DNA from: Peronospora farinosa
Lineage: Eukaryota > Oomycota > Peronosporomycetes > Peronosporales > Peronosporaceae
DNA length: 64,000 nt
NCBI GenBank assembly: GCA_947646735.1
Contig: CANTFK010000822.1
Location: 169,545 to 233,544, forward strand
Direction: 5' to 3'
Position numbers and translations under genes: made by a program. Below the pieces are notes generated by a model that had not been told where the DNA came from, ran no database searches, and saw only the letters and a list, made by a program, of their open reading frames with translations. Below, piece after piece: positions 1 to 64,000 of the stretch; position 1 is the stretch's first letter; every line of letters starts with the position of its first letter.

Positions 1-1539
1 CGCGTCCGTGTCAATGTTGTCACCAAACACCTGAACGCGACCCTTGATTGAGCCAGAGAACGTCGCCAGTGAAGCAGCAGCCTCCGCATCAGCTTTGCCT
101 TCGCCTCCGGCCGAAGCAGACAATATCTCCGGGTTCACTTCAGCAACCGTGATGGGCACCGCTGGCCGCTTGGGCACAGCAGAGTTGAACTTTTTGACGT
201 CAATTAGCTTGAGGAAAGGGGTGGGGTCAGTCACCTCCATTGTGAAACTCGAAGCAGCAACCGTGATGGCTGAAGCAAGGTTAGCAATCGAGCCCTTGCC
301 CATACGATTGCGGTAGTTACGGTTTTGACTACTAAGCCACACCTCGTTCTCCCCAGCAACATCAGCAGCAATACCTAGGCAGAAACTGCAGCCTGGAGCG
401 CCAACAACAAAGCCAGCCTTCTCGTACACGTCGATCAAACCATGCTTTTTTAGGTTGTCCACGATAATTTGACTACCAGGGGTCACACGGCGCTGGCCGT
501 GAGCCACAGGCTTCATGCCTTGTTTCAGACAGGCCTCGAGCACGAGAGCGCCAAGCACCAAGTCCTCCTCTGCAGTAGTACACGCACCAATAAAGCAGCC
601 ATCGAGCTTCATGCCCACAACTTCTGACACAGGCTTGACATTGTCTGGCGATGGGAACAACGCCACCTGCGGTTCAAGGTTGTCCAGTTTGATCTGGAAC
701 TTCTCAGCGTACTGAGCATCCTTGTCAGCACGAAAGTAGAGTGCGTCCTGGTTGTGATCCGGGCGTTTGGAAATGTAGGCAGCAGTGCATTCATCAGCAG
801 GAAAGACACCAGCAATCCCACCAAACTCAGCCGTCATGTTACTAATAGCAAATCGAGCATCACACGACAGTGCCGAGATGTTGCCACCCCACTCCACACA
901 CCGACCAATAGCCACAGTGTTGCACTTGAGCTGACCCAGTGTATACAGCATGACATCCTTTCCACCCATTCCCGTAGGAGGTGTGCCAACAAACTCGATC
1001 AGTACCGTCTCAGGTACTTTAATCCATGTCTCTCCCGTCACAAGAGGCATGACGACATCTGCAGCTCCAAGACCGATTGCAAAAGCTCCCAACCCTCCAG
1101 TACTGCATGAGTGGGAGTCAGCACCGACTACAATTTGACCAGGTTGCGCACGTTGGCGGTAGAATTCCGTGTGTAAGATGGTCGTATTGGGTGGCTGGAA
1201 ATTCGTGAGCTGTGCCTCTTTGGCAAAATCTTCGGACGCCTTGATCATCATTTGCTGACGTGGTTGATGATTAACACGTGGATCCACCGTGTGGTCCACA
1301 GCCAACCAAAAGCGGTCATTGCGCCATATACGAGGGCGTCCCATGTCCTGATACGTCTTGTCCATCGACTTCCACGTAATTTCACATGCAAGCGTCCACT
1401 GTGCTTTGACACAAAGCATTTGACCAGGAGATACTTCAGGTTTTGTCAGACCTACAGCCCAATGGGTTAAAATCTTTTCTGGTAAAGTAAGTGGTCGACA
1501 TGAAGAGGTCAAAGAAGAAGAAGTCGAGAGAGACGTCAT
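1..1539 (-). CDS. Aconitase / 3-isopropylmalate dehydratase family protein (3' end beyond window)
   Basis: A [4Fe-4S] hydro-lyase of the aconitase superfamily. The frame is open for 513 codons from the ATG at 1539 to the window edge, so the C-terminus is missing. Visible family features are the active-site loop GADSHSCSTGG, the cluster-ligand segment GACTTAEEDL (Cys about 320, where most members have GSCTNGR) and a second ligand pair C384-x2-C387 (GCSFC). The last codons (GRVQVFGDNIDTDA) are the start of a LeuD-like swivel domain, so large and small subunits are fused in one chain. Leucine biosynthesis (isopropylmalate isomerisation) is the closest family role, but the altered CTT motif matches a subgroup of uncertain substrate. 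Homoaconitase is less likely because oomycetes are thought to make lysine through diaminopimelate. It is divergent from the HAD gene; an Inr/FPR motif lies about 40 nt upstream. Confidence 0.85.
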   Translation of the reverse strand, partial: MTSLSTSSSLTSSCRPLTLPEKILTHWAVGLTKPEVSPGQMLCVKAQWTLACEITWKSMDKTYQDMGRPRIWRNDRFWLAVDHTVDPRVNHQPRQQMMIKASEDFAKEAQLTNFQPPNTTILHTEFYRQRAQPGQIVVGADSHSCSTGGLGAFAIGLGAADVVMPLVTGETWIKVPETVLIEFVGTPPTGMGGKDVMLYTLGQLKCNTVAIGRCVEWGGNISALSCDARFAISNMTAEFGGIAGVFPADECTAAYISKRPDHNQDALYFRADKDAQYAEKFQIKLDNLEPQVALFPSPDNVKPVSEVVGMKLDGCFIGACTTAEEDLVLGALVLEACLKQGMKPVAHGQRRVTPGSQIIVDNLKKHGLIDVYEKAGFVVGAPGCSFCLGIAADVAGENEVWLSSQNRNYRNRMGKGSIANLASAITVAASSFTMEVTDPTPFLKLIDVKKFNSAVPKRPAVPITVAEVNPEILSASAGGEGKADAEAAASLATFSGSIKGRVQVFGDNIDTDA

Positions 1540-1576
1540 TTTATTTGTGAATAAGAGACGCAATGGGTACTAGAGA

Positions 1577-1593
1577 GTAAATTGTAAAATGAG
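1577..1593 (-). promoter_or_regulatory. Oomycete Inr/FPR core promoter element
   Basis: On the minus strand this reads CTCATTTTACAATTTAC. It fits the oomycete initiator (TCATTYY) joined to the flanking promoter region (CAATTT). It lies about 40 nt upstream of the aconitase-family ATG, a normal spacing for this short-leader promoter class. Assignment is by consensus only. Confidence 0.6.
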
Positions 1594-1733
1594 AGGTAGA
1601 GATAGAGGAGTGGGGTAGAGGATGGACGAGTGACTAGCAAGTTTGCGCAATGTGCGACCTTCACGCAACACCGCATGGCTCCCACGACCGACCACATCAC
1701 ATTTACACCGCTCACGCGTCGTCACCAGTGAAC

Positions 1734-2798
1734 ATGAACGTCCTGTCTGCAGTCATCCGCTCTCGTCGTAATACTTTATCGACCCACATTCGCTTCTCCT
1801 CGACCTTTGGAATTGTATTTGATGTGGATGGTGTGTTATTACGTGGCAAATCGCCACTTCCTGGGGCTCGAGATGTGCTACTCGAGTTACAAGCGACCAA
1901 CATTCCGTATGCCATTATGACGAATGGTGGTGGCTACAGTGAGGAGAAAAAGGCGCGTCAATTGGAACAGATACTGGGTCATGGGGTCTCCATTCCTACT
2001 GAACTCATGTGCATGAGTCATACGCCAATGCGGGAGCTCGTAGCGAAACATGGTGACGAACTGGTGCTGGCAGTAGGTAAAGATTGTGCCGAGTTGAGAC
2101 AAGTGATGGCGAAGTACGGCTTTAAACACGTTGTGACGGTCGATCAATTGCATCGACATTTTCCAACCATGTACCCAGACGTTAAAGTGACTGATTTGCT
2201 GGTCCATGATGGACGCTTTGACTCGCAGCCATTTGCGGCGGTCTTTGTGCTCATTGATCCCATTTATTGGGGTCGAGAGCTACAGATTGTGATGGATGTG
2301 TTATGCGCACCCAATGGACTTTTGGGACGACGAACGGTTGAAGGAGATGGTAAAGGAGATCGTCAACATATTCCTTTGTACTCGGCGTGCTCGGACTTTC
2401 AATATGTGGGTGAGTTCCATCTTCCCCGATATGGTGCTGGAGCTTTTCATGCCATGTTGGAAAATCTATTTACACACACGACGGGACACACATTGGAAAA
2501 GACGCTGTTTGGTAAACCACAACGCACATCATTTGAGTTTGCTGAGACGCTCATTGACGCGCAACGTGAAGATGTTGAACGCATTTATATGGTGGGAGAC
2601 AACCCGAAGACGGACATTCATGGCGCTAATGAGGCTGGTGGCAGATGGAAGTCGTTGCTTACGTTGACAGGCATGCATAGTGGACCAAATAATCATGATG
2701 AGCATCCGGCGTATGAAGTTGTGGAGGATGTGGCACAGGCGCTCGCCTTCATTAAGCAGGACTTTGCAAAATTACAGGCAGAGAAGTCGACAACGTAA
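1734..2798 (+). CDS. HAD-superfamily class IIA hydrolase, CECR5/HDHD5-like, probably mitochondrial
   Basis: A phosphatase-type HAD protein of 354 aa. Motif I is DVDGVL (nucleophile Asp about 30), motif II MTNGGG, the motif III lysine lies in FGKPQ (about 261) and motif IV is GDNPKTD (about 289). The long insert between motifs II and III is the class IIA cap, as in CECR5/HDHD5 and yeast YKR070W. The frame is open upstream to an ATG at 1650. I prefer 1734 because it has A at -3 and opens a basic, Ser-rich, acid-free N-terminus (MNVLSAVIRSRRNTLS) typical of a mitochondrial presequence, whereas the 28-residue extension is His-rich and unlike the family. No intron. The physiological substrate is unknown for the family. 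Confidence 0.85.
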   Translation: MNVLSAVIRSRRNTLSTHIRFSSTFGIVFDVDGVLLRGKSPLPGARDVLLELQATNIPYAIMTNGGGYSEEKKARQLEQILGHGVSIPTELMCMSHTPMRELVAKHGDELVLAVGKDCAELRQVMAKYGFKHVVTVDQLHRHFPTMYPDVKVTDLLVHDGRFDSQPFAAVFVLIDPIYWGRELQIVMDVLCAPNGLLGRRTVEGDGKGDRQHIPLYSACSDFQYVGEFHLPRYGAGAFHAMLENLFTHTTGHTLEKTLFGKPQRTSFEFAETLIDAQREDVERIYMVGDNPKTDIHGANEAGGRWKSLLTLTGMHSGPNNHDEHPAYEVVEDVAQALAFIKQDFAKLQAEKSTT

Positions 2799-3112
2799 AC
2801 ACGTCTCAATAATGTTGGTTTAGACAGCGTCAAGAGGTTCGTGTCTGTCGCTTTGCGTGTCATACATTGAGGCTAGTTCGCAGGTATTGTTGTAGCCAAT
2901 GTGTTGTAGTAACAAATGGTATACTGAATGCTAGTTTATGAATGATGCTGTTGAATCTCTCTAGCCTTGTCAATACATATATATATGTATTGACATATAT
3001 ATAAACGAAACCTAGCGAGCTGAACATACATCTTGCGACTTTGTTCTCTATCATTCCATTATGCAATATTTGTTTCATCAACCTTTCATGTATCTAGCAC
3101 CTTGTCTGTAAA
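2799..3112. other. Intergenic, convergent 3' regions
   Basis: AT-rich spacer between the HAD gene (+) and the adenylate kinase gene (-), so it should hold both polyadenylation regions. A perfect 22-bp palindrome built on (AT)n lies at 2971-2992, followed by a second TATATA run. No gene is supported. Confidence 0.6.
2971..2992. repeat. 22-bp perfect AT-rich palindrome
   Basis: CAATACATATA and its exact reverse complement meet without a spacer. It sits between two convergent gene ends, where a transcript hairpin could aid 3' end formation; that role is conjecture. Confidence 0.5.
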
Positions 3113-3850
3113 TTAGCTCTCCGCTTGCTGCGTCATCCAGTGCTGCACCCACATGAGCACACGTTCAATGTTGCTATCCATGTCCTCCACCGTTCGACTA
3201 GGTAGCTCCTGCACAATCTCTTGCGCGTAACTTTCACGAGCTTCTTGCAGTACCACTTCCATGATCTCACACTCGACGTTTTCAGCAATTTTCTTGTCCG
3301 AGTACCCACGCTTCTGCAACCGGTCAAACAGCGTCGTATTGTCCACACGCAGCACGACCACAAGGTCAAACCAGCGCTCAGGGAAGAAGTCACACGTGTG
3401 AAAGTCCACCAGTTTACCACCTTCAGCCATCAAGTCCTCCATCTCATCACAGACTTTATCCTCATCCAGCACGAAACAGTCGAACTCTTCGTCGCGACCA
3501 CGATGTAACCCGCGTTCCTTCACCTACAGCGACCCCACATTGCAGTAAGTACAACAGTCATTAACCTCATTTCAAAAGGTTATCGTAGGCAATGAACTCC
3601 TTCTAGAAAGAAAGTAAAACATACCAAATCGCCGACATTCAAATGCGAAAGGAATTGCGAACGTTCCTAAGGGAATTTCAGACGTTGTAGGCAACGGTAG
3701 AAGGTCAAAAAGGTGTGACAAGATGTGCAAGACATTGGACTAGATGGTCGTATAAAGGTGCTAGGAAAAACGCACCGTAAGCTGCTGGCACATGGACGTC
3801 TTGCCCGTGCCAGGGGTACCAGTTACGAGAATATTCGGACCACGAGTCAT
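3113..3850 (-). CDS. AK6: Adenylate kinase isoenzyme 6 (Fap7/hCINAP)
   Basis: Small nuclear/cytosolic NMP kinase-ATPase that acts in late 18S rRNA maturation in yeast and human. Exons by splice signals: 3850-3776, 3666-3625, 3523-3113, all phase 0, giving 175 aa (human protein 172). Exon 1 ends at ACG|GTGCGT and carries the P-loop GTPGTGKT (residues 11-18). The 42-nt middle exon encodes SHLNVGDL. Exon 3 continues VKERGLHRGRDEEFDC and LDEDKVCDEMED, followed by the DFHTCDFFPERWFDLVVVL core, all hallmark AK6 segments. The frame joins exactly across both introns (109 and 101 bp). It is convergent with the HAD gene. The ATG at 3850 is the only start that includes the P-loop. Confidence 0.93.
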
Positions 3851-4323
3851 TTTTTACTGGAGTTTAGTGGTAAGTAAAATATCATTGGTTTAAACGTAAC
3901 AACAATAATACTACCATTGTTAAAAAAACATAAAACCCATTCCCGTTCCAAGTTTTATAGCTACATCGTTTGAACATTTATCAGTAAAACCGGCTAAAAT
4001 CTGTATGGAAATGCAAATGTTGTAGCTTTTAGTCCACATAATGACAACTAACATAAACATAGCAGCGCATAGCTAACGAGATGCATTCATGCAATCGAAA
4101 TTGTAGCAGTCAACGATGAAGATGGCAAAAAATACGTCTAAAAGTATGTGCTGCTCATTCAAATAAGGCAAAAGAAGGTAATCGAGCATGATGGTTTAGA
4201 ATGTACCACCGCTGTCTCCACAATTTCTTGAACTAATGCACTGGTCACACTTGGTCGTTGAGAGCAGCAGCCACTTGATATCATCAATTTGCCAGCAGTA
4301 AAAGTCCACTGAGGTTCGTCTCT
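3851..4323. other. Intergenic spacer
   Basis: AT-rich DNA containing the AK6 promoter (3851 onward, minus strand) and the 3' flank of the transporter gene. The open frame seen here on the minus strand (4196-4909) is an antisense-phase shadow of the transporter. No separate gene or RNA is recognisable. Confidence 0.6.
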
Positions 4324-5752
4324 CTAATTTGTGGGAGACAAGAATGACGCGAGGGTGCCAAAAACCATCAAGATGAGGGAAAGTCCAGCCAGTCCCGCAT
4401 TGAACGCAATCTCGCCCTTTGACAAGCTGCAAGAAAAGAGCTTGAGATAGCAGATGCACGGCAAGAACACGGAGACCAGCATCGCAAAGAAAGCCCCGAG
4501 AAATGATGTGACACGGGCAAAGTGGGGCACAAAAAGCGCACAGCACAATGCAGTGATGCCAAGTATCGTACGGATGAAGGCTCGATAGAACACGAGGGTC
4601 TTGCTTGCTTTGTTTCGTGCAGCAGCACGCTTCTGGCTCGGCGAAAGCAAAAACTCTTCCAGCGCCAGCGCAATCGGATGCAGCGTTATTGCGATCTTGC
4701 TCATAGGGTTGAGCGCGATTGTCCAAACCACCATCTGTGTGAGTATCCCCGGATACGTCGCAATCAAATTGAGCGTGATCTCTTTCTGAGTAGCAACGCC
4801 GTACATGAGATAGCCAGCTAGCTCGATCGAGGCATACACGATCCCCACAATCACGTACGATAAGTCGAGCATACGCGGATAGTCCTTCTTGTTCGCCATG
4901 GAGCTGCAAATGGATGGAAAGACCGAGTGACCACCAAACGCCACCATCGTGAGTCCAATGGCAAGCGGAATACGATCGACGTCCCCTATCATTTGCAGAG
5001 GCTGCGGGTGCAACAAACTACCCATTTCATATCCAGGTGCTTTGGTGTCTATCGCAAACCCGACGTAAAAAATAGTGTAGAGGCAGAAGAAGGACGAGAA
5101 TATGCCCAAAATGCTAAGATTCGACAACATGGACATACGTGTTGTCCAGACGGACGGCATAATAAGTAAAAACGCCATAACCGTCAACTGTGTCTCCGTA
5201 AATGACGGAATCAAGGCCGCTAACGTATCACCAACTGCACAACATCAAAGCAAAAAAAACGTCTTAGACCTTGCCATCCTACACAAAAAAGAAGCTCAAC
5301 GTACTAAGCACGTAAAACATTGCACAAGCCGTAAAGAGCTCGGCAAAGAACGTGATTCCAATGATCACTCGTCCTCGAGTGCCAAAAGCTGCTTCTCCGA
5401 TGTCCGGATACGTTGTCATGCCTTCCTGGTAGTCCAGACACTTGCCCAGCAATTTGGCCGTATGATTTGTCACGAGAGTGAAGAAAAGGAGAAGTGGCAT
5501 ACCAATGAGCCACCCACTAGAACGTAATGAAAAGGGACTGGAGAGTACACCCACACCCAATAGCACATTAATGGCATTAAACACAGCGTCTTTAAAGCTG
5601 CTAGTGCCTTGAGTAGAAATGACGCCACCACTGCTCACTGGAGATAAGAATCCTTCTCTCTGCTGCTGTTGATGTAGAAATCTCTGTCTCTCATTGTGTG
5701 GACTGCTCTGGAAAGAAAGAAGACGTGGAGTCACGGACATGGGCGATGCCAT
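4324..5752 (-). CDS. Amino acid/auxin permease family (AAAP, AVT1-like) transporter
   Basis: Polytopic transporter of 452 aa, exons 5752-5305 and 5234-4324. The junction CTT A|GTACGT ... TGTGCAG|TT restores ILE in VLIGDTLAALIPSF, a conserved stretch of this family. The N-terminal cytosolic tail (about 50 aa, Gln/Ser-rich) precedes the family signature FNAINVLLGVGVLSSPF in TM1. About eleven hydrophobic spans follow, including LAIGLTMVAFGGHSVFPSI and GYLMYGVATQKEITLNL, both typical of vacuolar or vesicular amino-acid transporters (AVT1, VGAT). The ATG at 5752 (A at -3, G at +4) is preferred over the upstream non-ATG extension. Substrate is not predictable from sequence. The single intron is 70 bp. 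Confidence 0.9.
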
Positions 5753-6655
5753 TCTACAATGTAGTATATAAAACACCAAAAAAGGAATTAGTAGAGTATA
5801 CGATAGAATTCAAGTGATTCTAAGCAGTGACATTACCGAGCTTCAAGTCCTTCTTCAAAAGTCGCAGGCCATGAAGGAGATTCAAGTGGGTGATTAAAAG
5901 GACGTGTATGGGCTCCACAGGGAGAGTAAGAAGGTAAAAGAGGTTGATGCTCGCGTCCTGCTGATCCCATGGTAGTACGTATTATCTATGGACTGAAAAT
6001 TTGGTAGAATTAGAAATTGACTGGTTAAGTGACGGGTAAAATGGTCTCTGGTGAATCTATTGTTATAGCAAGGTGACCGACAGGGTTGCGACAATTAGAA
6101 TGTAGAACGTCTTTTAACCAATCATATTTGGCTTGTCTTGCAATTTCTAAGAGCCAGAAGACTTGGCTCGTCTGGCAATTTCTGACTTGATGAGGGAGTA
6201 TAGATTGTTGTTCGATTGTGAAAGGACGTATAATTACGGCAGATCTATTCCTGTTTATGAATGATGACGCTATTTATAAAAGCTACAATCATACAGGTTT
6301 TCAGTATGATGTGCTGCAATCAATGAAGGTATTTGCCAGCTGGGATGCAACACATTATCAAAATAGCTATCAGCTGGGATAAAATTGCTTAAAATAAACA
6401 ACAATTGACGATCTTGCACACTGTATATATATTACACATACGACTAGACGAATGTTTTTGCAACCGAATGAAATTTACACAACATGTTTGTAAATGTAGT
6501 AAGTGGATACAAAAAACAAGACAAAACACGTCATTACGGTATAAAACGAGTTTTAACGAGCCCTTTTAACCAAAGTAAAACCATTTGTCCATTTATTCAA
6601 TATGGTTTTATTCCATAGAACTTACAGATATGTGAGATCAAAGCTGAGGAGGACA
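5753..6655. other. Long intergenic region, no gene seen
   Basis: About 900 bp of AT-rich sequence upstream of the transporter (minus strand) and downstream of the NIPA-type gene. Only short, composition-driven open frames are present on either strand. A 9-bp motif (cagctggga) occurs twice near 6340 and 6372. I see no RNA gene or mobile element. Confidence 0.5.
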
Positions 6656-8782
6656 CTAGATCGAATTCCTAGGTGATGCATCCTTATCCTTCTTGTCCCT
6701 TAATGAAGCAGGTCTCACATTCGATACTGGTTTGAATATCAACTCGCGTGAAATGGCGTCACGTGTAGTAGCTGGTAATCCCACCTCAATATCGTCAACG
6801 CTTCGACAAATCGGTCGTCGTGAGGGGCTGTCAACCATGAACAACATCAATACTCACGTCAGTTGGTTTAGTCATATAAAATACCAAGGCAAATATACTC
6901 ACCGACTTGACATGCGTCTGCTCTCTTGCGAGCGCTGAAAGCCCAAACTGCCTAGAAATTCTGATAGACCCACAGTCGTGGACATGTCCAGATAATTGTC
7001 AATTGCCTGGCGATTAACGTGTGTTGAAACTTCGTTTCCACTGCGCCGGTCACGACCGCTATCGTCGCCGTCCGAATCGGTTGCGCTTTCTTCATTTAGA
7101 GCTTCAATGATGTACGAGAGCATATCCCGGGAGGTATTCGTACGTCTTGTTTCTTCCTGCTCCACAACAGCAGCATCGGCAGAGACGCCATCGGAGACGC
7201 GTGATGAGGTTGAATCCAAGCCCTTCGGGGGCTCTAATAACATTGTAAAGCTAAAACCACGTTCTATCTCGCCCTTGCTGGTTACAGTTGATGGGGCGTG
7301 TTTGCGACGCGAGAGAAGAATGACGCCAAAAATGCTAATGGCGATTCCCAGTACAAACATGACTACTTGCAAGACCGAGAAAGTGCGAATCTCCTGGAAG
7401 TAGATAACACCGCCAAGCACGCCGCTAATAACCCAGTAGGCTTGATAGATGGGAACCATCGACAGTGCATCGTAATGAACCAACCCACCATTCAAATACT
7501 TGATCTGCAGACATAGACACACAATCAGTGCCAGCGCAATGAGGTACGACTGATAATGCCCGAAGCAGCTGGCATCGCCGTGCAATACGCCCTTCAGCAG
7601 CTCAGCCAACGACTTGGCAAAGAGCACTGACTGGCCTCCTAAGATGCCAGCGAGACCAGCATAGCCAACAAGACGTATAGTCGCCCATCTGGCTGGTGTG
7701 CCTACTTGAATAATCCGGTGTCGTCTGCTCATCAAGCATAATCCATCAACAATCTTGATAGCCACAAAGTTGGCAACTATCGCTAGAAAGACCACGCAAA
7801 AGTAGATGATGGTGACTGGGTCTTTGTATAGTTGCATGAGCATGTCGAGGTTGTATGACGGAGACGTGTGGGACGCAAAGACGACCGAAATGGTAGCTCC
7901 CGCAAAAATAATCAACGTCGACATGATATCTTTCTTGCTGAGTTTTTCTTTGTTGAAACAGGGTGCAAGTACCATATTCCACACGAGCGTCAACGCTGCC
8001 AATGGGGCCAATAAACTCTGCGGTGCCAGCCCAAAAGCTACAAAGTCCAATACGGACCCGACCACACAAAGCACGAATCCGAGCGTCCACAACGGTAATC
8101 GATACGCTGGTTTTGGTTTGGCCACGAGCTCGTTCTGCTTCAACGCCTTCTTTTGCAAATTGATACCGACACTTGCTAGAAAAGAAAAGACCACTGCAAT
8201 ACTGAATCCAATGACCCAAATGGTTTTTTCCGGTCCAGTATCATCCACATCAAAACATTTTCCTTGGTCACTCACACCTTTTAGTGGCTCCTTTTCATTA
8301 CCACAAGCTGCTTCCTGTACAGTTTCCAGTATTAACGTCGAGGTGCAGTCCATTTCGATTGCTTGTGTACAGCTATTGAGACATAAAGTCTCAGGTGTTC
8401 CCATTTCACAGACATTAAAGACTCCAAGACATTGAGTCCTTTTTAGTGTTGTCTCACAATAACTGTCGATATTTTTGGTCTTGTTTACCACGTGATCATA
8501 CTGTTTCTTCGCAATCGTATCCTATATTCATTTAAACGAATTAAAACAAATTAATCGTTTAGTCATTTTCAAAAAAGAATTCTTCTAAAAATTACATATT
8601 TCTAAATTCTATTTTAAGTTCCAAACCATTTCTTTCCAAGAACTACCCGAGCGACAGGCCGAATATGTAACGAAGACAGAGCAAAAGCTTAGCGCCTCAG
8701 CTTCCGGTACATCACAGGACAAACAAGAGGATGTGGTCAGAGGAATGGACGAGGCTGCAAATAGACCCAATAGACGCAACAT
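6656..8782 (-). CDS. NIPA-family Mg2+ transporter with Frizzled-like cysteine-rich ectodomain
   Basis: Predicted 648 aa from exons 8782-8627, 8521-6903 and 6827-6656. Exon 1 encodes a signal peptide (MLRLLGLFAASSIPL) and the first cysteines. Exon 2 supplies a C-x8-C-x6-C-x8-C-x3-C-x7-C series, then nine or so membrane spans with the NIPA core (INLQKKAL, GLAPQSLLAPLAALTLVWN, YQAYWVISGVLGGVIYFQE). The cytosolic tail is Ser/Asp-rich. The last junction (AGTCG|GTGAGT ... GACAG|C) bypasses a TGA and adds 57 residues. The first intron donor (ATG|GTTTGG) is non-consensus but keeps frame, so exon 1 is less certain than the rest. NIPA proteins carry Mg2+ across plasma or endosomal membranes. The cysteine domain is extra to the animal and plant members I know. 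Confidence 0.82.
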
Positions 8783-9091
8783 GATTCTGCAGCAGCAACA
8801 AAAGGACGGACCGAGGGATTACTAAAAAATAATTATGACAGCGCTCTATTAAAGTATGTATGACTCAGAATTCTAAATTAGAACAGAAACAGGGCGACGT
8901 ATATATTTCTATTTGAAATATATACTTGTTAGAAACACGCTAGTACGAATGAAAAATTACGTCGTTATATATATATATCGTTTTATAAATACCTTAAATC
9001 AGTACCTTCTCCTCCTTTCAAACTCACTCTTCTCATCTATCCATCCTCCACTCACTACGGAATCAGAAATAACTATAGTATATATTCTCTA
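8783..9091. other. Divergent promoter region
   Basis: About 310 bp between the NIPA-type gene (-) and the acyltransferase gene (+). It contains several TATATA runs and a CT-rich tract just before the acyltransferase ATG. No coding sequence or RNA gene recognised. Confidence 0.5.
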
Positions 9092-11869
9092 ATGTTTAAG
9101 GGGAAGAAGCACATGCCGTATCACCATCACTCACGTATTGATGAATGGTATCATCGTCCATCTGATTCCATTGGATTAAAAGTACCTCTTCCTTTACGTC
9201 CTTTTTTAATCCCACCCAATGGAGCAGCCATGAGATTTCAATTACGGTATCAGAAGTATCAGGAAAAAGTTTGTTTACTCTTAAAAAAAACGGACGTGAC
9301 GCAATCACAAGAAGAGACAATCAAAGCTCATGGACGTGTACTAACGTCGTCTAGTTTGGCATTTATTGTGGCTGTAAAAGCTTGTAAAAAGGAGAAGGAA
9401 CTGGAGCTGATGGAGCCGATGAAACACGATACAAAAGTGCCTTTTCAGTTTCCACCTGTAGAAATTTATACGGAAAAAGAGAATTGTTCTCGTTCTTTGG
9501 AAATAAATTGGAGAACAAGGAAAAATGTGGATGAAAAAGTGGTGAAAAGCCATGAGGAGAAGAAGAACGAGCTAGAGAAAGAGAGGATGGAGAAGAGAAG
9601 GATCGAGAAAGAGTTAAATGGACCAGTAGAGGATAATAATGAGCATTTGATGCTGTTTAATGAAGATAAACAAGGGATGGATAAACGAGAGCATGGATTT
9701 GTAAACGTCATGGAGTCGTCGTGGTTGTTGGCGTCTATGGAGCAACGAGGTGCAGAAACGACGAGTTCAAGTGGATGGAGGAAACAGCAGCCAAGTCTAT
9801 TGCAGCAATTGATGGACGTACGATTAGCGCTACTGGATTTCGTCTTTATTGCTCGATCAGGAGTTGGAGTGAATTTGCTGGGTCGACCACCATCGTCGGT
9901 GGACACGCACTGTCGGAATCTCATTGATCGGATCAAAGAAACAGCAGCAAAGCAGGACGGCAAGGAGCTTACTCGTGCGGACTGTGAACGGATCAAATGC
10001 ATTTTTGAAAGTCTCAAGTCCGATATGGTTATGCCGGCTGTGCGATGTTTGGGCTGGCTGTTGACCAAGACATGGCGTCTGCTCTTTCACGGACTTCATG
10101 TAGACTTGGAGTCGCTCCATCGCGTTCGTCGTGTGCTGGAGGCTTCTGAAGGCGACGTTAGTGTTGTGTTTGCACCTACGCACAAGAGTCACTTGGACTA
10201 CTTGATCCTCAGCTACTTGTGCTTTGCGTATGGCATCCCGCTGCCGCGCATTGCTGCAGGTAACAACTTGGACTTACCGCTTGTGGGCTCCTTCCTGCGT
10301 GCTAACGGTAGTTTTTTCATCCGCCGATCGTTCCGGAACGACCATCTCTACAAGGAGGTGTTGGAGCAGTATGTGCACGAGCTTTTGCAGGATGGAAACC
10401 CCGTCGAGGTGTTCGTTGAGGGTGGCCGATCGCGTCATGGCCGTGTATGTAAGCCCCGCTTGGGTTTCATGTCAATGTTCCTGAATTATGTGAAAGGGGG
10501 GCCGCGCTCTGCATTGAACGATGATGCCGTCGAAAATGACGTGAGCACGAAGAAGACGGTTTTGGTCGTTCCGATCTCGCTGGACTACGACAAAGTGTAC
10601 GAGGTCGATGGATACGCGAATCAGCTATTGGGCAAACCCAAGGAAAAAGAGAGCCTTGCCGTCTTGTTCCGTTCAGTTCGGGACATGTTCTTCCTGAGAC
10701 TCGGTCACTCGTACGTACGTTTTGGTGAGCCAGTGTCTTTGACCGAGACTTCATCGCTTCAGGATTCGTCCGAGCTCGTGGCCGAGCGTATGCAAACCTC
10801 AGGCACCATCACCTCGACTGCAATTGTGTCTGCGCTGCTCATGTGGAAGCGCGCATATGTGACTGAGAAAATTCTGGAGACTCGCACCGTGTGGCTCGTT
10901 GAAGAACTAGAGAAACGCGGTGCGACTGTAGCTCATGTGGAAAACAACAATATAGCTGCTCATGCGCTATTGATCTTAAAGGTAGATACGAAATTCAACT
11001 GCGTTGTTGATCCTCAACTGCAGTACCCGGTGCGAGCACTCGAGTTGGGATTTTACCGGAATCACCTGCTACACATCTTCCTGCCGGAGATGGCCGTGAT
11101 TGGTGCTCTGGATGCTGCTCTGCGCCAGCGTTCTAACTGCAAAGAAGACCATTCGACTCAACACAAAGTGGACATTTGGGCAGTGCAGCAGCAGGCACAG
11201 AAGATCTGGCACTTTTTGCGCCATATATGTCGCCACGAAGCTATCGACATCCAAGCCCGCTTCACCCGATTCCTTGCTGAGGCTACCGCGTGTGACGTTG
11301 ACGCGTCTTCAGACACAGTGCTCATCGATGTGAATCGCTGGAATACCGGAAAGCTCACGAGCTTCGTTTTGTCGCTAAACTGGTCCTTTATGGACTCATT
11401 GTGGCTTACCACCCAGGGTCTCTGGTGCCTTCTTCCTACCGATGAGGGTGACGATGTTGAGCACACTGATTGCGATGTTGTGCGACGCGTACAGGTGTTA
11501 GCAAAAGAGCTATTCCTTCGTCAGCAACTCTTCCACGCCGAAGCGCTGTGCAGTGAGAGTATCAAGCAATCGCTGGATTTCTTGGTCGAAAATGGCGTGG
11601 TGAGCTCTGAGCGATCGCATGATGGCAAGTCGCGCGTGATGCGTCTCTGTTCGAACTCGACCGATCGAGTGCGCGAACTCAACGATCTCACACGTGAGAT
11701 CAATGCACGTCGAAAACCGCGTTCGTTCCTTTGGCGTGAAGATGAGCTGCCACGCAATTTGACTCGTGAGGAAGCATTAGAGCTCATGGAAGGTGCTCAA
11801 GGCTCCCAAAGTATCTACGCCAAGTGGATGGCCCCACCGGCTTCGACATTAACTACCGATTCGCAATGA
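9092..11869 (+). CDS. Glycerol-3-phosphate / dihydroxyacetone-phosphate acyltransferase (PlsB/GNPAT type)
   Basis: Intronless 925-aa acyltransferase that would acylate sn-1 of glycerol-3-phosphate or DHAP, the first step of glycerolipid synthesis. All four LPLAT motifs are present in order: I HKSHLD (H364-x4-D369), II GSFFIRRSF (about 406), III VFVEGGRSRHGR (about 441) and IV VLVVPISLDYD (about 492). The length and long C-terminal domain match bacterial PlsB and animal GPAM/GNPAT rather than the short plant plastid enzyme. The N-terminal 230 residues are poorly conserved and include a highly charged Lys/Glu coiled-coil-like stretch (about 145-180). No clear membrane span or PTS1 is visible (C-terminus TTDSQ), so mitochondrial versus peroxisomal location is open. 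Start: first ATG after a TATATA-rich leader. Confidence 0.88.
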   Translation: MFKGKKHMPYHHHSRIDEWYHRPSDSIGLKVPLPLRPFLIPPNGAAMRFQLRYQKYQEKVCLLLKKTDVTQSQEETIKAHGRVLTSSSLAFIVAVKACKKEKELELMEPMKHDTKVPFQFPPVEIYTEKENCSRSLEINWRTRKNVDEKVVKSHEEKKNELEKERMEKRRIEKELNGPVEDNNEHLMLFNEDKQGMDKREHGFVNVMESSWLLASMEQRGAETTSSSGWRKQQPSLLQQLMDVRLALLDFVFIARSGVGVNLLGRPPSSVDTHCRNLIDRIKETAAKQDGKELTRADCERIKCIFESLKSDMVMPAVRCLGWLLTKTWRLLFHGLHVDLESLHRVRRVLEASEGDVSVVFAPTHKSHLDYLILSYLCFAYGIPLPRIAAGNNLDLPLVGSFLRANGSFFIRRSFRNDHLYKEVLEQYVHELLQDGNPVEVFVEGGRSRHGRVCKPRLGFMSMFLNYVKGGPRSALNDDAVENDVSTKKTVLVVPISLDYDKVYEVDGYANQLLGKPKEKESLAVLFRSVRDMFFLRLGHSYVRFGEPVSLTETSSLQDSSELVAERMQTSGTITSTAIVSALLMWKRAYVTEKILETRTVWLVEELEKRGATVAHVENNNIAAHALLILKVDTKFNCVVDPQLQYPVRALELGFYRNHLLHIFLPEMAVIGALDAALRQRSNCKEDHSTQHKVDIWAVQQQAQKIWHFLRHICRHEAIDIQARFTRFLAEATACDVDASSDTVLIDVNRWNTGKLTSFVLSLNWSFMDSLWLTTQGLWCLLPTDEGDDVEHTDCDVVRRVQVLAKELFLRQQLFHAEALCSESIKQSLDFLVENGVVSSERSHDGKSRVMRLCSNSTDRVRELNDLTREINARRKPRSFLWREDELPRNLTREEALELMEGAQGSQSIYAKWMAPPASTLTTDSQ

Positions 11870-12055
11870 GTTGAGCGAAATATCGCGTCGACGAGCAAAG
11901 GAACGTCCGCCAATGTCACAAAAAAGTATCTTGTTGTTGAACGTCGGACCAAGTTACGACCACCGAGGAGAACCATCTGTCACTCATATATCCCCTTTCA
12001 AAAGTAATAACGGAGACCAAAACGACTGGCTGTCGCTGCAAACAAACCGACGACA

Positions 12056-13391
12056 ATGTGGCGTCACGTTCCTCACTTTATTCTGCAGCCTTCGCGTCAC
12101 GTCTTTTCTTGGTCGTTATCACGTGCTGTTGTACCTTGTGCAAACGTTAGTACCAATTGTGGAGAAAGAGATGGCTTTGATTGTCCCGTTCACGTCCCCG
12201 TTCTGCTACGTGAGACTCTCGCTGCGTTTTCACGAAAGCGTTTCGATACTGGTGGACCTCGTCATTTCGTAGATGGTACTGCAGGCTTTGGAGGTCACTC
12301 ACGAGCCATGTTACAACACTTTCCCGACGTGAAATTGCTTTGTGTGGACCGAGATCCTGAAGTTTTAAGGATTGCTCAAACCAATTTGGCTGACTTCCAG
12401 GACCGCGTGAGGTTTTCCAATGGATCGTACAATGACTTAGAGATGCACTTGAAAATGGCTGGGTTCCCGAAGGAAGTGGATGGAATATTGGTTGATTTGG
12501 GAGCCAATAGCTTTCATTTTGATACGGCAAGACGTGGGTTTAGTGTGCTTCATGACGGACCATTGGACATGAGGTTCAATCAGCAAGATGCACAAGCTCA
12601 AACGGCAGCAAATGCAGTGAATACGTTGTCTGAAGTCCAGCTGACAAAGATTTTCAGGGACTTTGGAGAGGAGAAACTGGCAAAGGAGTTTGCCAAAGCA
12701 ATTGTACGTGAACGCGAGGAACGAGGCAAAGTGTTTGAGACAACTAGGGATTTACGTGAATCCATTGAACGCATTGCTAATATGTGGAAGTCCGTGAAGA
12801 AGGGCAAGAACAAGAAGAAGAAGAAGAAGGGCAATCGTGCTAGCAAAGCTGGAAGTACACATCCAGCTACACGTTGTTTTCAAGCATTGCGGATTCACGT
12901 GAACGACGAGCTCAATCACGTGGAAAGTGGCGTCAAGAAACTTGTGAACCACTTAGCTCCAAATGGACGACTCGGTACGATGCTGTTGCGCTCTGGACAA
13001 TAGCTGGATTGGGGACTAACAATAAGTGTGGTATGCTAGTGACAATTGCGTTCCATTCGTTAGAGGATCGACCGATTAAGGATTTCTTTCGTGAACTGGT
13101 ACGTAGCATGGTACAGGATGTCGTCCATGTGCTCTTCTTGCTGATGTCTGTTTTGGTGCATGCTAGGACAAGCACGGCAGGATTGAAGCGGATGAGGATG
13201 AAGATGATGAGTGGGATGATGAAGACAGCGACGATGAAGACGAGGTTGAATCAGAGGAAGACGCCAATCCACTCAGCAAAAAGCGCTTCCGCCTACAACG
13301 GCGAAAAGCTACCAAGGCTAGTGCTGAAGAGGTTGCGACCAACTCACGCTCGCGTAGTGCACGCCTGCGCTGTCTTGAACGTATCGGGTAA
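12056..13391 (+). CDS. Mitochondrial rRNA (cytosine-N4)-methyltransferase, RsmH/METTL15
   Basis: SAM-dependent methyltransferase that would modify the P-site cytosine (16S C1402 equivalent) of mitochondrial small-subunit rRNA. Exons 12056-12974, 13040-13098 and 13167-13391 give 400 aa. The first splice (CTCG|GTACGA ... GCTAG|TG) rebuilds NGRLVTIAFHSLEDR, the RsmH signature. The second (CTG|GTACGT ... CTAG|GAC) leads to NSRSRSARLRCLER, the family C-terminus. Other motifs: HVPVLLRET, FVDGTAGFGGHS (SAM loop), ILVDLGANSFHFD and RGFSVLHDGPLDMR (catalytic loop). The N-terminal 30 residues are basic and Ser-rich, consistent with mitochondrial import. Two insertions are unusual: a poly-Lys run (about 250-258) and an approximately 35-residue Asp/Glu block in exon 3. 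Confidence 0.92.
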
Positions 13392-13479
13392 TCAATGGTT
13401 TGTGCGATGCAAAAGGTCATAACTTTGCTAGAGAAACATTGATTCTGCATGCTGGACTCCTGGTAGCTTAGCAACAGGT

Positions 13480-15875
13480 TCATATGTTCTTGCGTATTTG
13501 GTCTGATAATAGAGCACATGATGCAATTTGGCCATCAAACTCCTCCAGATTATACACGCGACGCCAATCCACTGATCGGTGACCCGGCAGGCCGAGGAAG
13601 TCCACCACGTTGCACAAAATGCCTCGAGAATACGCACGATTGAGATTTTCATTCTTCACAACCTCATTTGTCGTAAGGGCCGCGCACATCAAGTAGAGGT
13701 GGAAAAGAAGCATGTAGGCGATCCATACAATCTGCACGACGTCCAGAAGCATGACACAAAACAGTACTGGTTCAAAATGTGCGACGCTCCAAAGCCAGTC
13801 AATCAAGCCAGGGGGTGTATTGGTGGCAGTGTTGCTTGTGCCCAAGAGTAAATTCCACAAAGACCACTTCCAATTCCACACTTGCCACTGAACTGTGAAG
13901 TCTCCCACAAGCTTCGGTTGCGCGCGTGCAAAGCGCATGCAAGCTATCAGCTCCAGCCCGATTGAAAGCACGGCCGAAAAGAGGAACCCCAAGAAGGCTG
14001 CATGGTTCTGTGCGCCAATAGCATTTACCACAAAAGGGCAATAGTGATCAAACTTGGCAATGCACGAATTGAGCTCGGCGCAATGCTTCCCACGAAGCGG
14101 TCTCTTGTGCAAACATGTGAGACACAATTTAGTTGCGCTCGGCAGCTTTGACTCGACCAGGCAGCGGATATTCTACAAGTACAAGCAGGAATTAAACAGA
14201 GGACATGTAACATCCGATTAGCTAGTGCCTTCCAGGTGGGAAACACAACCGCACAAATTAACTTGCATGCAGCTTCTCATCGTAAGATGTGAACACCTCG
14301 CCCGGGTCCGAAGTAGCTGTTTTGTACAATGTGACCCCAATCACAGCAAACGAGAAAGTTGCAAATGTGCAAAATGCAGTGCTGCTGTAGCCACTGAATT
14401 GAGGAAAACTGGCAACAAGATATCCAATGGATGCGACGTTGATCCCGAACATCAATGGTGCTGCCTTGCGTTTGTCACCGTAGGAGCCACGCTGTAGCAA
14501 TTTAAGCACCAGTATCGCTCCGACCAATAGAACGGAAAGCGATAGCATGATTAAACGCCACCCATTTACGGCTACTACCACGTAGCATGCAAGAGGAAAC
14601 ACCACCCATGGTACGAAAAATGCGAGCTTGTACAGGTTGTCCTCAAGAGTTTGTTTCTGCCATAAACCGCAAATTAGCTTGTACTTGAACATCAACTAAT
14701 GGCAACCTACGTACCGGAATCGAAGTCCATCGTGAAAGATGCTGCAGCTGTTCATCTTCCTTAAGAAGATGACGCACTGACGAATCTGGCCGAAGTCTCA
14801 AAGTTGCAATTTCCAAGGCCGTCAAACCCTTCTTATTCACAATATTTGTATCGGCTCTTACATCAAGTAGCATCCGCACAGCCATAGCAATATTATTCAT
14901 GGCCGCATGATGAAGGGCTGCGACACACAATACATTTGTACATCAAACACGTTAGCAATACACAGAATTCCTTGTCAACTGGAACAAACAAAAAATCATC
15001 ACGAAAAAAAAGATGATACCAGTATTGCCATCAATGTCCTGTGCATCCACAATAGCTTGAAGACTTAAGACCATTCGAAATGTATCCAAGTGAAATTGTT
15101 GCGGCTGACAAAGCAGCATTAACGCCGTTATTTGACTTTTATCTGCTTTAATAGAACATAAAATCACCGAAATAATAAAGTAAAAGCGTTAATATCAACA
15201 TAAAAATAAAACTCCTCTTTGCACGCACCTTGTACGCGTTGATTCACATCAGTGCCCTTGGCTATTAAATATGCTGCGGTTATGGGGAAACAGCGTTGAA
15301 TTGCTAGTAAAAACGGCGTAAAACCCATTTCATCGCTGAAATTTGGGTCGGCCCCGTTTCGTAAAAGCAATTCTACCGCATAGATTTGGTTATAAGAAAC
15401 TGCCCAGTACAGTGGTGTCGTCTGCATAGTTCCTCCAAGAGCTTCTATTTGTACGTTAGCTCGCAGTTCGTTCTCTCCAAGTAAAAACCTAAAAAAACGC
15501 CCATATAACCGTTTAAACTGTTAAAACCATTTCACGTATAAATGTGTTTTAACATCTAAACGTACTCCAGCACACCCATTTTACCACTGATTGCTGCATG
15601 ATGTAAAAGCGTTGCTTGATTTTCGTCGACAGTATTCACGTCAAAAGTCGGGTTCTACATAAATGTTAAAAATAATAAAACCGTTATAACATGACGATAT
15701 ACTGCTTTTATGCTTTTACTTTGACCTGCTTTATTAGATCTTGCAGCTCCGGAAGTAGCCCGAGTTTCGCACAGTCAAAGGCAGTGGGTGTCCTAAGCTT
15801 TTGCGCACACTTGGCACACGATGGACCGACGTCAACAATGCTGCAGGACGCACACACGAGACGTAGTGCCGACAT
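13480..15875 (-). CDS. Ankyrin-repeat DHYC palmitoyltransferase (HIP14/Akr1-like)
   Basis: Integral Golgi/endomembrane S-acyltransferase, about 626 aa. Exons I support: 15875-15726, 15654-15566, 15488-15229, 15145-15020, 14917-14715, 14656-about 14297, 14172-13480. The first five junctions keep frame and rebuild ankyrin repeats (TLLHHAAISGKMGVLEFLL, TPLYWAVSYNQ, NGADPNFSDEMGFTPFLLA, NTALHHAAMNN). Then come paired membrane spans, the SDPGE motif and the zinc/catalytic domain CLTCLHKRPLRGKHC...CIAKFDHYCPFV, two more spans and a C-tail. The catalytic motif is DHYC instead of DHHC, as in yeast Akr1, which is active. The sixth splice is weak: GAG|GTGTTC is the only in-frame donor I found; a stronger-looking site near 14260 does not keep frame. 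An N-terminal CxxC pair precedes the repeats. Confidence 0.87.
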
Positions 15876-16196
15876 GACGCTAACACCTTAATTAATGCTG
15901 CGATTAAAGTGCTTTATTCGTATGTACTTATTTTCATAATATATATCCTATAATATTGCTTATATCAGTACATAATAAACAGATCTTATATCAGTACATA
16001 ATAAACAGATCTTTTACTAATAAAAAAGATCCGCGCTTAGGGTTTTGTGACGAAAAAAAAGCCGAGCTTCTAGGACTGAATGTTGCTCGAGTAAAAGACA
16101 TGCATTTTAAGCCTAAAACCAGTCAACTCTTTGCTTAAAATGCTGCAAATGTAGGAATAAAACTGACATGTCTTCGAGTAGCGCCATTCTCAGGAA
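15876..16196. other. Intergenic spacer with short tandem duplication
   Basis: AT-rich upstream region of the palmitoyltransferase and downstream region of the beta-lactamase-like gene. Apart from the 26-bp tandem repeat at 15961-16012 nothing is recognisable. Confidence 0.5.
15961..16012. repeat. 26-bp tandem duplication
   Basis: Two perfect back-to-back copies of a 26-bp AT-rich unit, beginning tatatcagtacataataaac and ending agatct. The perfect identity suggests a recent replication-slippage event in non-coding DNA. Confidence 0.85.
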
Positions 16197-17693
16197 TTAG
16201 TCGTCCGATGCCGTGTAAAATCGTAGAAACACCTGTAGCAAACTCCATGCAAATGTATTCACTTCGTCGTCCTTTTTCTCCATTGCATTCGCTTTTTCCA
16301 TCTTGAAAAACTTTCGTGGTTTGTACGCATCAAACGCGTCGATACTTGAAAAATACAGACGCACATTGTTGGTAAATGCACTGGCAACAATCGATAGATT
16401 AGCAAGAGGAATTTGCATTGCCATGCACGTCGTAGAGCAAGCGGTACTGCCACAAAACGTGATCTTAGTAGGCCACTTGCTCGTCTTGACTGCTCCTTTC
16501 GGCTGCTCCTTGTAGTCGACACCAATACCCTGTCCAAAAGCCGGGTATGCCGGGTTTCGAGTCTGCACGATCTGCGCAATTGAATGTGCCTGGAGCAGCT
16601 TTGAATGATGACCTTGTTCGTGAAAGAGGTCAGTGTAGAGCTTGTGCATATCTTTTCCAGTGGATAAGAGTCCATCGAGACGATTCACACGTCCCTCGTA
16701 GATAGCGCAGGATCCAGTGCTCATGTGATGCAAGTGTTTCTCATCGACAACCTTTGATCTACTTGAGCTGTTACTGTTGCTATTGACAGCGATATCACTG
16801 CCATTTAGCTGACGAGGAGCGTAGAATTGCACGTACTGGTCCACCTGAGCATGGCGAACATCAATAGCTCCATGAAATGGGTCAAACGTCGTGAGTGTCA
16901 AGCCCAAAGGTTGAAAAATGTGCTGCTGTAAGTACTCTTGCATGGTCAATTGACTCAGCTTTTCCACCATGTACGCCAACAAGACGTAGTTCTCATTGGA
17001 AAACTTGTAGTTTGTCCCTGGTTTAAACGCCAGTGGTTTGTCAAGAAACGTCCCAATCTGTACACCATAAGCTCCCATGGTTTCCAGCATATCCGTATCT
17101 TCACTACCAATTCCTGACCCCATGTACAACAAGTGGTCGAATGTCACGACTTGACAGTCCGATTCCGTCTCAAGTGTCGGACACCACGTCGTCCGATTCG
17201 TCTCGAGCTGAAATGCCAGCCAGTCTTCTTCGGTCCAATGCTCACTCACCGACCTCGTAAGGTCTACAAGTCCTTTCTCCTGTAACTGATGCAATGCTAC
17301 TGCTATAAGTAGTTGCATGTGTGCCCCCATGGGGAAGACACTATGCTCCTCCATTGGCTGTTTGAATGGCACATTGGCTAACCCCATGGCCTGTTGCAAT
17401 TGCTTCTCTCCATTGCGACTTAAACGCACAACACCCGAAAAGTTTTTGGCGTGTTCGTACGCGTCCAATAGCGTATGCAGCTCCAATGCCCGTTCATTGT
17501 GCTGTGCTGGCCACGACAGGGTGACGAGCAGTAGCGTGAGCAGCGAGGCAGCTAGAAAACCCACGGCAGCACGTCCTACAGTCCTAGCGCGGTGATGATG
17601 TTGCTGACGTGTACGTTGACGCTCGTGATAGCTTGAAAGCTGCTGCTGAAGGGAAGCATTTACTAAGGGGAGCTCCTCGTTGGTTTGAGGCAT
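16197..17693 (-). CDS. Beta-lactamase/serine-hydrolase-fold membrane protein, catalytically degenerate
   Basis: Intronless 498-aa type II membrane protein: a His/Arg-rich N-terminal tail, one transmembrane anchor (about 43-61), then an extracytoplasmic beta-lactamase-related (class C / esterase-like) domain. The fold is indicated by SGVVRLSRNGEKQLQQAMGLAN, DHLLYMGSGI, FKPGTNYKFSNENYVLLAYMVEKLS and IFQPLGLTLTTF, in family order. The S-x-x-K catalytic tetrad is replaced by A124-H-M-Q127, the Y-x-N motif reads F-S-N, and the C-terminal HxG/KTG region reads CGSTACS. Loss of both Ser and Lys argues for a non-hydrolytic role such as a scaffold or receptor. Several N-x-S/T sites and paired cysteines fit a secretory-pathway domain. 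Divergent from the AASDH-like gene, 113 bp apart. Function unknown. Confidence 0.78.
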   Translation of the reverse strand: MPQTNEELPLVNASLQQQLSSYHERQRTRQQHHHRARTVGRAAVGFLAASLLTLLLVTLSWPAQHNERALELHTLLDAYEHAKNFSGVVRLSRNGEKQLQQAMGLANVPFKQPMEEHSVFPMGAHMQLLIAVALHQLQEKGLVDLTRSVSEHWTEEDWLAFQLETNRTTWCPTLETESDCQVVTFDHLLYMGSGIGSEDTDMLETMGAYGVQIGTFLDKPLAFKPGTNYKFSNENYVLLAYMVEKLSQLTMQEYLQQHIFQPLGLTLTTFDPFHGAIDVRHAQVDQYVQFYAPRQLNGSDIAVNSNSNSSSRSKVVDEKHLHHMSTGSCAIYEGRVNRLDGLLSTGKDMHKLYTDLFHEQGHHSKLLQAHSIAQIVQTRNPAYPAFGQGIGVDYKEQPKGAVKTSKWPTKITFCGSTACSTTCMAMQIPLANLSIVASAFTNNVRLYFSSIDAFDAYKPRKFFKMEKANAMEKKDDEVNTFAWSLLQVFLRFYTASDD

Positions 17694-17806
17694 GATATCT
17701 CGTGGAATTCTTCAAGACCTTGAGACCTGAGTAGTGTATGTGACATGTGCATACTTGATGTTTGTAAGTGGATAGGGTGGAGCTCTGGAATTACGTGCGA
17801 CAAGGA

Positions 17807-20800
17807 ATGGCGTTGTGTCACGCCTTGGAAAAGTTAAGGACAGAGGATGCGCAGAGTGACGACGTGGCATTGATACAAAGAAATGATCAAGACAAGGTGG
17901 ACGTTTCATATAGGCAAGTATATCAATGGCAACAGGAATTGCGAGAAGTGTTGTGTCTTGACGGTGGAGCGGACGAAGGGGTGGTAGCAATCAACTTGAT
18001 GCCGTTTTCGATTGAAGAGACAGCGACAATGCTATTGATGGCAGAGCAGAGACATTGGACGTATGTGCCGGTAGATATACAGCTTCCAATTGCTAGACAA
18101 CTTTCGTTGTTGCAAAGTGCAGGAGTACGACGTCTTGTGACGACAGTAAGGAGTGAACTGGTCAAAGCTCTGGTAGTGGATGAGGATCCGAAGGTGGCAA
18201 CCATCAAGTCATGGACACTTGACTCTACGATGAGTCCTTTTCAATCTGTGCAAGTAGTTGCGCTCCCGAGCAACTACTTTCAAGCAGAAGGTAATTGGAA
18301 GTGGCAAAGAAAACTGAGAGTCGGTCAAGACTTTGTAGCGCCATTGTATGTGCTTTTCACATCAGGGACGACAGGAAAAGCTAGAGGAGTATTAGGGACA
18401 CGACAGGGAGCATGGACTCGACTGGAATGGATGTCGAAGACGTATTCATTTATTACCTATGATGCAGGTAGAACAACGAGGGAACGAGTGCTGCGAGCAA
18501 CGAGACTTTCGTTCGTGGACTCGGTTTGGGAAATCCTCGGTGCGTTCTTGCAACGTGTGCCGCTGGTTCATCTGCAGTCTCCACGGAATCAAGCAGAAGG
18601 CAATAGCCACTCCTATATGAAAAGTGTTGTGCTTGACAATAGCTCACGCTTTCTGGAGGTGATCCGCAGCGAGAAAGTGACCCGTTTCACTACAGTGCCG
18701 AGTGTGCTGGAAGTTTTACTGCTGCAAACGACAGAGATTGATCGGCAATCTTGCTTGGCTGGACTTCGTTATGTGCTGAGTAGCGGTGAAGCACTGTCAC
18801 TTCATGTCCTGCAGCAACTCATGGCCAGTTTGCTAGACGTGACCGTCCTAAACCTCTACGGTAAGGAAAGCTACTCTCACTCTGTCAACAGCCCGAGCTT
18901 ACTATCCGTTATTCCTTGCAGGTAGCACGGAAGTGAGTGGTGATATCACGTGTATGGAACTGAAGGCACCTTTCTCTACGGTTCAGATGGTAGAATGGCA
19001 AGAATATGGTATCCCCATCGCTTCGCTCGATAGATGTGGAGTAATTGGTGGTGATGAAACATCCCTCGTACTTCTACCCGAGGGTGTTGAGAAGACTGTC
19101 CTTCCTTCAAGCGATGGCTTACCAACAGCAGTCTGGCCGATGAAGAATTCCAGAGAGTCAAAAGTATCTACTGAGGTTGATGAACAGAAAATTACAGGCG
19201 TTCTCTACGTTTCAGGACCCCTTCTTACCTATGGATACTTTGATAACGACCACGAAGACGTCTTTGCTGACTCGCACTCGTTGTTGAGTGGTTTGAACGA
19301 GAACAACGATAAAATAACGGTGCCATCGAGCCGATGGTTTTGCAGCGGTGATACTTGCTCGGTAATCCGAGGACATCTATATTTTTGCGGACGCATGGAC
19401 AATGCCGTGAAAATTCACGGACAACGAGTCTACATGGAAGTAGTGGAACGTGCAGTAGCAAGTGCTCTCAAAGAAACAATGAGAGACACACGATTTGATC
19501 ACCAAGGCCAGGTTTACGCGTTTGCAATAACGAAGGACGCGACCAAACATGCGTTTCTGCAAACGTGTATCGTGGCTTGCATCGTTTGCAACGACGACTT
19601 GAGCAATCCCGCCATCGCTCGATATTTTCCTACAAAAGCGTTTGATGCTTGGATAGCAGAGAGCTTCGGAACGTCACACATTCCTCACAAAGTGTTTATG
19701 ATGTCAACAAAAGCTGTGCCACGACTTGCACATGGAAAAATTGATCGGCAAGCGTTGAAGAGATTGATCGAGCATTTCATTGATGATTGCAACGTTTCGC
19801 TGCCAAGGCCGCGCATTAACAAAGTGAAAAGCACATCGGAAAAGTTAGTTGCGAGATTTCTGAACGAGTTTCTAGAAATTCCCTTGTTGGATGACGTTTT
19901 CGATGACATTCACCCCCGCACGTTCAGAGAGGTAGGTGGAAATTCACTACTAGCAGCTCTGTTCGTGCATGAACTTCGTCAAGAATGTAACGAGCTTTCC
20001 TTGACTGCTCAGGACTTGGTACGTCTGCTACTTTGTCCATGCCTAGGCTCGCCACTAACGAAAACATATCGTTTTCATTTGTTGTCCAGCTTGGAATGGA
20101 AATCAAGGACATTCTGTCTGCATGCACTGGAAGCTTTCGAACCCAAGATCACATATGCGAAACGATGAAAGAGGAGAGCTCATTGCCATTGAGAAAGCGT
20201 TCATGCAACTACAGTTCAGTCAATGAATGTGCCTCAGGCACTGCAGGTGAACTCAAACGACAAAAGAAAAGACACCATGCGTACTCAGGTGACAATGTTG
20301 GCAATGGTCGCGGTAGCACTCATCAAAGCAGATTGACGGTTGTATCTCGCTACAATCACTCATCTGCTAGTGTCGACGGTCTTTACCTCCCTACGTGCTA
20401 TACTCAGCCTTCGTCATCGGTAAAGGAGACTGTTCCAGCATCGTCATTGTGCATGCCGTGGGAACTACGACGTACGTGCCAAGTTGACCTCGGGAAGTGC
20501 ATCGATGCGTCCCCTATTGTAGTACAGCATCGCGACCACAAAGGTGCTGTTTGCTCTACTTGGGCAATTATCGGCTCACACTCAGCCCAGGTAGTTTGTG
20601 TTGATGTGGTGGCAGCTGGGCAGGCAATTTGGCGAGTCACACTTGATGATCGTATCGAAGCGTGCGCAGCTATCAGTGTAAAGCACGAAATCGTGTATGT
20701 GGGAACGTATGCAGGATCACTTTTCGCTCTGAGTCTGCAATCTGGAGTCACCCATTGGAGATTCCACGCAAAAGGAATCATCAAAGCTTCAGCATTGGTG

Positions 20801-21640
20801 ATGGATAATCAGCAACTGGTAGTCTGCGGTGCATATGACAACACGTTGTACGGTCTAGATACGTTGACGGGTCAACAGCGATGGGCATTCGACGTTGACG
20901 GTAGCATTTTTGCAACACCTCTTTACTGCGCTTGGTCCGGACAACTTTTTTCCGCTACCACGAACGGGAATGTCGTGGCTCTGCGTTCATCTTCCAACTT
21001 TGACTGCGTCGAGGAACAATGGAAGATGCAGCTCCAGGCTCCGGTATTTGCAGGACTGAATGCCGACTCCACTTGCAAGATGCTGATTATCGGGTGTGCG
21101 GATGGACAGCTCTACGGAGTCTCAATGAGTACCGGTAGCATCCAGTGGCAGGTCACGACGGATAAGCCAATTTTCAGTTCGCCTTGCGTCTACCGTCCAG
21201 GATCGATTGTGTTTGGATCTCACGACGGTATGCTACGAAAAGTAGATTGCCAGAATGGAAAACTCGCATGGACTACCAACCTCCATAGCGCCATCTTTGC
21301 ATCACCAACGGTTGTTCGGCTTCAGTTTGCCTCGAGATCAATGAACCAGAGCGAAACCAATGATGATGGTCGCTTACTTTGTTGCGTCACAACTACAGCT
21401 GGCGGTTTGTACTTCTGCGACGAAACTACAGGGTCCATTGTGTACCAAACGAATGAGTCAAGTGGTGAAGAAGACACGCACGATACAACTAGCAAACAGT
21501 GTAGCACTAAACTAGGTCCACTCTTTGGCTCACCAGTGTTAGTTGACAACTGGTGCTTACTGGGCACACGAACAAACCACTTCTACATCTTTGAGCTGGT
21601 GTGCACCAACTCAGCTACCAAATCTGGTTCATCCCGATGA
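17807..21640 (+). CDS. AASDH/ACSF4-like: adenylation domain, carrier domain, PQQ beta-propeller
   Basis: Predicted 1,233-aa member of the acyl-CoA-synthetase family member 4 (beta-alanine-activating) group. Exons 17807-18860, 18922-20018 and 20090-21640. The junctions TACG|GTAAGG...GCAG|GT (NLYGSTEVSGD) and GACTTG|GTACGT...CCAG|CTT (AQDLLGMEIKD) keep frame. Domains in order: AMP-forming domain with A3 LFTSGTTGKARG (about 183), A5 NLYGSTE, A7/A8 WFCSGDT..GRMDNAVKIHGQRV and the A10 lysine in HGKIDRQAL. A phosphopantetheine carrier has GGNSL (Ser about 693). A C-terminal half holds PQQ-type repeats (VYVGTYAGSLFALSLQSGVTHWRF and repeats). The earlier in-frame start is not an ATG; ATG 17807 has G at -3 and +4 and aligns with the family start. 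The acyl acceptor and physiological product remain unknown for this family. Confidence 0.88.
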
Positions 21641-21910
21641 AAAGTCTACTGCTGAATCAAACGCAGACATGGCAGGAGGACCTTTTCCAATCGAAGTCGT
21701 CAAGCTGCTGGCCAGTTCTCTCGTATGATGAAGTTTCGTCATGGTTTGACAGGAGAAAAGTAGTACATCTGATCGAACAAGTCCATCGTGGTGGCTCCCC
21801 TGTCATATTCATTTGCAAATCATCATGCGTGACATGGGTATGTATCATCGGATCTCAACGTCCTTAGCTCCTTCCTTCATAAAGACCCTTTCTCCCTTGC
21901 AAGTCCTTTA

Positions 21911-21925
21911 TCATTTTTCAATCTG
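21911..21925 (+). promoter_or_regulatory. Oomycete Inr/FPR core promoter element
   Basis: TCATTTTTCAATCTG matches the combined initiator and flanking element. It sits only six bases from the carboxypeptidase ATG (21931), so the 5' UTR would be very short. This supports the chosen start and oomycete origin. Confidence 0.6.
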
Positions 21926-21930
21926 AAAGC

Positions 21931-23502
21931 ATGACGTTACTGCGTACTTTCATAGTCATTGCATGGATCTCTCTAGTCCTTGGCGGCATGAACGTATCAG
22001 CCGTGCACGCACATAATTTGCAACGACTGCAGGACTTTCGTGGTCACGAATATTTTGTGCACTTTGACTTGCATCAATCCGAGGATGACTCGGTCGAGTT
22101 GCCAGTCCAAGAAGAATTCTTTGTTGATGCTATTGTCGATCACTTTGCTCCTGTGTCCAAACGCACAACGTGGAAGCAGAGATACCAAGTGAATGAAGAA
22201 TTCTGGCATGGTCATGGCTATCCCGTGTTTCTCTACATTGGAGGTGAAGGACCTTTAGGACCTAAAGCTATTACCAATCGCACCTTCATTTACTACTTGG
22301 CGGAACAGCACGGGGCACTGCTGGTCGCACTAGAGCATCGGTTCTATGGGCAATCGTACCCGACCAAGGACATGAGTCTACCGAACCTAAGGTATCTCTC
22401 CAGTGAACAAGCATTGTCAGACTTGGCACATTTTCATTCTTTCGTGACGGACAAGTATGGACTGACAGATGAAAAATGGGTGGCATTTGGAGGAAGCTAT
22501 CCAGGTAATCTAGCGGCATGGATCAAGTTGAAATACCCGGCGCTCTTTGCAGGAACGGTAGCGAGTTCAGCACCGTTACATGTAAAAACAAACTTTTATG
22601 AGTACATGGAAGTTGTTGGAGATGGACTACGATACTTTGGTGGCGGTGAGTGCTATCATGAAGTGGAAAAGGCAATTACGCAGCTTGGACAGCTCATGGA
22701 TGGTGGAAAAGAAGGTCGCAAGTACGTGGATGCATTGTTCAAGCCGTGCTACCCGATGGTCAATGAATTCGACGACTCGGTTTTCGAGACTTCTATCATG
22801 GGCGCGTTTCAAGATATCGCACAATACAATGCTATTCACGAAGAAGTCATGACTCTGGAGGAAGTCTGCAAGCACTTTGCTGAACCGAAGAATGCTTTGG
22901 AAAAGCTGGCTTCGTTCATTAACATGACTCGTGTAGGAGATTGTCTCGACTCTAAGTTTCAAGGGGCAGCTAACGGGACCGTCGAGGTGCTGAGTCGTGA
23001 CCAGTTCGATGGGAAAAGTAGTGCTCGTCAATGGGTGTATCAGACATGCAATGAGTTCGGCTACTTCCAGACCACGACAAGTACGCGGTCTCCTTTCCAT
23101 GCACTTCGTGGGGTTACACAAGCCAATGTCGGCACTGAAATTTGCAAGCGCGTGTACAATATGAATGTTTCTCCAGATGTCGCTGGCGCTAATCTCGACT
23201 ACGGCTCGCTTGGGATCGAAGTGGAAGGTGTAGCTTTTCCAAGCGGGACAATTGATCCATGGCATGCATTGGCTGTCCAGAACTCAACCAGATTACACTC
23301 GTACTCATCTGAAGCTGTGTTTATTCAAGGCACTGCTCACTGTGCAGACATGTACTATCCGAATGAGAAGGACTCATCGCAATTGCAATGGGCACACGCC
23401 AAAATTGCTGCACGAGTTGACTCCTACATGCAAGACGTTCAATATCGTCCCAAAACTCAAGCAATGCCACGTATTTCTACAGAAGTAACGGCCATCGAGT
23501 AG
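21931..23502 (+). CDS. Serine carboxypeptidase, peptidase family S28 (PRCP/DPP7-like)
   Basis: Intronless 523-aa secreted or vacuolar peptidase that would cleave next to proline. An N-terminal signal peptide (hydrophobic residues about 4-25) is followed by the S28 start QEEFFVDAIVDHFAP. The catalytic triad is visible: Ser189 in GGSYPG, Asp442 in GTIDPW and His470 in GTAHCADM, all at the usual spacing. FLYIGGEGPLGP and the RFYGQS/LSSEQALSDLAHF segments are classical for the family. Six or more N-x-S/T sequons suggest glycosylation. Oomycetes have several S28 enzymes, some secreted, so extracellular nutrition is plausible but not shown here. Confidence 0.93.
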   Translation: MTLLRTFIVIAWISLVLGGMNVSAVHAHNLQRLQDFRGHEYFVHFDLHQSEDDSVELPVQEEFFVDAIVDHFAPVSKRTTWKQRYQVNEEFWHGHGYPVFLYIGGEGPLGPKAITNRTFIYYLAEQHGALLVALEHRFYGQSYPTKDMSLPNLRYLSSEQALSDLAHFHSFVTDKYGLTDEKWVAFGGSYPGNLAAWIKLKYPALFAGTVASSAPLHVKTNFYEYMEVVGDGLRYFGGGECYHEVEKAITQLGQLMDGGKEGRKYVDALFKPCYPMVNEFDDSVFETSIMGAFQDIAQYNAIHEEVMTLEEVCKHFAEPKNALEKLASFINMTRVGDCLDSKFQGAANGTVEVLSRDQFDGKSSARQWVYQTCNEFGYFQTTTSTRSPFHALRGVTQANVGTEICKRVYNMNVSPDVAGANLDYGSLGIEVEGVAFPSGTIDPWHALAVQNSTRLHSYSSEAVFIQGTAHCADMYYPNEKDSSQLQWAHAKIAARVDSYMQDVQYRPKTQAMPRISTEVTAIE

Positions 23503-23722
23503 AAACTCAGTACTATGATACATGCACCATGTTGACTATAACTTCAACTTGAAGCTCTCGTCCTTTCGATGGTTTACATAACTCAAATGTATCCATTCTA
23601 TATGGCTACAGATGTTACATATTCTACATTCCACTTGATTTTGTGGCAGTAACCTTAACCAAATGACTGGTTCACAGCTCTTCTCCTCACCTTCTTGAAA
23701 TTGTATCATTCCATCATCTAGA

Positions 23723-25852
23723 ATGGCTTCGTATGAGACTCCACGTGTTGACGTGAATGCTAATGGTTGGGGTCCCACGGCACTCCCTGAACAGTTTCTA
23801 AATGTCCCGTATGCACCGTTTAATAAGGGCGACAAATTAGGAAAAGCCGCGGATTTTGTATCCAATTACGCACCACGTGGTAGTCGCTATGCACGGGATC
23901 CCTCGGGTGTAAACGTCGAGTTTCAATACAAACACGACTCGAAGGAGGACGCTACTTTCCAACTAGTGGACACCTCCAAGGGCACGCGTCCTAAAACAGA
24001 GGACCGACTGCGTCCTACATGGAATCAACAACGTTTCGGTGGTCGTGGTGGACGTGGTGGAGGTGGTCGTGGTGGTCGTGGTAGCTATAACGACAAACCC
24101 GATGCAAACGCAGCCACGACATCATCGGCACAGCTTCGTATGAAGGGTATGCAGAAGCAGAACAAGCGCTGGGATCGATTGAGCAACGCACGACGTCAAT
24201 TTACGTTTCGTCGTCGGGATGAGCCGCAGGTGGACCGCACAGCGTCCGTCTTGGTGCAAGCCAGTTGGACTCTTATTGACCAGTTCGAGATGCAGCAGCT
24301 TACGAAACTTCAAGCTAATATTCCAAAGAGTGAGGACCTAAAGTGGTGTGGCGAGCTGCGTGAGTATGACGCCTCCTTTGACCGTCTCACGAGTCGCTCC
24401 AACACGCGAGTGCACCGCTACGACGACCGTGACTTTTACTACGTCACAACGACGGACGATCCTGTTATTGAAGAACTTGCACAGCAGGGAGAAGCCACGG
24501 TGTTTGCCACGGATGCGATCTTGTCGCACCTTATGACAGCGACACGCTCTGTCTTTCCGTGGGACGTTGTGGCCCAACGTGTGAACAATATGGTGTTTTT
24601 TGACAAACGTGACGAGTCCAGCTTTGATTTGCTCTCAGTCAATGAAAACGCATCGGATCCGCCAAACCAAGAAGATCCCGAGCACATGAACCACCCGGAC
24701 CGTCTCAGTCTTGAAGCTACTATGATTAACCAGAATCTGTCACAACAGGTACTCAAAATCGGCAATGGAGCTTTCTACAAGAAGCTTGATGCTGCTAACC
24801 CATTCGCAAGCGGTGATGCCAAGCCTGCCAGCGGTGCTTACCGTTACAGGAAGTTTGATTTGGGTGGTGGTATGAAATTGGTTTGCCGTTGCGAGGTGCA
24901 AGCCGTGGCTCTGAAGAAGGGCAAGAAAGAGTACGTGTCCACGTACGCACTGAATGAGTACGACCCCAAGTTTCCAGGCTCTATTGAGTGGCGCAAGAAA
25001 ATTGATTCTCAGGTACGTGATGCAAATTTAGCATTGTGTGTGAGTGCATGTTTGTATGTGTGGATATCTGGGCATGCCTTTGTGCTGGACTTTATGATTA
25101 CTCATATTCTATATACGCTATTCCTACACTCTTGATGAGGAGAATGGATGGTATGAAAGTCACTACTGCATGAGGGCCTATTGTATCAAATGTGTGTGAA
25201 TGAGCTGCTTGTACTCAGTGATCGACTCGCTACTCCTTCCACTGTTGGTATGGAAAAAGTGAAACGATGAGAGTACATGATGGTAGCTATGTGTGTGGTG
25301 GTCTCGATGAATGCCCACAACTTTATATATACGCTATTCCTACACTCTTGGTGAGGAAAAGCTTACAATAGGAGAGACTCAACCACCACCTTCTGTTTGT
25401 ATCTGTATGCATTGAATGACGGCTGTAAACTTGATAACTTACTCACTCTTCTGCTATTATTCTGTACTCTTTTCCAGCGTGGTGCCATCCTAGCGAATGA
25501 GCTCAAGAACAACTCGTGCAAATTGGCCAAATGGACGGCACAGGCGCTGCTGGCTGGTCTGGACGAAATGAAGCTGGGCTACGTGTCTCGCTTTAATTTT
25601 AAAGACCCGTACTCGCACGTCGTGCTGGGCATGCAGTCTTACAATCCAAACACGTTTGCAACGCAGATTGCACTCAACCAGAACAACACGTGGGGTATCA
25701 TCAAGATGTTGTCGGAATTGTTACTGGAGCAGCCTGAGGGCAAGTACGTTGTTATGAAGGACCCGAATAAACCCATTATCCGACTGTTTTCTGTCCCTCT
25801 CGACACGTTCGAGGAAGAGGACGAGAACGATGACGACGAGGACGATGAATAA
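23723..25852 (+). CDS. EIF3D: Eukaryotic translation initiation factor 3 subunit D (eIF3d)
   Basis: mRNA cap-binding subunit of eIF3, 554 aa (human 548). Exons 23723-25012 and 25478-25852, joined phase 0 at TCTCAG|GTACGT...TTCCAG|CGT to give [20 protein letters not shown]. Family landmarks: NGWGP near the N-terminus with [16 protein letters not shown], an RGG box ([15 protein letters not shown], about 107-121), [54 protein letters not shown] and the closing [15 protein letters not shown] and [13 protein letters not shown], with an acidic tail ([13 protein letters not shown]). The intron (465 bp) is the longest in the gene-rich half and holds an internal 30-bp duplication. Confidence 0.95.
25111..25356. 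repeat. 30-bp direct repeat inside the eIF3d intron
   Basis: A 30-bp segment starting atatacgctattcctacact occurs at 25111-25140 and again at 25327-25356 with one visible mismatch (gatgagg/ggtgagg). The copies are 216 bp apart within the intron, suggesting the intron was lengthened by duplication. Confidence 0.75.
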
Positions 25853-27030
25853 GCGTCGTAGTGTCGCGCTGTATGTTGTGGAACCAATTGATAACAAAAA
25901 TCTCCACACTGTGCATTTTATCTCGTCAGAACAATCCTTCCACTGTTTTGAAAGAGCTCATGGATGACCTTCTGTGCCAGTCACATGCTGACCTCAATGT
26001 ACTTCCTGTTGAATTGTCGTGGATACGAACGCTCAAGGAAACTTGAAAGAATCAGCAAGTCAGTGGCTAGCAATTGAGCTACGTCGGAACGTTCTTCGCA
26101 GCAACTTCCTTGGCAACAGAATGCGTCGTGGAATGAGAGAGGTATTACTGAATGTGATGCAGAAACAGCTGCTTCAACTGCGTAATCGAGTGCAATAAGG
26201 GAGTAGATGTCCACGACCAATTCGATCCGTCTCGTAATCCGTTGTAGCCATAGAATTCTGCTTCGTTCTGACTAAGTACAAGATGGTCGGCCTATCGAAC
26301 ACTTTTAGTCACATCGTGTGTAGTCAATTGTACGATGATGACGAGATCGCTACGCAAAAGAAATACAAACAATGTTGCGATGTTGATGATGATGATGAGT
26401 AATACGAATGTCCATTACTGCTGGTATCTGACATTGTATCCAAGATATGAGCCAACTATCAATGCTTTAGTTAGTGCAACAACAATTGTAGTGTGTAGAT
26501 GCCTGCCTATCTTGCTTAAGCTAAAGCTGCAAGAAAAACATGGAATGGCTTTGCTAACAAAAAATGCTGGGCACAAGCGACAGGATTCCACCGCGGGATC
26601 GTGGAAGTTCTGATAACTAGCACTGCATAGACAGCAAATGAATTCGAAAAGTCTTGTCGTTTAGTCTGTCGTACCGTAGCTTCAAGGTTTAATCACGGAA
26701 CTGCGCTATCAACGCTTGGCTGTCAAAGGACCACGAAAGAAGAGCTTTTGGCTACCGCCAGCTGTCGCCCAAGCGTTGTAGAAGGAGCACGAAAATCGGT
26801 CGGTATGCCGATCCTTGAACTCAAGCCACAAGTGCTCGTTGTGACATGCTCTCAATGATACCACAACTTTTCTTCGTCCTTCACACAACGTAAAAAACGC
26901 TCGAAGCTTCAGTTAGGATCATTGGAGCTTTGATTTCGAGTCAGCAGCACGAATCAGAACGTTGTTTATACCGACGACTAGTGACGCCAACGACCATTTG
27001 CTTTCGACACCACCTTCAGATAAAAATACG
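25853..27030. other. Long intergenic region, no gene seen
   Basis: About 1.2 kb between eIF3d and the START-FYVE gene. Open frames are short, start-poor and low-complexity (for example the Met/Asn-rich one at 26335-26613). The 3' part includes the START-FYVE promoter. The frame is open upstream of its ATG from about 26932, so an additional 5' exon cannot be excluded. No RNA gene seen. Confidence 0.5.
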
Positions 27031-28485
27031 ATGACCAGTGAGGTGATGCAGCGGAATTTATCATCTCGACCGAGCAGCAATTTCGATGCGGTACCGGCAT
27101 CGAGGAGCTCCACTATCCACAAACACTTGAGTCTTAAGCGACAGGAACTCTGGTCTGGTTTTCAGCAGCGACTCGGAGCTGCGCCCATTTTTAGTGGAGT
27201 TCTAGGCAATCAAAAGGGCAAACGGGTACACGAAGATAGTGACTGCAACAACCAGGATGAAGAGGAGGATGAAGACGAAGATGTTGTGCAGGACAGATAC
27301 TTGTCGAACGGACCTCGTTTTACCGAACGTGTTCGATGCAGGTCGGCCGTGTCGGCAGATGGGAGAGAGGGACGAGTTAGGCCTGAGGACTCGACACTGC
27401 TCAGTGATGCACAAAAGGCTGGTTGTTATAGCTACATTAAACGTAGATACAGCATTGCATTGGCGTTTGCATCTGACGATCAGACAGACGATATTCGGGC
27501 GCCTAGCAACATCTCTCCACTCGAAGATGGCGACGTTATAGGTTCTCACTGGGAAGCCGCTAAGTCTAAAAATGGTGTACAGTTGTTTAAGTCCAATCGT
27601 TCACGGTGTGAAGTCCGTGGAGTCACGCATGTGAATGCATCCGTGAAGAACGTCATGTCCGTTTTGTCGGCTGGAGAGACAACAGAAGCATTTAAAGAGG
27701 CACAGAAGATCATATTGGGATCGGACCAGGTGATTGAAGCCAAGGTCTTGGCGTCCTGTGCTCAACCCACGAACTCGATATACTTCCACTGTGGACTCAA
27801 GTACTTAGCTATGAAGAATCCATTTGGTACCACGCCACTGGACCTCGTGTACTTGGACTACACGGACGTAAGCACCTCACCCGATGGCAAATTGATCGGA
27901 TACCGCATCATCGAGTCCATTCGCGTGCCAGAGATGCAACCATCACTCAAGTATGTGCGTGCGTCAATCCGCTGCGAGGTATACATTGTGCGGGAGACCG
28001 CAACACCTGGCGTCGTGGTTGTGACATTTGCATCGCATCTCGACCCAAAGAGCAAATGCTCATCCAGACGTTCCCAATGGCAGGAACAAGCTGGTGTACG
28101 TCTATCGAACCTGCGTGCTCACGCCGAGAAAACTAGCTTTGGCAATCACCTCGTGTCGGAAAACAACAGGGTCGTGAACCGCAAACATCGCTCATTTACA
28201 ACTGGAGACAAGGACAAGCAACAACGGAATTGCAACGTGTGTCAGTATGCGTTCTCCTTCCTTCGAAAGCGTCACGATTGTCGCCTCTGTGGTGAAACAA
28301 GTTGTGGTCGCTGCTGTCGGAAAATGCCTGTATTGGTGGATTCGGAATCTACACAAGTCAAGGTCTGTCTCAGCTGCATCTTGCACTCAAGGAACAATCC
28401 CGACGAGATCCTACGTGGTGAACTTGGCCAATCGTTACGTCACTGCGAAATTAGCAACTCGACCTTCATCATCTACGACGAATAA
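27031..28485 (+). CDS. START-like and FYVE zinc-finger protein
   Basis: Predicted 484 aa, intronless. After a Ser-rich N-terminus with an acidic patch (NNQDEEEDEDED) comes a START/Bet-v1-like lipid-binding module (about 170-345; SHWEAAKSKNGVQLFKSNRSRCEVRG, DLVYLDYTDVSTSPDGKLIGYRIIESIRVP). A FYVE finger follows (about 399-452): CNVC, RKRHDCRLCGETSCGRCC, CLSC, giving the full C-x2-C / C-x2-C-x4-C-x2-C / C-x2-C set. The basic motif RKRHDCRLCG corresponds to the PI3P-binding R(R/K)HHCR with His changed to Asp, so PI3P affinity may be altered. START-FYVE proteins are strongly expanded in oomycetes and mostly uncharacterised; an endosomal membrane role is inferred. ATG 27031 is the first in frame. 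Confidence 0.85.
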   Translation: MTSEVMQRNLSSRPSSNFDAVPASRSSTIHKHLSLKRQELWSGFQQRLGAAPIFSGVLGNQKGKRVHEDSDCNNQDEEEDEDEDVVQDRYLSNGPRFTERVRCRSAVSADGREGRVRPEDSTLLSDAQKAGCYSYIKRRYSIALAFASDDQTDDIRAPSNISPLEDGDVIGSHWEAAKSKNGVQLFKSNRSRCEVRGVTHVNASVKNVMSVLSAGETTEAFKEAQKIILGSDQVIEAKVLASCAQPTNSIYFHCGLKYLAMKNPFGTTPLDLVYLDYTDVSTSPDGKLIGYRIIESIRVPEMQPSLKYVRASIRCEVYIVRETATPGVVVVTFASHLDPKSKCSSRRSQWQEQAGVRLSNLRAHAEKTSFGNHLVSENNRVVNRKHRSFTTGDKDKQQRNCNVCQYAFSFLRKRHDCRLCGETSCGRCCRKMPVLVDSESTQVKVCLSCILHSRNNPDEILRGELGQSLRHCEISNSTFIIYDE

Positions 28486-28521
28486 AGGTCGAATGGCCTA
28501 CGGCACTTTTGCTCACTTGTC

Positions 28522-28893
28522 ATGATAGCTACATGTATCCATAGTTGTTTTAATGGTCCAAAGTCATTGCCATTCCCCGCTGCTGTGCATCTCTCAACCA
28601 TGCGACGGTATAATATAGTCGCATCGAGCCTCTTTCCGTCGATGATTTCGCAAATGACAACGTCTACACGTGTCAAGAATGCAAAAGTCCTCGACATTGT
28701 GTACGACGTGTGTGCGTGTGTATTGGCGCTACTATTCGGTGCTGTGCTTATGAAGCTGTTGCGCGATTATACGCGAAGAAAAGGCTACATTGAGATCCAG
28801 CAGGATGACCGTGGCATGTACTCAAGAGTGCTTATGGAGACATCGGATTCATGGGAACACGTGTCTGTCGTGACGCATGACGCAGCTGTTTAA
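28522..28893 (+). CDS. Small single-pass membrane protein, hypothetical
   Basis: A 123-codon frame 36 bp after the START-FYVE stop. The C-terminal 75 residues look protein-like: a hydrophobic span (VLDIVYDVCACVLALLFGAV) then a basic stop-transfer (RDYTRRKG) and an acidic/polar cytosolic tail. The N-terminal third is less convincing; internal ATGs at 28600 and 28654 could be the true start. No homology recognised. The frame might instead be the 3' UTR of the preceding gene. Confidence 0.4.
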   Translation: MIATCIHSCFNGPKSLPFPAAVHLSTMRRYNIVASSLFPSMISQMTTSTRVKNAKVLDIVYDVCACVLALLFGAVLMKLLRDYTRRKGYIEIQQDDRGMYSRVLMETSDSWEHVSVVTHDAAV

Positions 28894-29065
28894 CTGATGC
28901 ATAGACATAGTCACCTACTTGGATAATTCCATCAACGCAGCTTTTTTTCGTACTGGGATTGCCTCGCACTTGATGGTTCACATTTCTAGCAGAGCGAGCA
29001 CTTCGTCAGCTATTACAACAACAGTCAACAAGGTCAGTCTACATCACCGTAATTCCTCTAGATAA

Positions 29066-29736
29066 CTAGTAAAGAATCCTACGAGTTCGGTTGATTGCGT
29101 GTGGAACGTAGTTCCATTCAGACGTTGGATTACGAGCAAAGTCGAACGAAAGCGACTCGAAAGTCCGTGAAGTTGACACATTAGATGTAGTAGATATATT
29201 GCGATTCTTGTATCCTTGTCCGACTCGAGCTGGTCTACACTGCCGTGAAACATCATGATTCACTGGGGTGCGAACCTTGGCGTTAGAGAGGCGCATTTTT
29301 CCTTCCAGTCCGGCATGAGGTCTCAAATGATTCATACGAGAAGACTGTTGAGCTGTATTGACAGATGTACTCGTATAAGAAGTAGCATCGACTGGCGTCT
29401 CGTTGACAATCTCAACTAGAAATCTGTAGTAGTAACACATGTTGAGTGCATCTCTTTATTGTTTACATAGTAATAAAGTACGTGAACATCGACCTACTTG
29501 GACGTCTCAATATGCTCTTCATCCTTACAATCCCAATCGACCAAAGACAATTTCGTTTCGTCAATGACTTTCCCTGCTTTTCTTTCATCGTCAGCGTACA
29601 CGATGATTTTTCGCGAGGAATAAAGCCTTACGAATCCATCGTGCCAGATCTTGCGCTTCTGCGTCTTGTGTGTAGTGTACATGCATTCGTACATGACCTC
29701 TGATCGAGAGCCAAGCAAGTCGCATAGTTTAGTCAT
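29066..29736 (-). CDS. ZGRF1/Mte1 N-terminal-domain (DUF2439) protein
   Basis: Two exons, 29736-29498 and 29423-29066, give 198 aa. The splice CCAA|GTAGGT...CTACAG|A rebuilds HIETSKFLVEIV. Exon 1 carries the signature YECMYTTHKTQKRKIWHDGFVRLY, then SRKIIVYADDE and the closing strand FLVEI, that is the whole approximately 80-residue domain found at the N-terminus of the helicase ZGRF1, yeast Mte1 and fission-yeast Dbl2, which act in homologous recombination and D-loop processing. The remainder is a basic, Ser/Thr/Asn-rich tail with no helicase domain, so this is a short Mte1-like form. Its role in recombination is inferred from the domain only. Confidence 0.8.
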
Positions 29737-29768
29737 GATTGATTATTATGTATGGTGTCAAGTGTCGA

Positions 29769-29876
29769 AATATGAATCAGTAGTACTATTATTTTACTGT
29801 ACTATGACATATCAAGAGGTGTATCCCCTTGATAGTCATAGTATATTAGAATACTAATACTACTGACTAATATATC
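29769..29876. repeat. Imperfect inverted repeat (foldback/MITE-like)
   Basis: Two arms of about 48 bp (29769-29816 and 29829-29876) are imperfect reverse complements around a 12-bp loop. The inner 15 bp (tactatgacatatcaa versus tactatgactatcaa) differ by a single base gap. AT-rich. No target-site duplication could be fixed, so transposon origin is unproven. Confidence 0.65.
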
Positions 29877-30370
29877 ATACTGTAAAGTGATATATCAGGG
29901 GTTGTAGTAACGACGTCATCGCAAAGAAATGTGCACACAATCGTCACACCACAATTGACGTCAGTGAGACCATAACATAACGCCGTCACGAGTCCCAGGA
30001 GCTGAAACTTGCGTGTTAGGTATTGATGCCCAATTGTCGGGTCTTCTTTGCCATCAGTAACAAGGCAAAGTAATGAGGTATTACACCTGAAGAAGCACGA
30101 AATGGGCTACTTATCTATAAAGGACATCGCCGGCGTTAAGACATGATGATCGGCAATAAGAACACCGCCACAAAAGGGTCGTTGGCGATATAAGGATCCT
30201 TGATAAGTCCGGCCATGTGGAGCTCTGTACCGTTGATGATATCATTAATCGATTTGATCAGAAGCGAAGCTGAGATAGCCATGTAGACGACTTTTATCGT
30301 GAGTACTTGACTTGAGTGAAGCGCAAAGAAAGGTGAGAGCGTAGGCAGTGAAAGCCGAAATGATAAGCTC

Positions 30371-30679
30371 TTATTGTTTCGAACAGGCATCTTCCAAAGG
30401 TAGCACTTGCTTGTGTTGTGGTAGCACTTGCTTGTGTCGTGGTAGCACTTGCTTGTGTTGTGGTAGCACCTTCGAAGAGCAGTCAAGTGCGACAATGGAC
30501 AGAGATGGACCCTCTGCAGAGCCGGCATAATGTCTCCATTCCGGATAGTCCGCCATTGTGGGAGCAAGGTCAAAGGGAGGTATCTTTTTCGCTGCACGCG
30601 TTTTGGCAGGCAGCTCCGCATGCGACTCGGTAGGAGGCAGTCCGCAGGATTTTACTGGGTCATTTGATCCAGTACCCAT
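30371..30679 (-). CDS. Hypothetical ORF with heptapeptide repeats
   Basis: A 102-codon ATG-started frame. The first two thirds have mixed, protein-like composition (KTRAAKKIPPFDLAP, ADYPEWRHYAG). The C-terminal third is three tandem copies of QHKQVLP or RHKQVLP encoded by the 21-bp DNA repeat. An overlapping frame (30136-30621) is also open on the same strand. No homology recognised; it may be chance. Confidence 0.2.
   Translation of the reverse strand: MGTGSNDPVKSCGLPPTESHAELPAKTRAAKKIPPFDLAPTMADYPEWRHYAGSAEGPSLSIVALDCSSKVLPQHKQVLPRHKQVLPQHKQVLPLEDACSKQ
30399..30470. repeat. 21-bp tandem repeat, 3.4 copies
   Basis: Unit ggtagcacttgcttgtgttg(t) repeats three times with one substitution (tgt/tcgt), then a partial copy. 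As 21 is a multiple of three, it stays in frame in all readings. Confidence 0.85.
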
Positions 30680-31140
30680 TGTTTATGTAGAGTACGCACC
30701 AGGCCAGAAACTTTGCTTTGTTCAGTAGGCAAATCAAACAATTTGCTACCCGAGATTCGACTCGAAAAGCAGAGCAAGTGCCAGGGATTTCACGTCATAA
30801 TGGCATGCGTGGGACTATTCCTTAGTATGAAGACTGTGCCAAGAAGACCATCGACAAGGACGAGGTGTGAACAGGTCCTGTCCATGTGCGATGGCGATCG
30901 CCGTGATGTAGCGGTCTACGATCTAACTATGTAAGATGGCGATGACGTTCTGATTGAGATCGTCAGCAGCGGTTGGGTTAGCGGTGGCATCAAACATGGC
31001 GATGAAACTCAGTCTAATTCTTCCAGAAGTCTCATTAAACAAGCAAGTCGTACATGTATTTGCCTTCTTCCACATTTCTCACCCACTACAAGAGAGCCCT
31101 TTATCAGAGGCGCCTCCCAAAAGGTTTCTGTCGCTCGCCA

Positions 31141-32002
31141 CTTTCATCTTACTAAGACGGGAATACGCAAACCACTTGCTGCACTTATTTGGTTACGAGC
31201 ACCTTCTTGAGCGACTCGACGCGCACGGGGCCCGATCGTGAGCGCACTGGGAATCGGTCCAGGTACATGACCTCACACTTGTTATTGGTCTTGATGTTCT
31301 TGCACAAAGTCTCCCATACCTTGTTTTTCTTCATCTGGATGGGGGTCACGGGCTCTTGCAGCTCCTCACCACTCGCGTACACGCGCTCACCAACCTCAGC
31401 CTCTGGACTCGGATCCAACAGCTCCACTTTCTTGCCCTTGTCGCTGGCTACCAGCAGAATACTGCCCGTAGAGCGCATTCGCACTATCTTGACCATCTTG
31501 AGGTTGCACAGCACGACGACCTTACGGTCCAGCAGTTCTTCTTCGGCAAAGTACGGCTGATGCTCCATGACCATCTCAAGCTCTTGGCCCTTGCCAATAT
31601 CTACCTTCTCCACATAATGGCGCTCGGAGTTCGGATGTGCCTTCACTTCAATGATCTTGCCTACTCGTAGATCCAACTGGGAGAAGACGATCGGGGAGCT
31701 GTACACGTCGGACTTGACCATGATGGTAGTGAACGGTTCGAAGACGAGATCCTGTACAATAACGTGCACTTTGAACGTCAATTGAGAAATGAGAGGCAAA
31801 TGCACCACGCAGTCTCCCAGAAGCTGCATGTCTGGCTTGCTGCATGGGTTCTCTCCTAGTCTGGCCAACTTCAAGCACGCCCTTAGAGTCTCTGCCAATC
31901 ACAAGGACGAATGCATAAAAGGCTGTTTTGGTGCAATTTGAGTGGATGGAAAAAGGCCACTGCCGACAGGTTTTAGTCAGAGCTTCAAGTCAATAAAAGA
32001 AA
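31141..32002. repeat. Left arm of 862-bp inverted duplication
   Basis: The reverse complement of this arm matches 33134-33995 over 862 bp with only a handful of mismatches noticed by eye. Similarity stops abruptly at both ends. The arm includes a whole EMAP-II-domain gene and about 170 bp upstream of its ATG. Confidence 0.92.
31185..31829 (-). CDS. EMAP-II / tRNA-binding-domain protein, copy A
   Basis: A 214-aa stand-alone tRNA-binding (OB-fold) protein like the C-terminal domain of AIMP1/EMAP-II, Arc1p and some TyrRS/MetRS enzymes; it would present tRNA to synthetases. Landmarks: QLDLRVGKIIEVKAHPNSERHYVEKVDIG, KVVVLCNLK, WETLCKNIKTNNKCEVMY and the basic RSRSGPVRVESLKK end. The usual PRTVVSGL and LSQAM strands are diverged (ELEMVMEHQ, RSTGSILL). 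The first in-frame ATG is at 31829; the frame is open upstream only to a nearby stop. No N-terminal leucine-zipper or GST-like part is present, so it may be truncated or may have a separate upstream exon. Lies head-to-head with an identical copy B. Confidence 0.8.
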   Translation of the reverse strand: MQLLGDCVVHLPLISQLTFKVHVIVQDLVFEPFTTIMVKSDVYSSPIVFSQLDLRVGKIIEVKAHPNSERHYVEKVDIGKGQELEMVMEHQPYFAEEELLDRKVVVLCNLKMVKIVRMRSTGSILLVASDKGKKVELLDPSPEAEVGERVYASGEELQEPVTPIQMKKNKVWETLCKNIKTNNKCEVMYLDRFPVRSRSGPVRVESLKKVLVTK

Positions 32003-33133
32003 CATGCATTCGATATCAGCGAGCAGTTCATAGCTTGAGCGTGTGAGGAGGTTCAATTAGTAGCTCGAGACTGGGAGTTCATCGCCATTGTTAGCTGAGT
32101 TTGAACCCGTGGGTCTTGAGCCCGTTGTCAGCCGGATGGGCATGTCAATGTTGAAGTTCGTAGGATCCCTGTCAGATTGAATACTGCTTGAAGTTCTCAA
32201 ACTCGATCCGAAACGTGGCAGACGAGACGCTACAACAAGTCGAGCACGTTGTTACTCGAGTCGTGTGGACTGGCAGAGACGTCGGACTAAGCGCAGCTGC
32301 TGTACACACGTGCTGTCAGTAATGGTGCGGCTAACACAAAACAAGTCGGGGATCTGCGTTGGAAGTAAACATATACTTACGTGTGTCTTAAGTGTCTTAA
32401 GTGTAACAGCGACGTGATGGGCAGAGGCATCTTTGCTCTGTTAGTCCTTGCAGTTTCCATCTTTCTCCACATCCGACTTTGACCGACCTACAGCTTGAAG
32501 TCGTCTTAATTATCTTGGGTCATTTTTAATGGCTGAAAAGACGCAAAGCTTGAGTGTATCGGTAAATGCACTGCTTTTAGCGTTGTACTAAGCTAATATA
32601 AGAAATATATACCACTTTTTGCATCGTTACGAGATCGCATCACCAGCGAGCTTTCATCCACGTCAATAATCTTAGCTCAATCTCGGTAGTAGTGAGCAGA
32701 AGCAGCCTTGAATAGTTGGCCCTGTTGGTAGTAGGCGCTATCTATTTCTCCAAATTGGATCCAATCGACCTCTCGACAAGTGCCACCGCGTCTCAAACTC
32801 CTTCGGACTCCTGCTAAACCAGACGACCTCGTTCTTGCCTTCGATCTTTTGCAGCTTTTCGATTTCTACTTGAGTTTTTGTAGCGATATGGTCGTCACCC
32901 GCCAATCCATGTCATAGATAATTAAATGAAAATAGACAAGGTTACGACACTTAAAGTCAGTCTTGGAAGTGACGTTGCGATCGTAACCTTGTAAACTAAA
33001 AACGAAGCTGTGTATTCTTGTTGCAATATTTCTACGTGGTCTAGTTGCTGCTTCTTCGAGGTCTTCATCGACTTGGTTGTGTAAGCCTTTCGTCTACTTC
33101 ATCTATTGACTGCTTCATCCTTAAAATTGCTCC
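32003..33133. other. Non-coding spacer of the inverted duplication
   Basis: About 1.13 kb single-copy loop between the two arms. No frame of 60 codons or more is open on either strand. It would hold the 5' regions of both EMAP-II gene copies. A short direct repeat (gtgtcttaa, two copies near 32385) is present; nothing else is recognised. Confidence 0.6.
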
Positions 33134-33995
33134 TTTCTTTTATTGACTTGAAGCTCTGACTAAAACCTGTCGGCAATGGCCTTTTTCCATCCACTCAAAT
33201 TGCACCAAAACAGCCTTTTATGCATTCGTCCTTGTGATTGGCAGAGACTCTAAGGGCGTGCTTGAAGTTGGCCAGACTAGGAGAGAACCCATGCAGCAAG
33301 CCAGACATGCAGCTTCTGGGAGACTGCGTGGTGCATTTGCCTCTCATTTCTCAATTGACGTTCAAAGTGCACGTTATTGTACAGGATCTCGTCTTCGAAC
33401 CGTTCACTACCATCATGGTCAAGTCCGACGTGTACAGCTCCCCGATCGTCTTCTCCCAGTTGGATCTACGAGTAGGCAAGATCATTGAAGTGAAGGCACA
33501 TCCGAACTCCGAGCGCCATTATGTGGAGAAGGTAGATATTGGCAAGGGCCAAGAGCTTGAGATGGTCATGGAGCACCAGCCGTACTTTGCCGAAGAAGAA
33601 CTGCTGGACCGTAAGGTCGTCGTGCTGTGCAACCTCAAGATGGTCAAGATAGTGCGAATGCGCTCTACGGGCAGTATTCTGCTGGTAGCCAGCGACAAGG
33701 GCAAGAAAGTGGAGCTGTTGGATCCGAGTCCAGAGGCTGAGGTTGGTGAGCGCGTGTACGCGAGTGGTGAGGAGCTGCAAGAGCCCGTGACTCCCATCCA
33801 GATGAAGAAAAACAAGGTATGGGAGACTTTGTGCAAGAACATCAAGACCAATAACAAGTGTGAGGTCATGTACTTGGACCGATTCCCAGTGCGCTCACGA
33901 TCGGGCCCCGTGCGCGTCGAGTCGCTCAAGAAGGTGCTCGTAACCAAATAAGTGCAGCAAGTGGTTTGCGTATTCCCGTCTTAGTAAGATGAAAG
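33134..33995. repeat. Right arm of 862-bp inverted duplication
   Basis: Mirror copy of 31141-32002. Differences I could see include ggcaatggcc versus ggcagtggcc near the inner end and two synonymous or near-synonymous changes in the gene. The near identity points to a young event, gene conversion, or an assembly error. Confidence 0.92.
33307..33951 (+). CDS. EMAP-II / tRNA-binding-domain protein, copy B
   Basis: Encodes the same 214-aa protein as copy A at 31185-31829, with no amino-acid difference that I can find, in opposite orientation. The ATG at 33307 is chosen because a TGA lies in frame just upstream of the only earlier (non-ATG) start. An alternative start at 33415 (MVKSDVYSSP) would leave just the OB-fold domain. 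Both copies keep about 170 bp of shared upstream DNA, after which the promoters differ in sequence and lie in the common spacer. Confidence 0.8.
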   Translation: MQLLGDCVVHLPLISQLTFKVHVIVQDLVFEPFTTIMVKSDVYSSPIVFSQLDLRVGKIIEVKAHPNSERHYVEKVDIGKGQELEMVMEHQPYFAEEELLDRKVVVLCNLKMVKIVRMRSTGSILLVASDKGKKVELLDPSPEAEVGERVYASGEELQEPVTPIQMKKNKVWETLCKNIKTNNKCEVMYLDRFPVRSRSGPVRVESLKKVLVTK

Positions 33996-34321
33996 CGGCA
34001 GGCGATCAAGAAAAAGTGAAAAGGAAAGATATATGTACAAGCTGCTTTTTTCATGAGACTGCAGAGGCTCAACTGATTGCAGAAATGACTAAATGGTTCA
34101 GCATGTGTAAGGAGGACAATGGGTTTTCATCATTGGCTGCCTTGTCTTCTGTGGCTACCTTGTCGTGTGGTGATATTGCTATTTAGCTGTTGGCCACGGT
34201 AAAGCTACAAAGACGTTCAATTTCATCGTAGGTATGTATCATGTTGGCATAACACAATGCTCTTAATCTGGAGTTGTTGTGGCAGCACCACCACCTCCAC
34301 TTTTCCACCTCTTCGTCACAA
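33996..34321. other. Intergenic spacer
   Basis: About 325 bp between copy B and the cysteine-rich membrane protein (convergent). A 65-codon frame (33989-34186) with a CxxC pair overlaps the end of the repeat arm. It has no recognisable homology and is not called. Confidence 0.4.
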
Positions 34322-35209
34322 TTACGAGTCACCAGCAAAGGTGCCGTCATCTCCGCCAAAATTCCCGCAATCCCCACCAAAATCGCCTCCACCAGCGTCT
34401 CCACTGAATGTGTACGTGTTGTCATACGCACCGCCCACATCGCCGCTGTAGTCTCTGTTATTGTTGTGACCACCAAACGCGGAGCCCAACGCCGCGCCGA
34501 CGCCCAGCCCTCCCAGCGCCCCTAAAGCTCCCGCTGCCATTGTATTATTACCCCCACCACGTTCGTGATAAGGAGACGCTCCATATGCCACAGGTGCCGA
34601 CGCGTACGCATAAGGAGCTTGTGGCTGCTGACTCGCGTACGTGCCGTATTGGTTTGTCGCAACGGGCTGCGCGTACTCAATCTGTTCCTCTCTCTCCCGT
34701 CGGGCACAACGTGCTGGTAGATAACAACAGCACCCACAGCATAGTAGTAAAAATAGAAAGAAGGTGATAGCGTCTGACACTCCACTTGATGACGAATGAT
34801 GGTGAGAATCGTCACGATCGTAATGGTAGGCCACAGTACGACGACAACGACACTCGTACGGATTAGCAGCGCACTGGGCGTCTCTTGGACAGCAACAAGG
34901 TGCTCCTGATGTCAATCCAATACAGAATTGACCCGGTTGACCGTGAAAAGCTCGGTCGCATTGGCCTGTTGCCTGGCACAACCCACAGCCAGAAAACGCA
35001 GCAGACAGCGTCACATTGTCCACAAACTCTTCAAATTGTTGGGGAACATCCGTCTCTTTCACTCTGGATCTTAACAATGTAGTATCAACGTCGCTGACGG
35101 TCTTGGGTGGAACGGATTCGTCTTCAACGGCGGTGGAAATGCCAAGCGCCGAGAGCAGCATCAGCCACACGAGCCACGAGATGCGTTGCATGATTTTTTC
35201 TGATTCCAT
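34322..35209 (-). CDS. Type I membrane protein: Cys-rich ectodomain, Cys-rich TM, Gly/Ala-rich tail
   Basis: Intronless, 295 aa. Signal peptide (hydrophobic WLVWLMLLSALGISTA; ATGs at 35209 and 35191 both fit), then an ectodomain with about ten cysteines in 50 residues (CGLCQATGQC, CIGLTSGAPCCCPRDAQC, CRC). A single membrane span rich in Leu and Cys follows (FFLFLLLCCGCCCYL), then a basic stop-transfer (RCARRERE). The cytoplasmic tail is Tyr/Ala/Gln-rich, then Gly-rich (GALGALGGLGVGAALGSAFGG) and ends in Gly-Asp repeats. The membrane-proximal cysteines are good palmitoylation candidates. No homology I can name. Divergent from PRMT5 with 83 bp between the ATGs. Confidence 0.75.
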   Translation of the reverse strand: MESEKIMQRISWLVWLMLLSALGISTAVEDESVPPKTVSDVDTTLLRSRVKETDVPQQFEEFVDNVTLSAAFSGCGLCQATGQCDRAFHGQPGQFCIGLTSGAPCCCPRDAQCAANPYECRCRRTVAYHYDRDDSHHHSSSSGVSDAITFFLFLLLCCGCCCYLPARCARREREEQIEYAQPVATNQYGTYASQQPQAPYAYASAPVAYGASPYHERGGGNNTMAAGALGALGGLGVGAALGSAFGGHNNNRDYSGDVGGAYDNTYTFSGDAGGGDFGGDCGNFGGDDGTFAGDS

Positions 35210-35292
35210 GCGCGTTCGACTCAGCTGTTATTAGTAAGAGGTATTCAGTTGAGTGCCATGAGTACACCAATCACCAGCCAATAGAACAAACC
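35210..35292. promoter_or_regulatory. Compact bidirectional promoter with two CCAAT boxes
   Basis: Only 83 bp separate the ATGs of the Cys-rich membrane protein (-) and PRMT5 (+). Two CCAAT pentamers lie at 35267-35271 and 35278-35282, both in plus orientation, 11 bp apart. No TATA box is seen. Confidence 0.5.
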
Positions 35293-37467
35293 ATGAGCCG
35301 CATTTTCGTCGGACTCGAGACGTCCTTTGTCCATGACTTGCCTGCGACGCTGGACCAGGTTTGACTTCATATTTAATTGCATCATCATGTTCTAGTCTTT
35401 TTTTGCGTCTTAGTATGTGTTGGATTGCACTCTTTTCTCTCTAACAGGTTCAAAAGGACAAGATGAATGGCATCGCGGCGCCGCTCTTCCATCCTCGGTA
35501 TTAATGTTATTTGATGCATTTACTACTAGTATTTAATACTTACTGACTAGTATTATTCAGCTATAAGCGTGATGACCACGAGCTCTCGGATACTCGCGAC
35601 GGTCCACAAACTCGCTCGGATCTGGTCATGGATTCTCGTGGTTGGACGATGTCGGTGGTGGGCAATATCTCCAAGTGGATCGACATGGACGCTGCTACGC
35701 TGGAAACACGATTGAGTGCCGAGAAGGTCTTTAAGCAAGAAGTGGCCTGGGCCTCGCACCTGTCCGTGCCGGCTGTGATGCTACCGACGCCGCGTCACGC
35801 CACCAATTCTTCCAATTACGCGCGGATACTCAACCAGACGCTCACACAGGCGCAATACGTCCAATTCTGGGTGCGTATCCCGCTAACAACGAGACAGCAG
35901 TCTAGTATTAAGGCATCGATGGAATATGACCCTGTTGTGGGACATCATGCTACTATCATGATGGAAACAGACGATGAGGAGGACGATGATTCATCGGACC
36001 CATGGGAAGCATGGGACTCTTTACGTGCTCGCTGTGAATACCATCCGAAGCTGCATGTGGCGTTGGAAATTACAGCAGACCTGCCTAGTGCCGAGGAGAT
36101 TCAGCGCTGGCTCGGTGAACCTGTCAAGGTGAGTGATTAACGCTTCATAGTGTAGGGCTTTAACTCAACTAGTGTGTCGTAAAAATAGGCAGCGATCATT
36201 GCAACGAATGTCTTCCTGACGAACCGCAAGGGATACCCGACGCTGTCTCAGCGACACCAAACGCTCATGGCGCAGCTTTTCCAGCACAAGGTCCAGTTCT
36301 ACTTGAGCGGACGACCCCGCCATCGTGGAAAAATTCTGCCGTATGTGCAGTATCTGCACTTTCTGTACAGCAAACGTCCGAGCCAGGATCGGAAGGCACA
36401 ATTTGAGGCGCCTTACCTAGACTACCTTCAGGCGCCACTACAGCCTCTTATGGACAATTTGGAATCACAGACGTACGAGACATTTGAGCAGGATGCCTTC
36501 AAGTACAATCAGTATGAGAAAGCAATCACGAAGGCATTAGAGCATACCCCCGCAGACAAGGAGTCTTTTGTGATGGTTGTTGGCGCTGGTCGCGGACCCC
36601 TCGTACGCTGCGCTCTTCGTGCAGCCATTAGCGCAAACCGAAAGATACGTATGTTCGCCGTGGAAAAGAATGCGAACGCAGTCATCACTCTGCGCAACCT
36701 CAAGATTTCAGAGAAATGGGATAACGTCTCGATCGTCGCATCCGACATGCGTAGCTGGCGCACGAATGAGCGTGCCGACATCATGGTGAGCGAGCTCCTT
36801 GGATCCTTTGGCGACAACGAGCTGTCCCCAGAGTGCTTGGACGGCGCTCAAAATTTCTTGCAGGGTGGGCACTTTTCTCTTTTTATATGATGCATTTTCT
36901 ACAAAACGCTAACTGTCGTCTTGTCGTGTTGTAGAAAGTGGTATCAGCATCCCGCGTGTGTACACATCTTTCGTAACGCCTGTGATGTCTTCAAAACTTT
37001 GGAACGAGGTGAAGGTTCACGACTCACTCAAGAGCTTCGAGACGCCTTACGTCGTGCGGTTACACAACTTTTACGCGTTGGCGCCCACCCAGAGTTGTTT
37101 CCAGTTCACTCATCCAAAATTAAACTCACGGATTGACAACAGGAGGCAAGCAGAGCTCCACTTTACCGCTGCTGAGAGTGCTGTTGTCCACGGTCTCGCA
37201 GGCTACTTTGATGCTGTGCTTTACGATGATGTGACGCTAAGTATCGAGCCAGATACGCATTCCGATGGCATGTTCAGCTGGTTCCCCATTTACTTTCCCT
37301 TGCGCCAGCCACTGCGTGTCCAGAAGGGCGAGAAGGTCGTAGTGCATTTTTGGAGACTGGAGTCTAACAACCGTGTCTGGTACGAATGGTCAGTCTCTTC
37401 AGGTGACGGCAAGTACCACGTGCCTATTCATAATCCTAACGGTCGATCCTACTGGATTGGGCTGTAG
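35293..37467 (+). CDS. PRMT5: Protein arginine N-methyltransferase 5 (PRMT5)
   Basis: Type II arginine methyltransferase (symmetric dimethylation of Sm proteins and histones), 630 aa (human 637). Five exons: 35293-35358, 35448-35497, 35561-36128, 36189-36864 and 36935-37467; all junctions keep frame. Landmarks: SRIFVGLETSF and the RSDLVMDSRGWTMSVVGNISKWI TIM-barrel start, the SAM loop VMVVGAGRGPLVRCAL (about 355), the double-E loop SELLGSFGDNELSPECLDG (about 428) and SGISIPRVYTSF with the C-terminal beta-barrel (HFWRLESNNRVWYEWSV). The exon 4 to 5 splice CAGG|GTGGGC...GTAG|AA restores FLQESGISIP. Introns are 60-90 bp. An acidic insert (TDDEEDDDSSD) at about 150 is unlike the human protein. 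Confidence 0.95.
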
Positions 37468-37822
37468 GAACTGGGTTTTAAGGTAAGGAAAAGTGCCGAA
37501 GCAATAGATCACCGTCAAGCGCTGCTCAGTTTTCCTCTAGAGCATTTGCTTTGACTATCACAACGCGAAACAAAATGGTGTGAGTAAAATTGTATCTGCT
37601 CCTCCTGGCGCTTCTTCACAGTAATCTGCGACCCAACCCGTCGGATATCTTGCGATTCTTCTGCATCAATGGCAATGGGCAATTGCATCACGGTCTTGCA
37701 GATTTTCAGCTGCGTCCTTAAAAGACACAAGTTCGGCGCGATCATCGGCTCATGAAGCCGCAAGAAGCTGCGCAGGCATTTCACTAGACCAGTTCAGCCA
37801 CTTTGGCCAAGCTTAATGATGA
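37468..37822. other. Boundary between unique DNA and the tRNA array; possible coding relic
   Basis: About 350 bp after PRMT5. A minus-strand frame (37784-37515) has protein-like composition (FLRLHEPMIAPNLCLLRTQL, DAEESQDIRRVGSQITVKKRQEEQ) but no start context or homology I recognise. It runs up to the array edge, so it may be the end of a gene cut when the array formed. Confidence 0.35.
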
Positions 37823-38401
37823 GCATCCTACGTCACACAGCACATCATAACAGCCATGCCGCACTATTTTACCACCTCGTCCGCGTATCACTACTCGTAG
37901 TACGCCTCTTGCAGCTCCGTTTTCTACATGGACTCATCACGGCATGCAGTAGATGTTCAGCGTTTGATAAAGTGATATCAAAGTGCAAATCCCACTATCA
38001 AGTGCGACACCAAGCTCTCGGGCTGGCTTGTACGTCTGAACACGTCGAGAGCAGGAAATGCAATCGACTTGTGGTATTGATGAAGTCCGATGCGATCGCA
38101 GTTTCCTTGTTCTGTATATTTGGCAGCAGTAGGCTGTGTTCCATCGAGGACAGACTGCCCGTACTCACCCTTCGATGGGGCGAACATAGGCGTGCGAAAA
38201 GGACGTACACGGAACCCGCCAAGACAAATGCCAAGTCTGACGATGGTCTTGCGCGACACCACGGAAAGAGTATACGCTCTTCACGGCCGGAACCCTGCGA
38301 CACTGACAACAACATAGCTTCTTGCCCACACAATAGCAAACAAGGCCTGCAGAGGCAGAAAGAGACGGACGCGAGACCCAAGTAAAGGCTTCAAGCCAAA
38401 A

Positions 38402-38505
38402 TCCGAGTGGCCGGAATCGAACCAGCGACCAATTGATTTCCGAGAATACTGACACACAGTATTCAACACTACAGTCAATCGCTCTACCAACTGAGCTACA
38501 CTCGG
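38402..38505 (-). tRNA. tRNA-Tyr(GTA), intron-containing, unit 1
   Basis: Cloverleaf: acceptor CCGAGTG/CACTCGG (7 bp, perfect), D-arm GCTC-AGTTGGTA-GAGC, anticodon stem ATTGA/TCAAT, loop CTGTAGA with GTA at 38472-38470, T-arm GCTGG-TTCGATT-CCGGC, and A73. A 31-nt intron (38468-38438) lies after position 37, the canonical site, and contains an 8-bp hairpin (GAATACTG/CAGTATTC). CCA is not encoded. A Pol III TTTT terminator directly follows A73 (38401-38398). Boxes A and B are intact. This unit carries the rare gaacatagg/gacgtac spacer variant shared only with the unit of the tRNA at 46631. Confidence 0.96.
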
Positions 38506-39150
38506 TCATCAGGCTGCTACCTCAACAAACTCACACAACAGCCTAAACAAGCTTCGATACGCACAGCCATGCATCCTACGTCACACAGCACATCATAACA
38601 GCCATGCCGCACTATTTTACCACCTCGTCCGCGTATCACTACTCGTAGTACGCCTCTTGCAGCTCCGTTTTCTACATGGACTCATCACGGCATGCAGTAG
38701 ATGTTCAGCGTTTGATAGAGTGATATCAAAGTGCTGATCCCACTATCAAGTGCGACACCAAGCTCTCGGGCTGGCTTGTTCGTCTGAACACGTCGAGAGC
38801 AGGAAATGCAATCGACTTGTGGTATTGATGAAGTCCGATGCGATCGCAGTTTCCTTGTTCTGTATATTTGGCAGCAGTAGGCTTTGTTCCATCGAGGACA
38901 GACTGCCCGTACTCACCCTTCGATGGGGCGGAAATAGGCGTGCGAAAAGGACTTACACGGAACCCGCCAAGACAAATGCCAAGTCTGACGATGGTCTTGC
39001 GCGACACCACGGAAAGAGTATACGCTCTTCACGGCCGGAACCCTGCGACACTGACAACAACATAGCTTCTTGCCCACACAATAGAAAACAAGGCCTTGCA
39101 GAGGCAGAAAGAGACGGACGCGAGACCCAAGTAAAGGCTTCAAGCCAAAA

Positions 39151-39254
39151 TCCGAGTGGCCGGAATCGAACCAGCGACCAATTGATTTCCGAGAATACTG
39201 ACACACAGTATTCAACACTACAGTCAATCGCTCTACCAACTGAGCTACACTCGG
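39151..39254 (-). tRNA. tRNA-Tyr(GTA), intron-containing, unit 2
   Basis: Same tRNA sequence, intron and TTTT terminator as unit 1. The spacer is 1 nt longer and has the private variants gatagag and ctgatc. Confidence 0.95.
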
Positions 39255-39898
39255 TCATCAGTCTGCTACCTCAACAAACTCACACAACAGCCTAAACAAG
39301 CTTCGATACGCACAGCCATGCATCCTACGTCACACAGCACATCATAACAGCCATGCCGCACTATTTTACCACCTCGTCCGCGTATCACTACTCGTAGTAC
39401 GCCTCTTGCAGCTCCGTTTTCTACATGGACTCATCACGGCATGCAGTAGATGTTCAGCGTTTGATAAAGTGATATCAAAGTGTTGATCCCACTATCAAGT
39501 GCGACACCAAGCTCTCGGGCTGGCTTGTTCGTCTGAACACGTCGAGAGCAGGAAATGCAATCGACTTGTGGTATTGATGAAGTCCGATGCGATCGCAGTT
39601 TCCTTGTTCTGTATATTTGGCAGCAGTAGGCTTTGTTCCATCGAGGACAGACTGCCCGTACTCACCCTTCGATGGGGCGGAAATAGGCGTGCGAAAAGGA
39701 CTTACACGGAACCCGCCAAGACAAATGCCAAGTCTGACGATGGTCTTGCGCGACACCACGGAAAGAGTATACGCTCTTCACGGCCGGAACCCTGCGACAC
39801 TGACAACAACATAGCTTCTTGCCCACACAATAGAAAACAAGGCCTGCAGAGGCAGAAAGAGACGGACGCGAGACCCAAGTAAAGGCTTCAAGCCAAAA

Positions 39899-40002
39899 TC
39901 CGAGTGGCCGGAATCGAACCAGCGACCAATTGATTTCCGAGAATACTGACACACAGTATTCAACACTACAGTCAATCGCTCTACCAACTGAGCTACACTC
40001 GG
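39899..40002 (-). tRNA. tRNA-Tyr(GTA), intron-containing, unit 3
   Basis: Identical tRNA gene and terminator. Spacer variants ttgatc and cgacac. Confidence 0.95.
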
Positions 40003-40646
40003 TCATCAGGCTGCTACCTCAACAAACTCACACAACAGCCTAAACAAGCTTCGATACGCACAGCCATGCATCCTACGTCACACAGCACATCATAACAGCC
40101 ATGCCGCACTATTTTACCACCTCGTCCGCGTATCACTACTCGTAGTACGCCTCTTTCAGCTCCGTTTTCTACATGGACTCATCACGGCATGCAGTAGATG
40201 TTCAGCGTTTGATAAAGTGATATCAAAGTGTTGATCCCACTATCAAGTGCGACACCAAGCTCTCGGGCTGGCTTGTTCGTCTGAACACGTCGAGAGCAGG
40301 AAATGCAATCGACTTGTGGTATTGATGAAGTCCGATGCGATCGCAGTTTCCTTGTTCTGTATATTTGGCAGCAGTAGGCTTTGTTCCATCGAGGACAGAC
40401 TGCCCGTACTCACCCTTCGATGGGGCGGAAATAGGCGTGCGAAAAGGACTTACACGGAACCCGCCAAGACAAATGCCAAGTCTGACGATGGTCTTGCGCG
40501 ACACCACGGAAAGAGTATACGCTCTTCACGGCCGGAACCCTGCGCCACTGACAACAACATAGCTTCTTGCCCACACAATAGAAAACAAGGCCTGCAGAGG
40601 CAGAAAGAGACGGACGCGAGACCCAAGTAAAGGCTTCAAGCCAAAA

Positions 40647-40750
40647 TCCGAGTGGCCGGAATCGAACCAGCGACCAATTGATTTCCGAGAATACTGACAC
40701 ACAGTATTCAACACTACAGTCAATCGCTCTACCAACTGAGCTACACTCGG
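40647..40750 (-). tRNA. tRNA-Tyr(GTA), intron-containing, unit 4
   Basis: Identical tRNA gene and terminator. Spacer variants ttgatc and cgccac; first unit with the tttcagc form. Confidence 0.95.
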
Positions 40751-41394
40751 TCATCAGGCTGCTACCTCAACAAACTCACACAACAGCCTAAACAAGCTTC
40801 GATACGCACAGCCATGCATCCTACGTCACACAGCACATCATAACAGCCATGCCGCACTATTTTACCACCTCGTCCGCGTATCACTACTCGTAGTACGCCT
40901 CTTTCAGCTCCGTTTTCTACATGGACTCATCACGGCATGCAGTAGATGTTCAGCGTTTGATAAAGTGATATCAAAGTGCAAATCCCACTATCAAGTGCGA
41001 CACCAAGCTCTCGGGCTGGCTTGTTCGTCTGAACACGTCGAGAGCAGGAAATGCAATCGACTTGTGGTATTGATGAAGTCCGATGCGATCGCAGTTTCCT
41101 TGTTCTGTATATTTGGCAGCAGTAGGCTTTGTTCCATCGAGGACAGACTGCCCGTACTCACCCTTCGATGGGGCGGAAATAGGCGTGCGAAAAGGACTTA
41201 CACGGAACCCGCCAAGACAAATGCCAAGTCTGACGATGGTCTTGCGCGACACCACGGAAAGAGTATACGCTCTTCACGGCCGGAACCCTGCGCCACTGAC
41301 AACAACATAGCTTCTTGCCCACACAATAGAAAACAAGGCCTGCAGAGGCAGAAAGAGACGGACGCGAGACCCAAGTAAAGGCTTCAAGCCAAAA

Positions 41395-41498
41395 TCCGAG
41401 TGGCCGGAATCGAACCAGCGACCAATTGATTTCCGAGAATACTGACACACAGTATTCAACACTACAGTCAATCGCTCTACCAACTGAGCTACACTCGG
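41395..41498 (-). tRNA. tRNA-Tyr(GTA), intron-containing, unit 5
   Basis: Identical tRNA gene and terminator. Spacer variants caaatc and cgccac, the commonest haplotype of the array. Confidence 0.95.
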
Positions 41499-42142
41499 TC
41501 ATCAGTCTGCTACCTCAACAAACTCACACAACAGCCTAAACAAGCTTCGATACGCACAGCCATGCATCCTACGTCACACAGCACATCATAACAGCCATGC
41601 CGCACTATTTTACCACCTCGTCCGCGTATCACTACTCGTAGTACGCCTCTTTCAGCTCCGTTTTCTACATGGACTCATCACGGCATGCAGTAGATGTTCA
41701 GCGTTTGATAAAGTGATATCAAAGTGCAAATCCCACTATCAAGTGCGACACCAAGCTCTCGGGCTGGCTTGTTCGTCTGAACACGTCGAGAGCAGGAAAT
41801 GCAATCGACTTGTGGTATTGATGAAGTCCGATGCGATCGCAGTTTCCTTGTTCTGTATATTTGGCAGCAGTAGGCTTTGTTCCATCGAGGACAGACTGCC
41901 CGTACTCACCCTTCGATGGGGCGGAAATAGGCGTGCGAAAAGGACTTACACGGAACCCGCCAAGACAAATGCCAAGTCTGACGATGGTCTTGCGCGACAC
42001 CACGGAAAGAGTATACGCTCTTCACGGCCGGAACCCTGCGCCACTGACAACAACATAGCTTCTTGCCCACACAATAGAAAACAAGGCCTGCAGAGGCAGA
42101 AAGAGACGGACGCGAGACCCAAGTAAAGGCTTCAAGCCAAAA

Positions 42143-42246
42143 TCCGAGTGGCCGGAATCGAACCAGCGACCAATTGATTTCCGAGAATACTGACACACAG
42201 TATTCAACACTACAGTCAATCGCTCTACCAACTGAGCTACACTCGG
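42143..42246 (-). tRNA. tRNA-Tyr(GTA), intron-containing, unit 6
   Basis: Identical tRNA gene and terminator. The spacer matches unit 5 at every diagnostic site. Confidence 0.95.
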
Positions 42247-42890
42247 TCATCAGTCTGCTACCTCAACAAACTCACACAACAGCCTAAACAAGCTTCGATA
42301 CGCACAGCCATGCATCCTACGTCACACAGCACATCATAACAGCCATGCCGCACTATTTTACCACCTCGTCCGCGTATCACTACTCGTAGTACGCCTCTTT
42401 CAGCTCCGTTTTCTACATGGACTCATCACGGCATGCAGTAGATGTTCAGCGTTTGATAAAGTGATATCAAAGTGCAAATCCCACTATCAAGTGCGACACC
42501 AAGCTCTCGGGCTGGCTTGTTCGTCTGAACACGTCAAGAGCAGGAAATGCAATCGACTTGTGGTATTGATGAAGTCCGATGCGATCGCAGTTTCCTTGTT
42601 CTGTATATTTGGCAGCAGTAGGCTTTGTTCCATCGAGGACAGACTGCCCGTACTCACCCTTCGATGGGGCGGAAATAGGCGTGCGAAAAGGACTTACACG
42701 GAACCCGCCAAGACAAATGCCAAGTCTGACGATGGTCTTGCGCGACACCACGGAAAGAGTATACGCTCTTCACGGCCGGAACCCTGCGCCACTGACAACA
42801 ACATAGCTTCTTGCCCACACAATAGAAAACAAGGCCTGCAGAGGCAGAAAGAGACGGACGCGAGACCCAAGTAAAGGCTTCAAGCCAAAA

Positions 42891-42994
42891 TCCGAGTGGC
42901 CGGAATCGAACCAGCGACCAATTGATTTCCGAGAATACTGACACACAGTATTCAACACTACAGTCAATCGCTCTACCAACTGAGCTACACTCGG
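42891..42994 (-). tRNA. tRNA-Tyr(GTA), intron-containing, unit 7
   Basis: Identical tRNA gene and terminator. Like unit 5 but with the cgtcaagag variant shared with units 9 and 10. Confidence 0.95.
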
Positions 42995-43638
42995 TCATCA
43001 GTCTGCTACCTCAACAAACTCACACAACAGCCTAAACAAGCTTCGATACGCACAGCCATGCATCCTACGTCACACAGCACATCATAACAGCCATGCCGCA
43101 CTATTTTACCACCTCGTCCGCGTATCACTACTCGTAGTACGCCTCTTTCAGCTCCGTTTTCTACATGGACTCATCACGGCATGCAGTAGATGTTCAGCGT
43201 TTGATAAAGTGATATCAAAGTGCAAATCCCACTATCAAGTGCGACACCAAGCTCTCGGGCTGGCTTGTTCGTCTGAACACGTCGAGAGCAGGAAATGCAA
43301 TCGACTTGTGGTATTGATGAAGTCCGATGCGATCGCAGTTTCCTTGTTCTGTATATTTGGCAGCAGTAGGCTTTGTTCCATCGAGGACAGACTGCCCGTA
43401 CTCACCCTTCGATGGGGCGGAAATAGGCGTGCGAAAAGGACTTACACGGAACCCGCCAAGACAAATGCCAAGTCTGACGATGGTCTTGCGCGACACCACG
43501 GAAAGAGTATACGCTCTTCACGGCCGGAACCCTGCGACACTGACAACAACATAGCTTCTTGCCCACACAATAGAAAACAAGGCCTGCAGAGGCAGAAAGA
43601 GACGGACGCGAGACCCAAGTAAAGGCTTCAAGCCAAAA

Positions 43639-43742
43639 TCCGAGTGGCCGGAATCGAACCAGCGACCAATTGATTTCCGAGAATACTGACACACAGTATT
43701 CAACACTACAGTCAATCGCTCTACCAACTGAGCTACACTCGG
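43639..43742 (-). tRNA. tRNA-Tyr(GTA), intron-containing, unit 8
   Basis: Identical tRNA gene and terminator. Spacer combines caaatc with cgacac, a recombinant of the common types. Confidence 0.95.
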
Positions 43743-44386
43743 TCATCAGGCTGCTACCTCAACAAACTCACACAACAGCCTAAACAAGCTTCGATACGCA
43801 CAGCCATGCATCCTACGTCACACAGCACATCATAACAGCCATGCCGCACTATTTTACCACCTCGTCCGCGTATCACTACTCGTAGTACGCCTCTTTCAGC
43901 TCCGTTTTCTACATGGACTCATCACGGCATGCAGTAGATGTTCAGCGTTTGATAAAGTGATATCAAAGTGTTGATCCCACTATCAAGTGCGACACCAAGC
44001 TCTCGGGCTGGCTTGTTCGTCTGAACACGTCAAGAGCAGGAAATGCAATCGACTTGTGGTATTGATGAAGTCCGATGCGATCGCAGTTTCCTTGTTCTGT
44101 ATATTTGGCAGCAGTAGGCTTTGTTCCATCGAGGACAGACTGCCCGTACTCACCCTTCGATGGGGCGGAAATAGGCGTGCGAAAAGGACTTACACGGAAC
44201 CCGCCAAGACAAATGCCAAGTCTGACGATGGTCTTGCGCGACACCACGGAAAGAGTATACGCTCTTCACGGCCGGAACCCTGCGCCACTGACAACAACAT
44301 AGCTTCTTGCCCACACAATAGAAAACAAGGCCTGCAGAGGCAGAAAGAGACGGACGCGAGACCCAAGTAAAGGCTTCAAGCCAAAA

Positions 44387-44490
44387 TCCGAGTGGCCGGA
44401 ATCGAACCAGCGACCAATTGATTTCCGAGAATACTGACACACAGTATTCAACACTACAGTCAATCGCTCTACCAACTGAGCTACACTCGG
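44387..44490 (-). tRNA. tRNA-Tyr(GTA), intron-containing, unit 9
   Basis: Identical tRNA gene and terminator. Spacer variants ttgatc plus cgtcaagag. Confidence 0.95.
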
Positions 44491-45134
44491 TCATCAGGCT
44501 GCTACCTCAACAAACTCACACAACAGCCTAAACAAGCTTCGATACGCACAGCCATGCATCCTACGTCACACAGCACATCATAACAGCCATGCCGCACTAT
44601 TTTACCACCTCGTCCGCGTATCACTACTCGTAGTACGCCTCTTGCAGCTCCGTTTTCTACATGGACTCATCACGGCATGCAGTAGATGTTCAGCGTTTGA
44701 TAAAGTGATATCAAAGTGTTGATCCCACTATCAAGTGCGACACCAAGCTCTCGGGCTGGCTTGTTCGTCTGAACACGTCAAGAGCAGGAAATGCAATCGA
44801 CTTGTGGTATTGATGAAGTCCGATGCGATCGCAGTTTCCTTGTTCTGTATATTTGGCAGCAGTAGGCTTTGTTCCATCGAGGACAGACTGCCCGTACTCA
44901 CCCTTCGATGGGGCGGAAATAGGCGTGCGAAAAGGACTTACACGGAACCCGCCAAGACAAATGCCAAGTCTGACGATGGTCTTGCGCGACACCACGGAAA
45001 GAGTATACGCTCTTCACGGCCGGAACCCTGCGCCACTGACAACAACATAGCTTCTTGCCCACACAATAGAAAACAAGGCCTGCAGAGGCAGAAAGAGACG
45101 GACGCGAGACCCAAGTAAAGGCTTCAAGCCAAAA

Positions 45135-45238
45135 TCCGAGTGGCCGGAATCGAACCAGCGACCAATTGATTTCCGAGAATACTGACACACAGTATTCAAC
45201 ACTACAGTCAATCGCTCTACCAACTGAGCTACACTCGG
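45135..45238 (-). tRNA. tRNA-Tyr(GTA), intron-containing, unit 10
   Basis: Identical tRNA gene and terminator. As unit 9 but with ttgcagc instead of tttcagc. Confidence 0.95.
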
Positions 45239-45882
45239 TCATCAGGCTGCTACCTCAACAAACTCACACAACAGCCTAAACAAGCTTCGATACGCACAGC
45301 CATGCATCCTACGTCACACAGCACATCATAACAGCCATGCCGCACTATTTTACCACCTCGTCCGCGTATCACTACTCGTAGTACGCCTCTTTCAGCTCCG
45401 TTTTCTACATGGACTCATCACGGCATGCAGTAGATGTTCAGCGTTTGATAAAGTGATATCAAAGTGCAAATCCCACTATCAAGTGCGACACCAAGCTCTC
45501 GGGCTGGCTTGTACGTCTGAACACGTCGAGAGCAGGAAATGCAATCGACTTGTGGTATTGATGAAGTCCGATGCGATCGCAGTTTCCTTGTTCTGTATAT
45601 TTGGCAGCAGTAGGCTTTGTTCCATCGAGGACAGACTGCCCGTACTCACCCTTCGATGGGGCGGAAATAGGCGTGCGAAAAGGACTTACACGGAACCCGC
45701 CAAGACAAATGCCAAGTCTGACGATGGTCTTGCGCGACACCACGGAAAGAGTATACGCTCTTCACGGCCGGAACCCTGCGCCACTGACAACAACATAGCT
45801 TCTTGCCCACACAATAGAAAACAAGGCCTGCAGAGGCAGAAAGAGACGGACGCGAGACCCAAGTAAAGGCTTCAAGCCAAAA

Positions 45883-45986
45883 TCCGAGTGGCCGGAATCG
45901 AACCAGCGACCAATTGATTTCCGAGAATACTGACACACAGTATTCAACACTACAGTCAATCGCTCTACCAACTGAGCTACACTCGG
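45883..45986 (-). tRNA. tRNA-Tyr(GTA), intron-containing, unit 11
   Basis: Identical tRNA gene and terminator. Spacer variants caaatc and cttgtacg, as in unit 13. Confidence 0.95.
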
Positions 45987-46630
45987 TCATCAGGCTGCTA
46001 CCTCAACAAACTCACACAACAGCCTAAACAAGCTTCGATACGCACAGCCATGCATCCTACGTCACACAGCACATCATAACAGCCATGCCGCACTATTTTA
46101 CCACCTCGTCCGCGTATCACTACTCGTAGTACGCCTCTTGCAGCTCCGTTTTCTACATGGACTCATCACGGCATGCAGTAGATGTTCAGCGTTTGATAAA
46201 GTGATATCAAAGTGCAAATCCCACTATCAAGTGCGACACCAAGCTCTCGGGCTGGCTTGTTCGTCTGAACACGTCGAGAGCAGGAAATGCAATCGACTTG
46301 TGGTATTGATGAAGTCCGATGCGATCGCAGTTTCCTTGTTCTGTATATTTGGCAGCAGTAGGCTTTGTTCCATCGAGGACAGACTGCCCGTACTCACCCT
46401 TCGATGGGGCGAACATAGGCGTGCGAAAAGGACGTACACGGAACCCGCCAAGACAAATGCCAAGTCTGACGATGGTCTTGCGCGACACCACGGAAAGAGT
46501 ATACGCTCTTCACGGCCGGAACCCTGCGACACTGACAACAACATAGCTTCTTGCCCACACAATAGAAAACAAGGCCTGCAGAGGCAGAAAGAGACGGACG
46601 CGAGACCCAAGTAAAGTCTTCAAGCCAAAA

Positions 46631-46734
46631 TCCGAGTGGCCGGAATCGAACCAGCGACCAATTGATTTCCGAGAATACTGACACACAGTATTCAACACTA
46701 CAGTCAATCGCTCTACCAACTGAGCTACACTCGG
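46631..46734 (-). tRNA. tRNA-Tyr(GTA), intron-containing, unit 12
   Basis: Identical tRNA gene; the 3' flank reads aagtcttcaagcc instead of aaggcttcaagcc, weakening the downstream hairpin. Spacer carries gaacatagg and gacgtac, otherwise seen only in unit 1. Confidence 0.95.
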
Positions 46735-47378
46735 TCATCAGTCTGCTACCTCAACAAACTCACACAACAGCCTAAACAAGCTTCGATACGCACAGCCATG
46801 CATCCTACGTCACACAGCACATCATAACAGCCATGCCGCACTATTTTACCACCTCGTCCGCGTATCACTACTCGTAGTACGCCTCTTTCAGCTCCGTTTT
46901 CTACATGGACTCATCACGGCATGCAGTAGATGTTCAGCGTTTGATAAAGTGATATCAAAGTGCAAATCCCACTATCAAGTGCGACACCAAGCTCTCGGGC
47001 TGGCTTGTACGTCTGAACACGTCGAGAGCAGGAAATGCAATCGACTTGTGGTATTGATGAAGTCCGATGCGATCGCAGTTTCCTTGTTCTGTATATTTGG
47101 CAGCAGTAGGCTTTGTTCCATCGAGGACAGACTGCCCGTACTCACCCTTCGATGGGGCGGAAATAGGCGTGCGAAAAGGACTTACACGGAACCCGCCAAG
47201 ACAAATGCCAAGTCTGACGATGGTCTTGCGCGACACCACGGAAAGAGTATACGCTCTTCACGGCCGGAACCCTGCGCCACTGACAACAACATAGCTTCTT
47301 GCCCACACAATAGAAAACAAGGCCTGCAGAGGCAGAAAGAGACGGACGCGAGACCCAAGTAAAGGCTTCAAGCCAAAA

Positions 47379-47482
47379 TCCGAGTGGCCGGAATCGAACC
47401 AGCGACCAATTGATTTCCGAGAATACTGACACACAGTATTCAACACTACAGTCAATCGCTCTACCAACTGAGCTACACTCGG
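47379..47482 (-). tRNA. tRNA-Tyr(GTA), intron-containing, unit 13, abutting LINE copy 1
   Basis: Complete, unmutated tRNA gene. Its nucleotide 1 (47482) is the base immediately before LINE copy 1, so the natural 5' flank (tcatcag...) has been replaced by the LINE 5' UTR. Internal boxes A and B are intact, so Pol III transcription may persist. Confidence 0.95.
47465..47482. repeat. Target-site duplication of LINE copy 1, left copy
   Basis: caactgagctacactcgg, tRNA-Tyr positions 18 to 1 on the minus strand, including most of box A. Repeated exactly at 54719-54736; the bases before the two copies differ (c versus t), fixing 18 bp. Confidence 0.93.
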
Positions 47483-47580
47483 ACTTCTCAATTTGCCGGC
47501 TACCCCACAAGTCGACTCTTCAGAAGAACCCTCTCTCGCCCGCCGCTCCCGCCGCCCCCCTCTGTCCAAGCTTTTCCGCT

Positions 47581-50385
47581 ATGTTCGCTCCCACGAATCC
47601 AACTTCGGCCACAGCTGCCAACCCAGCCAATGCCGCTCGTCATCATGGTTCCGGGAAAGAATCCAGTGAGAAGCCTGCCTCGTCTGTTCCCCCGTCGTCC
47701 TCAACCCATGGCTCTGACCAATCAGAAGCGTGGATTCGTGGAACGGGAGGGAACGGTTCGGTGTCGCAAGACTCTGAACCCACCCCAGGTTCAAGTGCAA
47801 GTTCAAGTTCAACGCGCGAAAATTTGGGATCTGGTTTTCAACCCACCCCAAGTTCAAGTTCAAGTCCAAGTGCAAGTGCAAGTGCAAGTGCAAGTGCAAG
47901 TCGACCAAAATTGGGATCCGGTTCCGAACCCACCCCAACTGCAAGTTCAACTTGCAAACATTTGGGAAGTGATTTCGAAACTGGAGAAAATTCCAGCTTC
48001 AACCCATCTTCGGAGGGACTTCCAGGACTGGATGAAGCGACCACCCCAGGTGGTACTTCAACCGAGAATCCGCCTGACACCACCACTGACGATGGGGATG
48101 TCGTCATGGTGGAAGGAGGTACTGTGGAAGCGCCAGCCGAAGACACACGTCCGACCATGGCCGAGCTGCTCCGGCAGCAAGAACACCTCCGACGCGACCG
48201 AGCTGTGATCGAAGCAGCCCGCAAGCGCGTCGAGACCCCGAAGCCTCTTGCTGTGGACATCGAGGCGATTGAGCGCCAGTATGCTGCTGGTCACGACTGG
48301 TCGCTCATCGCTTCAAGAATGGAACAAGCGCGTCCCTATCAGCTACCGAGAGCCAAGTTTGACATGGTGATCGAGACTGGTAGAGCGCTTGCGAAGACTT
48401 CCGTCCACAAGATACTGGCGTCGCTTGCCGGTCCGGATCATGGAAACAGCGAGCTCGAAGAGCTGTACAAGCAATTCGAGATTGGCCAGATTTCCAAGAT
48501 GCCGGGAGGCAACTTGCGCGTCAAGGTCAAGTCGAAAGAAGCCTGTGTGCGCTTGGAGCGCACCAAGGTGAATATCCTTGGAGGTGTGTTCACCTTCAAG
48601 GAGTTCGACATCCTTGGCGACAAGTACTACTTGGATATTTCCAATGTAGACTGCGACATGGATACGGATATGATCCTGCACCGACTGTTCCTTCTTGGAT
48701 GCAAGCCGGTATACGACACCTTCCGTGAAGTGAACATGCCGACTGGAGTCACGTCTGCGACATGGCGGGTGTACTTCCTGTCGAGATCGTGCCCTCCAGC
48801 TTTGATCATCAACAACTGTGTGTGTGATCAGCTGGTCTTCGACAACAAGCTTCATCCTGCTCACGGGAAAAATGCGCCGTTCAGCTCAGAGCGAATGCCG
48901 TTTGGCTATCGCTCGCACCACGGAATCGATCTGGGCACGCAAGATAGCGTCTTTCCGCCACCTGAGCCTGCGTCCGAGCCAGATCGCCAGCAGCAGCAAC
49001 AACACCAGCAATACCAACAACCGAAGACGTACGCGCAAGCTGCGAATGCGAATGCGAATGCGAATGCGAAGCCCAAGCCGATGCCCAAACAAACCTCGCT
49101 GCAGAGGGCAGTCGAGGACGCGAAAAAACGGGAAGGTCAGCTCCAGAAAGGAGCTCAGCATGGCAAGCCACCCGCTGCCAATCAGCTCACCAAGCTTCAA
49201 GGAAGCAACTCGGATGCGCTCTCGATCTCGACGTTCAACGGATCCAACGGCAAGATCACTCCCCCAGGGAGTCCGAAAGCTACAGCCAAGCCGAAGCTGT
49301 TGTTGACCACCGGAGCCAGCGATGGCTTCATCGATGCGTCCAACAAGAAGAAACGCGGCCGCAACGCGATCGACTTCTCCAACATGTTGGTGAAGCAGTC
49401 CACGCAGCCCTTGAATGGCATCGCCACCTCCAACTACTTTCAAGCGCTCCAGTCGATGGAGGTCAAGTTCGAATCGAAGAACTTGACTGCTGACAAGCAG
49501 TATGGAGTCCGCTATCAGGTTGTCCCTGCGGATGTGAAGCGTCCCGACGAATTGAAGACCTCGACCGAGTCTGCTTTCTTCGTCGAGAAGCACCACACGA
49601 AGATCAAGAAAGCAGCAAAGGCGTCGCCGGTCCTCGAAGTGACCGAGGCGATGATCAACGACGAGAACACGGCGCTTCTCAACACCCTCCCTGACTGTCT
49701 TGCGAAAGCGGACAAGAAGGTCGACGGCGTGTGCAAGCTGCTCGAGAACGCCACGAATCCTGACCACATCACGAAGAAAGCGGTCGAGTGTCCGCTCGCC
49801 TTCAACAGCGCATTGGCGTTGAAGATGGCTGGAAGCGGACACGAGATCGCAGAACTGGCGCAACTTCACGCGATCAACCGCGTGTTCTGTGCGACGCAGC
49901 CCAATGAAGACACCACGTTCAGCACGAAGTGGAAGAAGCTGATGGGATCGGCAGTTCCGTCGAAGCGTAGCGACATTTTCAAGACGTGTGCGAAGTGGTG
50001 GACGTCGTCCGACTCGATCAAGGAGCTGTCTCGCTCGTCCAAGGCTTTGGGCATGTTCGAGCTCATGCTCATGTCGATCGCGCCGACGATCTTCAACAAC
50101 GACCACTGGATCCAGTACCTCACGGGTCAGCCCGTCGAGTGGATCCCAGCACACAACACGCGACTTCTCCACGTGAACACCCTCCTTCGTCTCTTGCGGT
50201 CCGAGCTCGGTGCGCACTGTATGCAGCAGTGGAGTGAAGTGCAGTGGCAAGGTCACCTTCTGGACGACCTCGAGTCGCTTCGGAAGCTTGACGGGTTCTA
50301 CAAAGAAGACGCTTCGGTGTTGCAGCTTCAAGTCGTTGAAGGTGGAGTTGCGATGGTAGCGGGCGGATTGGCCACTCGTTGCTAA
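47581..50385 (+). CDS. LINE ORF1 protein, copy 1
   Basis: A 934-aa nucleic-acid-binding protein of the retrotransposon. The frame is also open 57 codons upstream through the antisense tRNA, but the ATG at 47581, first inside the element and kept in copy 2, is the logical start. N-terminal 170 residues are Ser/Pro/Ala-rich with (SA)n coded by gtgcaa repeats. A central part (about 270-440) resembles the RRM-like module of plant and oomycete LINE ORF1 proteins (LRVKVKSKEACVRLE, TSATWRVYFLSRSCP). Next come Gln-rich and (NA)n stretches, a basic patch (KKKRGRN) and a conserved helical C-terminal region. No CCHC knuckle. Likely RNP packaging of the element RNA. Confidence 0.88.
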   Translation: MFAPTNPTSATAANPANAARHHGSGKESSEKPASSVPPSSSTHGSDQSEAWIRGTGGNGSVSQDSEPTPGSSASSSSTRENLGSGFQPTPSSSSSPSASASASASASRPKLGSGSEPTPTASSTCKHLGSDFETGENSSFNPSSEGLPGLDEATTPGGTSTENPPDTTTDDGDVVMVEGGTVEAPAEDTRPTMAELLRQQEHLRRDRAVIEAARKRVETPKPLAVDIEAIERQYAAGHDWSLIASRMEQARPYQLPRAKFDMVIETGRALAKTSVHKILASLAGPDHGNSELEELYKQFEIGQISKMPGGNLRVKVKSKEACVRLERTKVNILGGVFTFKEFDILGDKYYLDISNVDCDMDTDMILHRLFLLGCKPVYDTFREVNMPTGVTSATWRVYFLSRSCPPALIINNCVCDQLVFDNKLHPAHGKNAPFSSERMPFGYRSHHGIDLGTQDSVFPPPEPASEPDRQQQQQHQQYQQPKTYAQAANANANANAKPKPMPKQTSLQRAVEDAKKREGQLQKGAQHGKPPAANQLTKLQGSNSDALSISTFNGSNGKITPPGSPKATAKPKLLLTTGASDGFIDASNKKKRGRNAIDFSNMLVKQSTQPLNGIATSNYFQALQSMEVKFESKNLTADKQYGVRYQVVPADVKRPDELKTSTESAFFVEKHHTKIKKAAKASPVLEVTEAMINDENTALLNTLPDCLAKADKKVDGVCKLLENATNPDHITKKAVECPLAFNSALALKMAGSGHEIAELAQLHAINRVFCATQPNEDTTFSTKWKKLMGSAVPSKRSDIFKTCAKWWTSSDSIKELSRSSKALGMFELMLMSIAPTIFNNDHWIQYLTGQPVEWIPAHNTRLLHVNTLLRLLRSELGAHCMQQWSEVQWQGHLLDDLESLRKLDGFYKEDASVLQLQVVEGGVAMVAGGLATRC

Positions 50386-50434
50386 ACCTTCCTCGACGTC
50401 ACAACCGACGTGGAGCAACATCAGTGTTCTGACT

Positions 50435-53400
50435 GTGAACACTAATGGCATCAAGAAGAATGGCCACCTATTTATCGAGAGCATGCTCTCCAAGTACTCA
50501 ATGGCGTGCGTCCAAGAAACCAAGTTCGGCGACAGCACCCATCTTTCCAATTTCAAGTTCCACCTCGACTCGAGCTTCAAGCACAAGGTCTTCGTGAACG
50601 ACCCCAACTCACAGCTGCATCGACCCACGCGAGGACGGAGCAATGGAGTGTTGACTGTGCTCCGCTCTGACTTCCCTGGCTTCGACTCGGCTGTTGAATT
50701 TCCAAGTCTGTCGGTTCCCGGACGCTACCTCGTCGTGAAAGTAATGGTTGAGAGTGCTCCCATCTACATTCACAACGTGTATGCGCCTGTGGACCGCCAA
50801 GAAAAGCAACAATTCTTCTCGAGCTTGGCGACCGAGGAGTTCGAAGATCAAGCGACGCATTTTGTGTTGGGCGATCTCAACACTCCCCTGGACCCGAGAC
50901 TTGATTCTTCCACCCCCGACTTGCGCTACGATCCCAGCCGGTCCAGTTGCCTCGAATGGTTGGCGAAGCTGGGTGTCGTCGATGCATGGCGGATCCACTT
51001 CGACACCAAGCGTGTGTTCACTGGTCCTCTTCCTCGGAAGAATCGGCTGGACTACATCTTGCTGTCAGAGTCTTTCTACGACCGCTTCTACGACACCTCC
51101 AAGTACTTCCTGCCGATGCATGCTGGAGACCACCTTGCTCACAGTGTGAGTTTCAGGTCTGGCTCGCAGCTGCATGGACGAGGGTACTGGAAGTTCCCCC
51201 GCTATCTGCTGGAATACCCAGTGGTGGTGTCTGCGATCGAGAAAGAAGCCGAGCTGGTCCGAGACAAGCTACGCACCACGTCCAACCCAGGCAAGATCTG
51301 GGAGGAATGGAAGGCGAGCATCAAGACCCAACTCCAAGACGTGCAGAAGAAGCTCCGGATGCAAGACTCTCAAGCTGTCGAAGAAGCTCGCGTGCAGTTG
51401 GATCAAGCTGCGGCAAGGTATCGCACAGCAGGAAGCGATTCGAATCGAGACCACTTCGACGAAGCCATGAGGAACTATAAGGAGACGGTCACGCGGACGA
51501 GCCAATACAACCAAGACACTGCATTCGACTTCCAAGCCGCCAACTCCGAGAAATCGACCAAGCACTTCTTCCGTCCGCTGGACACGAGCTTGAGACGAGT
51601 CTCGATCGAAGAGGTGATGACACCGGGTGGAAGTGTCTCGACGAACCCTCACGAGATCTCTCTCCGCTTCCTGGAGCACTGGGGGTCCGAGATGGGAGAC
51701 CCCAACAGTCCGACAGGGAGAGCTCCTCCACCCGACGATGGCATGCAGCGCAAGCTTCTCGACTCGATTGTCTGCTTCGTCACGGAGACTGACCGTGCGA
51801 TCTTGGACGCACCGGTCACTTCTTCGGACCTTGCGAGCGCGATCCGACACATGAAAGCGTCGTCAGCACCCGGCATGGACGGATTGACCGCTGGTTTCTA
51901 CCAGGTGGCTCCGGACGTGTTCGGAGAGTGCTTGAGCATCGTGTTCAACGACCGTCTCAAGCGTGGCGTGCTGCTCCCGTCTCAGCGCAAGTCTGCAGTC
52001 GTGCTTCTGCACAAGAAGGGTTCGAGAGCAGAGCCTGGCAACTACCGACCCATCGCACTGGTGCAAGTCGATGTGAAGGTGCTGTCCAAGGCTCTGACGT
52101 ATCGACTCCAGCAAGTGATCGCCGACTTGATCCATCCCGACCAGAAGGGCTTCGTCAAGGGTCGCTCAATTCACCACCATGTGCGGTTCCTCGCGGACCT
52201 CCAAGACTTGACAACGAGTCGCGATGAAGAAGCGTACGCGATGTTCTTGGACTTCCAGAAGGCGTTCGATCGAGTGAACTGGGACTACATGTTCCGGCTG
52301 CTCGAGCGAATGAGGTTCGGTTCAGAGTTTGCTCAGTGGATCAAGCTGCTGTACACCGACCCTCAAGCGCATCTTCTCATCAACCAGAACATCCAGCCTG
52401 CGCTGTTTCCGACACGAGGAGTGAAGCAAGGCGATCCGTTGTCTGCGCTGCTCTTCGTCTTGACCATCGAGCCGCTCGGCAACATGCTGCGTGCGCACGA
52501 AGAGTACGGAGTGTGTCTGAATGCAGACCACACGACGACGAGCACGTTCTTCGCGGACGACTCAACTCTGCTTGCGAGCTCGATACCGAACTTGCAGGCG
52601 CAGCTTGACACCGTGGATGAGTACTGCAAAGGCTCTGGCGCGAAGCTCAATCTGTCCAAGTCGACGCTGCTAGCACTAAATCGGAACCAGACCTGCCCTT
52701 CGCTCCCCGGAGTGCAAGTGCTGGGTCGTGCGGAGACGGTGAAGTACCTTGGCATCCCGTTTGGGCAGTCGTCGGTGGATGACGACCTCGTGGAGTTCCT
52801 CGAGCAGCGCTTCTACGACGGCTTCAAGATGTGGTACCGGCGCGCAAGGACGCTTCGTGGGCGACTTCTGGTCGCTCAAACGATGGTGCTCTCCCGCTTG
52901 TGGCACTACACACAACATGTGTCAATCCCAGCAACAGTCGTGAAGCGATGGCAGTCGATGCTGAATCGGTTCGTGCTGAGTCGAAAGCACGACCGAGACG
53001 CGTCGTACATCCAGCTGATCCCAAGCGAGTTCCTGTATCAGCGACGGAGTGAAGGTGGTTTGGGAATCCCAAGCCTGGAAGCACATCTCAAGCGCCAGCG
53101 TCTTCAGCTGCTTCTGCAGTTCATACGGGCTGCGAGAGTGACGGAAGCGCGGAACTGGACGACAGCGAGCTGTGAGTTGCTCCAACTGGTTCTTCCTCGC
53201 ACCGGTGGCTACAACGCACTCGACTTCCTCGTGGTCTCTCCACTCCGACATGGCGACATGATCAAGTGGAGACTGACTTCAACCTGGTGGAGAGCGACGT
53301 GGACGTGGTGGTACAAGATCCGCTGGGAAGTCACGTGGCAAGACCTTCCTTTTGAGGAGCGCGCTTGGTACGGTCTCCGACAGCCGATCTGGTTCCATTC

Positions 53401-54514
53401 GGATGCAGAGCTTCATTTCGAGCAGACTCCGCGGACTCACACCTGCGTGGCGCATCGGCGGTGCATTGGGATGGTGGTCGAGCCACAGCGGAGTTTCCGG
53501 CTGCACGTGTCACGAGTCTTTGGTGTGCGGTCGCTCGTTGACTTCATGCGTGAAAGCTGTGCTTGGCCGTCGCAGCAAGATTTCGTCCAGCGCCACCTTG
53601 ACTTCACGCTTGCATCTGTCTCCCCTGGACAACAGGCAAAGTGGCTGCGAGTGTTGTACAAGGAAGCGACTCAGATCGTCGAGCGACTTGGCGCGACGCA
53701 GCTTGTTCTGCAGGCTTCGAGCAGTGCACGGCGACTTCTTCCCCATCTGGGTTGCAATAGCGACGCGAAGGTGTGCTTGATCCCAGCGATCCCGAGATCT
53801 GCGCTGCTGCGTGTGGTGTGGACGCCAAAACCACCGACGAAGCCACATCCGATGACTGTGCACTCGCAGCGAGTTGGCGACGAGCAGATCAAAGCGTACG
53901 TCAAGTTCAGCAAGCACCTGCGCAAGATCCTGCTCCCTGTGTTCGAAGATCTGCAGTTCCGCCTCGCGTTTCGACTCCTACCGGTTCGATCGCGGTTCTG
54001 GTTCCTGCAGCAGTCGAACCCACGCATCATATACTGCATCCGAGACAGGTGCGACGCAGTCGAGACAGAGCAGCACTTGTTCTTCGAATGTTCACTCGCG
54101 ACAAGACTGTGGGAACACTTTGGGAACATCATGGCGCCGTTCGTCCGATCTCAACTGACATGGGTCATGATAGCGACAGCAAGGAAACCAGTCGTGCGAG
54201 ACGAATGGAAGGAGTGTGAAGACATCATCGGAGATGTATGGCACACGCTCCGCGCGGTGACACTCCACTTCATCTGGTCCGACCGCAATCGGTGTCTGTT
54301 CGACGGAAGACAGCCCACACCGACGACATCAGCAACGATGGTCATCTTCACCACAGCCAGCGCGCACTTTCGGCACAACCTGAGGAGGCGCTACGATGAC
54401 GATGAGAGCGCATCACTGGAGAAGGCGCTTATCAAGATGAGGAAGTATCCGCCTTTTGGAGATTTTGCAACGGCGCACCCCGCCATGTTCCCAGTCCGTC
54501 ACCTCCAACAGTAG
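50435..54514 (+). CDS. LINE ORF2: APE endonuclease and reverse transcriptase, copy 1
   Basis: 1,359 aa counted from the GTG at 50435; the frame is open from 50360, in +1 relative to ORF1, and overlaps its end by 26 nt. N-terminal APE domain: TVNTNGIK, QETKFG, NVYAP, GDLNTPL, RLDYILLS and the terminal GDHLAH. RT domain with SAPGMDGLTAGFYQ, PGNYRPIALVQVDVK, FLDFQKAFDRVNWD, GVKQGDPLSALLF and the FADD active site (about 706), then KYLGIPFG. The C-terminal zf-RVT finger reads CIRDRCDAVETEQHLFFEC. No in-frame ATG exists before the APE motif TVNTNG (first ATG 50483), so translation must use reinitiation, frameshifting or a non-AUG codon. No RNase H domain. It nicks the target and primes cDNA synthesis. 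Confidence 0.93.
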   Translation: MNTNGIKKNGHLFIESMLSKYSMACVQETKFGDSTHLSNFKFHLDSSFKHKVFVNDPNSQLHRPTRGRSNGVLTVLRSDFPGFDSAVEFPSLSVPGRYLVVKVMVESAPIYIHNVYAPVDRQEKQQFFSSLATEEFEDQATHFVLGDLNTPLDPRLDSSTPDLRYDPSRSSCLEWLAKLGVVDAWRIHFDTKRVFTGPLPRKNRLDYILLSESFYDRFYDTSKYFLPMHAGDHLAHSVSFRSGSQLHGRGYWKFPRYLLEYPVVVSAIEKEAELVRDKLRTTSNPGKIWEEWKASIKTQLQDVQKKLRMQDSQAVEEARVQLDQAAARYRTAGSDSNRDHFDEAMRNYKETVTRTSQYNQDTAFDFQAANSEKSTKHFFRPLDTSLRRVSIEEVMTPGGSVSTNPHEISLRFLEHWGSEMGDPNSPTGRAPPPDDGMQRKLLDSIVCFVTETDRAILDAPVTSSDLASAIRHMKASSAPGMDGLTAGFYQVAPDVFGECLSIVFNDRLKRGVLLPSQRKSAVVLLHKKGSRAEPGNYRPIALVQVDVKVLSKALTYRLQQVIADLIHPDQKGFVKGRSIHHHVRFLADLQDLTTSRDEEAYAMFLDFQKAFDRVNWDYMFRLLERMRFGSEFAQWIKLLYTDPQAHLLINQNIQPALFPTRGVKQGDPLSALLFVLTIEPLGNMLRAHEEYGVCLNADHTTTSTFFADDSTLLASSIPNLQAQLDTVDEYCKGSGAKLNLSKSTLLALNRNQTCPSLPGVQVLGRAETVKYLGIPFGQSSVDDDLVEFLEQRFYDGFKMWYRRARTLRGRLLVAQTMVLSRLWHYTQHVSIPATVVKRWQSMLNRFVLSRKHDRDASYIQLIPSEFLYQRRSEGGLGIPSLEAHLKRQRLQLLLQFIRAARVTEARNWTTASCELLQLVLPRTGGYNALDFLVVSPLRHGDMIKWRLTSTWWRATWTWWYKIRWEVTWQDLPFEERAWYGLRQPIWFHSDAELHFEQTPRTHTCVAHRRCIGMVVEPQRSFRLHVSRVFGVRSLVDFMRESCAWPSQQDFVQRHLDFTLASVSPGQQAKWLRVLYKEATQIVERLGATQLVLQASSSARRLLPHLGCNSDAKVCLIPAIPRSALLRVVWTPKPPTKPHPMTVHSQRVGDEQIKAYVKFSKHLRKILLPVFEDLQFRLAFRLLPVRSRFWFLQQSNPRIIYCIRDRCDAVETEQHLFFECSLATRLWEHFGNIMAPFVRSQLTWVMIATARKPVVRDEWKECEDIIGDVWHTLRAVTLHFIWSDRNRCLFDGRQPTPTTSATMVIFTTASAHFRHNLRRRYDDDESASLEKALIKMRKYPPFGDFATAHPAMFPVRHLQQ

Positions 54515-54718
54515 CCACTGCTCCTGCGTCTATTCACACACATCGGAATCATCCACACTCGCACATCACGCAAGAAACAACTTGCACGCTATTCCCAAGA
54601 AACATGAAACATAGCAACTGTACAGTATATTTATTAGAAAAACAGTAGTAGTTTCTATACATAGCTAGGTAGATTGAGTAGTCACTTCGTCTAAATTCTA
54701 GTAATATAGACAACCTTT
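54515..54718 (+). other. 3' UTR of LINE copy 1
   Basis: AT-richer than the ORFs (tatatttattagaaaaacag) and ending ...atagacaacctt(t) directly at the target-site duplication. It has no poly(A), so reverse transcription probably recognises a 3' UTR structure or starts at the target without an A-tail. Confidence 0.7.
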
Positions 54719-54736
54719 CAACTGAGCTACACTCGG
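54719..54736 (-). pseudogene. tRNA-Tyr 5' fragment, right copy of the target-site duplication
   Basis: Only nucleotides 1-18 of the tRNA survive here (box A part), produced by the duplication at LINE insertion. The natural tRNA 5' flank (tcatcagtctgc) follows, confirming the empty-site order. Confidence 0.93.
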
Positions 54737-55381
54737 TCATCAGTCTGCTACCTCAACAAACTCACACAACAGCCTAAACAAGCTTCGATACGCACAGCCA
54801 TGCATCCTACGTCACACAGCACATCATAACAGCCATGCCGCACTATTTTACCACCTCGTCCGCGTATCACTACTCGTAGTACGCCTCTTGCAGCTCCGTT
54901 TTCTACATGGACTCATCACGGCATGCAGTAGATGTTCAGCGTTTGATAGAGTGATATCAAAGTGCAAATCCCACTATCAAGTGCGACACCAAGCTCTCGG
55001 GCTGGCTTGTACGTCTGAACACGTCGAGAGCAGGAAATGCAATCGACTTGTGGTATTGATGAAGTCCGATGCGATCGCAGTTTCCTTGTTCTGTATATTT
55101 GGCAGCAGTAGGCTTTGTTCCATCGAGGACAGACTGCCCGTACTCACCCTTCGATGGGGCGGAACATAGGCGTGCGAAAAGGACTTACACGGAACCCGCC
55201 AAGACAAATGCCAAGTCTGACGATGGTCTTGCGCGACACCACGGAAAGAGTATACGCTCTTCACGGCCGGAACCCTGCGCCACTGACAACAACATAGCTT
55301 CTTGCCCACACAATAGAAAACAAGGCCTGCAGAGGCAGAAAGAGACGGACGCGAGACCCAAGTAAAGGCTTCAAGCCAAAA

Positions 55382-55485
55382 TCCGAGTGGCCGGAATCGA
55401 ACCAGCGACCAATTGATTTCCGAGAATACTGACACACAGTATTCAACACTACAGTCAATCGCTCTACCAACTGAGCTACACTCGG
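55382..55485 (-). tRNA. tRNA-Tyr(GTA), intron-containing, array 2 unit 1
   Basis: Identical to the array 1 genes, with intron and TTTT terminator. Spacer variants gatagag, cttgtacg and ggaacatagg (1-nt longer). Confidence 0.95.
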
Positions 55486-56129
55486 TCATCAGGCTGCTAC
55501 CTCAACAAACTCACACAACAGCCTAAACAAGCTTCGATACGCACAGCCATGCATCCTACGTCACACAGCACATCATAACAGCCATGCCGCACTATTTTAC
55601 CACCTCGTCCGCGTATCACTACTCGTAGTACGCCTCTTTCAGCTCCGTTTTCTACATGGACTCATCACGGCATGCAGTAGATGTTCAGCGTTTGATAAAG
55701 TGATATCAAAGTGCAAATCCCACTATCAAGTGCGACACCAAGCTCTCGGGCTGGCTTGTTCGTCTGAACACGTCGAGAGCAGGAAATGCAATCGACTTGT
55801 GGTATTGATGAAGTCCGATGCGATCGCAGTTTCCTTGTTCTGTATATTTGGCAGCAGTAGGCTTTGTTCCATCGAGGACAGACTGCCCGTACTCACCCTT
55901 CGATGGGGCGGAAATAGGCGTGCGAAAAGGACTTACACGGAACCCGCCAAGACAAATGCCAAGTCTGACGATGGTCTTGCGCGACACCACGGAAAGAGTA
56001 TACGCTCTTCACGGCCGGAACCCTGCGCCACTGACAACAACATAGCTTCTTGCCCACACAATAGAAAACAAGGCCTGCAGAGGCAGAAAGAGACGGACGC
56101 GAGACCCAAGTAAAGGCTTCAAGCCAAAA

Positions 56130-56233
56130 TCCGAGTGGCCGGAATCGAACCAGCGACCAATTGATTTCCGAGAATACTGACACACAGTATTCAACACTAC
56201 AGTCAATCGCTCTACCAACTGAGCTACACTCGG
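56130..56233 (-). tRNA. tRNA-Tyr(GTA), intron-containing, array 2 unit 2
   Basis: Identical gene. The spacer is the array 1 common haplotype (gataaag, caaatc, cgccac), the only such unit on this side of the LINE. Confidence 0.95.
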
Positions 56234-56877
56234 TCATCAGTCTGCTACCTCAACAAACTCACACAACAGCCTAAACAAGCTTCGATACGCACAGCCATGC
56301 ATCCTACGTCACACAGCACATCATAACAGCCATGCCGCACTATTTTACCACCTCGTCCGCGTATCACTACTCGTAGTACGCCTCTTTCAGCTCCGTTTTC
56401 TACATGGACTCATCACGGCATGCAGTAGATGTTCAGCGTTTGATAGAGTGATATCAAAGTGCAAATCCCACTATCAAGTGCGACACCAAGCTCTCGGGCT
56501 GGCTTGTACGTCTGAACACGTCGAGAGCAGGAAATGCAATCGACTTGTGGTATTGATGAAGTCCGATGCGATCGCAGTTTCCTTGTTCTGTATATTTGGC
56601 AGCAGTAGGCTTTGTTCCATCGAGGACAGACTGCCCGTACTCACCCTTCGATGGGGCGGAAATAGGCGTGCGAAAAGGACTTACACGGAACCCGCCAAGA
56701 CAAATGCCAAGTCTGACGATGGTCTTGCGCGACACCACGGAAAGAGTATACGCTCTTCACGGCCGGAACCCTGCGCCACTGACAACAACATAGCTTCTTG
56801 CCCACACAATAGAAAACAAGGCCTGCAGAGGCAGAAAGAGACGGACGCGAGACCCAAGTAAAGGCTTCAAGCCAAAA

Positions 56878-56981
56878 TCCGAGTGGCCGGAATCGAACCA
56901 GCGACCAATTGATTTCCGAGAATACTGACACACAGTATTCAACACTACAGTCAATCGCTCTACCAACTGAGCTACACTCGG
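56878..56981 (-). tRNA. tRNA-Tyr(GTA), intron-containing, array 2 unit 3
   Basis: Identical gene and terminator. Spacer variants gatagag and cttgtacg. Confidence 0.95.
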
Positions 56982-57625
56982 TCATCAGTCTGCTACCTCA
57001 ACAAACTCACACAACAGCCTAAACAAGCTTCGATACGCACAGCCATGCATCCTACGTCACACAGCACATCATAACAGCCATGCCGCACTATTTTACCACC
57101 TCGTCCGCGTATCACTACTCGTAGTACGCCTCTTTCAGCTCCGTTTTCTACATGGACTCATCACGGCATGCAGTAGATGTTCAGCGTTTGATAGAGTGAT
57201 ATCAAAGTGCAAATCCCACTATCAAGTGCGACACCAAGCTCTCGGGCTGGCTTGTTCGTCTGAACACGTCGAGAGCAGGAAATGCAATCGACTTGTGGTA
57301 TTGATGAAGTCCGATGCGATCGCAGTTTCCTTGTTCTGTATATTTGGCAGCAGTAGGCTTTGTTCCATCGAGGACAGACTGCCCGTACTCACCCTTCGAT
57401 GGGGCGGAAATAGGCGTGCGAAAAGGACTTACACGGAACCCGCCAAGACAAATGCCAAGTCTGACGATGGTCTTGCGCGACACCACGGAAAGAGTATACG
57501 CTCTTCACGGCCGGAACCCTGCGCCACTGACAACAACATAGCTTCTTGCCCACACAATAGAAAACAAGGCCTGCAGAGGCAGAAAGAGACGGACGCGAGA
57601 CCCAAGTAAAGGCTTCAAGCCAAAA

Positions 57626-57729
57626 TCCGAGTGGCCGGAATCGAACCAGCGACCAATTGATTTCCGAGAATACTGACACACAGTATTCAACACTACAGTC
57701 AATCGCTCTACCAACTGAGCTACACTCGG
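57626..57729 (-). tRNA. tRNA-Tyr(GTA), intron-containing, array 2 unit 4
   Basis: Identical gene and terminator. Spacer variants gatagag and cttgttcg, the common type on this side. Confidence 0.95.
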
Positions 57730-58374
57730 TCATCAGTCTGCTACCTCAACAAACTCACACAACAGCCTAAACAAGCTTCGATACGCACAGCCATGCATCC
57801 TACGTCACACAGCACATCATAACAGCCATGCCGCACTATTTTACCACCTCGTCCGCGTATCACTACTCGTAGTACGCCTCTTTCAGCTCCGTTTTCTACA
57901 TGGACTCATCACGGCATGCAGTAGATGTTCAGCGTTTGATAGAGTGATATCAAAGTGCAAATCCCACTATCAAGTGCGACACCAAGCTCTCGGGCTGGCT
58001 TGTTCGTCTGAACACGTCGAGAGCAGGAAATGCAATCGACTTGTGGTATTGATGAAGTCCGATGCGATCGCAGTTTCCTTGTTCTGTATATTTGGCAGCA
58101 GTAGGCTTTGTTCCATCGAGGACAGACTGCCCGTACTCACCCTTCGATGGGGCGGAACATAGGCGTGCGAAAAGGACTTACACGGAACCCGCCAAGACAA
58201 ATGCCAAGTCTGACGATGGTCTTGCGCGACACCACGGAAAGAGTATACGCTCTTCACGGCCGGAACCCTGCGCCACTGACAACAACATAGCTTCTTGCCC
58301 ACACAATAGAAAACAAGGCCTGCAGAGGCAGAAAGAGACGGACGCGAGACCCAAGTAAAGGCTTCAAGCCAAAA

Positions 58375-58478
58375 TCCGAGTGGCCGGAATCGAACCAGCG
58401 ACCAATTGATTTCCGAGAATACTGACACACAGTATTCAACACTACAGTCAATCGCTCTACCAACTGAGCTACACTCGG
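58375..58478 (-). tRNA. tRNA-Tyr(GTA), intron-containing, array 2 unit 5
   Basis: Identical gene and terminator. Has ggaacatagg (749-bp unit) as in array 2 unit 1, but with cttgttcg. Confidence 0.95.
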
Positions 58479-59122
58479 TCATCAGTCTGCTACCTCAACA
58501 AACTCACACAACAGCCTAAACAAGCTTCGATACGCACAGCCATGCATCCTACGTCACACAGCACATCATAACAGCCATGCCGCACTATTTTACCACCTCG
58601 TCCGCGTATCACTACTCGTAGTACGCCTCTTTCAGCTCCGTTTTCTACATGGACTCATCACGGCATGCAGTAGATGTTCAGCGTTTGATAGAGTGATATC
58701 AAAGTGCAAATCCCACTATCAAGTGCGACACCAAGCTCTCGGGCTGGCTTGTTCGTCTGAACACGTCGAGAGCAGGAAATGCAATCGACTTGTGGTATTG
58801 ATGAAGTCCGATGCGATCGCAGTTTCCTTGTTCTGTATATTTGGCAGCAGTAGGCTTTGTTCCATCGAGGACAGACTGCCCGTACTCACCCTTCGATGGG
58901 GCGGAAATAGGCGTGCGAAAAGGACTTACACGGAACCCGCCAAGACAAATGCCAAGTCTGACGATGGTCTTGCGCGACACCACGGAAAGAGTATACGCTC
59001 TTCACGGCCGGAACCCTGCGCCACTGACAACAACATAGCTTCTTGCCCACACAATAGAAAACAAGGCCTGCAGAGGCAGAAAGAGACGGACGCGAGACCC
59101 AAGTAAAGGCTTCAAGCCAAAA

Positions 59123-59226
59123 TCCGAGTGGCCGGAATCGAACCAGCGACCAATTGATTTCCGAGAATACTGACACACAGTATTCAACACTACAGTCAAT
59201 CGCTCTACCAACTGAGCTACACTCGG
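59123..59226 (-). tRNA. tRNA-Tyr(GTA), intron-containing, array 2 unit 6
   Basis: Identical gene and terminator. The spacer equals that of array 2 unit 4. Last intact tRNA-Tyr in the window. Confidence 0.95.
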
Positions 59227-59870
59227 TCATCAGTCTGCTACCTCAACAAACTCACACAACAGCCTAAACAAGCTTCGATACGCACAGCCATGCATCCTAC
59301 GTCACACAGCACATCATAACAGCCATGCCGCACTATTTTACCACCTCGTCCGCGTATCACTACTCGTAGTACGCCTCTTTCAGCTCCGTTTTCTACATGG
59401 ACTCATCACGGCATGCAGTAGATGTTCAGCGTTTGATAGAGTGATATCAAAGTGCAAATCCCACTATCAAGTGCGACACCAAGCTCTCGGGCTGGCTTGT
59501 TCGTCTGAACACGTCGAGAGCAGGAAATGCAATCGACTTGTGGTATTGATGAAGTCCGATGCGATCGCAGTTTCCTTGTTCTGTATATTTGGCAGCAGTA
59601 GGCTTTGTTCCATCGAGGACAGACTGCCCGTACTCACCCTTCGATGGGGCGGAAATAGGCGTGCGAAAAGGACTTACACGGAACCCGCCAAGACAAATGC
59701 CAAGTCTGACGATGGTCTTGCGCGACACCACGGAAAGAGTATACGCTCTTCACGGCCGGAACCCTGCGCCACTGACAACAACATAGCTTCTTGCCCACAC
59801 AATAGAAAACAAGGCCTGCAGAGGCAGAAAGAGACGGACGCGAGACCCAAGTAAAGGCTTCAAGCCAAAA

Positions 59871-59974
59871 TCCGAGTGGCCGGAATCGAACCAGCGACCA
59901 ATTGATTTCCGAGAATACTGACACACAGTATTCAGATTATGAGACTGACGCTCTACCAACTGAGCCAAAGGAGC
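59871..59974 (-). pseudogene. Chimeric tRNA: elongator tRNA-Met 5' half fused to tRNA-Tyr 3' half
   Basis: Minus strand, 59974 to 59935: acceptor GCTCCTT, TG, D-arm GCTC-AGTTGGTA-GAGC, anticodon arm TCAGT-CTCATAA-TC, that is elongator tRNA-Met with anticodon CAT (U31/U39 mismatch as in other eukaryotes). From 59934 on the sequence is tRNA-Tyr: all but the first 3 nt of its intron, the 3' half and the terminator. The junction carries a shared TTCA (59931-59934). GCTCCTT cannot pair with the Tyr 3' strand CACTCGG, so no functional tRNA can form. LINE copy 2 begins at the next base after the Met nucleotide 1. Confidence 0.9.
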
Positions 59975-60072
59975 ACTTCTCAATTTGCCGGCTACCCCAC
60001 AAGTCGACTCTTCAGAAGAACCCTCTCTCGCCCGCCGCTCCCGCCGCCCCCCTCTGTCCAAGCTTTTCCGCT

Positions 60073-62877
60073 ATGTTCGCTCCCACGAATCCAACTTCGG
60101 CCACAGCTGCCAACCCAGCCAATGCCGCTCGTCATCATGGTTCCGGGAAAGAATCCAGTGAGAAGCCTGCCTCGTCTGTTCCCCCGTCGTCCTCAACCCA
60201 TGGCTCTGACCAATCAGAAGCGTGGATTCGTGGAACGGGAGGGAACGGTTCGGTGTCGCAAGACTCTGAACCCACCCCAGGTTCAAGTGCAAGTTCAAGT
60301 TCAACGCGCGAAAATTTGGGATCTGGTTTTCAACCCACCCCAAGTTCAAGTTCAAGTCCAAGTGCAAGTGCAAGTGCAAGTGCAAGTGCAAGTCGACCAA
60401 AATTGGGATCCGGTTCCGAACCCACCCCAACTGCAAGTTCAACTTGCAAACATTTGGGAAGTGATTTCGAAACTGGAGAAAATTCCAGCTTCAACCCATC
60501 TTCGGAGGGACTTCCAGGACTGGATGAAGCGACCACCCCAGGTGGTACTTTAACCGAGAATCCGCCTGACACCACCACTGACGATGGGGATGTCGTCATG
60601 GTGGAAGGAGGTACTGTGGAAGCGCCAGCCGAAGACACACGTCCGACCATGGCCGAGCTGCTCCGGCAGCACGAACACCTCCGACGCGACCGAGCTGTGA
60701 TCGAAGCAGCCCGCAAGCGCGTCGAGACCCCGAAGCCTCTTGCTGTGGACATCGAGGCGATTGAGCGCCAGTATGCTGCTGGTCACGACTGGTCGCTCAT
60801 CGCTTCAAGAATGGAACAAGCGCGTCCCTATCAGCTACCGAGAGCCAAGTTTGACATGGTGATCGAGACTGGTAGAGCGCTTGCGAAGACTTCCGTCCAC
60901 AAGATACTGGCGTCGCTTGCCGGTCCGGATCATGGAAACAGTGAGCTCGAAGAGCTGTACAAGCAATTCGAGATTGGCCAGATTTCCAAGATGCCGGGAG
61001 GCAACTTGCGCGTCAAGGTCAAGTCGAAAGAAGCCTGTGTGCGCTTGGAGCGCACCAAGGTGAATATCCTTGGCGGTGTGTTCACCTTCAAGGAGTTCGA
61101 CATCCTTGGCGACAAGTACTACTTGGATATTTCCAATGTAGACTGCGACATGGATACGGATATGATCCTGCACCGACTGTTCCTTCTTGGATGCAAGCCG
61201 GTATACGACACCTTCCGTGAAGTGAACATGCCGACTGGAGTCACGTCTGCGACATGGCGGGTGTACTTCCTGTCGAGATCGTGCCCTCCAGCTTTGATCA
61301 TCAACAACTGTGTGTGTGATCAGCTGGTCTTCGACAACAAGCTTCATCCTGCTCACGGGAAAAATGCGCCGTTCAGCTCAGAGCGAATGCCATTTGGCTA
61401 TCGCTCGCACCACGGAATCGATCTGGGCACGCAAGATAGCGTCTTTCCGCCACCTGAGCCTGCGTCCGAGCCAGATCGCCAGCAGCACCAACAACACCAG
61501 CAATACCAACAACCGAAGACGTACGCGCAAGCTGCGAATGCGAATGCGAATGCGAATGCGAAGCCCAAGCCGATGCCCAAACAAACCTCGCTGCAGAGGG
61601 CAGTCGAGGACGCGAAAAAACGGGAAGGTCAGCTCCAGAAAGGAGCTCAGCATGGCAAGCCACCCGCTGCCAATCAGCTCACCAAGCTTCAAGGAAGCAA
61701 CTCGGATGCGCTCTCGATCTCGACGTTCAACGGATCCAACGGCAAGATCACTCCCCCAGGGAGTCCGAAAGCTACAGCCAAGCCGAAGCTGTTGTTGACC
61801 ACCGGAGCCAGCGATGGCTTCATCGATGCGTCCAACAAGAAGAAACGCGGCCGCAACGCGATCGACTTCTCCAACATGTTGGTGAAGCAGTCCACGCAGC
61901 CCTTGAATGGCATCGCCACCTCCAACTACTTTCAAGCGCTCCAGTCGATGGAGGTCAAGTTCGAATCGAAGAACTTGACTGCTGACAAACAGTATGGAGT
62001 CCGCTATCAGGTTGTCCCTGCGGATGTGAAGCGTCCCGACGAATTGAAGACCTCGACCGAGTCTGCTTTCTTCGTCGAGAAGCACCACACGAAGATCAAG
62101 AAAGCAGCAAAGGCGTCGCCGGTCCTCGAAGTGACCGAGGCGATGATCAACGACGAGAACACGGCGCTTCTCAACACCCTCCCTGACTGTCTTGCGAAAG
62201 CGGACAAGAAGGTCGACGGCGTGTGCAAGCTGCTCGAGAACGCCACGAATCCTGACCACATCACGAAGAAAGCGGTCGAGTGTCCGCTCGCCTTCAACAG
62301 CGCATTGGCGTTGAAGATGGCTGGAAGCGGACACGAGATCGCAGAACTGGCGCAACTTCACGCGATCAACCGCGTGTTCTGTGCGACGCAGCCCAATGAA
62401 GACACCACGTTCAGCACGAAGTGGAAGAAGCTGATGGGATCGGCAGTTCCGTCGAAGCGTAGCGACATTTTCAAGACGTGTGCGAAGTGGTGGACGTCGT
62501 CCGACTCGATCAAGGAGCTGTCTCGCTCGTCCAAGGCTTTGGGCATGTTCGAGCTCATGCTCATGTCGATCGCGCCGACGATCTTCAACAACGACCACTG
62601 GATCCAGTACCTCACGGGTCAGCCCGTCGAGTGGATCCCAGCACACAACACGCGACTTCTCCACGTGAACACCCTCCTTCGTCTCTTGCGGTCCGAGCTC
62701 GGTGCGCACTGTATGCAGCAGTGGAGTGAAGTGCAGTGGCAAGGTCACCTTCTGGACGACCTCGAGTCGCTTCAGAAGCTTGACGGGTTCTACAAAGAAG
62801 ACGCTTCGGTGTTGCAGCTTCAAGTCGTTGAAGGTGGAGTTGCGATGGTAGCGGGCGGATTGGCCACTCGTTGCTAA
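60073..62877 (+). CDS. LINE ORF1 protein, copy 2
   Basis: A 934-aa ORF1 protein equal to that of copy 1 except for a few substitutions (Ser to Leu before TENPPD, Gln to His in RQHEHL, Gln to His in the poly-Gln stretch, Arg to Gln in LQKLDG). ATG placed as in copy 1, 98 nt from the element 5' end. Confidence 0.88.
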   Translation: MFAPTNPTSATAANPANAARHHGSGKESSEKPASSVPPSSSTHGSDQSEAWIRGTGGNGSVSQDSEPTPGSSASSSSTRENLGSGFQPTPSSSSSPSASASASASASRPKLGSGSEPTPTASSTCKHLGSDFETGENSSFNPSSEGLPGLDEATTPGGTLTENPPDTTTDDGDVVMVEGGTVEAPAEDTRPTMAELLRQHEHLRRDRAVIEAARKRVETPKPLAVDIEAIERQYAAGHDWSLIASRMEQARPYQLPRAKFDMVIETGRALAKTSVHKILASLAGPDHGNSELEELYKQFEIGQISKMPGGNLRVKVKSKEACVRLERTKVNILGGVFTFKEFDILGDKYYLDISNVDCDMDTDMILHRLFLLGCKPVYDTFREVNMPTGVTSATWRVYFLSRSCPPALIINNCVCDQLVFDNKLHPAHGKNAPFSSERMPFGYRSHHGIDLGTQDSVFPPPEPASEPDRQQHQQHQQYQQPKTYAQAANANANANAKPKPMPKQTSLQRAVEDAKKREGQLQKGAQHGKPPAANQLTKLQGSNSDALSISTFNGSNGKITPPGSPKATAKPKLLLTTGASDGFIDASNKKKRGRNAIDFSNMLVKQSTQPLNGIATSNYFQALQSMEVKFESKNLTADKQYGVRYQVVPADVKRPDELKTSTESAFFVEKHHTKIKKAAKASPVLEVTEAMINDENTALLNTLPDCLAKADKKVDGVCKLLENATNPDHITKKAVECPLAFNSALALKMAGSGHEIAELAQLHAINRVFCATQPNEDTTFSTKWKKLMGSAVPSKRSDIFKTCAKWWTSSDSIKELSRSSKALGMFELMLMSIAPTIFNNDHWIQYLTGQPVEWIPAHNTRLLHVNTLLRLLRSELGAHCMQQWSEVQWQGHLLDDLESLQKLDGFYKEDASVLQLQVVEGGVAMVAGGLATRC

Positions 62878-62926
62878 ACCTTCCTCGACGTCACAACCGA
62901 CGTGGAGCAACATCAGTGTTCTGACT

Positions 62927-64000
62927 GTGAACACTAATGGCATCAAGAAGAATGGCCACCTATTTATCGAGAGCATGCTCTCCAAGTACTCAATGGCGTG
63001 CGTCCAAGAAACCAAGTTCGGCGACAGCACCCATCTTTCCAATTTCAAGTTCCACCTCGACTCGAGCTTCAAGCACAAGGTCTTCGTGGACGACCCCAAC
63101 TCACAGCTGCATCGACCCACGCGAGGACGGAGCAATGGAGTGTTGACTGTGCTCCGCTCTGACTTCCCTGGCTTCGACTCGGCTGTTGAATTTCCAAGTC
63201 TGTCGGTTCCCGGACGCTACCTCGTCGTGAAAGTAATGGTTGAGAGTGCTCCCATCTACATTCACAACGTGTATGCGCCTGTGGACCGCCAAGAAAAGCA
63301 ACAATTCTTCTCGAGCTTGGCGACCGAGGAGTTCGAAGATCAAGCGACGCATTTTGTGTTGGGCGATCTCAACACTCCCCTGGACCCGAGACTTGATTCT
63401 TCCAACCCCGACTTGCGCTACGATCCCAGCCGGTCCAGTTGCCTCGAATGGTTGGCGAAGCTGGGTGTCGTCGATGCATGGCGGATCCACTTCGACACCA
63501 AGCGTGTGTTCACTGGTCCTCTTCCTCGGAAGAATCGGCTGGACTACATCTTGCTGTCAGAGTCTTTCTACGACCGCTTCTACGACACCTCCAAGTACTT
63601 CCTGCCGATGCATGCTGGAGACCACCTTGCTCACAGTGTGAGTTTCAGGTCTGGCTCGCAGCTGCATGGACGAGGGTACTGGAAGTTCCCCCGCTATCTG
63701 CTGGAATACCCAGTGGTGGTGTCTGCGATCGAGAAAGAAGCCGAGCTGGTCCGAGACAAGCTACGCACCACGTCCAACCCAGGCAAGATCTGGGAGGAAT
63801 GGAAGGCGAGCATCAAGACCCAACTCCAAGACGTGCAGAAGAAGCTCCGGATGCAAGACTCTCAAGCTGTCGAAGAAGCTCGCGTGCAGTTGGATCAAGC
63901 TGCGGCAAGGTATCGCACAGCAGGAAGCGATTCGAATCGAGACCACTTCGACGAAGCCATGAGGAACTATAAGGAGACGGTCACGCGGACGAGCCAATAC
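62927..64000 (+). CDS. LINE ORF2 (APE domain and start of linker), copy 2, partial
   Basis: The frame is open from 62852 to the edge (358 codons counted from GTG 62927) and covers the whole APE endonuclease. Differences from copy 1 include Asn to Asp (VDDPNS) and Thr to Pro-flanking Asn (SNPDLR). As in copy 1, no ATG precedes the first APE motif. The RT domain lies outside the window. Confidence 0.9.
   Translation, partial: MNTNGIKKNGHLFIESMLSKYSMACVQETKFGDSTHLSNFKFHLDSSFKHKVFVDDPNSQLHRPTRGRSNGVLTVLRSDFPGFDSAVEFPSLSVPGRYLVVKVMVESAPIYIHNVYAPVDRQEKQQFFSSLATEEFEDQATHFVLGDLNTPLDPRLDSSNPDLRYDPSRSSCLEWLAKLGVVDAWRIHFDTKRVFTGPLPRKNRLDYILLSESFYDRFYDTSKYFLPMHAGDHLAHSVSFRSGSQLHGRGYWKFPRYLLEYPVVVSAIEKEAELVRDKLRTTSNPGKIWEEWKASIKTQLQDVQKKLRMQDSQAVEEARVQLDQAAARYRTAGSDSNRDHFDEAMRNYKETVTRTSQY

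Follow-up and report, generated by a model that had tools for sequence, protein, structure and literature searches.

The 64,000-nt stretch of Peronospora farinosa contig CANTFK010000822.1 analyzed here (the window) carries a tandem array with one intron-bearing tRNA-Tyr(GTA) gene per unit and two copies of a LINE (Table 1). Copy 1 fills the interval between two occurrences of the 18-mer CAACTGAGCTACACTCGG without a gap, and it lacks a poly(A) tail. The tRNA-Tyr gene on its left, whose nucleotide 1 is position 47482, is identical to the reference empty array unit. The window holds 20 copies of the 18-mer, namely 18 uninterrupted target sites within the array and the two flanks of copy 1; one empty site aligns with both flanks, so that no target bases were deleted. 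These flanks and empty sites bear out the first-pass annotation, which placed the LINE immediately next to nucleotide 1 of a tRNA-Tyr gene and took the gene to be kept whole on the left side, where ARAGORN calls an intact tRNA-Tyr(GTA). Intron mode was required for these genes, a plain run returning 0. That annotation described a single insertion; copy 1 is real, but a second copy at 59975-64000 had been overlooked, adjoining a tRNA-Met/Tyr chimera.

Table 1. Features of the tRNA-Tyr array and the two LINE copies in the window
Feature	Position	Strand	Basis
Tandem array of 748-bp units (a few 749)	37823..59974	-	blastn of one unit, ARAGORN intron mode, repeat search
Intact tRNA-Tyr(GTA) gene with intron, target of copy 1	47379..47482	-	ARAGORN linear mode, left flank
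Left 18-bp repeat, tRNA positions 1-18, box A included	47465..47482	+	sequence
LINE copy 1, 7236 bp, orientation opposite to tRNA	47483..54718	+	
LINE start ACTTCTCAATTTGCC, match to oomycete INR/FPR core promoter from +1 A onward	47483..47497	+	
ORF1, 934 aa from ATG	47581..50385	+	
ORF2 open frame, 1384 codons	50360..54514	+	
APE endonuclease domain, catalytic-site residues conserved	50414..51097	+	Pfam PF03372; human LINE-1 ORF2p alignment; predicted fold
Reverse transcriptase domain, FADD motif	52010..52759	+	Pfam PF00078, E 1.4e-37
Predicted hairpin near LINE RNA 3' end	54689..54711	+	RNA folding prediction
Right 18-bp repeat; first bases (CAAC, per Ala cases) element-borne across copies	54719..54736	+	
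5' half of tRNA-Met(CAT)-like gene fused to tRNA-Tyr intron and 3' half	59933..59974	-	
LINE copy 2, 99.75% identity over 4026 bp present, cut by contig end	59975..64000	+	

The two ORFs of the LINE overlap by 26 nt in different frames, and ORF2 has no ATG before the start of the APE domain. ORF2 encodes APE followed by reverse transcriptase (RT), the order of APE-type non-LTR retrotransposons (L1 group), and its best PDB match is LINE-1 ORF2p (1.5e-60) versus 5.1e-24 for R2. The APE residues E40, D159, N161, D244, and H245 are invariant and N14 is nearly invariant in an alignment of 17 sequences. Pfam matches of both ORFs up to an E value of 0.1 comprised RT and APE only, with no restriction-like endonuclease and no DDE transposase, and the predicted fold of the APE domain likewise speaks against a restriction-like endonuclease. 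ORF1 is predicted, at low overall confidence, to form tandem RRM-like folds and a helical C-terminal domain; fold matches were weak and RRM-like only, none reaching an E value of ≤0.001. In the window, the degenerate promoter pattern AYTYYNCAWTTTNYY matches only at 47483, 59975, and 1590 (minus strand).

The LINE is site-specific for tRNA position 1. An exact search for its first 21 bases finds 16 sites in the 46.85-Mb genome, and all 16 abut tRNA position 1, 15 of them with zero offset to tRNA sequence and one with an offset of one base. Eleven are flush with an intact tRNA gene (Ile, Phe, Tyr, Lys, Ala, Cys, Thr, or Trp; 8 isoacceptor types); the other five comprise the one with an extra base, one at the Tyr/Met chimera, and three on tRNA remnants of 18 to 19 nt in stacks of elements. 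ARAGORN adds one acceptor-stem pair in 6 of 12 called genes when the first bases of the LINE are included; "position 1" is therefore set by the usual 7-bp acceptor stem, with the empty copies as further grounds for Tyr. At the other end, the last 16 bases of the element were found at 19 genome sites (18 exact, 1 with one mismatch), every one of which runs on into [CT]AACTGA[AG]C plus sequence resembling a tRNA 5' end. The 3'-end censuses of this LINE and of a companion SINE used element-only patterns, those with part of box A being biased to tRNA sites; both kinds of pattern recovered the same 19 LINE and 16 SINE places. Reversed-pattern controls gave 2 matches for the box-A-containing SINE 3' pattern and 0 for the other four censuses. 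The zero-offset specificity for the tRNA 5' end proposed in the first-pass annotation therefore stands, the one extra base aside; most copies were expected to start at tRNA position 1 with duplications of the target, and repeats of 14 to 18 bp accompany 9 of 15 copies (see below).

These counts rest on copies of this LINE with readable ends; more distant LINE families (26 to 32% identity) and degraded fragments without such ends (in C48, C233, C273, and C13) are left out. Five further matches to the 5' pattern, with 3 mismatches, were rejected: they agree with the LINE at no more than 14 or 15 of its first 15 bases, a tRNA neither adjoins them nor lies elsewhere in the examined locus, and blastn against the whole LINE gave nothing better than an E value of 0.32. 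Two of them (L059 and L060) match the LINE by blastn in the same 15 bases, and L062, at a site without a tRNA, aligns weakly with its first 55 bases (72%, E 0.32). We read the five from their sequences as host promoters or chance matches, and L062 may be a distant or old off-target relative. Ten loci from the ORF2 search of the genome (L021 to L030; 34 of 190 candidates scored) have no tRNA in the examined flanks; several are internal pieces or older copies, and they make a weak control because several have their ends outside the locus. Protein matches, from two large searches that scored at least 7989 and at least 7987 candidates, mark the genome as that of an oomycete, and an IMG/VR scan with ORF2 found no relative.

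The copies run in the opposite direction to the tRNA and leave its whole gene on their left. Clean, ungapped repeats of 14 to 18 bp flank 9 of the 15 copies with pairable ends, spread over six contigs (C198, C220, C229, C235, C240, and C248). Of the remaining six, four lie in stacks, one shows a base difference in the tRNA, and one has mixed flanks; the copy at C248:614250 has Trp on its left flank and Thr on its right. Repeat length varies with the target: Tyr, Lys, and Phe genes have 18 bp, Cys and Thr genes 16 (the Thr copy with one extra base having 17), and Ala genes 14. The 18-bp duplication first described at copy 1 is thus confirmed for Tyr, Lys, and Phe but does not extend to Cys, Thr, or Ala, and the outer CAAC is element-borne in Ala. 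The target sequence is CCATTTGAGC in Ala and CCACTGAGC in Cys and Thr, yet the 3' junction in all three still reads CAACTGAGC, indicating that those bases arrive with the element. Two nicks 18 nt apart, as originally envisaged, are not borne out, since only 14 nt derive from the target in tRNA-Ala; this places the priming nick at or before ~A14 of the tRNA sense strand, the remainder of the apparent repeat being the 3' end of the element. The cut may be directed by the APE domain itself or by a Pol III factor. In addition to target-site duplication, the family shows the 5' truncation typical of LINEs: one truncated copy in C248 begins one base from a remnant of tRNA-Thr position 1, indicating that the cut is independent of the 5' sequence of the LINE.

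Elements also stack ahead of a single tRNA, spaced by 18 to 19 nt. Three stack spacers, each just ahead of a LINE start, agree with their own tRNA at positions 1 to 5 only and then resemble another, which may reflect variable priming or later recombination. LINE copies in Ala and Thr genes differ at only 1 to 2 positions over 5832 nt and have different flanks, and so represent recent separate insertions; two copies in the Cys array differ at 2 of 5832 nt.

The companion element is a tRNA-like SINE of ~275 bp that uses the same position-1 site in 8 of 8 copies read among 16, with an ARAGORN-called tRNA adjoining 7 of these 8. All 16 SINE 3' ends lead into AAACTGAG. The predicted 3' hairpin lies in the same place in LINE subfamilies A and B and in the SINE, with differing stem sequences; that of subfamily A was no better than in shuffled sequences. 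Similarity between the SINE and LINE 3' tails was within chance, shuffles scoring as high in 258 of 2000 cases for LINE A and 416 of 2000 for B.

How does one element reach the same nucleotide in so many tRNA genes? The best explanation is a site-specific, APE-type LINE (L1 group) that has been active recently and whose address is the box A/5' end of class I tRNA genes, with at least eight amino-acid types among its targets; we assign this reading a probability of about 0.82, site specificity and insertion mechanism taken together. From the junctions, we infer target-primed reverse transcription from a box A nick, aided by a box-A-like RNA 3' end. The ORF2 endonuclease would nick the tRNA sense strand within box A, at or before ~A14; the LINE RNA, whose 3' end would bear a box A copy (CAACUGAGC) acquired from a donor tRNA, would be set on this nick and reverse-transcribed; and the second strand would be cut at tRNA position 1 and joined to the cDNA. 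The 7-bp length of acceptor stems keeps position 1 at a constant distance from box A. Since insertion restores the tRNA gene, that gene could be struck again, which would push older copies upstream. Transcription would start at the first base of the LINE from the INR/FPR promoter, and since this promoter lies downstream of the start site, each full-length copy would have its own.

A more specific version of this mechanism, which we put forward tentatively, gives the RNA the homing role. LINE and SINE transcripts would read through into the donor tRNA copy, so that the RNA 3' end carries box A, and this tail would pair with box A, once nicked, in any class I tRNA gene; the regenerated gene would serve as a reusable port, with the youngest stacked element beside the tRNA. 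If so, one element could address much of the tRNA gene set.

Alternatively, as with TRE5 of Dictyostelium or Ty3 of yeast, ORF1 or ORF2 might bind TFIIIC or TFIIIB on the tRNA gene, and the endonuclease would cut where it is held, without reading the box A sequence. In favor, the targeted tRNA genes have internal Pol III promoters, TFIIIB proteins are reported to interact with TRE5-A ORF1 (PMC5911963), and ORF1 here is large, with a conserved C-terminal part to which no role is assigned. Against such tethering, the LINE junction is nucleotide-constant and inside the gene, whereas windows outside the gene are reported for other tRNA-gene targeters; tethering combined with a short sequence preference would give an identical pattern. 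We consider tethering by itself unlikely. The spread of most copies by unequal crossing-over of tRNA arrays, which would make the 16 sites nonindependent, is decidedly improbable: Peronosporaceae tRNA arrays are reported to grow and shrink through recombination (PMC11540230, PMC9584435), and the Cys-array pair and the copy with mixed flanks fit such a process, but eight isoacceptor types are targeted and the near-identical Ala and Thr copies differ in their flanks. An assembly artefact joining repeats merits very little credence, even though C220, C240, and C248 end in or soon after copies and the Tyr/Met chimera is close to a contig end, for a single array unit supplies both flanks of copy 1, one half on each side, and the clean repeats recur on six contigs. 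Least credible of all, and refuted by the register-locked junctions, is random insertion with survival by selection at tRNA genes only; tRNA arrays might be a safe place, but nucleotide precision is not a product of selection, and chance would place an oriented insertion at position 1 with a probability of ~3e-5 (from 2736 first-look tRNA candidates, 63 of them scored) versus the 16 of 16 found.

Several known elements resemble the preferred reading, a box A-addressed LINE, in part. TRE5, TRE3, NLTR-A, and NLTR-B of social amoebae are likewise LINEs reported to target many tRNA genes, and TRE5 also lies upstream of the tRNA gene in opposite orientation. Reported distances from the gene are 40 to 54 bp for TRE5, 2 to 6 bp from the mature tRNA for NLTR-A, and 13 to 33 bp upstream for the LTR element DGLT-A. 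The TRE/NLTR elements land next to the gene, within a range that excludes the tRNA coding sequence, whereas here the duplicated interval is the first 14 to 18 nt of the gene itself, base-fixed and with box A, and the element 3' end, unlike theirs, matches the target. Fixed targets characterize R1-, R2-, SART-, and TRAS-type LINEs, some with a 3' RNA extending into the target, which is rRNA or telomere. Dewa, Mutsu (5S), and Keno (U2), which belong to the Tx1 clade, are sequence-specific LINEs in multicopy small RNA genes, as here; the present LINE shares site-specific insertion with this clade, a likeness in that one trait. Dewa is linked to a tRNA-Leu spacer (PMC3706591), the spacer of one tRNA type, in contrast to insertion within genes of at least eight types. 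Dada DNA transposons do insert within tRNA genes, and three Perkinsus families have a putative duplication, TAGCTC, that is part of the same box A; they are described with a DDE transposase and one tRNA type per family (PMC3706591), as opposed to APE plus RT and many types. Utopia of oomycetes is also a site-specific LINE in a small RNA gene, but its description gives a restriction-like endonuclease and a disrupted U2 snRNA gene (PMC4640811), whereas the present LINE has APE and keeps the tRNA gene.

Among the open-access literature matches listed, with subscription papers and Repbase outside the scope, no report of this LINE was found, and the tRNA-gene LINEs described there appear to insert close to the gene or in a single spacer. 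What distinguishes the present LINE is that box A, a conserved Pol III promoter element, would be cut in many tRNA types while the gene is left whole. Leaving the gene intact would free a parasite from the difficulty that a gene-dense genome poses, and tRNA arrays would become renewable landing sites. The element offers a compact natural system for tRNA-gene insertion, in which the role of the LINE RNA 3' end in target choice becomes testable. The LINE and SINE together also bear on Peronosporaceae tRNA arrays, for which a SINE-like character has been described (PMC11540230).

LINE copy 1 begins directly after nucleotide 1 (47482) of a tRNA-Tyr gene, and downstream of it a second copy of tRNA positions 1 to 18 leads into the native upstream sequence of the array unit. 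Eighteen unbroken 18-mers in the window represent empty target sites, and alignment of an empty site to both flanks of copy 1 revealed no deleted nucleotides. Flanks and empty-site comparison bear out the flush insertion at tRNA-Tyr nucleotide 1 reported by the first-pass annotation. The single insertion described there is real, but a second copy, at 59975, had been missed. The tRNA to the left of copy 2 (59840-59990) is a chimera of a tRNA-Tyr 3' half plus intron fused at TTCA to a tRNA-Met(CAT)-like 5' half, resulting from either recombination or assembly error; the Met-like portion is also present at C226:387520 and 388281.

Features of the tRNA-Tyr array and the inserted LINE copies
Feature	Position	Size	Remarks
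Tandem array	37823-59974	748-bp units	One intron-bearing tRNA-Tyr(GTA) per unit, minus strand
LINE copy 1	47483-54718	7236 bp	Opposite orientation to tRNA; within one array unit
ORF1	47581-50385	934 codons	
ORF2 open frame	50360-54514		APE and reverse transcriptase
LINE copy 2	Starts 59975		Continues past contig end

The 46.85-Mb assembly (274 contigs; the window is C220:169545-233544) was searched with the first 21 element bases, which are free of tRNA sequence, and the left flanks of all 16 exact matches were examined. Eleven directly adjoin an ARAGORN-called tRNA gene with zero gap (Ile, Phe, Tyr, Lys, Trp, and two each of Ala, Cys, and Thr), one has an additional base between a tRNA-Thr (locus L054) and the element, one is window copy 2 at its chimeric tRNA, and three are preceded by an 18-19 nt tRNA remnant, itself preceded by another LINE or SINE. 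Five sites with three mismatches (loci L058-L062) match 14 or 15 of the element's first 15 bases, with no tRNA adjacent or elsewhere in the examined locus and no significant resemblance to the rest of the LINE (best E 0.32). Host promoters or chance probably account for them, although L062, which aligns at 72% across 55 bases, may be an old relative.

For 3' ends, a pattern including part of box A matched 19 places (17 exactly, the other two with one and two mismatches). Since such a pattern favors tRNA sites, the search was redone using only the final 16 bases of the element, returning the identical 19 places and no others (18 exact, one with one mismatch). The ORF2 genome search gave at least 40 matches, from 34 scored of 190 candidates; blastn of the last 300 element bases against its loci recovered 18 distinct 3' ends, all 18 followed by CAACTGA. 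No LINE 3' end away from box-A-like sequence was found by either genome-wide 3' pattern or by blastn on the ORF2-search loci. Degraded fragments on C48, C233, C273, and C13 without a readable pair of ends were excluded from this census, and distant LINE families (26-32% identity) fall outside it. The tabulated flanks put all 16 exact 5' ends at tRNA sequence, one with an extra base; insertion at tRNA position 1 is confirmed and generalized beyond tRNA-Tyr, and site specificity of the LINE for this position is close to certain.

According to excerpts of the literature, TRE5 inserts upstream of tRNA genes at a distance of 40-54 bp and NLTR-A at 2-6 bp, Dewa is located in a tRNA-Leu spacer, Dada are DNA transposons inside tRNA genes, some with a putative TAGCTC duplication, and Utopia is an oomycete LINE that is U2 specific and RLE type. 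Among the matches listed from the open-access PMC literature, there was no LINE cutting inside the genes of many tRNA types. Excerpts of two papers describe tRNA arrays as abundant in Peronosporaceae (PMC9584435, PMC11540230). A further array in this genome, C247:171488-193171, has many tRNA genes at ~179 bp spacing, and C247 carries 0 of the 16 exact 5' ends of the genome-wide census.

The duplication was read from 15 copies with both ends paired. The ungapped repeat is 18 nt in the Tyr, Lys, and Phe copies, 17 nt where a Thr copy carries the extra base, 16 nt in one Cys and two Thr copies, and 14 nt in both Ala copies, so the 18-bp duplication proposed earlier holds for the first three but shortens to 14-17 nt elsewhere. 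Six copies lack a clean repeat. Four are in stacks: both copies of the Ile stack on C56, the first copy on C240, and C248:625396. A fifth, a Cys copy, differs by one base at tRNA position 7. The sixth, C248:614250, has Trp on the left and Thr on the right, for which recombination between copies is the best reading. The outermost right end of the C56 stack agrees with the tRNA-Ile gene on the left. The Ala and Cys/Thr genes read CCATTTGAGC or CCACTGAGC, and the right junction nevertheless reads CAACTGAGC. The outer bases (CAAC in Ala) are therefore element borne, which puts the nick used for priming at about A14 or earlier on the tRNA sense strand. These junctions do not support an 18-nt stagger between two nicks as such.

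Three stack-internal spacers agree with their own tRNA at positions 1-5 only and then resemble another tRNA (in the junction reading, the Ile spacer resembles Ala and the Thr spacer Phe; the Cys spacer has no assigned match), which suggests that the RNA tail may hold box A and part of the donor's acceptor copy. Alternatively, recombination with minimal homology could have produced these spacers. The best-supported reading of the mechanism, which we infer, is that a first nick would fall in box A, the RNA tail would bear box A, and a second nick would fall at tRNA position 1. Just ahead of the tail, a hairpin is predicted for both LINE subfamilies (A and B) and for the SINE; the stems differ in sequence. 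The hairpin beats shuffles in LINE B (4/200 as good) but not in LINE A (110/200); for the SINE, 21/200 shuffles were as good.

The element's first 15 bases (47483-47497) agree with the oomycete INR/FPR block. The full degenerate INR/FPR string, AYTYYNCAWTTTNYY, occurs in the 64-kb window at both LINE starts and at 1590 (minus strand) and nowhere else. The INR/FPR-like start is common to the tRNA-less L058-L062, perhaps host promoters. Excerpts of one study give FPR as CAWTTTNYY or MWTTTNC and place INR at the start site (PMC3599244). Transcription may start at base 1 with its promoter downstream, in which case full-length copies would be self-sufficient.

A companion SINE of ~275 bp adjoins the C240 LINE copy; its head is tRNA-like and its 3' end reads ACAACTAACTTA|AAACTGAGC. 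Its 3' ends number 16, 15 of them exact, by a box-A-including pattern (2 matches with the reversed control); the element-only pattern found the same 16 places, all exact and all running on into AAACTGAG. Eight of the 16 copies were examined in full (loci including L034, L016, L044, and L082-L086). In seven, the SINE sits next to a tRNA gene called by ARAGORN (Cys, Thr, Ile, Lys, and Phe at three loci), either exactly at its position 1 or no more than two bases from it; the remaining copy occupies an altered tRNA-Ala site and has a clean Ala right end. At L085, a tRNA-Ala locus, the left junction is CATCGCCCT rather than CATCCCC, an untemplated or a repaired 5' junction. ARAGORN called no tRNA on the SINE itself; box-A-like and box-B-like sequences point to a tRNA origin. 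Similarity between SINE and LINE tails is within chance (258/2000 shuffles for A, 416/2000 for B), so it is the shared site that suggests dependence on the LINE.

Stacks read tRNA-Thr, SINE, 5'-truncated LINE, full LINE, and native flank on C248, where the truncated LINE begins one base from a tRNA remnant; tRNA-Cys, SINE, and LINE on C240; and tRNA-Ile, A-like LINE, and LINE B on C56. The intact gene beside each stack fits repeated use of one tRNA port, and the youngest element would be nearest the tRNA. Over 5832 bp, 1-2 nt separate the copies at Ala and Thr genes, and the Tyr copy differs from them at 8-10 positions; the Lys copy is the most distant A copy (131-142 differences from seven others). 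LINE copies are densely clustered among tRNA-Thr, -Trp, and -Ser genes at C248:588000-642617; flanks that mix Trp and Thr occur there, and the two copies at 595681/596119 lie tail to tail.

The predicted ORF1 model is of low confidence (mean pLDDT 62.9) and weakly resembles tandem RRM proteins (best E 1.1e-3). ORF2 matches APE (PF03372, E 1.9e-7) and reverse transcriptase (PF00078, E 1.4e-37); among solved structures, human LINE-1 ORF2p is the best sequence match (1.5e-60), with R2 at 5.1e-24. Because the two frames overlap by 26 nt (50360-50385) in different frames and ORF2 has no ATG upstream of the APE start, ORF2 is likely translated by frameshifting or re-initiation. In a Lagenidium relative (P0053), one protein combines an ORF1-like part (38% identity) with an APE domain. 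Across 17 aligned sequences, there is no variation at APE residues E40, D159, N161, D244, and H245 and almost none at N14; we take the catalytic roles of these residues from LINE-1. The predicted APE model (mean pLDDT 75.3) has a LINE-1 endonuclease as top structural match. The protein matches point to an oomycete host, probably a Peronospora: among the matches listed, ORF2 relatives occur in Globisporangium splendens, Peronospora matthiolae, and Lagenidium giganteum, and ORF1 relatives in Peronospora farinosa (99% identity, 40% of query), P. effusa, Plasmopara halstedii, Phytophthora cactorum, and Pythium brassicae.
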